From: Membranipora membranacea
Taxonomy: Eukaryota; Bryozoa; Gymnolaemata; Cheilostomatida; Membraniporidae
Direction of reading: 5' to 3'
NCBI GenBank assembly: GCA_914767715.1
Contig: OU612066.1
Coordinates: forward strand, 30,788,283-30,852,282
Length of the DNA stretch: 64,000 bases
Below the pieces are notes generated by a model. It saw only the letters and a list, made by a program, of their open reading frames with translations. It made no database searches and was not told where the DNA came from. Positions 1-64,000 of this stretch are shown one piece after another (within the stretch, counting starts at the first letter, position 1; the number at the start of each line of letters is the position of its first letter). The translations under genes were made by a program, and so were the position numbers.

Positions 1-23
1 AGATCTAAATAGGCAATTGAAAG
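1..23 (+). CDS. Micro-exon H, 3' part only
   Basis: The first 23 bases match the end of the 42-nt H exon at 1426-1467 and are followed by the same GTAGGTTG donor. The window therefore starts inside a micro-exon, and the gene extends upstream. Encodes ..DLNRQLK in the phase 1 frame. Confidence 0.55.
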
Positions 24-3000
24 GTAGGTTGTTGTTGAGGACTAACATGTACATACATTAACCAAAATGAACTGAAAATTCCACTGGTCAGCTGATGTAG
101 ACGTGTTACTCTTGGACCATCAATATTATAATCATTACAGAAGTATTGTATTTTCAGTTGTAATATGATGAACCTGGGAAGAGATTCTTCCAGGTTCATC
201 ATATTGCAACTTACTTCTATGTAGATGCAGTAATGTTTTATTTATCATTTTCAGGAAGCAATGAAGAACTTAAGAGGCATTTAAAAGGTAGGTTGTTGTT
301 GAGGACGAATATGTACTTACATTAACTAAACCAAAATGAACTATAAATTCTATTGGTTAGCTCTTGGACAATCGGCATATTATAATCGTACCAGAAGTAT
401 TGTATTTTCATAAGAAATAGATTTGTTTATGCACTTGAAAAGGGCAGATGTCTTCTCCCTTCCTCAAGTTTTCACTAGGTATTAGCATGTGTGAGTTAGA
501 AGTAGTAATGCTCTTTTATATCATTTCCAGGAAAAATTTGAGTACTCAAGACCTGATTGAGAGATAGGTTGTATTAATAAAAAATTACTGTCCATTCATC
601 TGTATGGTATTCACATTTGTCTGACAGTGATTAAAGGCCTTAAACTTTTACAAATAGATGTAAAAAGTCACGGCAAATGCAGCATTTTCAGTTATACTAA
701 CAATACTGTTGAAACTCCCACTGCCATACAATATCTTGATAGTTGCAGTACTTATAACTACGACCTATTTGTTTTTTTTAACTCTAACCATTGCCATGAT
801 TGCCCTAACTGTCTGTAGAGAAAATTATTTGTTATTGGGATCATGTAACGCCTAGGGGGCCTTCTGTGTGGTATTCTGATGGTGGATTGATGCGAAAACT
901 ACATAAATACATTAAAATTCCATATATCGCTTCACAGTTCTCCAAAACAGTTTGAGAGAATTGTACATTGTATACATTGTCTGTTGTCTGTTACAGAGTA
1001 TGATGATCCAAAACAGACGCTGAGAAGTGAGTAACTGATAAGTCATCATCAGTAACAACTGTAACAGATAAACTATTTTTAGTACATTTTTTGTAGCTTT
1101 ATACAGGCCCTCAAACTATTGCACCACTGAGAATAGGTTGATTTTTGTCCCATACTCAAACAGACTCTTGAGTACGCCTGAATCCCAACATTGACAACTG
1201 GGTTCTGCGCTCCTACCTGCAAACTGCGAGAATTCAAAATTACAACTTGCCTCTATGTTGATGCAGTAATGTTTTATGAGGGGACAACTTCCAAAATACA
1301 ATATTTTCTGACAGTTTGATCAGGGAGGGTTGGAAGAGTTTGATCAGGGAGGGGAGTCTTCCAGGTTCATCACATTACAACTTACCTCTATGTAGATGTA
1401 GTAATGTTTTATTTATCAATTTCAGGAAGAAATGAAGAACTTGCAGATCTAAATAGGCAATTGAAAGGTAGGTTGTTGTTGAGGACTAACATGTACATAC
1501 ATTAACCAAAATGAACTGAAAATTCCACTGGTCAGCTGATGTAGACGTGTTACTCTTGGACCATCAATATTATAATCATAACAACTGTAACAGATAAACT
1601 ATTTTTAGTACATTTTTTGTAGCTTTATACAGGCCCTCAAACTATTGTACCACTGAGAATAGGTTGATTTTTGTCCCATACTCAAACAGACTTTTGAGTA
1701 CGCCTGAATCACAACATTGACAACTGGGTTCTGCGCTCCTACCTGCAAACTGCGAGAATTCAAAATTACAACTTGCCTCTATGTTGATGCAGTAATGTTT
1801 TATTTATCATTTTCAGGAAGAACTGAAGAACTGTCAAGGCAATTTGATGGTATGTTACTGTAGAGGACGAATATGTACTTACACTAACTAAACCAAAATA
1901 AACTATAAATTCTATTGGTTAGCTCTTGGACAATCGGCATATTATAATCGTACCAGAAGTATTGTATTTTCATAAGAAATAGATTTGTTTATGCACTTGA
2001 AAAGGGCAGATGTCGTCTCCCTTTCTCAAGTTTTCACTAGGCATTAGCATGTGTGAGTTAGAAGTAGTAATGTACTTTTATATCATTTCCAGGAAAAAAT
2101 TGAGTACTCAAGACCTGATTGAGAGATAGGTTGTATTATTGTAAAAATTACTGTCCATTCATGTGTATGATATTCTCTTGTGTCTGACACTGATAAAAGG
2201 CCTTAAACTTTTACAAATAGATGTAAAAAGTCACGGCAAATGCAGCATTTTCAGTTATACTAACAATACTGTTGAAACTCCCACTGCCATACAATATCTT
2301 GATAGTTGCAGTACTTATAAATACAATTCTACGATTGGAGACGGATGAGCAAGAATTTGTAATATAGCAAAATTATCTCACCAGTTGGATATGAGGGGAC
2401 AACTTCCAAAATACAACATTTTCTGACAGTTTGATCCCACCCTCCCTGGTTTGATCAGGGAGGGGATTCTTTCAGGTTCTTCAAATTACAACTTGCCTCT
2501 ATGTTGATGCAGTAATGTTTTATTTATCATTTTCAGGAAGAATTGAAGAACTGTCAAGGCAAATTGAAGGTATGTTACTGTAGAGGACGAATATGTACTA
2601 CATTAACTAAACCAAAATGAACTATAAATTCTATTGGTTAGCTCTTGGACAATCAGCATATTATAATCGTACCAGAAGTATTGTATTTTTATAAGAAATA
2701 GATTCGTGTATGCACTACTTGAAAAGGGCAGATGTCTTCTCCCTTCCTCAAGTATTAGTATTAGCAAGTGTGAGTTAGAAGTAGTAATGCTCTTTTATAT
2801 CAATTCCAGGAAAAAATTGAGTACTCAAGACCTGATTGAGAGATAGGTTGTATTAACGTAAAAATTACTGTACATTCATGTGTATGGTATTCACTTTTGT
2901 CTGACACTGATTAAAGGCCTTACACTTTTTCAAATAGATGTAAAAAGTCACGGCAAATGCAGCATTTTCAGTTATACTAACAATACTGTTGAAACTCCCA

Positions 3001-6000
3001 CTGCCATACAATATCTTGATAGTTGCAGTACTTATAAATACGACCTATTTGTTTTTTTTAACTCTAACCATTGCCATGATTGCCCTAACTGTCTGTACAG
3101 AAAATTATTTGTTATTGGGATCATGTAACGCCTAGGGGGCCTTCTGTGTGGTATTCTGATGGTGGATTGATGCGAAAACTACATAAATACATTAAAATTC
3201 CATATATCGCTTCACAGTTCTCCAAAACAGTTTGAGAGAATTGTACATTGTATACATTGTCTGTTGTCTGTTACAGAGTATGATGATCCAAAACAGACGC
3301 TGAGAAGTGAGTAACTGATAAGTCATCATCAGTAACAACTGTAACAGATAAACTATTTTTAGTACATTTTTTGTAGCTTTATACAGGCCCTCAAACTATT
3401 GTACCACTGAGAATAGGTTGATTTTTGTCCCATACTCAAACAGACTCTTGAGTACGCCTGAATCCCAACATTGACAACTGGGTTCTGCGCTCCTACCTGC
3501 AAACTGCGAGAATTCCAAATTACAACTTGCCTCTATGTTGATGCAGTAATGTTTTATTTATCATTTTCAGGAAGAATTGAAGAACTTGAGAGGCAATTTG
3601 AAGGTATGTTACTGTAGAGGACGAATATGTACTTACATTAACTAAACCAAAATGAACTATAAATTGGGAAATTTCTGTGTGAGCTTCTGAAGCAGCCTGT
3701 CTTAACAAGCTTTGTTAAGACAGGCTACTTCTGAAGGTGGTGAAGACAACATTAATACATTGAAGTTCTATATATCGCTTCACTAGTTTTTAAGTTCTCC
3801 AAAACAGTTTGAGGGAATCGTACATGATATGCATTTCTGTTGTCTGTTCAAGAGCAATGATTGAGGCATGATGATCAAATACAGATCATGGAAAGTGAGT
3901 TAATGATGAGCTATCATCAATAATAACTGTAATAGATAAACTATCTTTGGTACATTTTTTGTAGCTTTATACACCCTCAAACTATTGTACCACTGAGAAT
4001 AGGTTGATTTTTGTCCCATACTCAAACAGACTCTTGAGTACGCCTGAATCCCAACATTGACAACTGGGTTCTGCGCTCCTACCTGCAAACTGCGAGAATT
4101 CCAAATTACAACTTGCCTCTATGTTGATGCAGTAATGTTTTATTTATCATTTTCAGGAGGAATGGAAGAATTTGAGAGGCAATTGGAAGGTAGGTTGTTG
4201 TTGAGGTTTTGACTATTTATAATCATTGATAATGGCAGCTTATAATTTTGTTTTCACATTTTTTGAAAATTAAATCAATAGACTGCCTCATGTGTTTTGG
4301 TATAGTAGTGTATGAATTCATGTGATTCAAGGATTTGGTGGCACCTTATGAAAGAAAGTGCCGATGTTCCAACTGTTGTCATCATTGTAGATCCGTGTAG
4401 TAGCCTACTTACAAATACGACCTATTTGTTTTTTTTAACTCTAACCATTGCCATGATTGCCCTAACTGTGTGCACAGAAGATTATTTGTTATTGGATCAT
4501 GTAACGCCTTGGGAGCTTTCTGTGTGGGATTCTGATGGTGGATTGATGCGAAAACTACATGAATACATTAGAGTTCCATATATCGCTTCACAGTTCTCCA
4601 AAATAGTTTGAGAGAATTGTAAATGATAGATTTTTGTTGTCTGTTCCAGAGGCCCAATCGAAGCATGATCATCAAGTAGAGACCATGGACAGTGAGTAAA
4701 TGATGAGCCATCATCAATAATAACTGTAAGAGATAAACTATCTTTAATACATTTTTTGTAGCTTTATACAGGCCCTCAAACTATTGTACCTACCGAGAAT
4801 AGGTTGATTTCGTCCAACACTCAAACAGACTCTTGAGTACGCCTGAATCCCAATATTGACAATTGACAACTGGGTTCTGCGCTCCTACCTGCAAACTGCG
4901 AGAATTCCATTCCTCAGCCTGAGACCCAATGATTTAAAAAAAAAACTTCAATTAGTAATGGTGTGACCAAGAATTACTCCTTACTGTGCCTATTTCGAAC
5001 AAAGTGGGTAGTGTGTTTGTAGTGCTGTAGACCTAGTGCTATTTAAGCTAGTGTAGATACTAGCCCCCCCCCCCCACCCATTTTTTTTGGTTATTGTAGA
5101 GGACGAATATGTACTTACATTAACTAAACCAAAATGAACTATAAATTCTATTGGTTAGCTCTTGGACAATCGGCATATTATAATCGTACCAGAAGTATTG
5201 TATTTTCATAAGAAATAGATTTGTTTATGCACTTGAAAAGGGCAGATGTCTTCTCCCTTCCTCAAGTTTTCACTAGGCATTACCATGTGTGAGTTAGAAG
5301 TAGTAATGCACTTTTATATCAATTCCAGGAAAAAATTGAGTACTCAAGACCTGATTGAGAGATAGGTTGTATTAACGTAAAAATTACTGTACATTCATGT
5401 GTATGGTATTCACTTTTGTCTGACACTGATTAAAGGCCTTACACTTTTACAAATAGATGTAAAAAGTCACGGCAAATGCAGCATTTTCAGTTATACTAAC
5501 AATACTGTTGAAACTCCCACTGCCATACAATATCTTGATAGTTGCAGTACTTATAAATACGACCTATTTGTTTTTTTTAACTCTAACCATTGCCATGATT
5601 GCCCTAACTGTCTGTACAGAAAATTATTTGTTATTGGGATCATGTAACGCCTAGGGGGCCTTCTGTGTGGTATTCTGATGGTGGATTGATGCGAAAACTA
5701 CATAAATACATTAAAATTCCATATATCGCTTCACAGTTCTCTTAAACAGTTTGAGAGAATTGTACATTGTATACATTGTCTGTTGTCTGTTACAGGGCAG
5801 CAATTGAAATATGCAGGCATTCCCATGTTAGAGCTGAGAAAAAACACTGTTTACCTTATGTTTAATTATGTGTAGGCGCTTTGTTTTCACTTCACTGTAC
5901 CATACTCAATCTGATATGCTGTTCCACGGGATATTGTTGTCTGATCAACAAATGCTTAAACATGTATTTCAGGTGCTACCACACATGAAAGCAATCAAAC

Positions 6001-9000
6001 TTCTAATTTGGATGAAATCTTTTACTTGTATGCAATTAATCAGACAATGGTTATGAGCAGTAATGCAGTGAAACTATTATTATTTTAGTCGAGGGGTCAG
6101 TTGCAATGTCTGGGAGACTTTCTGACCAAGACGAGAAGTCTATGTCTGCTTACGACGATAAGTTGAATAAAGATGCTGACCGGCTGCGAGCTGGTCAAGA
6201 TGGGCAGACTGCAAAGGTTGCAATATCAGATCAGAGCCGTTTATCGAGTGATGATGATGGTGAGTCAGAAGATGATGGTAAATACTGTTTAAGATGCAAA
6301 CAATGTTCAATGTGAAAAAGGAAAAAATGGGAAAGTCTTACATCAAAGCAAAATAAGGGGGATATATACCCTGCCCATGCTAGGGGGATACCATGACATT
6401 ATTTTCTTTGGTTTTTGTTTTACTTTTCACTAATAAAGATCTACTCATATTCACTGTAGCCACAATATCTATCTATTCAAATGTATAATATTCTTTTGTG
6501 TCTGACATCGATTAAAGGCCTTAAACTCTTACAATTGGATGTAAAAAGTCACGCCAAATGTAGCATATCCAATTATAACAATACTGCTGAAACTCCCACT
6601 GCCATACATTATCTTGATAGTTGCAGTAGCCTACTTAAAAATGAGACTTATTTTGTTTTTTAACTCTAACCGTTGCCATGATTGCCCGAACTGTCTGCAC
6701 AAAAGATTATTTGTTCTTGGGATCGTGTAACGCCTTGGGAGCTTTCTGTGTGGGATTTTGAAGGTGGTGAAGACAACATTTATACATTGAAGTGCTTTGC
6801 TAATTTTCAAGTTATTTATTTTATAATTATATTTTATATGTAGTTATATATTATTAACAAACAAATATTATTTACAATTATAAATTATATTCAATTATAT
6901 ATTCTATTCAATTCTATTTTATATACAATTATGTAAATACATTGAAGTTCCATATATCGCTTCACAGTTCTCCAAAACAGTTTGAGAGAATTGTACATTG
7001 TATACATTGTCTGTTGTCTGTTACAGAGTATGATGATCTAAAACAGACCTGGACAAGTGAGTAAATGATAAGTCATCATCAGTAACAACTGTAATAGATA
7101 AACTATTTTTAGTACATTTTTTGTAGCTTTATACAGGCCCTCAAACTATTGTACCACTGAGAATAGGTTGATTTTTGTACCATACTCAAACAGACTCTTG
7201 AGTACGCCTGAATCACAACATTGACTATTGGGATCTGCGCTCCTACCTGCAAACTGCGAGAATTCCATTCCTCAGCCTGAGACCCAATGATTTAAAAAAA
7301 AACTTCAAATTAGTAATGGTGTGACCTGCAATAACTCCTTACTGTGCCTATTTCGAGAACATAATCTGCAGTGCGTTTGTAGTGCTGTAGTCCTAGTGCT
7401 ATTTAAGCTAGTGTAGATACTAGCCGCCCCCACCAATTTTCTGTTGGAGCTGAGACAAGGCTAACGTGTTAGTTAAACAAATTAGACTAAAACTCTCCAA
7501 TACAATTCTACGATTGGAGACGGATGAGCAAGAATTTGTAATATAGCAAAATTATCTCACCAGTTGGATATGAGGGGACAACTTCCAAAATACAACATTT
7601 TCTGACAGTTTGATCCCCACCCTCCCTGGTTTGATCAGGGAGGGGAATCTTCCAGGGTCATCATATTACAACTTACCTCTATGTAGATGTAGTAATGTTT
7701 TATTTATCATTTTCAGGAATGCTTGAAGAGTATCAGAAGGAATTGATAGGTATGTTATTGTAGAGGACGAATATGTACTTACATTAACTAAACCAAATGA
7801 ACAAACAGACTCTTGAGTACCCCTGAATCCCAACATTGACAAATGGGTTCTGCGCTCCTACCTGCAAACTGCGAGAATTCCAAATTACAACTTGCCTCTA
7901 TGTTGATGCAGTAATGTTTTATTTATCATTTTCAGGAAGAATTGAAGAACTGTCAAGGCAAATTAAAGGTATGTTACTGTAGAGGACGAATATGTACTTA
8001 CATTAACTAAACCAAAATGAACTATAAATTGGGAAATTTCTGTGTGAGCTTCTGAAGCAGCCTGTCTTAACAAGCTTTGTTAAGACAGGCTACTTCTGAA
8101 GGTGGTGAAGACAACATTAATACATTGAAGTTCTATATATCGCTTCACTAGTTTTTAAGTTCTCCAAAACAGTTTGAGGGAATCGTACATGATATGCATT
8201 TCTGTTGTCTGTTCAAGAGCAATGATTGAGGCATGATGATCAAATACAGATCATGGAAAGTGAGTTAATGATGAGCTATCATCAATAATAACTGTAATAG
8301 ATAAACTATCTTTGGTACATTTTTTGTAGCTTTATACACCCTCAAACTATTGTACCACTGAGAATAGGTTGATTTTTGTCCCATACTCAAACAGACTCTT
8401 GAGTACGCCTGAATCCCAACATTGACAACTGGGTTCTGCGCTCCTACCTGCAAACTGCGAGAATTCCAAATTACAACTTGCCTCTATGTTGATGCAGTAA
8501 TGTTTTATTTATCATTTTCAGGAGGAATGGAAGAATTTGAGAGGCAATTGGAAGGTAGGTTGTTGTTGAGGTTTTGACTATTTATAATCATTGATAATGG
8601 CAGCTTATAATTTTGTTTTCACATTTTTTGAAAATTAAATCAATAGACTGCCTCGTGTGTTTTGGTATAGTAGTGTATGAATTCATGTGATTCAAGGATT
8701 TGGTGGCACCTTATGAAAGAAAGTGCCGATGTTCCAACTGTTGTCATCATTGTAGATCCGTGTAGTAGCCTACTTACAAATACGACCTATTTGTTTTTTT
8801 TAACTCTAACCATTGCCATGATTGCCCTAACTGTGTGCACAGAAGATTATTTGTTATTGGATCATGTAACGCCTTGGGAGCTTTCTGTGTGGGATTCTGA
8901 TGGTGGATTGATGCGAAAACTACATGAATACATTAGAGTTCCATATATCGCTTCACAGTTCTCCAAAATAGTTTGAGAGAATTGTAAATGATAGATTTTT

Positions 9001-12000
9001 GTTGTCTGTTCCAGAGGCCCAATCGAAGCATGATCATCAAGTAGAGACCATGGACAGTGAGTAAATGATGAGCCATCATCAATAATAACTGTAAGAGATA
9101 AACTATCTTTAATACATTTTTTGTAGCTTTATACAGGCCCTCAAACTATTGTACCTACCGAGAATAGGTTGATTTCGTCCAACACTCAAACAGACTCTTG
9201 AGTACGCCTGAATCCCAATATTGACAATTGACAACTGGGTTCTGCGCTCCTACCTGCAAACTGCGAGAATTCCATTCCTCAGCCTGAGACCCAATGATTT
9301 AAAAAAAAAACTTCAATTAGTAATGGTGTGACCAAGAATTACTCCTTACTGTGCCTATTTCGAACAAAGTCGGTAGTGTATTTTTGTAGTGCTGTAGTCC
9401 TAGTGCTATTTAAGCTAGTGTAGATACTAGCCCCCCCCCCCACCCATTTTTTTGGTTATTGTAGAGGACGAATATGTACTTACATTAACTAAACCAAAAT
9501 GAACTATAAATTCTATTGGTTAGCTCTTGGACAATCAGCATATTATAATCGTACCAGAAGTATTGTATTTTCATAAGAAATAGATTTGTTTATGCACTTG
9601 AAAAGGGCAGATGTCTTCTCCCTTCCTCAAGTTTTCACTAGGCATTACCATGTGTGAGTTAGAAGTAGTAATGCACTTTTATATCGATTCCAGGAAAAAA
9701 TTGAGTACTCAAGACCTGATTGAGAGATAGGTTGTATTAACGTAAAAATTACTGTACATTCATGTGTATGGTATTCACTTTTGTCTGACACTGATTAAAG
9801 GCCTTACACTTTTACAAATAGATGTAAAAAGTCACGGCAAATGCAGCATTTTCAGTTATACTAACAATACTGTTGAAACTCCCACTGCCATACAATATCT
9901 TGATAGTTGCAGTACTTATAAATACGACCTATTTGTTTTTTTTAACTCTAACCATTGCCATGATTGCCCTAACTGTCTGTACAGAAAATTATTTGTTATT
10001 GGGATCATGTAACGCCTAGGGGGCCTTCTGTGTGGTATTCTGATGGTGGATTGATGCGAAAACTACATAAATACATTAAAATTCCATATATCGCTTCACA
10101 GTTCTCCAAAACAGTTTGAGAGAATTGCACATTGTATACATTGTCTGTTGTCTGTTACAGGGCAGCAATTGAATTATGCAGGCATTCCCATGTTAGAGCT
10201 GAGAAAAAACACTGTTTACCTTATGTTTAATTATGTGTAGGCGCTTTGTTTTCACTTCACTGTACCATACTCAATCTGATATGCTGTTCCACGGGATATT
10301 GTTGTCTGATCAACAAATGCTTAAACATGTATTTCAGGTGCTACCACACATGGAAGCAATCAAACTTCTAATTTGGATGAAATCTTTTACTTGTATACAA
10401 TTAATCAGACAATGGTTATGAGCAGTAATGCAGTGAAACTATTATTATTTTAGTCGAGGGGTCAGTTGCAATGTCTGGGAGACTTTCTGACCAAGACGAG
10501 AAGTCTATGTCTGCTTACGACGATAAGTTGAATAAAGATGCTGACCGGCTGAGAGCTGGTCAAGATGGGCAGACTGCAAAGGTTGCAATATCAGATCAGA
10601 GCCGTTTATCGAGTGATGATGATGGTGAGTCAGAAGATGATGGTAAATACTGTTTAAGATGCAAACAATGTTCAATGTGAAAAAGGAAAAAATGGGAAAG
10701 TCTTACATCAAAGCAAAATAAGGGGGATATATACCCTGCCCATGCTAGGGGGATACCATGACATTATTTTCTTTGGTTTTTGTTTTACTTTTCACTAATA
10801 AAGATCTACTCATATTCACTGTAGCCACAATATCTATCTATTCAAATGTATAATATTCTTTTGTGTCTGACATCGATAAAAGGCCTTAAACTCTTACAAT
10901 TGGATGTAAAAAGTCACGCCAAATGTAGCATATCCAATTATAACAATACTGCTGAAACTCCCACTGCCATACATTATCTTGATAGTTGCAGTAGCCTACT
11001 TAAAAATGAGACTTATTTTGTTTTTTAACTCTAACCGTTGCCATGATTGCCCGAACTGTCTGCACAAAAGATTATTTGTTTTTGGGATCGTGTAACGCCT
11101 TGGGAGCTTTCTGTGTGGGATTTTGAAGGTGGTGAAGACAACATTTATACATTGAAGTGCTTTGCTAATTTTCAAGTTATTTATTTTATAATTATATTTT
11201 ATATGTAGTTATATATTATTAACAAACAAATATTATTTACAATTATAAATTATATTCAATTCTATATTCTATTCAATTCTATTTTATATACAATTATATA
11301 TTATATACAACTATATTTAATAATCAATTACAGATTATATACAATTATGTATTTTATAAATAATATATTATATACAATTATATTTTATAATCAATTACAT
11401 ATTATATACAATAATATATTATATACAATTATATATTATATACAACTATATATTATTTACAATTATGTAAAATTATTTACAATTAACATTATACAATAAA
11501 CAATATACAATTATATATAAATATACCACAATTATAACATGCTGGTAGCGCGAGAGTCCCAACTGAGTTCAAATCCCGGTGAAGAAAGATTTTATTTACA
11601 TCTCTTTTACTACTTGCATGGTGGTTTAACTTGTTTTGTTTTGGTACCTATTTATTAATTCTTACACCCACTACATCATCAAATTTAAACACCTGGATTA
11701 ATTCGCAATGAGCTTTGCTGGCTTCAGCGGCCCAGCGTGGCTGAGCGGTTGGAGTGTTTGATGTCAGCCTGAGTTCAAGAGTCCGCCTGAATCCCAACAT
11801 TGACTATTGGGTTCTGCACTCCTACCTTCTAACTGCGAGAATTCCATTTCTCAAAATTTGGATCTTGCGTTTTTAAGAACAATTTTAAATTGTTTTATGA
11901 CCAGCAATTACTCATTACTAATTCCCTGTTTCATTATCCAGATATTGCAGGTCAGTTTGGAGATCTAGAGTTAGCAGATGATGATAGTGATGATAACGCT

Positions 12001-15000
12001 TCCTTGACAACCAGTCAACCTCCAACACAACCAATATTGGAAGGGGTAAGGAAAGGTTTTCCAAGCATTTAAATAAAAAAGAACAGATCACATTCTTCAA
12101 TAAAATGTAGGCAAACTGCAAAACATATTTGTACCCATGACTTGAGACGATTATGATTTTCGGAGGTGTAATATGAGGGGAGGGGGGGTGGTGTGATTTT
12201 CCCTTTAAAGTGGTTGATTATTACTTTGATTTTCAAATGTTTATCACTGCCAGAGGAGGTGCAGCGTCAGACCAGCTAGTTTGTCAGCTTGTTATTTCTG
12301 TCAACCAGTGAGTAACACTTTTAGTTTTGGCACAGGCTGCCAGAACAGGGTAAATATGGTGCCAACCACTCCATGAGATTCACCGACGATAATAAATTGA
12401 TACCTTAGCCAAACAAGCTATAAACAGTGCTTGCCATATTAGCTTGATATGTTTGATGTTGTGCAGTTGTTGTCTTGATACACAAGTTAACTGCCCACAG
12501 TCAGTAACCAGCTGTCTTTATGACAAATATAATGTATTGTTGTCAAATCTCTGCAATTTCACCACAACCATAAGGTAGTAACCGAATTGGTAAAAACGCC
12601 TAAGTCATATGTATTATTTATATTGTTTTCTCCATCCCAATAAAAATTATGTTTCTTTTATTTCTTATTCAGAATGACATGACTGTGCAAAAGTTCACAG
12701 AGATGGAAAACTGTGTGAGAGAAAGGATCGCTGAGTTCCGCTCAGCAGATGACTGCCTTCAGGTCACGATTGTATGGATGCGTTCAAGAAACACCTGCAA
12801 ATCTATGTTTCACTTGATCGCTGGATCTCTAAATGAACCCATGGACTTTGAAAACGGGGATAAAGTTGTAAGCACCCATTGGTTTCTAAATGATCAACTC
12901 CACCAATGTATAAAAGAGAATTGTGAAAAAGCACTGCGGTCATTGGAAGGCCAAGACAAGGTAGAAGCTCTGTTGAAAAACAATCCCAGTTTCGTGGTCA
13001 CCAGATCTCTGCCTACTTATGAACCCTGTGACGAAGAAAGTGAGGGTGGCAGTGACAATGAAGACGAGAGTGAAGAAGAATACTGCTATAAATGCAATGA
13101 TATCGTGCTCCCTGAGGAGCAGCCAGGAAACGAAGCATACGTTCATGTTAACAGCGACTTGAAGATGGAGGTCTATAAGCCTCAAAGTCCTTCAAAGATC
13201 AAATATCTGTCTACACAGTATAGGCAGTTCATGGAGGATGGTGAGGTGTGTTTCATAAATTCATTTGACAATTTTAGCCACTCTAACTGACCTGAAATGC
13301 GAAAATCATGGAGTGAAACCTAGAAAGTAACCCTACTAATCTCGATGAGCATTTCATAATAACATGATAACATCACCAAATTATTTATGTGGCACAATAC
13401 TTGATTTTGGGGTATTACTATTTATGACTGAAGATTGTTGTCCGCATAAACTTAAATAATAATAATAATAAAATAAACCTTGAATGCGGAGAAATGACTC
13501 GTTGGCCAAACCAGGGAGTAATGTCCCCAACTCCCTGGCCAAACCCATACCTACACCTTTTTAAAAGCAGGAATCCAATGATGCCAAAATTATATAATTT
13601 CCGCGTTATTATTTAAGATCATATCACCTAAACGACCTTATTTTATATTTCAGAAATATAAAATCTACAATATATACCGGATCAGACAGAAACTTAAGCA
13701 AGCAACCGAACAGATCAGGAGGTATAATGATAGAAGTGGTGTTGTTGAGGTGAGATTACAAGAAAGAAGACAGAGAGCACTATTTCCGTCCTCCTTATTT
13801 TTTAAACACTTTTGTTGGCAGTCTAATTCATTCCATTAGCGGAATGTTTTCCAAATAGTGCCGAAAAAAAAGAGGAAAAGGAAACTGCTACTCAATCAAA
13901 CATCACAACAGTTATGATGGCGTGGCCTAGGGCTCTATTATTAATAATCTTGAGTTTGAACCGATGTCACCAACTTTTTGGCTGGTTGGAATGGACAAGT
14001 AGTTAAAAAATGACACTTCACATTAAACACATGTAACGACCAATTGTGTAATTGAGATCCAGCAGTAATTGTAGACACTTGGTAGTCCATCTGCAGGGAT
14101 TTACTTGTGCGGGGAGTAATAATATGGACAAAAAGTTTTTTTATGAGACTTACTTTTACCAATTTGCTATGCTCAAATTTAAATCCTAATATCTTTTGAC
14201 ATGGAGTGGAGCGTAACATGACTTGTCAAGACAGGCTACATTGAGCCATATTTAATAACGTAAATTATGATGATTAATGATCTATTGATTTATAATTCAC
14301 TAGAAAATCAAAATTTGCTGTGCACCTGCTGTGGCACACATTGTGACCCTGTCATTTAACTATAAACTGAACTCAAAATTATTGTATTCCTACACTTTTT
14401 CATATCTAATTTCCTTTAAAAAAAGAAAATTAGCTCTCAAAAATCCATCTGCGGAGTCAAATATAGTTGAGGAATGAAAAGATATAATGATTTTCAAAAA
14501 TAATAACTATTTACTGAGAAAAATTGCTAAATGTAAATCAGTCATTATTGATTGATAGGGCATTGTTTATGAGTGTCCCACCTATGACATCAAATCATTC
14601 CTTATCAATGTTAACAAATTGTCATGATGTATTTGGCGCCAAAATGCAGCAATACAAAATCGCAATAGGTTGATCTATCAACCTGGATAGGGATGGGAGA
14701 AAGTGAATCTGAACTCAATTGAAGTTTCTATGATAAGATTACTGCATCATAGGATGCTGCAATATCGCCCACTTACATAACCATGACATAAATTTACACT
14801 TTTATAATATTTGTTTTGCTTTTTGGCAGGTAAAAAATGTTTCAACAGCGATCACTGTTGTCAGTCGGCTTCTTCTCAAGAACTCCAAGAGCCAATCTGA
14901 TGCCACTGTGTTTATTCATAGAGGTCTGATTCGTTTTGCTAATAATCACACTCATATTCTGGAGAGTAGCTATGAAGGAGCCTGGACAGCCTCTATCTCT

Positions 15001-16508
15001 CATTTCTACTGTGAGGATCTGGACAAGCTTGCCGCAGGTCAGTTGGAAGGCGAGAACATCAAGATCTGCCTTCTAGAGTTAGACAAGCCCAAGCCAATGC
15101 ATTACAATAAAGAGATATCTGTCAGCTTTGCTGCGGATGATGGTGATGATGGTGATGATGGTGTTCTCCAGCTAGCAGTTGATGCCGAATTCGAGCACAA
15201 CACCAAGAAGGATCCTGATGGACTCAGCAAGAAGTTTACTCTGGAAGTTTTCAACACAGACCCACAAAATGAAATGGTGAGTCATCCCATATAATCTCAT
15301 ATAAATGCCAAAATCCCTTCATTCAAACCACTGTCAATAGTAAATTGCATTGTCATTCTTTTTCTCAGCTCACTGCACAAGACATCTCTGACCTTCAAAT
15401 AATACTAGGAGGGAAAGAGGATGGTATCAAGTCGGATGCACAAGCTGACATGGGGAATGTCGTAGTGTGTGAAGTCGTTATAGGTTCAAGGCTAAAGAGA
15501 ACCATGACACCATCATGTCGAGCAAAACTGGTCAAGTACAGAGCGGATCCGAGAATAGAAAAGACGCATCGTGTCATCATGGCCCTCGGAAATTCGTCAA
15601 ACATTAAACTCCCACGATCAATTACATACCGAGATCCACTTACCACAGCAGTGTTTTTTAGTCGGACTGTAACAAATGATGACTTAGCCAGGAAACTCGA
15701 ATCATACTATAAAGCTAAGTTTGACAAGCTTGATACCAGTAGCAACAGACAATGCAAGAAACTGAAGAAGATGGAGGGAGTGACACCCTTTCAGCAGCAC
15801 CTACATGCGTGTCCTGCCATCACTCCAAATATCAGTTCCATGAGCAATCAATGCGAGTGCAAGTTCAATGATGAACTGTTTTCCTTTGAGCAACACAGTA
15901 TGAAAGTCAACTCATTGGATAGCTATGCTGTTGCAAACGCAGTTGAAATTGGACAACAAATTCAGAGGTTTGAGGAGCAAGATTTGAATGGCGTTCACTC
16001 AACAACACCAGGCTCAGATAGTAGTGGTTGTGACTCCCCTCGGCACTCAATTGGTGAAGAAGAGCTTGGTACAAGGCCAAAAAGAGTTGCTGGAATCGGT
16101 CTCCGTGGCAAGAGTTGTATAACACAGGATTCTTATGAACGTATCAAGCAGTACATAGAAGGATATCTGCCAAACTCATTCCTATTTCCAACAGCTCAAA
16201 TGGCTATACAGACAATCGGACCGCCTGCTAATTTTGGTGCACACCGTGAATGTTTGGTTAATTGGGTTGATGATAGTGCTCATATACCATTCCATGTTCC
16301 TGGCTGGGAAGCTAACTGCCAACTCACTGATAGAGAAATGGAGAAATCGTTCGGTTTGACAAAGGAGCAAACGCTTGCCCATCCGCAGAGAACAACATCC
16401 TACGCTGACGGCCTCCCCTGCTGTGATTTTGGTACATATTATTACATATTATTACCTTTTTTAGTTCTTTCATTGGCGATCTTATATATATATATTCCAT
16501 CAATTTAG
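1..16508 (+). CDS. Locus A: micro-exon coiled-coil gene (5' end outside window)
   Basis: I do not recognise this protein. The model joins 33-nt (H) and 30/42-nt (Q) micro-exons, exon T or S, and exons A (11951-12045), B (12673-13245), C (13654-13749), D (14830-15276) and E (15369-16508). All H, Q, T and S junctions are phase 1, A runs from phase 1 to phase 0, and B-E are phase 0, so the frame stays open from the array to the stop at 16506-16508. The N-terminal part would be a hendecad coiled coil, then an acidic Ser/Asp-rich linker, then about 750 residues without a domain I can name. There are no signal peptide or catalytic motifs that I recognise. A paralogue (locus B) lies about 30.3 kb downstream on the same strand. 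Exon order and inclusion are inferred from splice sites only. Confidence 0.6.
255..287 (+). CDS. Micro-exon H (SNEELKRHLK)
   Basis: 33 nt between TTTATCATTTTCAG and GTAGGTTG. Phase 1-1. Encodes S-N-E-E-L-K-R-H-L-K, with the joining residue (Gly after another H exon, Arg after a Q exon) made across the splice. Confidence 0.55.
531..563 (+). pseudogene. Dead H micro-exon, donor lost
   Basis: The 33 nt after TTTCCAG align with H exons, but the donor position reads ATAGGTTG where live H exons have GTAGGTTG, and the phase 1 frame contains stops. Similar dead copies start at 2093, 2810, 5329, 9694, 30819 and 40008, with small length changes in an A run (this copy has 5 A, most have 6, the one at 40008 has 7). 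Confidence 0.45.
997..1026 (+). CDS. Micro-exon Q30 (YDDPKQTLR)
   Basis: 30 nt between CTGTTACAG and GTGAGTAA. Phase 1-1. Encodes Y-D-D-P-K-Q-T-L-R; the leading codon is completed by the upstream exon (Glu after an H exon). Confidence 0.5.
1426..1467 (+). CDS. Micro-exon H, 42-nt form (RNEELADLNRQLK)
   Basis: An H exon three codons longer than usual (ADLN in place of a single residue), still phase 1-1, with the canonical TTTCAG acceptor and GTAGGTTG donor. Its 3' part is the same as the exon cut by the window start. Confidence 0.55.
1817..1849 (+). CDS. Micro-exon H (RTEELSRQFD)
   Basis: 33 nt after TTTATCATTTTCAG, donor GTATGTTA. This is the second donor flavour seen in the array. Phase 1-1. 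Confidence 0.55.
2093..2125 (+). pseudogene. Dead H micro-exon, donor lost
   Basis: Aligns to H exons after TTTCCAG; the phase 1 frame stops at the third codon and the donor is AT where GT is expected. Confidence 0.4.
2537..2569 (+). CDS. Micro-exon H (RIEELSRQIE)
   Basis: 33 nt, acceptor TTTCAG, donor GTATGTTA, phase 1-1. Hydrophobic residues I, L and I are spaced 3-4. Confidence 0.55.
2810..2842 (+). pseudogene. Dead H micro-exon, donor lost
   Basis: Same decayed form as the copy at 2093, after AATTCCAG. Confidence 0.4.
3277..3306 (+). CDS. Micro-exon Q30 (YDDPKQTLR)
   Basis: Same exon and flanks as 997-1026, part of a copied cassette of about 2280 bp. Acceptor TTACAG, donor GTGAGTAA. 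Confidence 0.5.
3571..3603 (+). CDS. Micro-exon H (RIEELERQFE)
   Basis: 33 nt between ATCATTTTCAG and GTATGTTA, phase 1-1. Confidence 0.55.
3694..3726 (+). repeat. 15-bp inverted repeat, 3-bp spacer
   Basis: Arms 3694-3708 and 3712-3726 are exact inverted copies. Direct repeats CTTCTGAAG flank the palindrome. The same unit recurs near 8059-8091 and 36487-36519 in copied cassettes. Confidence 0.8.
3853..3894 (+). pseudogene. Q42-like exon with stops in all frames
   Basis: 42 nt aligned with Q42 exons, but the acceptor is CAAG, not CAG, and all three frames contain stops. The GTGAGTTA donor remains intact. It is either dead or a poison exon. Copies lie at about 8218-8259 and 36650-36691. Confidence 0.35.
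4157..4189 (+). CDS. Micro-exon H (GMEEFERQLE)
   Basis: 33 nt, acceptor TTTCAG, donor GTAGGTTG, phase 1-1. The tandem copy is at 8522-8554. Confidence 0.55.
4650..4691 (+). CDS. Micro-exon Q42 (AQSKHDHQVETMD)
   Basis: 42 nt between CTGTTCCAG and GTGAGTAA, phase 1-1, giving 14 residues including the joining codon (two heptad lengths). Confidence 0.5.
5329..5361 (+). pseudogene. Dead H micro-exon, donor lost
   Basis: Decayed H copy with an AT donor; its tandem copy is at 9694. Confidence 0.4.
5796..5839 (+). pseudogene. Q-like exon with lost donor
   Basis: Begins like the Q42 exon at 37692 (QQL after GTTACAG). After about 20 nt it is replaced by unrelated sequence, and the GTGAGT donor is replaced by AAAAAC. 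Copies start at 10161 and 40476. Confidence 0.3.
5973..6059 (+). CDS. Candidate exon T (29 aa, mutually exclusive with S)
   Basis: 87 nt between GTATTTCAG and GTAATG, phase 1-1, with two N-Q-T sequons around a hydrophobic stretch (DEIFYLY). The same 87-nt open frame and splice sites are kept in the copies at 10338, 29930 and 40653. The donor lacks the usual G at -1, so support is moderate. It ends only 29 bp before exon S starts. Confidence 0.35.
6089..6277 (+). CDS. Exon S, acidic linker, first copy
   Basis: 189 nt, phase 1-1, between TATTATTTTAG and GTAAAT. Encodes about 62 hydrophilic residues, beginning VEGSVAMSGRLSDQDEKSMS and ending in an Asp/Ser/Glu-rich tail. A second in-frame donor, GTGAGT after 6259, would shorten the exon by 18 nt (GESEDD). 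An internal ATG (MSGRLS) could also act as a start codon if transcription began nearby. Confidence 0.55.
6825..6945. repeat. AT-rich minisatellite, short form
   Basis: Imperfect TTATATACAATTATA-type units. A longer version is at 11170-11535 and 41480-41845; this copy has lost most of the array. Confidence 0.6.
7027..7056 (+). CDS. Micro-exon Q30 (YDDLKQTWT)
   Basis: 30 nt between GTTACAG and GTGAGTAA, phase 1-1. Confidence 0.5.
7717..7749 (+). CDS. Micro-exon H (MLEEYQKELI)
   Basis: 33 nt, acceptor TTTCAG, donor GTATGTTA. A divergent H subtype that starts with Met; related exons are at 36362 and 38290. Confidence 0.5.
7936..7968 (+). CDS. Micro-exon H (RIEELSRQIK)
   Basis: 33 nt, phase 1-1, donor GTATGTTA. 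Lies only 186 bp after the previous H exon, the shortest intron in the array. Confidence 0.5.
8522..8554 (+). CDS. Micro-exon H (GMEEFERQLE)
   Basis: Tandem copy of 4157-4189, 4365 bp downstream; identical exon. Confidence 0.55.
9015..9056 (+). CDS. Micro-exon Q42 (AQSKHDHQVETMD)
   Basis: Tandem copy of 4650-4691, identical, with a GTGAGTAA donor. Confidence 0.5.
9694..9726 (+). pseudogene. Dead H micro-exon, donor lost
   Basis: Copy of the decayed exon at 5329. Confidence 0.4.
10338..10424 (+). CDS. Candidate exon T, second copy
   Basis: 87 nt, phase 1-1. Differs from the first copy by E to G and A to T replacements, with the frame kept. Again 29 bp before exon S. Confidence 0.35.
10454..10642 (+). 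CDS. Exon S, acidic linker, second copy
   Basis: The same 62 residues as 6089-6277, with both in-frame donors (after 10624 and after 10642). As the S copy nearest to exon A, it is the likelier one to be joined to it. Confidence 0.55.
11170..11535. repeat. AT-rich minisatellite
   Basis: Imperfect tandem TATACAATTATATAT-type units over about 360 bp in the S-A intron; the same array is at 41480-41845. Confidence 0.75.
11541..11600 (+). repeat. tRNA-like 3' half (SINE remnant)
   Basis: Contains GAGTTCAAATCCCGG, a good Pol III B box, after a weak A-box-like GGTAGCGCGAG. The acceptor stem does not pair, so this is not a functional tRNA. Copy near 41856-41910. Confidence 0.35.
11727..11862 (+). 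repeat. tRNA-derived SINE, most complete copy
   Basis: A tRNA-like head with an A box (GTGGCTGAGCGGTTGGAG) and a degenerate B box (GAGTTCAAGAGTCC) runs into a body (CGCCTGAATCCCAACATTGA through CTGCGAGAATTCC). The body alone recurs in many introns of the micro-exon array. The copy in locus B is at about 42043-42170. Confidence 0.5.
11951..12045 (+). CDS. Exon A, acidic Ser/Asp linker
   Basis: 95 nt after GATATTGCAG, donor GTAAGG; enters in phase 1 and leaves in phase 0, converting the array phase to that of the downstream exons. Encodes 31 residues with an acidic LADDDSDDNAS stretch and a Pro/Gln-rich end. Confidence 0.6.
12673..13245 (+). CDS. Exon B, 191 aa, unrecognised
   Basis: Phase 0-0, from NDMTVQKF to QFMEDGE, acceptor TTATTCAG, donor GTGTGT. 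The first half is mixed alpha/beta in character with several Cys. The second half has an acidic run (EESEGGSDNEDESEEE) followed by CYKCND, a CxxC-like pair with no obvious partner. The upstream MFLLFLIQ would be intron translated through. Replacements against locus B greatly outnumber silent changes (15 to 3). Confidence 0.65.
13654..13749 (+). CDS. Exon C, 32 aa basic helix
   Basis: 96 nt, phase 0-0, acceptor ATATTTCAG, donor GTGAGA. Basic, helix-prone IYRIRQKLKQATEQIRRYN. Too short to show as a long ORF, but conserved in locus B at 44899-44994. Confidence 0.6.
14830..15276 (+). CDS. Exon D, 149 aa, unrecognised
   Basis: Phase 0-0, starting VKNVSTAITVV after TTTGGCAG and ending DPQNEM before GTGAGTC. 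Includes an in-frame GATGATGGT codon repeat (DDGDDGDDG) that is much shorter in locus B. The reading frame upstream of 14830 is intronic. Confidence 0.65.
15369..16508 (+). CDS. Exon E, C-terminal ~380 aa with hydrophobic tail
   Basis: Begins LTAQDISDLQIILGG after TTTCTCAG, in phase 0, and runs open to a stop at 16506. No family recognised. Contains a basic KKLKKMEG segment and clustered Cys/His. The last 25 residues (from GTYYY, with LLPFLVLSLAILYIYI) are hydrophobic and could anchor the protein in a membrane. A donor-like GGTACA at 16432 leaves open splicing to a further exon not seen here. Locus B has an unrelated short tail. Confidence 0.6.
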   Translation, partial: LTAQDISDLQIILGGKEDGIKSDAQADMGNVVVCEVVIGSRLKRTMTPSCRAKLVKYRADPRIEKTHRVIMALGNSSNIKLPRSITYRDPLTTAVFFSRTVTNDDLARKLESYYKAKFDKLDTSSNRQCKKLKKMEGVTPFQQHLHACPAITPNISSMSNQCECKFNDELFSFEQHSMKVNSLDSYAVANAVEIGQQIQRFEEQDLNGVHSTTPGSDSSGCDSPRHSIGEEELGTRPKRVAGIGLRGKSCITQDSYERIKQYIEGYLPNSFLFPTAQMAIQTIGPPANFGAHRECLVNWVDDSAHIPFHVPGWEANCQLTDREMEKSFGLTKEQTLAHPQRTTSYADGLPCCDFGTYYYILLPFLVLSLAILYIYIPSI

Positions 16509-19325
16509 AGGTATTATAAATCACCTAAGCTTCAATGGTGTGCAGAATGTTCCCAATTCCATGATGAGTTCTTCTCAAATACTTATAAATTTATTATAAT
16601 TTCTACATTATAACCTTTATACACCATTTGTAGTATTTAACCCCTCTGTATTATATCTATTATTACTAGTTGTATAACTAGCGTATTTACTTGATGCATT
16701 TTACAATAAGTTTGAGTCCATGTCATCGTTTTAAAATTTATTTACACAGCTTGAGAAACATGTGAACATAAAACATTTGACAATGGCGTTCATTTTTCTT
16801 TAAATTTTCTCGATTTAAATGTTTATACGAATGTATAATAATAAAGATCCCAATACATGGCCATTTCAATGAACAGATCTCTCTTCGTAATCCTGGTTTG
16901 CTTAACTGTAATATCTTCTTATCATGAATGCCAGCGATCAAAATTTACTTGGGATTCACTCACTCTGAAATATCGATCTTGGGGGTTCCCTCATCAGTTG
17001 ACACTCCAAATAGGTATTTTTTTGTTGCGAATGTCTTTCAATCTCATCACGTTTTAATGAAGTCAACACATGCTTTCCAGCATGGTACCCCACTCATAAA
17101 TCGGAGGCTTTTTGGTTTACAACTTTCTCGTCATATTCAGCAATGTCTCCTATTATAAACCATAAAGTTTCAAGGATTGATGCGCATGAAACATAGCTTG
17201 AAAAAAAATGCATCTAGATTTTGCAGGACAGACGCGACAGTTTTACTTAAAAAATGGGGTGTCCTACTTTAGAATATCCACTAGATGCACTACAAGCTAT
17301 GTAGATTGCCCACTTGATAGTGTTCTTTAGCTGAGTCGTTTTGGTTATTATTTACTACTTTCCATGGGGCCCAAACTTCAGTTTTAAAATATCACATCCA
17401 TGATAGTATCTGGTCTTGACGATAAATCATTATAACGTTCCTGCTGCATTTTCATGTCACATACAGAAATGATCTATCACCTCATATTAAGGCTGTAGTA
17501 GACCCACAGAACATTTAAGTTGACAGGGGATCTGGAATACAAACACTCTCTTTGAAATTTACAGCACTGGCTTTTTCTTAACCAAACCTCAACCCCCCTC
17601 CCCGTCCCCCTGTACCTTTAGTTTTCATTTTTCTCATTAAAGAGATACCACCACACTATTAGCCTTATTGTTTTATATTTGGTGAGGTATTTCATTTTAA
17701 ATTTTATACCCATTCTTCAATCACTCACCTACACCTCACTGTGAGGGAATATTTTTGATTCAATCGATGAACCCTGGAATGATAACCCACCCACACATAC
17801 ACCTTTTAAGAAACCTGATAAGTAAATGCGTACCACTAATCTTTCTTACCTAACCACTGTTTTGGAACAGAGTATGAATTTCTCCTGCCTTTTCTCAAAG
17901 CTGAACGCTTCTGTTGGTATAGATATTACTATTTGTTTTCCTTCTATTCATGTAGGTTGAGGTTGGTTGTCTTTATTATGGTTATTAAAACAGATTGTAG
18001 TGCCTTTGTTGTATTGTCCCTGGGCCCTGGGACAGTTTGCAATATTGTAAAGTGTCCCGGGGTTGTTTTCGGGCAGGGGGGGGGACAGTTTACAATACTA
18101 AACCGTTAGGGTCGTTATTGTTTGCTCTGCCAACTTCCTGGTACTGCTATTATCTTGAAATAATGATATTTGCTCTAATAGCTCTCATAATCTAAATATT
18201 AACTAGATTCATTTAATCCAATTCACCTTTCTCAAATTTTTTCGGACTGTGAGGATCAAGAGGATTCAGAAAATGGGAAATTGGCAAGATTATTCAACTG
18301 TACCCTAGGCAGGCTGTCGATGGGTGCCTCGGCTAATTCAACCGTGTGCTGCCAACTGACAGTGAATTCAGTCTGCCAAACATGATTAGCTTACGTGTTT
18401 CTTCGAGATCTGACCAGAATGTCTGATTATAACCTGAAGACTGGATATCCTGGTGGGATGTCCTCTCCTACGTCTTGATTTCTACTTGAGAAACATATTA
18501 CATACCCAACCTTAAATGATCACCTTGCATCTTACAAAATTTCCAATTGTGATTCGCCAAAAGTTTGTTATTAATTAAGCTGTGGTTTCACCATCATGAT
18601 TGATTTTAACGGATGGAGGACTTAATCAAAATGTATTTTGAAGTTATCTGCGCTTGGTGCAACAAAATTTTCATTAGCTTCAGCAGCTACCTAGCTGAAG
18701 TATGCAAACAGGTCGATATTATATTCAATGTTGCGATAGTGTGACTGAGAAATTTATGGGTAGAAAGAAGAAATTTAACCTATGATTGTGTGTGATTGAG
18801 TGCAATCTGGAATCGGAGCAAATGACCTCATACATCGTACCAACAAGTTAGAGCAGTGAAACTGATACTACTCTGAGTCATGGTAAGAGTCATGACACAC
18901 CGATGTCACCTGCCCAGAGAACTCAAGTATCGTAGTCATAGAGAAAAAAATTCAAAAATTCTAACCTTTTAATGTTGGTTAAAATGGCAAGTTCTATTCC
19001 AGTCTGAAAATGCGAGGTAAAAGTGCAGCCATATTTGGTGCCAAGCTGCTCTCAGTGAACAAGCAGTTTGGAGCGCATCAAGTGCTCGAACGTCAGTAGA
19101 CTAAGTCTGGATCTGAATTCAGGACCTCAAACATTTGTGTGTCAAAGTGCCGATGCTCTTGCCTATTGAGCCACTTTCAACTCCTAATTTCGGATTTATA
19201 CCACCACGTGCTACTTCAATGAATGCAACTAGGGAGATACATATCTCCCCAATGTAACCTAGCACATTTAGAATCAAGTTGCTGGATTTTTGGTTATCTA
19301 AAGTAATAATAAGATAACTCTAAGC
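16509..19325. other. 3' flank of locus A, duplicated in locus B
   Basis: No gene seen. AT-rich, with an AATAAA at about 16839-16844. The homologous flank in locus B is 47045-49372. A stretch of about 540 bp (about 17281-17826) is present only here. A G tract lies near 18078. Homology to locus B ends within AAGATAACTCTAAGCTG near 19325. Confidence 0.6.
19105..19180 (-). repeat. tRNA-like SINE remnant
   Basis: Read on the minus strand it gives TGGCTCAATAGGCAAGAGC (A box) and then GAATTCAGATCC (B-box-like). The homologous copy is at about 49165-49240. Confidence 0.35.
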
Positions 19326-19655
19326 TGAGACCTTTAATGTGATACCAAATATGGGGAGGCACAACTTAAGCTTTAAATATGTAATCTGCCGCTGCACATA
19401 AATGGATGTAACTGGTGATTTCGTAGGAGACCATTCTCCTGTGATCAAATTCTTCTCTCGATCATTTGTCTCATGAGATCCATGACAACTGAGAACCAAA
19501 CCATTTTCATTGAATTTTCATTGATTTCATTGAAATAAAGTATTAAAAAAAAAGAATATTGTAACAGGTGCCCTCTCATATCTGAACAATTTAAATGTGG
19601 ATCCAAGGCTTCATTGTACACTTGTTAACAACCATAAGATGTTATATTTGGACAG

Positions 19656-20987
19656 GCTCTTGGTGGTGGAAATCTAAAATTCGGACACATTGAGGGTATG
19701 TGATTAAATATCAACAGAAAGATGGATCTGAATAGAGCTTTTGCTGTGTGGCGGATTGATCCTCCGTGGAAAGCAATCACCAAAAAGGGTCAAGGCTCTC
19801 GTATGGATGGAGGTAAAGGTGGCAATAATCATTACGTCTTTCCTATTAAAGCTGATCGGATCGTCGTGGAAGTCGGTGGTGAGTTGTCCATATTCATGAT
19901 GTTTCTGTGTTATTAAATAAATAAATCTGTATCAAGTTGGTATGATCTGTTAGTCTCATTTAGGACACAGTTTAATTAGCATGTCTTTCTAAATCAAGAC
20001 TGGAAACAAATGAGGGTGATAATCATTTTTTTCTCTCTTGCAAGTAAGACTGAAACGATCTGCTTCAGCGTACAAAATAACAGCAGTTATATATATTAAT
20101 TGATGACTATAAGCACTGATATAATATTCATATCAATGACTATAATAAATAGCCAGTATCTGACCCTTTGAGATGTGTTCGGTGGGAAGATCCCTCAATC
20201 GGAGTGTCCCATTTCGTGTAGTTTGATGAGAGTGACATACAACTGAAAATCTAACCAATGTGACGTTTGCCCATCATTATTCAAATGCAGAGTTACCCGC
20301 TCCCTGACATTAAGTGGAATACTCAATTGTTTAGACATGCTGTGCTCATTTTCTCTTGCACCCTGGCCTTGAGTGCATCCAAAAATACGAAGCCTTGTCA
20401 GCATACTCTGGTATCTTTCACAGAATGTTGGTTATAGTGACTATTTCTTCTTGTTTGCATGGTCTTATCTACTCTATGCGCAGCACCAGCTGCGTGGTGT
20501 GCTGCTGAGTTACATGTGCACCAGTGATTTGGTTTCTGTTTTGGCCATGTGATCGGCTGTTTGTCAATCCATCCATCTATCAGTCAATGGCAAAACAGAA
20601 ACCAAAACACTGGTGCACATGTAACTCATTAGTACACCATGCAGCTGGTGCTGTGCATAGAGTAGATAACACCATGCAAGCAAGAAAAATAATCACTAAG
20701 ACCAACATACGGCGAGATACTCTGGTACCAGGGTATACAGACAAGGCTTCATATGTTTGGCTTGAATACCAAGCTAGCGGTATATATGCTTTTTTGATTA
20801 GCCAGTAAAATGCTCTATTTTTTCCATTTCACAACAGATGCTGGAAGATGAGGCAGCAGAAAAGGAAAGGCTTGAAAAACTGAACATTAATTCATTCAGT
20901 TTCCAATATGCCGCTGACAATAATTTGCTCGGCTGCCAACAATATATAGGCAAATATGACTATGTGTGGCATAATAAATACCGGTAG
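19656..20987 (+). pseudogene. MRPL16: MRPL16 fragment with stop codon and missing exon
   Basis: Mitochondrial ribosomal protein L16 belongs to the large subunit and sits near the peptidyl-transferase region. Exon 19656-19878 (ALGGGNLKFGHIEGM, then LNINRKMDLNRAFAVWRI, GSRMDGGKGGNNHYV and IKADRIVVEVGG) and exon 20838-20987 (MLEDEAAEKERLEKLN to DYVWHNKYR and stop) match the central and C-terminal parts of the family. Two faults are visible. An in-frame TGA at 19701-19703 falls where relatives usually have Arg. The roughly 30 residues between the exons cannot be found; the first exon ends in phase 1 and joining it directly to the last shifts the frame. No N-terminal exons were found upstream. Likely a decayed or partial copy. 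Confidence 0.7.
20405..20725. mobile_element. Foldback (long inverted repeat) element
   Basis: Left arm about 20405-20551 and right arm about 20586-20725 are near-perfect inverted copies (for example GTTACATGTGCACCAGTG on the left against CACTGGTGCACATGTAAC on the right), with a short spacer. The open frame across it is a by-product of the palindrome. It lies where the MRPL16 middle exon should be. Confidence 0.75.
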
Positions 20988-22923
20988 ACTTAATGCCATT
21001 TACATCTACGGTCTCTCAGAGTGTCTATTTTCAATCGGCACGAGAAATTTGATGCTTTCTGTTCATGTCTGACATTGTTTTATACTTTGTCAATTTTTAG
21101 CACCTGTTGTAGAGAGGGAAAATTTCGCACGCTAGTGAGGTTGTTTCTTCTCAATAAACTTGATTGAAAACGGTGAAACTAAAAAGCCCTATATAATATT
21201 TTGGATAATTTAAAAATTGAATTGACCAAACCAAAGATCCTGATTGAGAATTTTGATTTTCTGGTTCCTTTTTTAAATGCAAGCATCAACCGATTATATT
21301 TCTTAGTGAGATCAAGGAGGAATAGAGAATAGCGATAACGCCTCTGGACAGGCCTACAGCCTGAGATTGTGGCACAGCCTACACATTAAGCAATCTATCT
21401 ATTGGGACATCTTGACTATAAAACCAAGGAGATTACTCCTTGATAAGCCCAAGTTCATCACTCTGTTTTGGAAAGGTTCTGCAACTGCCACACCTCTTCT
21501 CATTGTGACTGTCACAACTAATATTTCCTTCTAAATTCCAAGCTCCAAAAGCTTCCATAGAAAACATATTGAGAAAACCTTTTTATGTTATAAAATAGCA
21601 TTTGACCAATCAGATTGCAGGAATTACCCGCGTTTATGGCACACTTGCTCATGTAACCACATGTTGAAGACTGACAGCTGTAGGTGATACAGTGCATATC
21701 CCACCCTTGTTGTGTTTGGCAGCTGCAACCCTGCACTGTCATTCAGGAAGTTTATATTGAGTGGCACAGACATAGTTAGAAGTGTAAGTATTTGGTCACT
21801 TTCACCACTATTTATTCCTTTCACCTAGCAAGGAGTTACTCCTAGTCACAGAATTAAATTCTTTTCTTAGAATGGAAATAGTATCATAACATCATGCAGT
21901 TAGAACACTTAACACAGGGGCTCATCTGAAATAGATCTGATTGGCTGTCCCTACTAGCATGAATTATATAGCCTTGGAAATCAACTTCTTTACAAAACTG
22001 CAGACAGTAATAAAATGCATTCAACGTCGATGATTTGGGCTTTTCCAGAATGCTACTAGGGACTGGCTATTTTTGCAAGCCCATTGTTGGGCAAAAGAAA
22101 GCTAATAATGCTATTCCAGATATGGAATTCAATGCTCCTAGTCCTTGCTGCTGCTGCTGCTTGCACCAATGAACTAAACCTTAGGTTTAGTTCATTGCTT
22201 GCACCTTACCTTACCTTACCTTCAACTTAATCCAAACCGTCCACATCACGGGCACATTTGGATAAATATACCTTCAGTGTGTTCAGAGGGGTGATGTAAC
22301 TGAAAAGATGTCTTTTTGGTTGGTGTTATAGTTACATCTTTGTCTCTGATAATGTCCTGTATTTATGCTGCGTGTAATGATTTAGTGTTGTGTCTCGATG
22401 GTGAGTTATATTGGGAGAATTCTTATGAGTTGGATAGTGTGAGATGTTAATAAGGAAAGAGTGAGCTGATAGAATTGCTACTTTTATTCTCGATCCCAAT
22501 ATCACAACTGACGATAGTTAGGGGAACATTACATTATATATGATACTAATTAGGGATGCACAGCATTAAAAGGAAACATTATTAACATACCAGGGAAATT
22601 AATTGCTCATTATTTTTAATTGACACAATCTACTTATGAATCAATCATGAGAGTCCGACATTCCTCTGGTAATGAAACCTTAATTAAAATGTCAATATCC
22701 AGATATAACAGGGGTATTGCGTACTGGTATTGCAGGTGATTAATTTACAGAAAAAATGTTAAAAATACACCAATAATTGAACATCAATAAATTGCCTGCC
22801 CAGTTATGAAGAGAAAGGATTTATAGTAAACAAGTTGACCATAGTTAATCGATGTGTATCGGCATGTACTTGATATGTACATGTAATGCTAAGATGTTAG
22901 TTAATTGTTAGAAGGTTGTCAGG
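20988..22923. other. Intergenic, no gene seen
   Basis: AT-rich. Contains the small palindromic insertion at 22159-22205, a short ACCTT tandem (about 22203-22221), and probably the 3' UTR of the minus-strand LINE near 22600-22923. Confidence 0.5.
22159..22205. repeat. 29-bp palindrome between 9-bp direct repeats
   Basis: GCTTGCACC at 22159-22167 and 22197-22205 flank a palindrome with exact 13-bp arms (22168-22180 and 22184-22196) around TTA. Confidence 0.75.
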
Positions 22924-25473
22924 TTAATTTGGAGGAAAATATACCTTTACCTCTGGCCTCATTCTATTATAGTAGCTATGTGACCATGCATCACAACTAT
23001 GCTGCCAACTAATTGTTTTACCTCTGGTGTCGTGGGTAGATGAAACAAAGCGTATATAGGTATTCAATTTTATGTCGAACAGTCCTCCTTCCACTTTTCT
23101 AAGAAATGTAATATCTATTGCTTCTCTCCTGTCAGACAAAAGGGGAATAGCATGGTTAGTCATACATTCAGTTACGCTGTCAGTTTTATTTAAATGATAG
23201 ATCCATTTTACTGCATTTCTCTGAACTTTTTCCAAGCTATTATTCAGACCAATGTTATGTGGCGACCACACCTGACATGTATATTCTAAGATGGGTTTAA
23301 CCATGGTTTTGTAAGCTAGTAGTTTGGTTTTAACCGGGGCCTCTTTGAGTCCTCGTTTTATGAGACCGAGTGAACGATTCGCCTTCTTTACTACATTTGA
23401 TATATGTGCATTCCATTTCAGGTTGGAATGGATGGTCACACCAAGGTACTTGACAGAGTCTGAGTGCGGTATGACATTGTCACCAAGCTTCAGACTTATA
23501 TCTGGCTGATCACTTCCTACTTTCACATGTACACATTTCTTATGGTTGAAAATCATACCCCATTTATCAGCCCAACTTTTCAATTCATTTATATCATCTT
23601 GAAGAGATTTAGCATCATTTATGACTTCTGAACATAAGATGGTGTCATCTGCATATAACCTGCAGTCAGAGTTTTGGATTGACTGTGAGATGTCATTAAC
23701 GTATATCAGAAACAAAAGTGGTCCTAAGACCGATCCCTGTGGAACACCAGATGAAGCATGAAATATACTCGATTTATTGCCATTAACGTTAACAGTACAT
23801 GTCCTATCAGTCAGCCAGCTTTCAATCCATTCAATGCATTTACTATCAAACTTATAATGTTTCAATTTATGAATAAGCAGCGCATGAGGCACCTTATCGA
23901 AGGCTTTTGAAAAATCAAAGCTAATAATATGGTAATCTTTGTGCTGATCAAGGGATTGGGTTGCAAAATGAATGACATGTAATAGTTGAGTTGTAGTATT
24001 CAGCCCTCTCCTGAATCCATGTTGCCTGTCACTCACACTATCATGCTCCTCTATATGACTCCACATGTTAGAACAGAGGATGTGTTCAGTGAGCTTGGAT
24101 ATAATACATGTGAGACTGATCGGACGGTAGTTGTTGCTATCGGAACGGTCACCACCTTTATACACTGGAGTGATATTTGCATGGCGCCATATCTTCGGTA
24201 CTTTACCAGCCTTCACACTAGCCTGAATCACATATTGAACACAATCTATAAAAGATGGTACATTGTTGGCAAACATCTTCAGGGTCATAGCAGAAATGAT
24301 GTCTGGTCCGCAAGATTTTCTAGAGTCAAGTTTCTTGAGCATGACTTCTATGCCAGATTTACTGACATGTATTTTATCCATAACTGATATATGCGTTTCT
24401 GCCATCTTAGGCTTATTATATTGCTTTGCAGTGTAGACTGAGGCAAAATGCTCAGCTAACCTATCAGGTACCTGGTCAGATGGAGTATCTTTGAGCCCAG
24501 TGATACTATTGGATCGACCACTGGTTTTCTTCAGATAGTTGAACAAAGGTTTAGAATTGCCATCTTCCAACTGCTTGGTAAGATGGTCTTTGAGGTAAGA
24601 GCTCTTAGCATTCTTAACTTTCATTTTGATCTCAGAGCATATATCATCATACTCACTTTCATGGGCTATGCTAGGGAATCGTTCATTCCGGTCAAATAGC
24701 CGATCTCTTTTACTAATGAGGCATTTAATTTCACGTTTAATCCATGGATGTCCCTTAGGCCTATTTAGCTTACCTGGTATAGTTGCTGTAGCTTCTTTAG
24801 TTGCAGATTCAAATTTATTCCAGATGTTTTCAACTGAGAGGTTGTCCTTTTCAGTTTCTTTGTAGAATGTTTTTAGACTGGAGAAGTGTTGTTCGATTTT
24901 GGAGTAGTCTGCCTTGTTGAAGTTGAGTCTTTTTTGCTGGGTTGTGTTGGTTTCACTCTTCTCAAAGCTTTGGATAGCAATCTCGGTTAGGATCATTTTA
25001 TGATCCGAGATGTATGGTTTAATTTTGCACGTAACAGTCAACTGATCCAATGCAGACTTATTAACCATAACAAGATCAAGCGTATTACCGGCTATGTGAG
25101 TGGAATCAAGAACAAGTTGAACCAGATCAGCATCATTTATAATTTCAAGAGCTTTGTTGTGCAATGCTTTCTTATTAGATGAAGGCTTAACATAGGATGT
25201 ATCACCATCTTTCCTCCAGACAATATCTGGCAGATTGAAGTCACCAAAATAAAGGCAGTTATCATGAACATTTTCATCAATCAAGGCTTCTAAATTGTCT
25301 AGACAGTATTCATTTGGCGGTCGATAGTACACAACAAAGTTAATTTTGACTTTAGGATGCACCTGGATTTGTAAAGTGACAGACTCAAATTTAGTTTTCA
25401 TTTTTGTTTTCAATTTGATAAATAATATACATTCTTTTTTATTGCAGTAGTCATGGTCCTCTGGGACATACAT
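22924..25473 (-). mobile_element. Non-LTR retrotransposon (CR1/jockey-like), intact RT ORF
   Basis: 849 codons without a stop. Residues about 40-165 are the C-terminal half of an apurinic-like endonuclease (YRPPN near 50-54, GDFNLPDIVW near 77-86, SDHKMI near 156-161). The reverse transcriptase spans about 385-700, with NNYRPISL, QHGFRRG, FDFSKAFDKVP (catalytic Asp near 520), SSGVPQGSVLGP, YADD at 607-610 and KYLGVTI. A CR1/jockey-type C-terminal region (LEYTCQVWSPHN) follows. The N-terminal half of the endonuclease is not seen, which suggests 5' truncation. Family clade is assigned by motif likeness only. Confidence 0.9.
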
Positions 25474-25545
25474 GCCTGTACTTTGCCAATGTCCAGTATC
25501 AACCCCAATCCCTGGACAGTGGCAAGTAGAAGCATGTATGTCCCA
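25462..25545. repeat. Imperfect inverted repeat at LINE 5' edge
   Basis: Arms about 25462-25496 and 25512-25545 pair (GGGACATACATGC against GCATGTATGTCCC, and TGTCCAG against CTGGACA). On the minus strand the LINE frame stays open through it. Confidence 0.7.
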
Positions 25546-25599
25546 TGGCAGTGGCGTAAAAGCAAGGCGTCTCCTTGATAAAAAATCAACAAAGTAAAA

Positions 25600-25849
25600 G
25601 AAAGTTGTTCTGTTTATTGTTGAGCTGAGTTGAAAATTTCAGTCAGTCACCTCTCGAATCAACAGAGTGACAATGGGCTCTGGTTCTTGAGAGCACCAGA
25701 GCCCATATATGGATTGTAGGCTTGTAAAGAGAGAAGGGCGTGATTCTGTCTCGTCTTTATTTATCCCTAGTTTCTTATTACCAGTCTTAATCATCCTGAT
25801 TGTATGCGTGGTTGTTTCACTTTATAATACAAATATATAGGTTAAAGCC
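25600..25849 (+). promoter_or_regulatory. 5' flank of SELENOH
   Basis: About 250 bp between the LINE edge and the SELENOH ATG must hold some or all of the promoter and 5' UTR. It contains a short GAGCACCAGAGCCC-type inverted motif (GGGCTCTGGTTCTTGAGAGC followed by ACCAGAGCCC) near 25676-25705. No TATA box or other element is convincing. Confidence 0.3.
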
Positions 25850-27413
25850 ATGCCAGCTGCAAAGAAAAAGAAGGGTGCTGGCAAAGTAGCTAGTCCCGCA
25901 GCAAAGACCGGGAGGAAACGCAAGTCTGATGTGGACGTGAAACCAGATGAGGCCAAGGTGCCAAAGACAGAGGAGGACGATGAACTGGTAGACGCAGCTG
26001 TCGAGCAGGTATATTTATTGATATTTCTTCAATAATTTTTTACCATTTTTATCGATTTCTTAAATTTTAAGACATTTCAAGACATAACCAATCCAAAAGT
26101 AATTCAAAAGTAAAGTTGAGGGTCCTATTCCTATCATACCTCCCAACTTCTGCATATTTTGCTTGTTGCTCTGCATCGGTGACAGGTGCAAGTACCATAT
26201 TAAGCAGACCAATGATTGCTACATGCCAAATGTTCCCATTGTGTTATAGAAGGATAAGTCTGCAGAAAATGAAACTGCTGTAAGCGCCACAGAGTTTGCT
26301 ATCAGGTTTGAACACTGGTAAGTGGAAGCTATCAATATCATCAACGCATCAATTTGTCACACGCAAATGAGTGTTTGGATACCTTACCTCATTCATGTTA
26401 CACATGTCATGCATGTGTAGGCTAAACGCATGTAGCTTTATGTTTTAAAGTGATTGTGAAGGTTTTAGGAATCATTCTGGAGTTCTCAGTCTAATTTTTA
26501 AAACTGCTGTAAGGTTCATTAACAAAATAGGCTACGGCCCAGTTTTAACTCTTTTTCACCCAAAGCTGAGATGTGATGGTACCAAAAAGGTACTATTTTA
26601 ATGATATTGTATACAAAATAGTACCTTTTAAGTACCTTCCCATCTCAACTTTGAGTGAAAAATCAGTTGAAACTGGACCTTTTAGCAGTTTTCTAAATTA
26701 GACTGAGAACTCTAGATTGATACCAAAAACCTGATTCCTTCACAATCACGATCTATGAGCCTTAACCCAAAAGTCAATGTATATATGTCTTACAAATGCC
26801 CAAGTGATTGATTATGTTGTTGTAGCAAATCCTGACACACATACGGCAAGAGAGCTCGCGATCTCGCTGGAGCTCTTGAGTCACATTATCGTGACCGAGT
26901 GACCAACACAACTTATAACGAGAATAAACCAAGATCTAAAAGCTTCGAGGTTACCATCATCAAGTCAGATGGCTCTGGTATGTGTTGTGTATGTGAATAT
27001 CTATGTCTCAAATTGAGATAAAATTTTCAAATTCTTCCCACAAAATAATTATCCACATCACAGAGGATATATATCTTTACTGTTATAAATACAAAACTAG
27101 GGCATTGATGGATTTTGATGCATGCAAAAATGTTCTAACAGCTTGTGGTCATGTATAAATAATACTTGGGCCATATTCGCATGTTCTGTTGCTGACGGTA
27201 GCAGATTGGGTCAGACCTCTGAGTTATCAGCAGCTGAATAATCATCTAATTCAGGGAAATGTAAAAAAACCCAATTTGGTGTATCAGTCTAAATTATTTT
27301 TTTTGTCTGCTTTAGAGGTGAATGTGTGGACTGGAGTCAAGAAGGGCCCACCCAGGAAGCTCAAGTTCCCCGAGCCTGATCTAGTGATCAAAGCCATAGA
27401 AGAGAACATGTAG
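25850..27413 (+). CDS. SELENOH: Selenoprotein H (UGA read as selenocysteine)
   Basis: Selenoprotein H is a nuclear/nucleolar thioredoxin-like redox protein. Four exons: 25850-26008, 26250-26317, 26826-26977 and 27316-27413, with junction phases 0, 2 and 1 and canonical GT-AG sites. Exon 1 (MPAAKKKKGAGKVAS, TGRKRKSD) is a basic nuclear-localisation tail. Exon 2 ends FEH and splices to complete C-K-S-U, followed by HTYGKRARDL: the family CxxU redox motif, with U from TGA at 26833-26835. Exon 3 ends in KSFEVTIIKSDGS. Exon 4 has VNVWTGVKKGPPRKLKFPEP, a family signature, then the stop TAG. Total 124 residues, close to the usual family size. The chosen ATG is the first in frame, with a basic N-terminus typical of the family. 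Confidence 0.93.
26450..26749. mobile_element. Foldback/MITE in SELENOH intron 2
   Basis: Outer arms match in reverse complement (GATTGTGAAGG near 26452 against CCTTCACAATCAC near 26738-26749), and inner arms share AGTTCTCAGTCTAATTT, AAAACTGCT and AAAAGGTACTATTTT. The arms are about 140 bp each with almost no spacer. Confidence 0.75.
26833..26835 (+). other. Selenocysteine codon TGA
   Basis: In frame in SELENOH exon 3, in the codon context TGC(split)-AAA-TCC-TGA-CAC. It aligns with the redox Sec of the CxxU motif. Confidence 0.9.
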
Positions 27414-27558
27414 CTACATGGCTATGGATTTTTGTTTAACATTCATGTAAATTCTGTACATATAACAGGTAGGGCGCCCTGAAAACAGGGCCAATATAAA
27501 TTGTATTTTTTATTTGGAGCTATCTACATATATTAGTGTGATAGGATAACCCTAGTCA

Positions 27559-27564
27559 ATAAAT
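27559..27564 (+). terminator. Polyadenylation signal AATAAA
   Basis: First AATAAA after the SELENOH stop, 146 bp downstream. Cleavage here would leave out the only good SECIS candidate. A later AATAAA is at 28692-28697. Confidence 0.45.
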
Positions 27565-27612
27565 ATTTACTCCTCAATATAAAACAGAACCTCATCTTTG
27601 TGACTTGTATAA

Positions 27613-27702
27613 GATCAAGTTAAATCCAATTGCCTGCATTCTAGTTGCTCCCAGTGGATAGGGAGCAACTCCGAATGCAGACAAATGGATCAAACTTGGT
27701 CT
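27613..27702. repeat. Long imperfect hairpin downstream of SELENOH
   Basis: AGTTGCTCCC (27643-27652) pairs exactly with GGGAGCAACT (27661-27670), CTGCATTC with GAATGCAG, and the outer AAGTT and ATCC segments also pair, giving about 40 bp of stem with an 8-nt loop. It may be a small foldback element or a structured part of the 3' UTR. Confidence 0.7.
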
Positions 27703-27790
27703 AGACTTATCTTATCTTACAGTGACAGTCACTTCCTGCCTGCCACACATCAGCTTGTATACAGATGTGTAGCTATGCTACATCGAGTAT

Positions 27791-27870
27791 TGAGCAGTGA
27801 TTTATGATGTGAACTACTTTAACTGAAAAAATCTCAGTGGTAGTTTATTGATGCCTCCTCTCTGCTTGTT
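27791..27870 (+). promoter_or_regulatory. Candidate SECIS element
   Basis: ATGA at 27804-27807 faces TGAT at 27849-27852 (core quartet). Between them the stem GTGAACTAC pairs with GTAGTTTAT (with G-U pairs), a small bulge follows, then ACTGA pairs with TCAGT, and the apical loop is A-rich (AAAAATC). Below the core, AGCAG (27793-27797) can pair with CTGCT (27862-27866) across an internal loop. The distance from ATGA to the loop adenines (18 nt) is long; using GTGA at 27809 as the core gives 13 nt. About 380 bp from the stop codon. Confidence 0.5.
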
Positions 27871-29780
27871 CTCAATGCGGCATCAGCTTCACTCAGTAGG
27901 TCAAATATATTGTAAAATTTCCCAGAGACATTTCCTTCAAGAGATCTGTTATTTTCTTTAAGTCTTTGTTGTTTTTCATCGGCCTTGAAACATATGTTGG
28001 CTAGATCTGTTTCAGTACAAAAGAGAATTTATGAAGTAGAGCACCAAAACCCTGCGTGGTGGTTTATGGATGTTACGCCTTTACTCTTACTGTCTTACCT
28101 ATGTTATTTGTTTGCCTTATTACATGTATAAAAATCTACATTATTGCCTAAATATATTGAATCACGTTTAATAGTCAGTATTACTCCTGTGATATTGTAA
28201 AAGTTACGGTTTCCCCTCGCCAACATTGTGTTTGTGACACTATCTGCTGAAGAAAACATAAGTCAAGATGTATGTATTTGTATCCTTGATTTTTTTAACA
28301 GGTTCTCTATACTCCCTGACACAAAGTTTATAATAATACAGTAAATATATCTGTAAGATATTAGCCTAGTGATAAGCATTGTAGCATGTATGTATGAACA
28401 CATTCAATAATTGTTTGGATTTTAGAGCTGATATGAATACTATTGTGAGGTTAGAATGGTTTTGAATGAGAAACTTGGGTGCCCATGAAAACTCCACTCG
28501 GGCACGCGGTGTGGTTAAGCACAAAAAAACTGTTCAGGACTCCTACGTTGATTTAATGTTGATTTAGTCACAAAAGCTTCCATACTGTATTGTGTATATT
28601 ATATGGTAACATAATGAATGAAAACAATGTTAGTGAGCGAACTGAAAAAATCGACTGTGCCTGTTGAGATCAGAATACTAACACAGATTGAAATAAATTA
28701 GGTGAGCTAAATTTGCTGCATTGCACTCCTTAGTCTACATTATTGCCTGTATTAGGAGGTTATAATCCTCCCCAACCACATATCGGCCTGTCAACAGACA
28801 ACGGAACCATCTGGTGATTAGCGTTCAACGAGGTTAGTATAGAAATGGTTGTTTATCTGTTTCCAGCCTATGACATCTTAGTGTGAGTAAGTGGAGGTTA
28901 ACCATAAATGAGCCAACTCTGGTCAGTGTGGAGACGTACAGTAGCTAATATGAGAGGAGTCAGTAAAGATGGTACAAAAACATCTGTGCTGAGATAGTTG
29001 CAAATCTTATGTCAAACTCGATCATCATTTTAGTCTATTGGTTGCCAATATGTGTTGATCCAAGGAGTTAAAGACCTTGGTTGATCTTAGATCTGCGAGC
29101 AGAATTTATCCTATAGTTAATAGTTATTGATCTTCACTCAGCGCTTCAGAGGGTGATCTTTGTCATTTGCCATGTCAATAATATTAAAACTACTGCTTAA
29201 CTGCGCTTTTTTACTGCCGACCACAGAGGCCTATTCTTCGGGACATGATCTGTCGGCTATTTAGCACGACAGATATAAATAGGACTTTCTTTGTTTTATT
29301 CAATTTTATTGGGGCTCACTGCACACAAAGCTGTCTTCAATTTTTTCAGAGAAAATAGAGCAATCTTCAATTTTAAAACTCTCATCTTCAGACTTAATTC
29401 TTCAAAACAACTGGACCGTGGTGTTATCTACTCATTTCTGCTTAGAAAGACCCATGTGCTTGAGTTTTGGTTTTGTTTTGATAGGCTGATGAGCTTAAGT
29501 TTGTTATTGTTTGGAGTTGTTTGTCCAAAACACATAATCTGAGTAACTAACTCCAAATTGTTGGGCTGAATTCAAGTATAAAATCTTTTGCTGATTTTTC
29601 ATTTGAACTGACTAAATCTATTCTTCAACTTTAAACCACTCCATCTTCAGTAAAATACGCGGGGAGCCCCTTTTTTGTCATCTTCCCTGATTCTGCACAC
29701 CACTGCAGATCTAGATCAAGTAGTCATTTTGCCTGTATTTAGGTTTTCAAGCCAAAAATTTTTTTTATTCGATTATAAAC
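27871..29780. other. SELENOH downstream / intergenic
   Basis: No coding exon recognised. AT-rich with an AATAAA at 28692-28697. Single-copy in this window; homology to locus A restarts near 29780. Confidence 0.5.
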
Positions 29781-29929
29781 ACTGTACAGTGTACCCTTGG
29801 TTTATTTATGTGTGGGCACTCTGTTATCACCTCACTGTACCAAACTCAATCTGATATGCTGTGCCATGAGATATTATTTCCTGGACAACAAATGCAACCC
29901 TGCAGAGTGTATGTATGTATGTATTTCAG

Positions 29930-30016
29930 ATGCTACCACACATGGAAGCAATCAAACTTCAAATTTGGATGAAATCTTTTACTTGTATACAATTAATCAG
30001 ACAATGGTTATGAGCA
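29930..30016 (+). pseudogene. Isolated copy of exon T
   Basis: 87 nt, open, phase 1-1, after GTATTTCAG. Stranded upstream of locus B next to a truncated exon S. Confidence 0.35.
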
Positions 30017-30045
30017 GTAATGCAGTGAAACTATTATTATTTTAG

Positions 30046-30145
30046 TCGAGGGGTCAGTTGCAATGTCTGGGAGACTTTCTGACCAAGACGAGAAGTCTAA
30101 GTCTGCTTACGACGATAAGTTGAATAAAGATGCTGACCGGCTGAG
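30046..30145 (+). pseudogene. Truncated copy of exon S
   Basis: Matches the first ~100 nt of exon S, then breaks at GACCGGCTGAG into unrelated G-rich sequence; no donor remains. Confidence 0.6.
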
Positions 30146-30342
30146 GGGAGGGGAGGGTGTGGGAGGGGCACTTAAGCGCCCTGTCACCACGGAAATTTTT
30201 GCATATCGGTAGCAAAATAGTGCAAGCAGAGAGGTATTTCAATAGCTCACTGAGCTGTTGGGTACTTTCAGAAAACAACTCAATAGCAGTAGAAGATTAC
30301 GGTAAAATTGCTCCAGTTACAAAGCACCCATTTGAAAAAAAA

Positions 30343-30430
30343 CTGACCTTGATGGGATCTGAACCCACAAAATTTTATTAACAGTGATTATTAGGCAGAC
30401 GCTCTACACACTGAGCTATCAGCCATTCAC
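30343..30430 (-). repeat. tRNA-like SINE with A and B boxes
   Basis: On the minus strand TAGCTCAGTGTGTAGAGC is a good A box and GGGTTCAGATCCC a good B box, but the spacing is stretched and the acceptor ends do not pair. A tRNA-derived repeat, not a functional tRNA. Confidence 0.5.
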
Positions 30431-30449
30431 GGAACTTTGTGGGCCGTGA

Positions 30450-32013
30450 TTGCTAATATACGCCACCGATCAGCAGTACATTTTTTGTAGCTTTATACAG
30501 GCCCTCAAACTATTGTACCACCGAGAATAGGTTGATTTTGTACCATACTCAAACAGACTCTTGAGTACGCCTGAATCTCAACATTGACTATTGGGATCTG
30601 CGCTCCTACCTGCAAACTGCGAGAATTCCATTTCTCAGCCTGAGACCCCATGATTTAAAAAAAAAACTTAGTAAACAAATTAGTAATGGTGTGACCAGGA
30701 ATTACTCCTTACTGTGCCTATTTCGAACATAGTCGGTAGTGTGTTTGTAGTGCTGTAGACCTAGTGCTATTTAAGTTAGTGAGTTCGAAGTAGTAATGTA
30801 CTTTTATATCATTTCCAGGAAAAAATTGAGTACTCAAGATCAGATTGAGAGATAGGTTGTATTAATGTAAAAATTACTGTCCATTCATGTGTATGATATT
30901 CTCTTGTGTCTGACACTGATTAAAGGCCTTAAACTCTTACAAATAGATGTAAAAGTCACCGCAAATATAGCATTTTCAATTATGCTAACAATACTGCTGA
31001 GACTGCCCCTGCCACACAATATCTTGATCGTTGCAGTACTTATAAATACGACCTATTTGTTTTTTTTAACTCCAACCATTGCCATGATAGTCCATGCACT
31101 ATGCAGGATATGCTTGGATTTTTCCTCTCATTACTTCTACATTAATCTTACTTCATATAGCCTAGGGTCCAATAATACACATTGTATGACCTTTTGTCAA
31201 TGTCATGAATGACCGCCCTTATTCAAAACGAAAGAAATTCTGGCTGACATTTCCTCCACTACTTGGCAGTGAATATCTCTGCTCATGGATATTTCCCAAA
31301 CATGAGGCTTCTTTTCCCAGAGTCTGACTGGAAAACTCTCATACCTGGAGCTATATAGTAGGTGGCATGAATAGAAATCAATAGATATTGCAGTTTTAGT
31401 GCTCCCCTTGATTAACTTATAAAACTCAAGGGCAGACAACTCCAGCAAGATCCTGCATTGTTCTCAGACTTTCTCTCGCCCGGGGGGGGGGGGGGGCGTC
31501 GGACGAGGGGCAAAAGTCTGGGGGGCTCAGACTATTGCCATGATTGCCCCAACTGTCTGCACAGAAGATTATTTGTTATTGGGATCATGTAACGCCTAAG
31601 GGGCCTTCTGTGTGGTATTCTGATGGGAGATTGATGCGAAAACTACATGAATACATTAAAGTAGTCTTAACACCTTCTAGATATGAGTATTTTACTCACT
31701 GGTTAAACATTCAAAATGCAGAGCAAATAATTCAATTGCAATGCCTAAACATTAAAAAGCAATAATAGTGGCAATGACTATTTATAATCATTGATAATGG
31801 CAGCTTATAATTTTGATTTCACATTTTTTGAAAATGAAATCAATAGACTGCCTGCACCAGTATTCATGGTACCAATTCTCTATCTATATACGGTCTAGGA
31901 GATCATTTCCTCATGTGTTTTGGTATAGTAGTGTATCAATTCATGTGATTCAAGGATTTGGTGTCACCTTATGAAAGAAAGTGCTGATGTTTCAACTGTT
32001 GTCATCATTGTAG
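30450..32013. other. Fragments of micro-exon cassettes, locus B 5' region
   Basis: Pieces of cassette intron (SINE body near 30558, dead H exon at 30819) alternate with unique sequence (31090-31530, including a G tract at about 31484-31496). No intact exon seen. Confidence 0.4.
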
Positions 32014-32082
32014 ATCCGTGGAGGCAGCGGAATCTGTTGAAGCCGCCGTGGGCAATGATGTCTCAACCTTCGACTTCATACG
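32014..32082 (+). CDS. Candidate exon N of locus B
   Basis: 69 nt between CATCATTGTAG and GTAATC. It is open and symmetric phase 1-1 in the frame that ends AMMSQPSTSY plus a G. It could be internal, or a first coding exon starting at either ATG (32056 or 32059). The other cassette copies keep the acceptor and ATCCGTG but then jump to other sequence, so this exon survives only here. A second open frame (SVEAAESVEAAVGNDVS) keeps the choice uncertain. Confidence 0.35.
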
Positions 32083-32493
32083 GTAATCATTGTGTTGGAT
32101 ACATATACTGTTGATGAAGCAGTTTCTCTTGTGCTGTCGGTAATTTAACAGGGTGTCCTTAAGTGACATGCTGCATAGATCAGTCAATCAAGCTATGTTT
32201 GTGGAGGGTGAGATTAAAGTTTGTTGGTTAAAAATATTGAATACCAAAGCTGAATTACAAAAACCACAGTACACTACTAATCCAAATCTGAAGTTCAGTT
32301 CAATATCATCTTCCCTATCATTGAGTCTTATAGTTATAATTCAGTCTTACACTTATACCCATGCTAGCATGTATGAAATTGGGCTGTGATGCTCAGGATA
32401 GGATTTAGTTTATTTGATTCAGTCACCATCAAAGACGATGGTACTGAATGTAATGCAATGGTGTGATGAAAAAGTAAAAAAAGCAACTAAAAG

Positions 32494-32984
32494 TTATTCC
32501 TTGTAAATCAGTCTGTTGTCATGGTGAGTCATAAAAAAGTTTTCGGTCCGACGTAGCTTAGGGTTGAAAATACATTTAGCTCCAGAGGATGTTCTGGTAG
32601 AATTGTTAAGAATCAACTTACTTAAAAGAGGATGAGACTCGTTGGAAACAATCTTAAGAAAATGGGCATAGGACATGTCAAAAAGGAAGTCACAGAGCTT
32701 CAGAATTGTGTAAGCCTTCCCGTCTTTGCTCATATTCTAGGTCAGACTTTAAAATCTTCGGGGCAGCTCTTTCCCAGGTTGTGATCTCGTGAAAGAGAAT
32801 ACCAGACTGCACCAGAGCTACACTTCATGACTAAAATATCTACCCGTATGTTTAAAGATAGCTTATTATCAATAAAAACTCCAAGGAATTTTGGGTGGGC
32901 GCTAGGAGACAGTGAAAAACCATCAATCACTACATCTTGCTCATACTTTAACTTTTTTTTTACTGGACATACTTTTCTTTTCAA
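32494..32984 (-). mobile_element. Decayed LINE fragment (RT C-terminus)
   Basis: Minus-strand frames carry KFLGVFIDNKLS, the conserved region after the RT palm, followed in another frame by a CR1-like C-terminal segment. Broken by frameshifts; distinct from the intact LINE at 22924. Confidence 0.55.
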
Positions 32985-32989
32985 TGGTA

Positions 32990-33960
32990 ATCCAACTACT
33001 CATGAAGCCATTCTCAGCTTGCTTCCCAAGCTGCTTTCTACAACATTGGCCGGACATGAATATAGTTGTAGATAAGTCCTATGGGAAAACAGCACTGTGG
33101 TTTGTCTCGTTAAGATTGGTGCTTGCAAGGATTTCAAGAGAAATCCTTGGTGCTTGGTGGCAAAGTTTCCTGGTTGGAAAACGTCCTGGTGGAAATGGCT
33201 TGAAGGCTAGCAAGCGGTGGGGAAATGTCCTGGGGGATAATAACATTGGGAAATGTCTATGAGATCAAGCTACAATTGCTATTGCAGATAACCATTTCCT
33301 TATCAATTAATCTTGGCAGGCCTTTCACACAACAAGCAAACATGCAAAAACCTGTATTGTTTTTTCAAACTCCTTGGTTTTCTTATTACCGGTTTTTAGA
33401 ACTGTACTAATGATCCTGTTGTGCCAATTCAGGAGTGATTGATAGACTCACATACCCAAGCAGAACTTATATGAATTATTTGTATCTATACCCTTATAAA
33501 GTCAAGGAAATCATTTAATATGGTCATATTCGAATAAAGGAAACAAATTTTTGTACTTGTGGCCTGGAGAGACAGGCCGAGACCCCCGAGTAAAATATTT
33601 GTTTCTGCAGCACACAGTTCAGGTGACTTTCTCAACCAGCCGTTTATATCATGCCTCAATCATAAATTAGCAACAACTTAGGCTATTATCATTTTGGTCT
33701 TTCATTAGGATAAATATCAGGGTTCTTGGTAGCGTTACTCTGGAGTTTGCACGAGTACGGGTTACCTTAGGTTAATCAAACGCTCGAGTGTGTCCCCCCC
33801 CCCCCCCCGGTTGAGTTTTTTTAGCCAAAGGACTGTCTTGGAGATGTTATAATTTATAAATGGCGCCATGTGTTAAACCATCGGAGTTACATGATCCCGA
33901 GACCAAATCATTTCCTGGGCACACAGTTATTTCACACATTGTGAAAAAAGTCTTCAGCTG
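32990..33960. other. No gene seen; contains a C tract
   Basis: Unique AT-rich sequence. The long C tract at about 33797-33810 and its right flank (GTTGAG..TTTTTTAGCCAAAG) recur at 37336-37400. Confidence 0.4.
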
Positions 33961-34326
33961 TTACAGAGTGTTGTTTGTAGTGTTTGTAGTGCTGTAGTCC
34001 TAGTGCTATTTAAGCTAGTGTAGATACTAGCCGCCCCCACCCATTTTTTTGTTGGAGCTGAGACAAGGCTAACGTCTTAGTTAAACAAATTAGACTAAAA
34101 CTCTCCAATACAACTCTACGATTGGAGACGGATGAGCAAGAATTTGTAATATAGCAAAATTATCTCACCAGTTGGATATGAGGGGACAACTTCCAAAATA
34201 CAACATTTCTGACAGTTTGATCAGGGAGGGTGGAAAGGGTTTGATCAGTGAGGGGATTCTTTCAGGTTATTCAAATTACATCTTGCCTCTATGTTGATGC
34301 AGTAATGTTTTATTTATCATTTTCAG

Positions 34327-34359
34327 GAAGAAATGAAGTACTTGAGAGGCAATTGGAAG
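34327..34359 (+). CDS. Micro-exon H (RNEVLERQLE)
   Basis: 33 nt, acceptor TTTCAG, donor GTAGGTTG. Val at the position that is Glu in most copies. Confidence 0.55.
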
Positions 34360-37300
34360 GTAGGTTGTTGTTGAGGACTAACATGTACATACATTAACCA
34401 AAATCAACTGAAAATTCCACTGGTGAGCTGATGTAGACGTATTACTCTTGGACCATATACATTATAATCATTACAGAAGTATTGTATTTTCAGTTGTAAT
34501 ATGATGAGATTCCCCTCCCTGATCAAACCAGGGAGGGGAATCTTCCGGGTTCATCATATTACAACTTACCTCTATGTAGATGTGGTAATGTTTTATTTAT
34601 CATTTTCAGGAAGAAATCGCGACCTTTTTGTTTTTTTTAACTCTAACCATTGCCATGATTGCCCTAACTGATTCCATTTCTCAGCCTGAGACCCAATGAT
34701 TTTGAATAAAACTTCAAATTAGTAAAAGTGTGACCTGCAATAATTCCTTACTGTGCCTATTTCGAACATAGTCTGCAGTGTGTTTGTAGTGCTGTAGTCC
34801 TAGTGCTATTTAAGCTAGTGTAGATACTAGCCGCCCCCACCCATTTTTTTGTTGGAGCTGAGACAAGGCTAACGTCTTAGTTAAACAAATTAGACTAAAA
34901 CTCTCCAATACAATTCTACGATTGGAGACGGATGAGCAAGAATTTGTAATATAGCAAAATTATCTCACCAGTTGGATATGAGGGGACAACTTCCAAAATA
35001 CAACATTTCTGACAGTTTGATCAGGGAGGGTGGAAAGGGTTTGATCAGTGAGGGGATTCTTTCAGGTTCTTCAAATTACATCTTGCCTCTATGTTGATGC
35101 AGTAATGTTTTATTTATCATTTTCAGGAAGAAATGAAGAACTTGAGAGTCAATTGGAAGGTAGGTTGTTGTTGAGGACTAACATGTACATACATTAACCA
35201 AAATCAACTGAAAATTCCACTGGTGAGCTGATGTAGACGTATTACTCTTGGACCATATACATTATAATCATTACAGAAGTATTGTATTTTCAGTTGTAAT
35301 ATGATGAGATTCCCCTCCCTGATCAAACCAGGGAGGGGAATCTTCCGGGTTCATCATATTACAACTTACCTCTATGTAGATGTGGTAATGTTTTATTTAT
35401 CATTTTCAGGAAGAAATCGCGACCTTTTTGTTTTTTTTAACTCTAACCATTGCCATGATTGCCCTAACTGTCTGCACAGAAGATTATTTGTTATTGGGAT
35501 CATGTAACACCTAGGGGGCCTTCTGTGTGGTATTCTGATGGGGGATTGATGCGAAAACTACATGAACACATTAAAATTCCATATATTGCTTCACAGTTCT
35601 CTAAAACAGTTTGAGAGAATTGTAAATGATAGATTTCTGTTGTCTGTTCCAGAGGACCAATTGAGGCGTGCTCATCAAATACAGACCAAGAAAAGTGAGT
35701 AAATGATGATCCATCATCAATAATAACTGTAAGAGATAAACTATCTTTAATACATTTTTTGTAGCTTTATACAGGCCCTCAAACTTTTGTACCTACCAAG
35801 AATAGGTTGATTTTGTCCAATACTCAAACAGACTCTTGAGTACGCCTGAATCTCAATATTGACAATTGACAACTGGGTTCTGCGCTCCTACCTGCAAACT
35901 GCGAGAATTCCATTCCTCAGCCTGAGACCCAATGATTTAAAAAAAAACTTCAAATTAGTAATGGTGTGACCTGCAATAACTCCTTACTGTGCCTATTTCG
36001 TGAACATAATCTGCAGTGTGTTTGTAGTGCTGTAGTCCTAGTGCTATTTAAGCTAGTGTAGATACTAGCCGCCCCCACCCATTCTTTTGTTGGAGCTGAG
36101 ACAAGGCTAACGTCTTAGTTAAACAAATTAGACTAAAACTCTCCAATACAATTCTACGATTGGAGACGGATGAGCAAGAATTTATAATATAGCAAAATTA
36201 TCTCACCAGTTGGAAATGAGGGGACAACTTCCAAAATACAACATTTTCTGACAGTTTGATCCAACCCTCCCTGGTTTGATCAGGGAGGGGAATCTTCCAG
36301 GTTCATCATATTACAACTTACCTCTATGTAGATGTAGTAATGTTTTATTTATCATTTTCAGGAATGCATGAAGAGCATCAGATGGAATTGAGAGGTATGT
36401 TATTGTAGAGGACGAATATGTACTTACATTAACTAAACCAAAATGAACTATAAATTGGGAAATTTCTGTGTGAGCTTCTGAAGCAGCCTGTCTTAACAAG
36501 CTTTGTTAAGACAGGCTACTTCTGAAGGTGGTGAAGACAACATTAATACATTGAAGTTCTATATATCGCTTCACTAGTTTTTAAGTTCTCCAAAACAGTT
36601 TGAGGGAATCGTACATGATATGCATTTCTGTTGTCTGTTCAAGAGCAATGATTGAGGCATGATGATCAAATACAGATCATGGAAAGTGAGTTAATGATGA
36701 GCTATCATCAATAATAACTGTAATAGATAAACTATCTTTGGTACATTTTTTGTAGCTTTATACACCCTCAAACTATTGTACCACCGAGAATAGGTTGATT
36801 TTGTACCATACTCAAACAGACTCTTGAGTACGCCTGAATCTCAACATTGACTATTGGGATCTGCGCTCCTACCTGCAAACTGCGAGAATTCCATTCCTCA
36901 GCCTGAGGCCCAATGATTTAAAAAAAAACTTCAAATTAATAATGGTGTGACCTGCAATAACTCCTTACTATGCCTATTTCGAGAACATAATCTGCAGTGT
37001 GTTTGTAGTGCTGTAGTCCTTATGCTATTTAAGCTAGTGTAGATACTAGCCGCCCCCACCCACTTTTTTGTTGGAGCTGAGACAAGGCTAACGTCTTAGT
37101 TAAACAAATTAGACTAAAACTCTCCAATACAATTCTACGATTAGAGACGGATGAGCAAGAATTTATAATATAGCAAAATTATCTCACCAGTTGGATATGA
37201 GGGGACAACTTCCAAAATACAACATTTTCTCACAGTTTGATCCCACCCTCCCTGGTTTGATCAGGGAGGGAATCTTCCAGGTTCATCATATTACAACTTA

Positions 37301-40300
37301 CCTCTAGGCTATTCCTGATTGCAGTCACTGTTGCCCCCCCCCCCCCCGTTGAGCTTTTTTAGCCAAAGAGGACGGTCTTGGAGATGTTATAATTTAAACT
37401 GATGAAATTCCCACAGTCAAGCATTAACGTGATAGCTGCAGTAGCCTACTTATAAATATGACCTATTTGTTTTTAACTCTAACCATTGCCATGATTGCCT
37501 GAACTGTCTGCACAGAAGATTATTTGTTATTGGGATCATGTAACGCCTAGGGGGCCTTCTGTGTGGTATTCTGATGGGGGATTGATGCGAAAACTACATG
37601 AACACATTAAAATTCCATATATCGCTTCACAGTTCTCTAAAACAGTTTGAGAGAATTGTACATTGTATACATTGTCTGTTGTCTGTTACAGGGCAGCAAT
37701 TGAGCTATGGTCATCAAATACAGACGCTGAGAAGTGAGTAACTGATTTTGTACCATACTCAAACAGACTCTTGAGTACGCCTGAATCTCAACATTGACTA
37801 TTGGGATCTGCGCTCCTACCTGCAAACTGCGAGAATTCCATTCCTCAGCCTGAGGCCCAATGATTTAAAAAAAAACTTCAAATTAATAATGGTGTGACCT
37901 GCAATAACTCCTTACTATGCCTATTTCGAGAACATAATCTGCAGTGTGTTTGTAGTGCTGTAGTCCTAGTGCTATTTAAGCTAGTGTAGATACTAGCCGC
38001 CCCCACCCACTTTTTTGTTGGAGCTGAGACAAGGCTAACGTCTTAGTTAAACAAATTAGACTAAAACTCTCCAATACAATTCTACGATTAGAGACGGATG
38101 AGCAAGAATTTATAATATAGCAAAATTATCTCATCAGTTGGATATGAGGGGACAACTTCCAAAATACAACATTTTCTCACAGTTTGATCCCACCCTCCCT
38201 GGTTTGATCAGGGAGGGGAATCTTCCAGGTTCATCATATTACAACTTACCTCTATGTAGATGCAGTAATGTTTTATTTATCATTTTCAGGAATGCTTGAT
38301 GAGCGTAAGAAGGAATTGAAAGGTATGTTATTGTAGAGGACGAATATGTACTTACATTAACTCAATCAAAATGAACTATTAATTATGTAATCATGTAACG
38401 CCTTGGGAGCTTTCTGTGTGGGATTCTGATGGTGGATTGATGCGAAAACTATGTAAATACATTAAAGTTCCATATATCGCTTCACAGTTCTCCAAAACAG
38501 CTTGAGAGAATTGTACATTGTATACATTGTCTGTTGTCTGTTACAGAGTATGATGATCGAAGACAGACGCTGAGAAGTGAGTAACTGATAAGTCAACATC
38601 AGTTACAACTGTAATAGATAAACTATTTTTAGTACATTTTTTGTAGCTTTATACACCCTCAAACTATTGTACCACTGAGAATAGGTTGATTTTTGTCCCA
38701 TACTCAAACAGACTCTTGAGTACGCCTGAATCCCAACATTGACAACTGGGTTCTGCGCTCCTACCTGCAAACTGCGAGAATTCCAAATTACAACTTGCCT
38801 CTATGTTGATGCAGTAATGTTTTATTTATCATTTTCAGGAAGAATTGAAGAACTTGAGAGGCAATTGGAAGGTAGGTTGTTGTTGAGGTTTTGACTATTT
38901 ATAATCATTGATAATGGCAGCTTATAATTTTGTTTTCACATTTTTTGAAAATTAAATCAATAGACTGCCTCATGTGTTTTGGTATAGTAGTGTATGAATT
39001 CATGTGATTCAAGGATTTGGTGGCACCTTATGAAAGAAAGTGCCGATGTTCCAACTGTTGTCATCATTGTAGATCCGTGTAGTAGCCTACTTACAAATAC
39101 GACCAATTTGTTTTTTTTAACTCTAACCATTGCCATGATTGCCCTAACTGTGTGCACAGAAGATTATTTGTTATTGGATCATGTAACGCCTTGGGAGCTT
39201 TCTGTGTGGGATTCTGATGGTGCATTGATGCGAAAACTACATGAATACATTAGAGTTCCATATATCGCTTCACAGTTCTCCAAAATAGTTTGAGAGAATT
39301 GTAAATGATACATTTCTGTTGTCTGTTCCAGAGGCCCAATCGAAGCATGATCATCAAGTAGAGACCATGGACAGTGAGTAAATGATGAGCCATCATCAAT
39401 AATAACTGTAAGAGATAAACTATCTTTAATACATTTTTTGTAGCTTTATACAGGCCCTCAAACTATTGTACCTACCGAGAATAGGTTGATTTTGTCCAAC
39501 ACTCAAACAGACTCTTGAGTACGCCTGAATCCCAATATTGACAATTGACAACTGGGTTCTGCGCTCCTACCTGCAAACTGCGAGAATTCCATTTCTGAGC
39601 CTGAGACCCCATGATTTAAAAAAAAAACTTCAATTAGTATTGGTGTGACCAAGAACTACTCCTTACTGTGCCTATTTCGAACAAAGTCGGTAGTGTGTTT
39701 GTAGTGCTGTAGACCTAGTGCTATTTAAGCTAGTGTAGATACTAGCCCCCCCCCCACCCATTTTTTTGGTTATTGTAGAGGACGAATATGTACTTACATT
39801 AACTAAACCAAAATGAACTATAAATTCTATTGGTTAGCTCTTGGACAATCAGCATATTATAATCGTACCAGAAGTATTGTATTTTCATAAGAAATAGATC
39901 TGTTTATGCACTTGAAAAGGGCAGATGTCTTCTCCCTTCCTCAAGTTTTCACTAGTCATTACCATGTGTGAGTTAGAAGTAGTAATGCACTTTTATATCA
40001 ATTCCAGGAAAAAAATTGAGTACTCAAGACCTGATTGAGAGATAGGTTGTATTAACGTAAAAATTACTGTACATTCATGTGTATGGTATTCACTTTTGTC
40101 TGACACTGATTAAAGGCCTTACACTTTTACAAATAGATGTAAAAAGTCACGGCAAATGCAGCATTTTCAGTTATACTAACAACACTGTTGAAACTCCCAC
40201 TGCCATACAATATCTTGATAGTTGCAGTACTTATAAATACGACCTATTTGTTTTTTTTAACTCTAACCATTGCCATGATTGCCCTAACTGTCTGTACAGA

Positions 40301-43300
40301 AAATTATTTGTTATTGGGATCATGTAACGCCTAGGGGGCCTTCTGTGTGGTATTCTGATGGTGGATTGATACGAAAACTACATAAATACATTAAAATTCC
40401 ATATATCGCTTCACAGTTCTCCAAAACAGTTTGAGAGAATTGTACATTGTATACATTGTCTGTTGTCTGTTACAGGGCAGCAATTGAAATATGCAGGCAT
40501 TCCCATGTTAGAGCTGAGAAAAAACACTGTTTACCTTATGTTTAATTATGTGTAGGCGCTTTGTTTTCACTTCACTGTACCATACTCAATCTGATATGCT
40601 GTTCCACGGGATATTGTTGTCTGATCAACAAATGCTTAAACATGTATTTCAGGTGCTACCACACATGGAAGCAATCAAACTTCTAATTTGGATGAAATCT
40701 TTTACTTGTATACAATTAATCAGACAATGGTTATGAGCAGTAATGCAGTGAAACTATTATTATTTTAGTCGAGGGGTCAGTTGCAATGTCTGGGAGACTT
40801 TCTGACCAAGACGAGAAGTCTATGTCTGCTTACGACGATAAGTTGAATAAAGATGCTGACCGGCTGAGAGCTGGTCAAGATGGGCAGACTGCAAAGGTTG
40901 CAATATCAGATCAGAGCCGTTTATCGAGTGATGATGATGGTGAGTCAGAAGATGATGGTAAATACTGTTTAAGATGCAAACAATGTTCAATGTGAAAAAG
41001 GAAAAAATGGGAAAGTCTTACATCAAAGCAAAATAAGGGGGATATATACCCTGCCCATGCTAGGGGGATACCATGACATTATTTTCTTTGGTTTTTGTTT
41101 TACTTTTCACTAATAAAGATCTACTCATATTCACTGTAGCCACAATATCTATATATTCAAATGTATAATATTCTTTTGTGTCTGACATCGATTAAAGGCC
41201 TTAAAACTTTACAATTGGATGTAAAAAGTCACGCCAAATGTAGCATATCCAATTATAACAATACTGCTGAAACTCCCACTGCCATACATTATCTTGATAG
41301 TTGCAGTAGCCTACTTAAAAATGAGACTTATTTTGTTTTTTAACTCTAACCGTTGCCATGATTGCCCGAACTGTCTGCACAAAAGATTATTTGTTCTTGG
41401 GATCGTGTAACGCCTTGGGAGCTTTCTGTGTGGGATTTTGAAGGTGGTGAAGACAACATTTATACATTGAAGTGCTTTGCTAATTTTCAAGTTATTTATT
41501 TTATAATTATATTTTATATGTAGTTATATATTATTAACAAACAAATATTATTTACAATTATAAATTATATTCAATTCTATATTCAATTCAATTCTATTTT
41601 ATATACAATTATATATTATATACAACTATATTTAATAATCAATTACAGATTATATACAATTATGTATTTTATAAATAATATATTATATACAATTATATTT
41701 TATAATCAATTACATATTATATACAATAATATATTATATACAATTATATATTATATACAACTATATATTATTTACAATTATGTAAAATTATTTACAATTA
41801 ACATTATACAATAAACAATATACAATTATATATAAATATACCACAATTATAACATGCTGGTAGCGCGAGGGTCCCAACTGAGTTCAAATCCCGGTGAAGA
41901 AAGATTTTATTTACATCTCTTTTACTACTTGCATGGTGGTTTAACTTGTTTTGTTTTGGTACCTATTTATTACTTCTTACACCCACTACATCATCAAATT
42001 TAAACACCTGGATTAATTCGCAATGAGCTTTGCTGGCTTCAGCGGCCCAGCGTGGCTGAGCGGTTGGAGTGTTTGATGTCAGCCCGAGTTCAAGAGTCCG
42101 CCTGAATCCCAACATTGACTATTGGGTTCTGCACTCCTACCTTCTAACTGCGAGAATTCCATTTCTCAAAATTTGGATCTTGCGTTTTTAAGAACAATTT
42201 TAAATTGTTTTATGACCAGCAATTACTCATTACTAATTCCCTGTTTCATTATCCGGATATTGCAGGTCAGTTTGGAGATCTAGTGTTAGCAGATGATGAT
42301 AGTGATGATAACGCTTCCTTGACAACCAGTCAACCTCCAACACAACCAATATTGGAAGGGGTAAGGAAAGGTTTTCCAAGCATTTAAATAGAAAAGAACA
42401 GATCACATTCCTCAATAGAAACATATTTGTACCCATGACTTGAGACGATTATGATTTTCGGAGGTGTAATATGAGGGGGGGATGGTGTGATTTTCCCTTT
42501 AATGTGGTTGATTATTATTTTGATTTTCAAATATGTAGCGGCTCTCTCGGATTAATCGAAGTGCTTTAGTTTTACAGATGCTAGGTGGCATAAATTGTTG
42601 TTTATTTGTTCCTCACTATCCACGTATAACACCGTGAAACTAAAATAATAAGGTTAACAAATGTCATTTTTGTAAAGGTTTTGAGAATTTTGATATAAAA
42701 TGAGTCATATAAAACAAATTAATCTTGAGAACAGCACAGCTGTAAAACAATTGTAAGACTAAACATTAGATAACAATGGCTCAAAATTAGTGCAAATTAT
42801 TCTAAATCTAATTACGCAAATTACAAATAAAAGCAGGTTATTCCTGGATCGTGAAATATATTACGACAAATTGATAAAATGTAAATTTAACTTGATTAGA
42901 CCATCCAAGGAGAGGCTATTGTTAGGGCAGCTGAGTATAAATGTTGAGATTAAATAAAATATTATTCGTATATGTCGGAATAATATATAATGTCAGAGAA
43001 GTACCAGAATAATTCTGATTTTACGATATTTTGTGTCCAGATTTCACATGTTGTAGGTTGTGCTGCTGGAGATGTAATGATGAAAAATTGCCAAAAACTT
43101 AGTTAAAAACAAAAACAAATTGAGTCATTCACTATCAGACCATCTCTGGATTTAGTGCAGCGAAATCATGCAGTGCAGTGTATTGAAATTGGGGTTTTAA
43201 AGATGCTAGAAAAGAAAAAGTTTGTTATTGTTTGCAATTAAAATAATGCAATGGAAATTTAGGTCTATCAAATTGTTTATTTATAGTAGGGTTTGTTCCA

Positions 43301-46300
43301 TACCACAGATCTTAGATTTATCAACATAGGGACAGTAAACATGCCTGGAAAAACATAATAAAATTTAACTAATTAGTCATAGTAGGGTTTCTTACACACC
43401 ACAAATCTTAGATTTATCAACATAGGGACAGTAAACAAGCCTGGATTATCTTGATGAAATTTAACTAATTATTGATAGAACATTACAAAATGTTTATCAC
43501 TGCCAGAGGAGGTGCAGCGTCAGACCAGCGGGGCCATAAAATCCAGCGCCCAAACGCTATCCGCTAGTTTGTCAGCTTGTGATTTTCGTCAACCAGTGAG
43601 TAACACTTTTGGTTTTGGCACAGGCTGCCAGAACAGGCTAAATCTGGTGCCAACCACTCCATGAGATTCACCGACGATAATAAATGATACCTTAGCCAAA
43701 CCAGCTATAAACAGTGCTTGCCATATTAGCTTGATATGTTTGATGTTGTGCAGTTGTTGTCTTGATACACAAGTTAACTGCCCACAGTCAGTAACCAGCT
43801 GTCTTTATGACAAATATAATATATTGTTGTCAAATGTCTGCAATTTCACCACAACCATAAGGTAGTAACCGAATTGGTAAAAACGCCTAAGTCATATGTA
43901 TTATTTATATTGTTTTCTCCATCCCAATAAAAATTATGTTTCTTTTATTTCTTATTCAGAATGACATGCCTGTGCAAAAGTTCACAGAGATGGAAAACTG
44001 TGTGAGAGAAAGGATCGCTGAGTACCGCTCAGCAGAAGACTGCCTTCAAGTCACGATTGTATGGATGCGTTCAAGAAACACCTGCAACTCTATGTTTCAC
44101 TTGATCGCTGGATCTCTAAATGAACCCATGGACTTTGAAAACGAGGATAAAGTTGTAAGCACCCATTGGTTTCTAAATGATCAACTCCACCAATGTATAA
44201 AAGAGAATTGTGAAGAAGCACTGCGGTCATTGAAAGGCCAAGACAAGGTAGAAGCTCTGTTGAAAAGCAATCCCAGTTTTGTGATCACCAGATCTCTGCC
44301 TACTTATGAACCCTGTGACGAAGAAAGTGATAGTGGCAGTGACAATGAAGACGAGAGTGAAGAAGAATACTGCTATAAATGCAATGATATCGTGCTCCCT
44401 GTGGAGCAACCAGGAAACGAAGCATACGTTCATGTTTACAGCGACTTGAAGATTGAGGTCTATAAGCCTCAAAGTCCTTCAAAGATCAAATATCTGTCTA
44501 CACAGTATAGGCATTTCATGGAGGATGGTGAGGTGTGTTTCATAAATTCATTTGACAATTCTAGCCACTCCAACTGACCTGAAATGCGAAAATCATGGAG
44601 TGAAACCTAAAAAGTAACCCTACTAATCTCGATCAGCATTTCATAATAACATGATAACATCACCAAATTATTTATGTGGCACAATAATTGATTTTGGGTT
44701 ATTACAATTCATGACTGAAGATTGTTATCTGCATAAACTATTAAGGCAAGACAAACCTTGAATGCAGCAAAATGACTTGTTGGCCAAACCCGTACCTACA
44801 CCTTTTTAAAAACAGGAATCCAATGGTGCCAAAATTATATAACTTCCATGATATAATTTAAGATCATATCACCTAAACGACCTTCTTCTATATTTCAGAA
44901 ATCTAAAATCTACAATGTATACCAAATAAGACAGAAACTGAAGCAAGCAACCGAGCAGATCAGGGGGTATAATGATGGAAGTGGAGGTGTTGAGGTGAGA
45001 TTACAAGAAAGAAGACAGAGAGTTCTATTTACATCTTCCTTATTTTTTATAAAATTTTTTTTGCAGTCTAATTCATTCCATTAGCGGAATGTTTTCCAAA
45101 TAGTGCCGAAAAAAGAGGAAAAGGAAACTGCTACTCAATCAAACATCACAACAGTTATGATGGCGTGGCCTAGGGCTCTATTATTACAAATCTTGAGTTT
45201 GAACCGATGTCACCAACTTTTTGGCTGGCTAGAATGGACAAGTAGTTAACAAATGAAACTTCACATTAAACACATGTAACCACCAATTACTTAAGCTACA
45301 CTCAATCGAAGTTTCTATGATAAGATTACTGCATGATAGAATCCTGCAATGTCGCCCACTTTCATAACTATGTCTCAAAATTATACTTTTATAATATTTG
45401 TTTTGTTCTTTTGAAGGTAAAAAATGTTTCAACAGCGATCACTGTTGCCAGTCGGCTTCTTCTCAAGGACACCATGAGCCAGTCCGATGCCACGGTGTTT
45501 ATTCGTAGAGGTCTGATTCACTTTGCTAATTATCACACTCATATTCTGGAGAGTAGCTATGAAGGAGCCTGGACAGCCTCTATCTCTCATTTCTACTGTG
45601 AGGATCTGGACAAGCTTGCTGCAGGTCAGTTGGAAGGCGAGAGCATCAAGATCTGCCATCTAGAGCTAGGCAAGCCTGAGGTTATGCATCACAATAAAGG
45701 GATATCTGTCAGCTTTGCTTCGGATGGTGGTGTTCTCCAGCTAGCAGTTGATGCCGAATTCGAGCACAACACCAAGAAGGATCCTGATAGGAAACTCAGC
45801 AAGAAGTTTACTCTGGAAGTTTTCAACACAGACCCACAAAATGAAATGGTGAGTCATCCCATATAATCTCATATAAATGCCAAAATCCCTTCATTCAAAC
45901 CACTGTCAATAGTAAATTGCACTGTCATTCTTTTTCTCAGCTCACTGCACAAGACATCTCTGACCTTCAAATAATACTAGGAGGGAAAGAGGATGGTATC
46001 AAGTCGGAGGCACAAGCTGACATGGGGAATGTCGTAGTGTGTGAAGTCGTTATAGGTTCAAGGCTAAAGAGAACCAAGACACCATCATGTCCAGCAAAAC
46101 TGGTCAAGTACAGAACGGATCCGAGAATAGAAAAGACGCATCGTGTCATCATGGCCCTCGGGAATTCGTCAAACATTAAACTCCCACAATCAATTACATA
46201 CCGAGATCCACTTACCACGGCAGTTTTTTTTAGTCGGACTGTAACAGATGATGACTTAGCCAGGAAACTCGAATCATACTATAAAGCTAAGTTTGACAAG

Positions 46301-47044
46301 CTTGATACCAGTAGCAACAGACAATGCAAGAAACTGAAGAAGATGGAGGGAGTGACACCCTTTCAGCAGCACCTACATGCGTGTCCTGCCATCACTCCAA
46401 AAATCGGTTCCATGAGCAATCAATGCGAGTGCAAGTTCAATGATGAACTGTTTTCTTTTGAGCAACACAGTATGAAAGTCAACTCATTGGATAGCTATGC
46501 TGTTGCAAACGCAGTTGAAATTGGACAACTAATTCAGAGGTCTGAGGAGCAAGATTTGAATGGCGTTCACTCAACAACACCAGGCTCAGATTGTAGTGGT
46601 TATGACTCCCCTCGGCACACAATTGGTGAAGAAGAGCTTGGTACAAGGCCAAAAAGAGTTGCTGGAATTGGTCTCCATGGCAAGAGTTTTAGGACACAGA
46701 ATTCTTATGAACAAATCAAGCAGGACATAGAAAAAAATCTGCCAAACTCATTCCTATTTCCAGCAGCTCAAATGGCTATACAGACAATCGGGCCACCTGC
46801 TAATTTTGGTGCAAACTGTGAATATCTGGTTAATTGGGTTGATGATAGTGCTCATATACCATTCCATGTTCTTGGTTGGGTAGCTAACCGCCAACTCACT
46901 GTTGGAGAAATGGAGAACTCGTTCGGATTGACAAAGGAGCAAACGCTTGCCCATCCGCAGAGAACAACATCCTCAGCTGACGGTCTCCCCTGCAAGGGTT
47001 ATGGTACTTTGCATGACCCAAAACCATCTCTTTTATATATTTAG
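34327..47044 (+). CDS. Locus B: paralogue of the micro-exon gene
   Basis: Same architecture and strand as locus A: H exons 34327, 35127, 36362, 38290, 38839; Q exons 35653, 37692, 38547, 39332; T 40653; S 40769; then A 42266-42360, B 43960-44532, C 44899-44994, D 45417-45848, E 45941-47044. Frames and junction phases are all kept. A possible upstream exon N is at 32014-32082. It has a single T/S cassette where locus A has two. Exons are almost alignable base by base with locus A but carry many replacements. I cannot tell whether the two loci make separate proteins or which is the older. Confidence 0.6.
34508..34542. repeat. 14-bp GC-rich intronic hairpin
   Basis: Arms 34508-34521 and 34529-34542 are exact inverted copies around ATCAAAC. 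Related hairpins lie at about 2445, 7618, 35308, 36264, 37246 and 38190, mostly about 100 nt before an H acceptor. Confidence 0.8.
35127..35159 (+). CDS. Micro-exon H (RNEELESQLE)
   Basis: 33 nt, phase 1-1, 800 bp after the previous copy, with R to S and V to E differences. Confidence 0.55.
35653..35694 (+). CDS. Micro-exon Q42 (DQLRRAHQIQTKK)
   Basis: 42 nt between CTGTTCCAG and GTGAGTAA, phase 1-1. Confidence 0.5.
36362..36394 (+). CDS. Micro-exon H (MHEEHQMELR)
   Basis: 33 nt, donor GTATGTTA; same subtype as 7717-7749. Confidence 0.5.
36780..38240. repeat. 947-bp tandem duplication of intron cassette
   Basis: CCATTCCTCAGCCTGAGGCC and following sequence at 36891 repeats at 37838. The first unit is interrupted near 37317 by a C-tract segment (37336-37349) that also occurs at 33797. 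Confidence 0.7.
37692..37733 (+). CDS. Micro-exon Q42 (QQLSYGHQIQTLR)
   Basis: 42 nt between GTTACAG and GTGAGTAA, phase 1-1. It is the intact form of the broken exons at 5796, 10161 and 40476. Confidence 0.5.
38290..38322 (+). CDS. Micro-exon H (MLDERKKELK)
   Basis: 33 nt, donor GTATGTTA, Met-initial subtype. Confidence 0.5.
38547..38576 (+). CDS. Micro-exon Q30 (YDDRRQTLR)
   Basis: 30 nt, GTTACAG acceptor, GTGAGTAA donor. Confidence 0.5.
38839..38871 (+). CDS. Micro-exon H (RIEELERQLE)
   Basis: 33 nt, GTAGGTTG donor; closest to the consensus of the family. Confidence 0.55.
39332..39373 (+). CDS. Micro-exon Q42 (AQSKHDHQVETMD)
   Basis: 42 nt, identical peptide to the exons at 4650 and 9015. 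Confidence 0.5.
40008..40041 (+). pseudogene. Dead H micro-exon, donor lost
   Basis: Seven-A version of the decayed exon, one base longer than its copies; AT where the GT donor should be. Confidence 0.4.
40653..40739 (+). CDS. Candidate exon T, locus B
   Basis: 87 nt, phase 1-1, GTATTTCAG acceptor and GTAATG donor; encodes the same peptide as 10338-10424. Confidence 0.35.
40769..40957 (+). CDS. Exon S, locus B
   Basis: Same 62 residues and the same pair of donors (after 40939 and after 40957) as in locus A. Confidence 0.55.
41480..41845. repeat. AT-rich minisatellite, locus B copy
   Basis: Near-identical to 11170-11535, with the tRNA-like piece right after it. Confidence 0.75.
42266..42360 (+). 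CDS. Exon A, locus B
   Basis: 95 nt, phase 1 in and phase 0 out. One replacement relative to locus A (E to V in GDLVLADDD). Confidence 0.6.
42533..43489. mobile_element. ~957-bp insertion specific to locus B
   Basis: Splits sequence that is continuous at 12236-12240 in locus A, with CAAAT on the left and AAAAT on the right. No ORF and no terminal inverted repeat seen. Contains two copies of a ~100-bp repeat (TAGTAGGGTTT.. near 43286 and 43381). Confidence 0.5.
43960..44532 (+). CDS. Exon B, locus B
   Basis: 191 codons, phase 0-0, aligned without gaps to 12673-13245. 15 replacements and 3 silent changes. The CYKCND motif and acidic run are kept. Confidence 0.65.
44899..44994 (+). CDS. Exon C, locus B
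   Basis: 96 nt, phase 0-0, IYNVYQIRQKLKQATEQIRG. About six replacements in 32 codons against locus A. Confidence 0.6.
45417..45848 (+). CDS. Exon D, locus B
   Basis: 144 codons, phase 0-0, acceptor TTTTGAAG (AAG type). Shorter than its paralogue because the DDG codon repeat is contracted, and one Lys codon is gained (DPDRKLSKK). Confidence 0.6.
45941..47044 (+). CDS. Exon E, locus B, no hydrophobic tail
   Basis: 368 codons to a TAG. Co-linear with exon E of locus A up to GLPC, then ends in a short hydrophilic tail (KGYGTLHDPKPSLLYI) where locus A has a membrane-type segment. GGTACT at 47003-47008 is a possible donor at the point of divergence. Confidence 0.6.
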   Translation, partial: LTAQDISDLQIILGGKEDGIKSEAQADMGNVVVCEVVIGSRLKRTKTPSCPAKLVKYRTDPRIEKTHRVIMALGNSSNIKLPQSITYRDPLTTAVFFSRTVTDDDLARKLESYYKAKFDKLDTSSNRQCKKLKKMEGVTPFQQHLHACPAITPKIGSMSNQCECKFNDELFSFEQHSMKVNSLDSYAVANAVEIGQLIQRSEEQDLNGVHSTTPGSDCSGYDSPRHTIGEEELGTRPKRVAGIGLHGKSFRTQNSYEQIKQDIEKNLPNSFLFPAAQMAIQTIGPPANFGANCEYLVNWVDDSAHIPFHVLGWVANRQLTVGEMENSFGLTKEQTLAHPQRTTSSADGLPCKGYGTLHDPKPSLLYI

Positions 47045-49380
47045 GATTGTTATCAATCGCCTAAGCTTCAATTCCATGATGTGTTCTACTCATAAACTTT
47101 TAAATTTATCATAAATTTCAAGTTTATGGTTCGACATTATAGCAATTTTACACACAATTTGTAGCATTTACCCCTCTGTATTATAACTGTTATGGTTATT
47201 TTGTAGTTACTTGATACATATTACAATAAATTTGAGCCCATTACATTTTAGTGACCAAATTTTTTACTTTTCAATTTTGTTTGGGTATTCTGTAAAACAT
47301 TCTTAGCGAGTGAGTATTATCCAAAAATAAAGTTTATAATATATATATATTACATTACATGTCATTGTCAATCCTGCTCATTTTTTACAAATTTTCTCGA
47401 TTTATATGTTTTAATGCATGTATAATAATAACAATCCCAATATATGGTTATTACGGTGGTCAGATCTTCTTTGAAATCCATGTTGATTAGCTGTAACATT
47501 TCCTCACCATGAATGCCAACAATCAAAATTTACGGGGATTCACTCAATCTCAAATACTGAGATGATATAGTCGATCTTGGGTTCCCTCATCAGTTGAAAC
47601 TCCAAATAGGTTTTGCAAATGTCTTTCAATCTCATCACGTTTAAACGAAGTCAACACATGCTTACCAGCATGGTACCCCACTCATAAATCTGAGGCTTCT
47701 TGGTTTACAACTTTCCAACTTTCTTGTTATATTCAGCAATGTCTCCTATTGAAAACCATAAAGTTTCAAGAATTGATACGCATAAAACATAGCTTGAAAA
47801 AAATATGTATCTAGATTTTGTAGAACAGACGCGACAGTTTTACGTTATAAATGGGGAGCCCTACTTTAGAATATCCACTGTGTGTAAGTAAATGCGTACC
47901 ACTAATCTTTCTTACCTAGCCACTGTTTTGGAACAGAGTATGAATTTCTCCTGCCTTTTCTCAAAGCTGAACGCTTCTGTTGGTATAGATAGATATTACT
48001 ATTTGTTTTCCTTCTATTCATGTAGGTTGAGGTTGGTTGTCTTTATTATGGTTATTAAAACAGATTGTAGTGTCTTTGTTGTATTGTCCCTGGGCCCTGG
48101 GACAGTTTGCAATATTGTAAAGTGTCCCGGGGTTCTTGTCGCTCAGGGGGGGGGGGGGGACAGTTTACAATACTACACCGCTAGGGTCGTTATTGTTTCC
48201 TTCCTGGTACTGCTATTATCTTGAAATAATGATATTTGCTCTAATAGCTCTCGTAATCTAAATATTAACGAGATTCATTTAATCCAATTCACCTTTCTCA
48301 AATTTTTTCGGACTGTGAGGATCAAGAGGATTCAGAAAATGGGAAATTGGCAAGATTATTCAACTGTAGCCTAGGCAGGCTGTCGATGGTGCCTCGGCTA
48401 ATTCAACCGTGTACTGCCAACTGACAGTCAATTCAGTCTGCCAAACATGATTAGCTTACGCGTTTCTTCGAGATCAGACCAGAATGTCTGATTATAACCT
48501 CAAGACTGGATATCCTGGTGGGTTGTCCTCTCCTTCGTCTCGATTTCTACTTGAGAAACATATTACATACCCAACCTTAAATGATCACCTTGCATCTTAC
48601 AAAATTCCCAATTGTGATATGCCAAAAGTTTGTTATTAATTAAGCTGTGGTTTCACAATCATGATTGATTTTAACGGATGGATGACTTAATCAAAATGTA
48701 GCTCTGCATTTTGAAGTTATCTGCTCTTTGTGCAACAAAATTTTCATTAGCTTTAGCAGCTTACCTAGCTGAAGTATGCAAACAGGTTGATATTTTATTT
48801 AATGTCGCGTTAGTGTGACTGAGAAATTGATGAGTGGAAAGAAGAAGTGTAACCTATGATTGTGTGTGATTGAGTGCAATCTGGAATCGGAGCAAATGAC
48901 CTCATACATCGTACCAAGAAGTTAGAGCAGTGAAACTGATACTACTCTGACTCATGGTAAGTGTCACGACACACCGACGTCACCTGCCCAGAGAACTCAA
49001 GTATTGTAGTCATAGAGAAAAAAATCAAATGTTGGTTAAGATGGCAAGTTCTATTCCAGTATGAAAATGCGAGGTAAAAGTGCAGCCATATTTGGTGCCA
49101 AGCTGCTCTCAGTGAACAAGCAGTTTGGAGCGCATAAAGTGCTCGAACGTCAGTAGACTAAGTCTGGATCTGAATTCAGGACCTCAAACATTTGTGTGTC
49201 AAAGTGCCAATGCTCTTGCCTATTGAGCCACTTTCGACTCATTATTTCGGATTTATACCACCATGTGCTACTTCAATGAATGCAACTAGGGAGATACATA
49301 TCTCCCCAATGTAACCTAGCACATCTAGAATCAAGTTGCTGGATTTTGGGTTATCTAAAGTATTAATAAGATAACTCTAA
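47045..49380. other. 3' flank of locus B, homologous to 16509-19325
   Basis: No gene seen. AATAAA motifs near 47225 and 47325, a G tract near 48147-48160, and a tRNA-like remnant at 49165-49240. Confidence 0.55.
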
Positions 49381-49489
49381 GCTGTAAGTTATAAAGGTTA
49401 TGGCTCTGATTTATGAACATGAGAGTGAATTAGTCATGCTGAAATATGCGGTGATATTTTGATGTTCTCAGACCAGCATGAACCCTTGT

Positions 49490-49765
49490 TCACCGTATCG
49501 CATCGCATATTTTTATTGTTTAATAATTCTTACAACTTATTGTCTATGATTCGATCACAGAGTAAGGATATATCCTTACTCTGTGATTAGATATTCTAAA
49601 TTTTTTGTGATTGGCATGTATAGGTTTTTTGCATCGCATCGCATATTGTTATTGTTTAATAATTCTTACAACTTATTGTCTATGATTAGATCACAGAGTA
49701 AGGATATATCCTTACTCTGTGATTAGCAATTTTTTGTGATTGGCATGTATAGGTTTTTTGCACAC
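49490..49765. repeat. 136-bp direct repeat, each unit with a 34-bp palindrome
   Basis: Units share CGCATAT..TTTAATAATTCTTAC and TTGGCATGTATAGGTTTTTT. The perfect palindromes occupy 49554-49587 and 49690-49723, centred on GGATATATCC. Confidence 0.85.
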
Positions 49766-49908
49766 GGTCCGCAAAATCAGTACTGAGTAGATTTGCTCCT
49801 GTGTCACAACATGAGTGAGAGTTCTAATTCTAGTCGGAGGGCTCAAAATAAATCTATGGTTGTTATATTTCTCACTTTAATATTCCATTCATTGCTGCTT
49901 TGATATGT

Positions 49909-50776
49909 CTCTATATCGGCTGTGGGCAACCTGCGGCCTTTTTGCCAGTGCAGCCTAATGGGTAATCTTTTTCGGCCTAATTGGGACCTTATGCCTGTGA
50001 ATTTTATGACACAATTTTGATTCTAATTTTGTTATATGGATATCCATGTATGCATAGCACTCTGTAAGCACTGAATTTATTGCAGAATAGTGGCCATTCT
50101 GCATGTAGCTAAGCATTCTAGACGAAATCATCTCAACTTTACTGGTGCTAGTCTGAGCCCCCTCAGACTCTTGCCCCACCCCACCCGGGGCAACTACTGG
50201 TACTTTTACCAGCGCTTTATTTTTATAAAAAAAACCCGGAACAGTGACCTTTGGAGGTTGGAACTACAACGTTCTATAATGTAAGAGAAATTATTATTTG
50301 TTGCAAAACTGTCATTTTGAGCAAGAAAGGCAGATTTGTATTAAAAAGTTCTCATGTTACAATACAAGTGTTCCTACATTTTGGGTGAAATTTTCCACAT
50401 TGCCTCTCATTTCACAAACATTTGCAAAAATTTTCTCTTTGCGGGAGGGGTGCTACAGCACCCCTCCCGCACCCACCCTGCCACAAACATATGTAACAAA
50501 AGATTACAGACATGCACACAACATCACACAATATCACACAGTGACATCACAATACTTCAGAAGATTAGTTAACGGAGTATTTCTATTGAGCTAATACTTT
50601 TACATCATAATGTAGTTTTTACACATAAACCTGTTTTAGTTTGTACTGACTATAATAGGAAGTGCCAAAATTGTTACTCCTGTTCCGATTTCATGCCTGG
50701 AAAATGGGCTGCGGCCTTTTCAGTTGAGCCTGCGTAATATTCGGCCTATTTAAAAAAAATGCCCATGCTCTATATC
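49909..50776. mobile_element. hAT-like non-autonomous element
   Basis: CTCTATATC at 49909-49917 and again at 50768-50776 looks like a target duplication (8 bp plus one chance match). The inner ends are GGCTGTGGGCA and, in inverted sense, CATGGGCA, with repeated CTGCGGCCTTTT near both ends. No transposase ORF. Contains a 30-nt palindrome at 50441-50470. Confidence 0.55.
50441..50470. repeat. 14-bp GC-rich perfect hairpin
   Basis: Arms 50441-50454 and 50457-50470 are exact inverted copies separated by AC. Confidence 0.85.
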
Positions 50777-52616
50777 ATCTGTAATTAAATAAAATAATAC
50801 ATATTTCTTCAAGATTAATACTTCTAGATTTGCAACATTATTTTAAATAATGAATGTGTCAGTTACAGTTACAGTTGTAAGCCTTCACTTCCTTTTGAGC
50901 AGGTGCTCAGGATATTTTATCTGCTCCTCCTATTGTCACTCATTTTAATCTAGTCTTAGCTTAGGCTGTCAGTTAATGGTATTGATGTCCAGGGCATAAT
51001 TTATCTATACTGGTTCAGGTTCTGGAAATAGTTATTGCTCTAGGTTTTATCGGGGAGTTTATTGGTTTAACATAACTGGTGTTGCTGTTTAGTTGTGTTC
51101 CTTCCGGACAGAGCCACCTGGCTATGTAGTATTCCAGTTCTTTCCTCTGGTGCATAACAATTTCTTCCTATTAATCCTCCCTTATACCGCAGATGCTAAT
51201 ATTCTATGTGACACTGGCTGAGCATTGTCAAAATTGACAGTAGCAGTCGCTCAATAAGTCATTGTGTGTATATTATATCATTGGAGCTGGTCAAACAATT
51301 AGTGTCAAATTAAGCCACCTTGTCTATACTGTCAAATTTCCTCTCAAATTCAGAATGGAAGGATTCTGTTGTTAAAATGTACGAGCATCTTTACATTTGG
51401 TGAGCATGCCATCATGGTTTTATCAAGTATGTGGAGGATGGTGTAGCGTCTCTCATGAGGACTGGAGAAATGGGGTTGTCACTTATGACATAATGAAGAT
51501 TTGGATGTAGTAAGTAGAGCGGAATGAGGTAGATTTTAAAATCTGAATTGTGAAAACTGGCTTTTAAAATGTGACAACAAATATACGAAGGTTGTCACTC
51601 ATGGTATCCACCTATCCGCCTTTCCAACAGATGTTCTCGTCTGCACAACCTATAGTTGCGATGCGCTGTGGTGCTGCATACGTATGAGTTACTTATTATT
51701 CATCGTTCTCATGGTCTTCTCTAGTATCTGTGTGGAGTTTATCCCACGCTGAGGAAGTAGGTTACTCTTGTCGGGTCATCAATTACCAATTAGTGCTTGC
51801 GATACTGGTCTGATAGGGGTCGACTGGTTATATGTAATGTTATATGTAATGTGATGACATAGCACCGGTATATTTTCTCTTGCTTAGTCAAGAATCGAGA
51901 TGTGTAAAGTAATGGTGCATTCAATCATGTAGGAAGACATGCAGTGTACCATAAACAACTACAAATGAAAGGGCATACTTACATAGTAAAGGAGCACTGT
52001 GACTTCATCAGGCAGTTTGACAGTAGTTTCAATAACCCAGCTTACCTAAGCCTGTAGCAGGCTAGCTTAGGAATATAAAATAGGAGTGGCCATCGGTACA
52101 GAGAATTGAAACTTCCCCCCCCCCCCCCCTGTCAATATTTACTCCATGAAAGGCAACTATGGAGGCAAGTATTGGAGTTGTATTTTTTACCCGAGTGTTT
52201 GGTAGCACCCTAGTTGTTGTCATGTAATGTTCCATCTGAGTCAGGAGTTATTGGTATAAGGCTGGCAAGGTCTCGTTTTTCTGACACACAAGCAAAACGT
52301 CAGGTTTCAGTTTTTTGTCCTTTGACGTGCAATAAACAAGCGATGGAAGAACAGCATGTAAATTCATGTAATTTTTTATGATCTAATGAGAGGACTTATA
52401 GCTGTGTGCGGTGTCTGATACTGAGCTTGAATCACGTGAAGCCCTTCATTACTCCGGGATCATCTTTAGGATTTAGAGTTTGTATTCGTCATCTCATAAG
52501 TTCTCATAAGTTCTCATCGAAACTTCTTGTTCTGTTGTTTTTTCTCAGGTGTTACCAAGGGATTAATATAATAGTAGACATGTGAATCAGTACTTCCTAC
52601 CCACAGAACCATGGTG

Positions 52617-52905
52617 GTGTGATCCAGCTAATTCCTGTCTGACCATGTGATATGGCTTACAACGCCTTCTACGCTCCACCATATAGTTGCTTTGTGATGG
52701 TTTGCTGGTGGTGCATCACCATTTTCGCTATTAGTGTAGTACAGTTGCATTACAGTCAAGGGTGGTGTGATCTAGCTAAGACTTGTCTGACCATGTCATA
52801 TGGCTCACAACGGCTTCTATGTTGCACCATATAGTTGCTTGGTATTGTAATGGCTTGCTGATGGCGCATCTCCATTTTCGCTATTAGTGTAGTACAGTTA
52901 CATTA
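52617..52905. repeat. 148-bp tandem duplication, two units
   Basis: GACCATGT.ATATGGCT and CCACCATATAGTTGCTT-type blocks recur with a 148-bp offset (52641 and 52789). The 60-codon ORF across it is incidental. Confidence 0.7.
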
Positions 52906-55204
52906 ATGGATTTGATAATTTGTGACAATAAATATGATTGCAACGCAAGTTATAATGTATAATAACTGTATTACAAATCTATAGTTACGGAGGCTAGATA
53001 TAGCATTAAAATAGATTTAACTGATGGGTTGGTATCACTTCTACTTCATAGTTTGGGTGCCTGAGCTGTATTCAGCAATTGAGAGAGGCGCCAGGCGTTG
53101 ATAATTGGTTCCACAGCCTCTCAATATTCAAACTATCAAAAATGCCAGGAGACTCCAGTTTTGGGCTTCAATGCAGACAGAATAAGCTGAACTCAGCTTC
53201 GACCATGTATCAGGATGATAATCCGAGCTTACCTCTAAATTAATATGAGATTATTTTTTAGATTAGCCAGTCTACTAGGGCTTTGTTGGGCTTAGATCTG
53301 ACCTAATATCTCAGCTTACATCTGCTCCTAACATTCTGCAACTATTCAAAAACAACTGGAAACCATGGAAGAATCTGGTTCAGTGGGCTTGAACTGTTCC
53401 GTAAAGATTGCACAGATGTTACATCCGTTGTACAGACACAATTTATGAAATATTTGATTGCCCAAAAGCTAGTTTGATTTTTAATCTATTGCTTTTGCTA
53501 GACAAGCAAGGGTTGCAGCAGAATGTAGTTAAAGCATTAAGCCCGTTTTTCTTTATAATTACAACCAGGTATAAGTAGGAAGGATTTTAAATCTAATTGG
53601 GAGAGCGAGAAATGAGAAGACCTACAAGTTAATACGAGTTGTCCCCTCTCATACGGAAAAATTTCTTCATAGCTGAATTACTAAAAGTGAAGGCATGACT
53701 GAAGCCTAATTTCCTTGGTGTAATGTTTAATGCACTTAACACCAACAGTATCTTCATCAGTGCACGGTTCCGACTTCATACTTCAGGGTTGATTAGCTAG
53801 ATAAGATACACTTAAACAAGTGATGCTTGGTCGTCCCAAGCACAGTGATAATTAGTGTGGGAAGTATAAACAGGCCGCTTGCGTCAAAATAATAATAAGA
53901 GGGTACTAGTGGCCCCGCCACCGCTGTATGGTTTCCCGATTTTACGGTCCAGTCACAGCAATGTTACTTCACATAACATAACCTGTCTGGATTGGATCCT
54001 TCTTTACTTGGTACTCAATTTTTAAGCGTTCAAGTGTTACATCATAAAATTGTGTAGAGACCTGTGTTGAAACTTGATCACCAACCACCTGAACGGCAAC
54101 ACACCAGTCATGATGGTCACATTGATCTCAAGTTTATGAAATATGGTGGTAACGGCTTTGATTTGCAGCCAATTTAGACAAATTCTGCTGAGTATTTCCC
54201 AAAATTTCGATACCCCCTCACATCTCTGGTATGTCCTCTTTGGTTTGATCAAAGACCATAGATAATCTGTTGTCTTTGGTTTGACCATGAGGCTGATTCT
54301 TATCATAGGCGTAGTTTTGAATTTTTGGGGAATTTTTGTAGAGTTGTTCTTTCCACATAATCTATGGCTATAATTGGTGAGTTTCAACTATGCTATTATC
54401 AGGTTGTATATTATTTTTTGTTAGTTAAACATACCTATTGTGTTTGTTGAAATGTCATTGTCATATTTCAACAGTTAGATGAACTTTCTCACATTTTAAC
54501 ATTACAAACGCACTTAGCAGTGAGTGAATACAGACAGATCATTGGCGACAAATGTTTCAATGCAATAATTCCACACATAATCTCCAATCTTTGATGTATT
54601 TAGAACTCTACTGTTAAAACAAACTTTAAATAAGAAAAATGTTGGGAATTTTTCCAAATCACAGATCATCTATTGAAATGATTTCATGGTTTGTTGATGC
54701 GAGGGTGCCATTGCTTTATCTGCTGTTGTTTTTCTAGCAGAGAACCTAATATGTGTGATGTAGAATAACATAGACATGAGAGTAATCTCTGTTTATTCTA
54801 CGGCTTCCCTCACAGACAAAGGCCATCTCCACAAATCCTCATGTAGTATTAACTTATATTTATATAGCTTGTCAAGAGGCTACATTGTTAGCTTTTATAC
54901 TTGGTCTAATTAATAGACACGATTTTCTTTTCTTCTCATTTTGAATTCTTTTTTAATTTTTTAATAATAGCCTCTGAATGGTGCTGTAAGTTGTGAATTT
55001 CTAAATCTTTTCACAAACAGGTGTCAGTTCAATAAGAGCCTGTTTATAAAAATCACCACACTATTGTATGACAATGTTCATTTGCTTTGTAACAACAAAG
55101 GGGGACTGAGAGTCAAGCCAAGCGACTGAGGCATTGATACATATCTCTATAACAGTCTATTATAAAGCAGCGTGAAGCTGTGAGCCTACATTATAATTAT
55201 ATAG

Positions 55205-55285
55205 GCTTATATTCTAGTATAGCGCTTGCTGCTCAATTGGACAGTTGCGTTGTATGTGTAAGGTCGTGTATTGACAACCCAGAGC
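55205..55285 (+). repeat. tRNA-like remnant
   Basis: GCTGCTCAATTGGACAGTTGC resembles an A box and GGTCGTGTATTGACAACCC a degenerate B box; no cloverleaf closes. Confidence 0.25.
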
Positions 55286-55570
55286 AGAGTAATTATAGGG
55301 CTTACATCTTTATTCATACTAATGAGCCTGGGAGAATTTTTAACTAGCATTCCTTGAAGACTTATAACGACTTGACACTCGGCTGGAAGTAAGACCTGGC
55401 GAAACTTCCTCCCTCCCCGATCATTGTAAGCTTGATTGCGATAAGCGTAAGCTGTTGGTCGGTTTGAGTTGCATCGCTTTGAATATGAGCACTTTACATT
55501 GAGGATTGAAATATTATTATTAATAAACAGTCTGGATTAACATATACAATACAGACACACGTCGCACAGG

Positions 55571-55632
55571 ATGCCTCGAATGGCTTTGGATACTAGCCAT
55601 GTTATATTAGCGGCAGCGGTAGCAGTTTTCTG
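55571..55632 (+). CDS. CCP gene exon 1, signal peptide
   Basis: MPRMALDTSHVILAAAVAVF, then a split Trp codon completed by exon 2 (WLPHLISGQG). Hydrophobic core ILAAAVAVFWL; cleavage is likely around ISG-QG just before the first CCP Cys. The donor is GTGAGT. This ATG is chosen because it gives a secretory leader. Confidence 0.8.
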
Positions 55633-58600
55633 GTGAGTACTGTTTCAAGTTTGATACTTTTTCTCATATCATCAGACAAAACCTGATACTTTTTAATAAT
55701 AAACAAAATATCACACCTCTTGCTGACATTTTTTCGGTATGAACTGTGCCACTACAACAGTATAGTGTTACAGCCAAGTGGCTTTGTGAGGTTCGAGGGC
55801 TTGACTGCTGTTCCCAGCAACAGAAAAATCTGGGCCACAAAGTGTGAAATTTGGTTATAGCTGATTAGTCATGAGTCCTAATGGTGAGATTCTCAAAGTC
55901 TTGGAGTGAAATACCACAGACAACAAAAGAAGAATTATAAGAAAACTGGGAACATTTCTCAAAATTTGAAGTGGGGACCACCCAGAAATAAACGACTAAA
56001 TGGTGCTATATCAGGTCACCGCTGACCATGCAACCCGAATGTAGATGGAATTTTGGCACACAGATACCACTAAGCACCAACCACTCTAATAATTCAGAAT
56101 ATTAAATTAAAAATAGATATTTAATAAAATTATCGGTTGAACCAAGAAGAATGGCATTGTTGACCTGTGTCAAAGTACTTGACAACTAAATTTTTTGAAA
56201 CGCATCCAAAGCACCTGTTGTAATATGCATTTTATGTGCTTATTATGTTTACAGGTTGCCGCACCTTATATCAGGTCAAGGGTGCACCCCTCCCGATGTT
56301 ATCACAGGGGGCTACTACGCCCCTGTTCAGGCACTCTACGCCAAAGAAGACATCATCACTTATCACTGCGATACAGGATACCACATGGCTTCTGGGACAG
56401 TTAGTCGACAGTGCTCGGGAATTACTGTCATCAACTCTTACTTTTGGACAGGGAATGAGCCGTCTTGTGCACGTGAGTTGATATGCGCTTTTTTTACTCG
56501 TGTTGGCAGAGCACAGTGACCCTCTGAGCAAACATCCTCACTCCCACTACCTACCATCAGATCAGTATCTATACCCACGTAGAACCCTCTCTAAATGACT
56601 CCATCCCTTGATCTTCAACGGAACCTAGCACCACTTCATAAAAATCATGGCATAGGCTTCCGAGTTAGGATACAGTGTAATAAAGGGGTCAAAACAACTT
56701 TACGGAGAAAGAGCTCAAAGTTATAAGCAATTTACTTCCCAGGTGTTTATCAATGAACACTCGGCTTATCTTGTTTCCTCTTCCCATTACGAGGAGAGCA
56801 AATCGTTGTAATGACCTCAGGGCAGTATATTACATCATAACATAGAGATCTCCCACAATACAGGCCAGCCAAAGATGCCTATCAGATGGCTAATTTGGGT
56901 GATAATCTGATAAAGAATTCGGTGATAAGGTGTTGGTGGGGTGTGGGTTGGACGGATGCGAGGGTGGTATTGGTATCATGTGTGGTATGCTGCCCGATGA
57001 CTTGTCCAGTGTGCCTGAGAGGAGTGGGGTGGGGTGTAAAATAAAGGTTCAATGTAAGGGCTACACCATGAACATATAGCATGAAGTGACGCTCATTCAC
57101 AACCTACCCTCGGAAGTCTAAACTGTTGAAACTTGTTGAGAATCAGGATGAAATATGGTAAAACCTGGTCATGTAGGACAGAGTGCCAAACATTCTTAGG
57201 CTGAAAATAAATGAGCTGTATGAGACTGCAGGTCTTTCTCATGTTATCATTGAGTTAATCACTTTTTTATTGGAATCATTGTCATAGTAAATTGACAGTT
57301 ATGAGGAAAATGGATTGTGTTGTAAGGGTTTGCCTCTGGAAAATAGTTACCCAACATAGTTGGTAGATAATGGTAACTGGCCAAACCAAGACTATTTCAA
57401 TTGAGGTTCAGCAGATTCATAAATCCATAATGTCGAAACAATAATTCCCAAGCATTAAAAAATAGTGGTTGTTTATGTTCAGTCATGAGAAGGTTGGTTT
57501 AGGACAAAACCACATACAATGGTTCACAGTGCATAGGATTTGGTTAGTAATAAGGTTATTCTGTACACATTTCTGGATATGTGATTGGCGTGCATAGCTG
57601 AACGACCAGCTCAACCTCATACGATAAACAGACACAAGACCCTTTATATGCTGTCAGTTTACTGCAATCCTCTGTTGGTGGCTCCCACCTTGTTCCTGAA
57701 GCTTGCAGCAGATTGATGACATTGCCAGGGACTATGACTTCACTGCACTGAAATACCAGCAGCAGTAGCAGCAACAGCAGCTGCCAGGAAAATTAGTTTA
57801 CAGTTACACGCTGTAAAGTATGGGAAGTATGCTGATGGCAGCCTTCATCGCCACATTGCGATGTTTGACCCGCTGGATTAAATGATGTATAATTTCTGAC
57901 CTGAACCACAGCAAGACTAACACCCACTGACTACTGTCACAGGGGAAAACTTAGTATCGAGGGGAAAATGGTGAAGAGGTGTCGAAGCAAATCCTGTTGT
58001 AGGCATTTAAGGGCTATTACTTCTAACTACAGTCCATTAAATTAACAATTTCCATGTCAATCTTGGGCCAAACTAATTTATTCAGTGGTGCAATGTTAAG
58101 ATGTATAAAGGACATATAAACCAAATAAATCCTAGGCATTGGCATACATTGAAAGGCTAAATGGCTAATATTGATGCCATGCCTATGAAATTATCAAAAG
58201 AATTCCCATCAAGAACATACACTCTGACAACACTCATGATGGTCTCCATTTCGAAACACTAAATTAATGACCAGACTATATACCAGTGATCGCTTTATAC
58301 TAGTCTGTATTTTGAATCAACAGACTCAAATTAACAGACATACATAAAATATGTATTCAGTGTGAAATAATAAACATTAAAACACCTATGATTTGGCCAG
58401 GCTTGTAGCTGGTGTGAAATGTCCATAATAAAAATGTAGCGAGGTTCATGTCCTCACAGCAATTAATAATGTAATAACTGACACTGGGTATCACATGATA
58501 GGCGAGCAGCGATACCCGCTGCCACGCTGATCCAACCACAAACATCTCACAAATAGCTTCATAATAAAGCTAAAGGTGGATGATTTCACCACCCATGCTG

Positions 58601-61600
58601 CCAGGCTGCCTGTCTGATACGTGAGAGGGCTACTTGGTCGTCGTCTCCTAGTCAATGTTGATTTGGTGTCGGGTCACTACTCCGGCTAATCAATGTGAGA
58701 TCAGGGAAACGAAATAAGATTCTCAGCTATATAATCATATAACATTTACATCGCTAATGAGGCATACCTATCAAGATGTGTAAACCCATAATTATGTCTC
58801 AGCATGCCTCGAGACAACCTACAATATTCCAACAAAGCTACATTGGATAACATTTCATATAAAAACATATAATTAGTGGTATCATTATTTGGGTGAAGGC
58901 CTGAATTCTTAACTCAAAACACCACCCAAGTTGGAAACGCCTCCTTCTTATCTCTAACCGGAATCATTTCCTAAGAATCCAAGGCTGCGTTGTTGGGTTG
59001 AAGCGGTGAAATCTTTTGCGCTAAGGAGCATCATTATTATACAGCATGTGGTGCTCCTTGCATCATGACACGGAGATGGGTCAGCCTGATAAAAATAGCT
59101 CAGGGACATAGTCAATAATTTGAGTGTGTTTGCGAGACCTTGTCAACACCCTCTAACAAAACAGTATCGGTACTCGGACTACGTGTCCAGTACTCTACAA
59201 CACATCAGGCGCATCTGTCAATGCTCACTTCAGTCCTCTGAGATGATGATTCAGACTTTCTCAAGAGCAACTTGTGACATTTCTACGCCTTTAAAAATCC
59301 CTTTGGCTAGTTAGTAATTAAGTATGACCAGCTATTATATAAGACTAGGTACAATCGCAATTCATTATTAGCTATGTAGCCTGTGTTACAGACCAACACC
59401 CGAGGGGAAATCTCTCAGGCGAGTGACTGCCTTAGGAAGTCTCGCCCAGCAGTTTGAATGGGATTCCTAAAATAAGTGACAAAAGTAGACAAAAAATCAT
59501 TAAATGATGATTTCAGGATTGTTTTATGATGCGGCAACGCATGTTAGTCCAGGCTGTCTCCGTCATTCTCATGACAAAATCATCAAAACTGATCTCTGAA
59601 TAATCAATTTCTCATTGGCCATATGTGATGACCATTTTGGTGACAGCGAGTACCAGGTCATTCTATAATACTATGCACCAGATGTGACTAACTGCCTTTC
59701 TGCCAGTCACGATGTACCGACAACCACCATAAGCCTATAATTTCCCCACCATGTGTGATGGCACTACAAAGCCAATCCTATAACAAATTAAAGTTGTTTA
59801 GATACTATTAACGTGACAATTATATGATATCAGACACCCTTCCTCCTATTCTTCTATAGCCGTGCCCAACAATGTGTGATAGTCGTTTTGGTCTTTTTGT
59901 GGCTTGTGATTTTATCAGCAATTTTGAGTCCCCAAGTGGCAATTAAAGTAGTTTGGTTGGTCACATTGTTTGAATCATAATCATTGCTATAGCTAGGGTG
60001 CGATGTGCTGGCATTATGCTGTGAATGATACTTGAATTATTCTTTAGAGATAATGATCCTGTTTTTTTTTCATCGTAACGAGTAGTCTTTGCCACTGACG
60101 AGCAACAACACATGAGGTGTCACTCGAACCTTTGACATTTTTTTGAAATTTTGATCGGCACTCGACAATAGCTGATCGGATCACGACACAAAGCTCACCT
60201 GTGCTTCAATTTGCACTCGAGTCTCTATAATTTATGGCAATCAAGTGGAAAATCAAAATATTTTAAGGCCACCACCAAATATAATGTAGAATCTGATGAG
60301 CTTTAAGTTGTCAAGTTTTGAAAGCTCATAAAGCGCAATTATGTGAAATTACTCAATAACAATCATCTCACTCTCAAATCCCCGCAGCTCTGAGTCAGCG
60401 AGATCATTTTTATTTTGATTGAAGCAGAGCAAATGTTACTGGATCAAGTTATTAAATATTTTTCCAACGAAGACATAATAATCTTGACATATGTGCCCTC
60501 TCGTTGTATGTACTTATGACATGTCGATTCTATACTCACACAATAACTAAGCTTGTAACATTGTGAAAGCGTGACAATATCAATCTAAATACCAAAGTAA
60601 ACAGTCAAATCTCAGGAGAATTGTGAGTTAATTGTCCGTTCACTTTGGTATTTTATCAGACTGTAATAAAGAAAACCAAGTCCCATGCGAATAACAGTGA
60701 GTTTGATATAACCTTTTAATAGGTACTGATCGAAACCTAACAGTTGCTACCATTTAGTTTTGTTAGTGCAATACCTGACATTCAACTGCCAAGCCTGCTT
60801 AGTTTCTGTCAACTTTCTTGTTTTCTAATCAACAACTACATGATATGTGAGACAAGATTGAACAATGAGGCTCTAAACACACAGGCATCTCTTGTATAAT
60901 TTGATAGGGATTGTTCCCAGCTGCTGCTAGCTGGCTGAGTCGTATCTGACCTGTTGTAACTCTTCAATGTCTAATACCTCCCACCAAATTATTCATGATC
61001 AGAATCCCATTCCTGATTCAGACTCATCCATTATGCAGAATCACAGTAATGTTGCACTGGAGCTGTTGTCTCATCACCCTTTCCTACTATTACATAACAG
61101 CTTGGTGCAATAAAACTTAGGAATTTGGTAAATCGAATATAATTACTGATGTGGTGTTCTAGTGCAAATGTGTAGGCTACTCTAACATTGACTAGACAAC
61201 CTCGGGTACACTAATCTAGTCATTATTGGTTGTTGGTCATCTGAGAGGCTTATGGGTATTCTTGGGCCACGGAGGGGTAATGTCATGTTACTCATCATAT
61301 TTCATAAGAGCTAAATCCACCTTGATACCCCATCTAACTGTATTAAACTTGCCTCAACTTATCAGAGTTGAAATCCACCATAAAGGTATTTAAATAAATT
61401 ATACAAATTAGGCAATAAATTATCTTTTAATATTAGACACACAAATAAGCATAATTCAGAAACCAACAGGCTGGCACACATTCAGCCATTCAGCCATTTA
61501 GCCGGCACACATTCAGTGGTGACCCGTGCCATAGAAGCTTGTGAATGAGCTATTTTATAATGCCTTGTCTCTTTTCTGATTGTAGTGAAAACTTGTGGTG

Positions 61601-63001
61601 AACCTGTGATTCCGAATGCCGACTTTGACATACCAGACTCAACATCTTATCAGAGCAGCTTCTACTACACATGCAATGAGAACTACAGTCCTATGGGCTT
61701 TCAGCTAGCCACATGCTTGCTAAACAACACTTGGAGTTACACCCCTTGTGAAGAGCCAGGTAAGACTAAATGCCCTCAATAAAAACTGATCTCACCGTAA
61801 CCTTTCGAAGATTCTTCCGATAAGCCAGGACCCAAAGAGAAACGGTGGTTTGAAACCGTAGAGTTATTATATAATAGTGTGGAACAGCCTTTCAAATGCT
61901 GAAAAGGTTCTGAGTGAAAGTGTGAACTTCAACGAGAACAGAAATTAGGAAGCCAAAGTTATCATATAGCTAGGAATAGACCAAAACTACATGATGTTAC
62001 GTAGTGCTGGTTCTACTACATGATGTTACGTAGTGCTGGTTCTACTACATGATGTTACGTAGTGCTGGTTCTACTACATGATGTTACGTAGTGCTGGTTC
62101 TACTACATGATGTTACGTAGTGCTGGTTCATATTTGGGTTTTTATTGTGCTTCTTGTATCATGTGCCACTTCCATTTCTTCTCCAAATCTTATGACGGTT
62201 TCTGGGAGGACGCCTGGCCCTGACAAATGTGTATAAGTGATTGGTTCTGTTTTTATCTCTATTGACCATCACCAAAATCTGCTGTCTGTCGCGCCTCATG
62301 AAAGTGACACGCCACAAAAAGTTTTGCCGTGTTATTTTGGGCGCTTTTATTGACGACAAGAGTTATTTATTCAAAGCATTAGTTAAATAATATAAAAGTG
62401 ATGTTCGAGATTACGAGTCCATATATCAATACATGATTTGTCGATAAGATCTTTGGAGATTCAGCCGTAACTTAACGCTTGCCCGGTCACAATACTTCCC
62501 AGGCTAAGCCTTCGTACTCAACATAACTTCTCGATAAACCCTCAAGCCTTAAATCCATCATCAATCCCATAAGCCCTTAGTGATTGTGATTGATGTTCTT
62601 GTTCTGAGGTGAAATCTGCTTTGAAAACAGACTCAGCTACCCGCTTTTGAAGCCAGTTGGAATCTTTCATTTATAACTAATTCAATAATCGATGCTAAGA
62701 ACCATCGCAATCAAACCCGTCATCATGTCGCTTTTTATGCTTTTTTCAGAATTCTTTTGTTCTGAGCCTCCGCTTGTCGCACATGGCCAGCACAACACCA
62801 GCCAGATCAGGCAGCAGCATGGTATCACCGTCAAGTATAGCTGTGATGTCGGCTATGAGCTCGACGGCGAGCAGACGATTACATGCGATAAGAACACCTG
62901 GTACGGCACCCCGCCCATCTGCAAAGCTTACGCTGGAGTTAGTGGTGGAGCTGAAAATAAAGCAAATGAGGTTGAAGACTCTGATCCTATTACCGATAAA
63001 G
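55571..63001 (+). CDS. Secreted or membrane CCP (sushi) domain protein, 5' part
   Basis: Four exons: 55571-55632, 56255-56472, 61586-61759 and 62750-63001; introns of 622, 5113 and 990 bp. The first junction is phase 2; all later ones are phase 1, the usual phase for shuffled CCP domains. A signal peptide is followed by three CCP modules, each with four Cys and a Trp near the third-fourth Cys. Such proteins act outside the cell in complement regulation, adhesion or matrix binding; which role applies here cannot be told. The last exon ends in an acidic linker and a GTGGGT donor, so the gene continues past the window. Confidence 0.85.
56255..56472 (+). CDS. CCP gene exon 2, first CCP domain
   Basis: CTPPDVITGGYYAP begins the module, the second Cys is in ITYHCDTGYHM, the third in SRQCSG, and the fourth in FWTGNEPSCA. 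Acceptor TTACAG, donor GTGAGT. Confidence 0.88.
56473..61585. other. 5.1-kb intron of the CCP gene
   Basis: AT-rich. A CAG/AGC-rich stretch lies near 57756-57782. No nested gene recognised on either strand. Confidence 0.6.
61586..61759 (+). CDS. CCP gene exon 3, second CCP domain
   Basis: KTCGEPVIPNADFD, then FYYTCNENYSPMG, LATCLLNNTWSY and TPCEEP. It is one complete module in one exon, phase 1-1. Confidence 0.88.
61987..62129. repeat. 29-bp tandem repeat, about 4.9 units
   Basis: Unit CTACATGATGTTACGTAGTG plus CTGGTTCTA, perfect copies at 61987, 62016, 62045, 62074 and 62103. Each unit holds a short CTAC...GTAG inverted repeat. Lies in intron 3 of the CCP gene. Confidence 0.95.
62750..63001 (+). 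CDS. CCP gene exon 4, third CCP domain and linker
   Basis: FFCSEPPLVAHGQHN, VKYSCDVGYELDG, TITCDKNTWYGTPPIC, then an acidic linker (ENKANEVEDSDPITDKG). Phase 1-1, donor GTGGGT. Confidence 0.88.
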
Positions 63002-64000
63002 GTGGGTGAGACTGAGAAGGAATTTATAACACGCATCTAGCAGAAAGCACTTTGACGCAGACGGCGAACTAACCACTGGCCTAATGTGACCCCACCCCAC
63101 CCCACCCCAATTCCATGAAATATTATTCCTTGATTGACGACAAGCCTAACATTTACCGTGTTCTCCAACATTAACAGTGTATTTTATTTAAAACCAGGCT
63201 TCAAACATACCAAATATATATCGTTTTTGATCCCTGGAAGAAAAATACCTGCACCAGCAGCATAAAGTCGGCCAATTGGTCAGCTCGTGCCAAACGCGGC
63301 CTAAAAGTGCCAGCGGCTATTTGTCTCGGAGTCGTCTGCAGCCAGTGGCTTCTTTATCTCCGAAATAATCTTATCAAATTATGAAGCAATCAGTAGATTA
63401 ATAAGTTTCGTGTGCCCACTGAGGGCTGTGGCTAGGCTGTGGCCAGACTTGAAGTGCTTTCTCACTCCTCAGAATAACCTTTCTGACGGATAATGATGAC
63501 AGTTGTTTTAATCCCTCTGGACAATAAAATAACTGATAAAGCCGTAATTTCATTTTGTATCGTGACACCATCTAAATTATGATAAATAAACTTCTGTGGT
63601 GACATTTGAATAAAAATCTTGGCTTTGCTGAGTTGATAGTAAACAGTGATCACTATTGTGGCAAGTAATAAACAAAGGTCCTTCAACAGTTTGATTTTGT
63701 ATTTAACAAAAACTTTTGAAACCATCCGAACAAAAGATGGTTTTTTAAGTATGGAAACTTTATATTCCATGCTTTGTGTGGGCCCAGGCCCATTATGAAA
63801 AAGTAAACTGTCAATGCTCAAGCCTGAAAGTCTCACTTGATATTGATCTAGGCAGCGCTGATTAGTCAAAATACGTTTCTTTATTCAATTAGCAATCAGT
63901 GACTTGGCTGAAAAAATTGTATTATGAGACAATCAAATGGGACTCTAAACAAATAGCCTGCGCCAAAACAGCGTAACACAAAAAATCAAGTGCTTGGGAA
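63002..64000. other. Intron or downstream sequence of the CCP gene
   Basis: A CCCCA tandem (about 63090-63108) is G-quadruplex-prone on the minus strand. No further CCP exon before the window end. Confidence 0.5.

Follow-up and report, generated by a model that had tools for sequence, protein, structure and literature searches.

The locus described here raises the question of what an array of very small exons, set ahead of a gene body made of ordinary exons, contributes to the encoded protein. The window, i.e. the whole stretch of 64,000 nucleotides analysed, contains two tandem copies of one gene, locus A and locus B. The sequence-only reading had proposed micro-exons that each encode one hendecad repeat of a coiled coil and that can be skipped or added without a change of frame. 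Supported are symmetric phase 1-1 micro-exons of modular length, which specify repeats of an amphipathic helix and precede a constant gene body. Two types of open micro-exon, H and Q, alternate along the array. The H exons are fourteen complete ones plus one cut at the window edge, ten in locus A and five in locus B as previously counted, and all 14 complete copies are preceded by AG and followed by GT. The proposed size of 33 nt holds for 13 of these 14, the exception being the copy at 1426, which like the cut one (1-23) is of a 42-nt type. The open Q exons are nine, four of 30 nt and five of 42 nt, all with AG/GT flanks. Since the units are tandem duplicates, the number of H and Q copies is not independent evidence. 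The array of locus A, all on the + strand, comprises:

1 to 23, +, 42-nt-type H exon, truncated at the edge of the window; its letters equal the 3' 23 nt of 1426-1467, then gtaggt
255 to 287, +, H exon GSNEELKRHLK, AG/GT flanks, open in phase 1
997 to 1026, +, Q exon of 30 nt, cag/gtgagt flanks, open in phase 1
1426 to 1467, +, H exon of the 42-nt type, RNEELADLNRQLK when read after Q, open in the joined peptide
1817 to 1849, +, H exon GRTEELSRQFD, AG/GT flanks
2537 to 2569, +, H exon GRIEELSRQIE, AG/GT flanks
3277 to 3306, +, Q exon of 30 nt, AG/GT flanks
3571 to 3603, +, H exon GRIEELERQFE, AG/GT flanks
3853 to 3894, +, Q-like element, phase 1 broken by TGA; further copies at 8218 and 36644
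4157 to 4189, +, H exon GGMEEFERQLE, AG/GT flanks
4650 to 4691, +, Q exon of 42 nt, AG/GT flanks
5329 to 5365, +, X element of 37 nt with a phase 1 stop; others at 531, 2093, 2810, 9694, 30819 and 40008 (38 nt)
6089 to 6259, +, upstream copy of exon A, 171 nt, phase 1-1
7027 to 7056, +, Q exon of 30 nt, AG/GT flanks
7717 to 7749, +, H exon GMLEEYQKELI, AG/GT flanks
7936 to 7968, +, H exon GRIEELSRQIK, AG/GT flanks
8522 to 8554, +, H exon GGMEEFERQLE, AG/GT flanks
9015 to 9056, +, Q exon of 42 nt, AG/GT flanks
10161 to 10240, +, T element, a Q-like start running to a stop; further copies at 5796 and 40476

The array of locus B comprises:

34327 to 34359, +, H exon GRNEVLERQLE, AG/GT flanks
35127 to 35159, +, H exon GRNEELESQLE, AG/GT flanks
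35653 to 35694, +, Q exon of 42 nt, AG/GT flanks
36362 to 36394, +, H exon GMHEEHQMELR, AG/GT flanks
37692 to 37733, +, Q exon of 42 nt, AG/GT flanks
38290 to 38322, +, H exon GMLDERKKELK, AG/GT flanks
38547 to 38576, +, Q exon of 30 nt, AG/GT flanks
38839 to 38871, +, H exon GRIEELERQLE, AG/GT flanks
39332 to 39373, +, Q exon of 42 nt, AG/GT flanks

Near-identical intron repeats, symmetric exons and broken relics are seen across the array. The mosaic structure of the repeats is plain, near-identical tracts are shared between the two loci, and the 24 intron columns preceding the exon are invariant in 13 copies. Two additional H starts, at 34610 and 35410, continue into other sequence without a donor, a truncated exon A lies near 30046, and the elements bearing stops are three Q copies (stop in phase 1), seven X and three T. 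The T elements are either an alternative last exon or debris. The possibility that X is a decayed exon was considered and dropped, X being less diverged than its own flanks.

The frame in which the array is to be read is given by the exons that follow it:

10454 to 10624, +, exon A of locus A, 171 nt, phase 1-1, open in phase 1 only
11951 to 12045, +, constant exon 2 of locus A, phase 1 to 0, open in phase 1 only
12673 to 13245, +, constant exon 3 of locus A, 191 open codons, with 21 and 10 stops in the other phases
13654 to 13749, +, constant exon 4 of locus A
14830 to 15276, +, constant exon 5 of locus A
15369 to 16508, +, constant exon 6 of locus A, to the stop; a donor-like gt follows 16431
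40769 to 40939, +, exon A of locus B
42266-42360, 43960-44532, 44899-44994, 45417-45848 and 45941-47044, +, constant exons 2-6 of locus B, joined frame intact

Exons A and 2 are open in phase 1 only and the downstream exons are likewise phased (exons 3, 5 and 6 open in phase 0 only, exon 4 in two phases); thus phase 1 is fixed for the array. Indeed, the distinct 33-nt H exons and the open Q exons carry no stop in phase 1, while phase 0 has 12 and phase 2 has 30. The phase 1 reading proposed earlier is supported: it is open in every distinct 33-nt H exon, with symmetric 1-1 boundaries. Skipping of an exon, which had been supposed to leave both frame and coiled-coil register unchanged, preserves the frame, but not always the register. 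Exon A also contains an in-frame ATG, and in locus A a possible second donor lies after 10642.

The constant body encodes about 780 residues. Its sole Pfam match is DUF7605, at 13.1 bits versus a cut-off of 27 (E 0.092); in the PDB sequence search exon 6 and exon 3 had best E values of 1.1 and 0.68, respectively, and zero relatives of exon 6 among viral and genome contigs were upheld by tblastn. AlphaFold2 models from two-row alignments reached a mean pLDDT of 31.2 for exon 6 and 38.9 for exon 3. No tRNA was found by ARAGORN and no RNA family by Rfam at gathering thresholds. Between loci A and B the pooled constant exons differ at 109 of 2427 sites (4.5%) and their introns at 229 of 2826 (8.1%); the contrast is uneven. 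Exon 6 has 52 differences in 1063 nt, the intron preceding it one in 92 nt and the intron that follows exon A 11 in 1326 nt, a pattern in the constant region that points to gene conversion.

In the array the relation is reversed, and we think that its strongest feature, which the sequence-only reading does not mention, is that the micro-exons are more different than their introns. The divergence of open micro-exons exceeds that of introns by 2.3-2.5 times in all alignments and by 4-6 times in close ones; the stop-bearing X shows no such excess. Self-alignments that span 200 nt or more with at least 90% identity give 0.197 for H, 0.137 for open Q, 0.034 for introns and 0.023 for X, a comparison that leaves out 209 aligned bases whose labels disagree (0.187) and 126 bases of stop-bearing Q (0). 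The unfiltered self-alignments give a smaller excess (H 0.244, 42-nt Q 0.263 and 30-nt Q 0.240 versus 0.105 for introns). When pairs of the same length are restricted to those whose 60-nt flanks are both diverged by at most 10%, 28 of 94 remain and 66 fail (77 fail with 100-nt flanks), and the values are 0.158 for the exon and 0.029 for the flank. An earlier pairwise run, with several pairs misaligned over the exon, gave 0.254 versus 0.080 in the flank for H and 0.249 versus 0.064 for Q; one of the comparisons preferred to it trims flanks at breakpoints, which lowers its flank figure. A blind scan for 33-nt peaks of variability did not single out the micro-exons: of the 45 peaks listed, nine fall on H or Q exons, and the remaining 36, at other places in the repeats, may mark rearrangement breakpoints.

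The differences in the exons also have a direction. In phase 1 the synonymous fraction is 0.10 versus an expected 0.228, while it is 0.233 versus 0.20 in phase 0 and 0.294 versus 0.24 in phase 2. Counts along a minimum spanning tree amount in phase 1 to 6.0 synonymous and 64.0 nonsynonymous changes, with a binomial p of 0.007, 0.0007 or 0.00006 for kappa 1, 2 or 4; the intron transitions and transversions (652:578) place kappa near 2. An alternative count of 7 and 63 gives p = 0.005, and H alone p = 0.024. Neither count includes the H exons of the 42-nt type, whether complete or cut, or the Q copies with a stop. Amino-acid-changing differences concentrate above chance in the exons in phase 1, a bias that is shown, though on sites that are few and not independent. 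The closest pairs are nearly all nonsynonymous, with five against none for 7717/38290 and ten against none for 4650/35653.

The preferred explanation, which we regard as probable, is that these are coding micro-exons under diversifying selection, belonging to a birth-and-death array and specifying an amphipathic, coiled-coil-like helix. The excess may in part have another source, since synonymous differences in H are high as well: over all pairs pS is 0.254 and pN/pS 1.07, hence synonymous sites too differ more than introns. It is conceivable, albeit rather unlikely, that the exon lineages are ancient and that conversion and unequal crossing over have recently homogenised their introns. In that case no positive selection would continue, and the exons would be kept apart by chance or by selection against their homogenisation. 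The mosaic repeats and the near-identical tracts between the loci agree with such a history, and so does the codon model for H, which peaks at omega 2-3 without a significant gain over omega 1 (lnL -190.07 versus -191.47 with kappa 1; kappa 0.5 and 1 were tried). However, the nearest pairs, having the shortest hidden history, are almost wholly nonsynonymous, and conversion boundaries would be needed near both exon edges, repeatedly. Quite improbable is the proposal that the array is the decaying debris of a duplicated intron-exon unit, its micro-exons unused and translation starting at the ATG inside exon A. That ATG speaks for it, as do the broken units, namely the two H starts cut short, the three Q copies that carry a stop, the X and T elements and the truncated exon A, but unused debris should evolve like intron, and the open exons instead keep a stop-free phase 1 and outpace the intron with an amino-acid bias.

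As for the structure encoded, the 33-nt H exons give 12 distinct peptides, all of which have a hydrophobic residue at position 10, ten at position 6 (Y counted) and seven at position 3. Hendecad spacing, as claimed by the sequence-only reading, is complete (3-4-4) in six of the 12, while the other half is without one of the three core hydrophobics, and the test for a hendecad on the hydrophobic moment is weak (joint permutation p = 0.07). The stricter claim that one exon is one hendecad is too simple, because Q exons of 10 and 14 residues intervene and the complete pattern occurs in half of the peptides; moreover, the joined H and Q peptides have a best period of 3.56 and not the 3.67 of a hendecad. 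Joining H exons only gives peaks at 3.66 (locus A) and 3.72 (locus B), from copies that are not independent. The joined peptide of locus B is weakly periodic, 443 of 2000 shuffles reaching its value (83 of 2000 for H exons alone); such shuffle tests are inflated because the repeats are homologous, and they do not count as proof here. With E values up to 0.01, the joined array peptide of locus A (103 residues) has matches to 11 Pfam families, many of them helical or coiled-coil; none of the 11 reaches its curated cut-off, and none of five shuffles matches any family. In the PDB its best matches are apolipoprotein A-IV, at E 1.3e-5, and BICD family-like cargo adapter 1, at E 0.0035. That the helix binds lipid, in the manner of apolipoproteins or synuclein, instead of forming a coiled coil appears unlikely: the 11-residue units, the first of these matches and the Pfam Apolipoprotein match (E 4.4e-5, at 23.7 bits far below the cut-off of 90) would fit, but the hydrophobic face is narrow (positions 3, 6 and 10) with charges elsewhere, and coiled-coil entries match as well. 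Apolipoprotein and coiled-coil matches are common for helices rich in E, R, Q and L.

Under the preferred reading of diversified coding micro-exons, the N-terminal part of a tandemly duplicated gene would derive from a birth-and-death array of symmetric phase 1-1 units, with 11 or 14 residues from an H exon and 10 or 14 from a Q exon. Every unit would contribute a segment of amphipathic alpha helix, probably coiled coil, ahead of exon A and the constant body. Recombination between intron repeats may add, delete and swap exons, selection for amino-acid change may drive their divergence, and their inclusion may differ from mRNA to mRNA. The variable helix might then recognise, or pair with, a changing partner in immune, allorecognition or reproductive conflict; exons outpacing introns point to a role in conflict or recognition. 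More tentatively still, and with considerable doubt, the locus could be a germline repertoire, possibly outside flatworms, of variable coiled-coil or amphipathic stalks on a constant body, diversified by selection and combined by splicing for recognition in immunity, allorecognition or fertilisation. If transcripts confirm the reading, one micro-exon would correspond to about three or four helix turns, and helix length and partner specificity could be adjustable via exon number and splicing.

The nearest known kind are the micro-exon genes (MEGs) of flatworms, which resemble this locus in their very small symmetric exons (here 30, 33 and 42 nt, phase 1-1). According to extracts of the published accounts, such exons permit frame-keeping splice variants and the proteins evolve at an accelerated rate (PMC4350168), some MEGs have amphipathic helices (PMC5825161), and MEGs have most of the coding region in micro-exons, carry a signal peptide and are apparently restricted to platyhelminths. 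On that description they differ from locus A, for which the window, with the 5' end lying outside, shows ordinary exons totalling about 2.5 kb when exon A is counted in, versus 480 nt of complete open micro-exons; here, moreover, two types of micro-exon are repeated in tandem. VAL-6, described in the same extracts with a MEG-like portion, is a nearer comparison than typical MEGs. In arthropod Dscam and in human tandem duplicated exons, as excerpted (PMC3236188, PMC9741552), tandem exons likewise feed a constant gene body; as given there, those exons are mutually exclusive and in Dscam encode parts or the whole of Ig domains, whereas here they are of 30-42 nt and cumulative use is possible. Conotoxin genes, in the excerpt of PMC3862624, similarly conserve introns within a superfamily while the mature peptides differ, although they are described as separate genes of two or three exons and not as repeated exons, and homology is not implied. 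Hendecad and apolipoprotein 11/22-residue repeats share with the array amphipathic units of 11 residues and sequence matches in Pfam and PDB. Such helical repeats usually lie within larger exons and not one per micro-exon. If confirmed, the present array would carry the principle of micro-exon genes over to a composite gene whose constant body is large.

By gene content the window is animal DNA. Its plus strand holds one gene in two tandem copies, locus A and locus B, whose micro-exon arrays sit on repeated intron segments 5' of exon A, the start of the downstream gene body. In both loci exon A, exon 2 and four more exons give an intact reading frame when joined, the last four at phase 0 (phases from locus A); 5' of the locus B array, scattered relics are found from about 29.9 kb.

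Main features of the two gene copies
1 to about 10.6 kb (array) and on to 16508 (constant exons), +: locus A (sequence reading)
About 34.3 to 40.9 kb (array) and on to 47044 (constant exons), +: locus B (sequence reading)
Both loci: exon A, 171 nt, phase 1-1 (phases from locus A)
Both loci: exon 2, 95 nt, phase 1 to 0 (phases from locus A)
6089-6259, +: second copy of exon A
Near 30046: truncated copy of exon A
531, 2093, 2810, 5329, 9694, 30819 (37 nt) and 40008 (38 nt), +: copies of X, an element with a phase 1 stop and AG/GT-like edges

The sequence-only reading had described an array of 33-nt micro-exons; micro-exons are present, but their length varies. Complete copies of the H type number 14 (33 nt in 13, 42 nt in one), plus one cut at 1-23; the nine open exons of the second type, Q, which lack a phase 1 stop, measure 30 nt in four cases and 42 nt in five. 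The array also contains two truncated H, three stop-bearing Q, three T (a further stop-carrying element) and seven X. Inverted repeats with arms 95-100% complementary (156-211, 34492-34566, 35292-35366) stop 43 nt 5' of three H acceptors, one at 255 and two, those of the truncated H, at 34610 and 35410; pre-mRNA hairpins are possible there. An exon-like stretch at 32014-32082 follows an acceptor; the sequence 5' of this acceptor is found again at 4377, 8742 and 39059, fused there to other sequence. The stretch is perhaps an original exon of the ancestral gene.

Phase 1 is the sole open phase of exons A and 2, and phase 0 that of exon 3; thus the constant exons fix the array frame as phase 1, as had been proposed. 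Independently of this, no phase 1 stop occurs in the distinct 33-nt H and the open Q exons, against 12 stops in phase 0 and 30 in phase 2, and only in phase 1 is the synonymous fraction on minimum spanning trees under expectation (0.10 vs 0.228).

Divergence is concentrated in the micro-exons. Among self-alignments no shorter than 200 nt and at least 90% identical, it reaches 0.197 in H (721 aligned bases) and 0.137 in open Q (504), compared with 0.034 in intron (35,889), 0.023 in X (771) and 0.004 in exon A (513). When flanks are cut back at breakpoints, which depresses the flank figure, spanning trees give exon vs flank changes of 53/396 vs 37/3034 for H, 21/168 vs 34/1396 for 42-nt Q and 7/90 vs 21/1025 for 30-nt Q. 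Untrimmed same-length pairs whose two 60-nt flanks each diverge by no more than 10% (28 of 94) give 152/960 vs 96/3354, and with 100-nt flanks (17 of 94) 64/597 vs 70/3394. Without any filter the gap narrows (H 0.244, 42-nt Q 0.263, 30-nt Q 0.240 vs intron 0.105; X 0.105). The 24 intron bases 5' of H do not vary across the 13 33-nt copies; splice-signal constraint can account for these, and hardly for the low divergence of flanks of 60 to 200 nt.

Spanning trees hold 6.0 synonymous and 64.0 nonsynonymous changes in total, an excess with p = 0.0007 at kappa 2, near the value implied by intron transitions and transversions (652:578); for H alone p = 0.024. Counting against diversifying selection are an all-pair pN/pS of 1.07 in H and a codon model for H whose best omega, 2 to 3, is not significantly above 1. 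Diversifying selection on the micro-exons is nevertheless the preferred reading, with moderate confidence; in its main rival, old exon lineages sit on homogenised introns. Between loci the constant region has a dN/dS of 0.73, and its pooled differences are 109/2427 sites in exons vs 229/2826 in introns; introns taken singly diverge by 0.8 to 21%, and exon 6 (52/1063) exceeds its preceding 92-nt intron (1/92). Such mosaic divergence points to gene conversion.

X behaves in the reverse way to H and Q, with X vs flank changes of 2/185 vs 39/598 in 5 of 15 pairs, and of 4/333 vs 98/1781 in 9 of 15. Spliced in, it would terminate translation at its stop, yet it has changed less than the flanking sequence; X may thus be either a poison exon with a regulatory role or an element of the intron.

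Each H encodes 11 residues (3 turns) and each Q 14 (4 turns) or 10, so that H plus a 30-nt Q gives 21. Open, complete locus A micro-exons, joined in genomic order up to the first exon A copy, encode 103 residues rich in E, R, Q and L. This peptide matches 11 Pfam families at E <=0.01, many helical or coiled-coil, none of the 11 attaining its curated cut-off; none of five shuffled peptides matches any family, and the locus B peptide has three matches. Among 19 PDB matches at E <=1, the best is apolipoprotein A-IV (E 1.3e-5), followed by BICD family-like cargo adapter 1 (E 0.0035). All locus A micro-exons joined (160 residues) show a period of 3.56, equalled in strength by 0 of 2000 shuffles; locus B (107 residues) shows the same period, at a strength matched by 443 of 2000 shuffles. 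Of the hendecad coiled coil per exon proposed earlier, a helix is likely; a strict hendecad is not demonstrated.

Between the loci lie a ribosomal protein L16 gene exon at 19722-19878 (Pfam Ribosomal_L16, E 6.3e-11), perhaps mitochondrial L16, and, on the minus strand at 22924-25473, a non-LTR retrotransposon whose 849-aa open reading frame has a reverse transcriptase domain (RVT_1 E 2e-42) and an endonuclease domain (Exo_endo_phos_2 E 1.4e-10). The gene at 25850-27413 (Pfam Rdx E 0.0024, under its cut-off) is presumably Selenoprotein-H-like, with an in-frame TGA within a CKSU-like motif. Exons suggestive of a sushi-domain gene occupy about 55570-63010; the piece around 62750 matches Pfam Sushi (E 7.9e-10).

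Symmetric exons of common phase, repeated introns, broken relics and exon-concentrated divergence are seen directly; micro-exons would be gained and lost via recombination between intron repeats and variably spliced, and the variable helix could serve in recognition or pairing. No coiled-coil array with one repeat per micro-exon appeared among the matches listed from open-licence PMC literature on micro-exons, tandem exons and 11-residue coiled coils, its absence being unproven. According to PMC4350168, micro-exon genes (MEGs) carry most of their coding sequence in very small symmetrical exons, invariably have a signal peptide and are apparently confined to platyhelminths; dN/dS is >1 in the mature parts of MEG-1, -9 and -15. 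The gene described here resembles them in its very small symmetrical exons, but differs in that micro-exons make up less than most of the coding region in its visible part.
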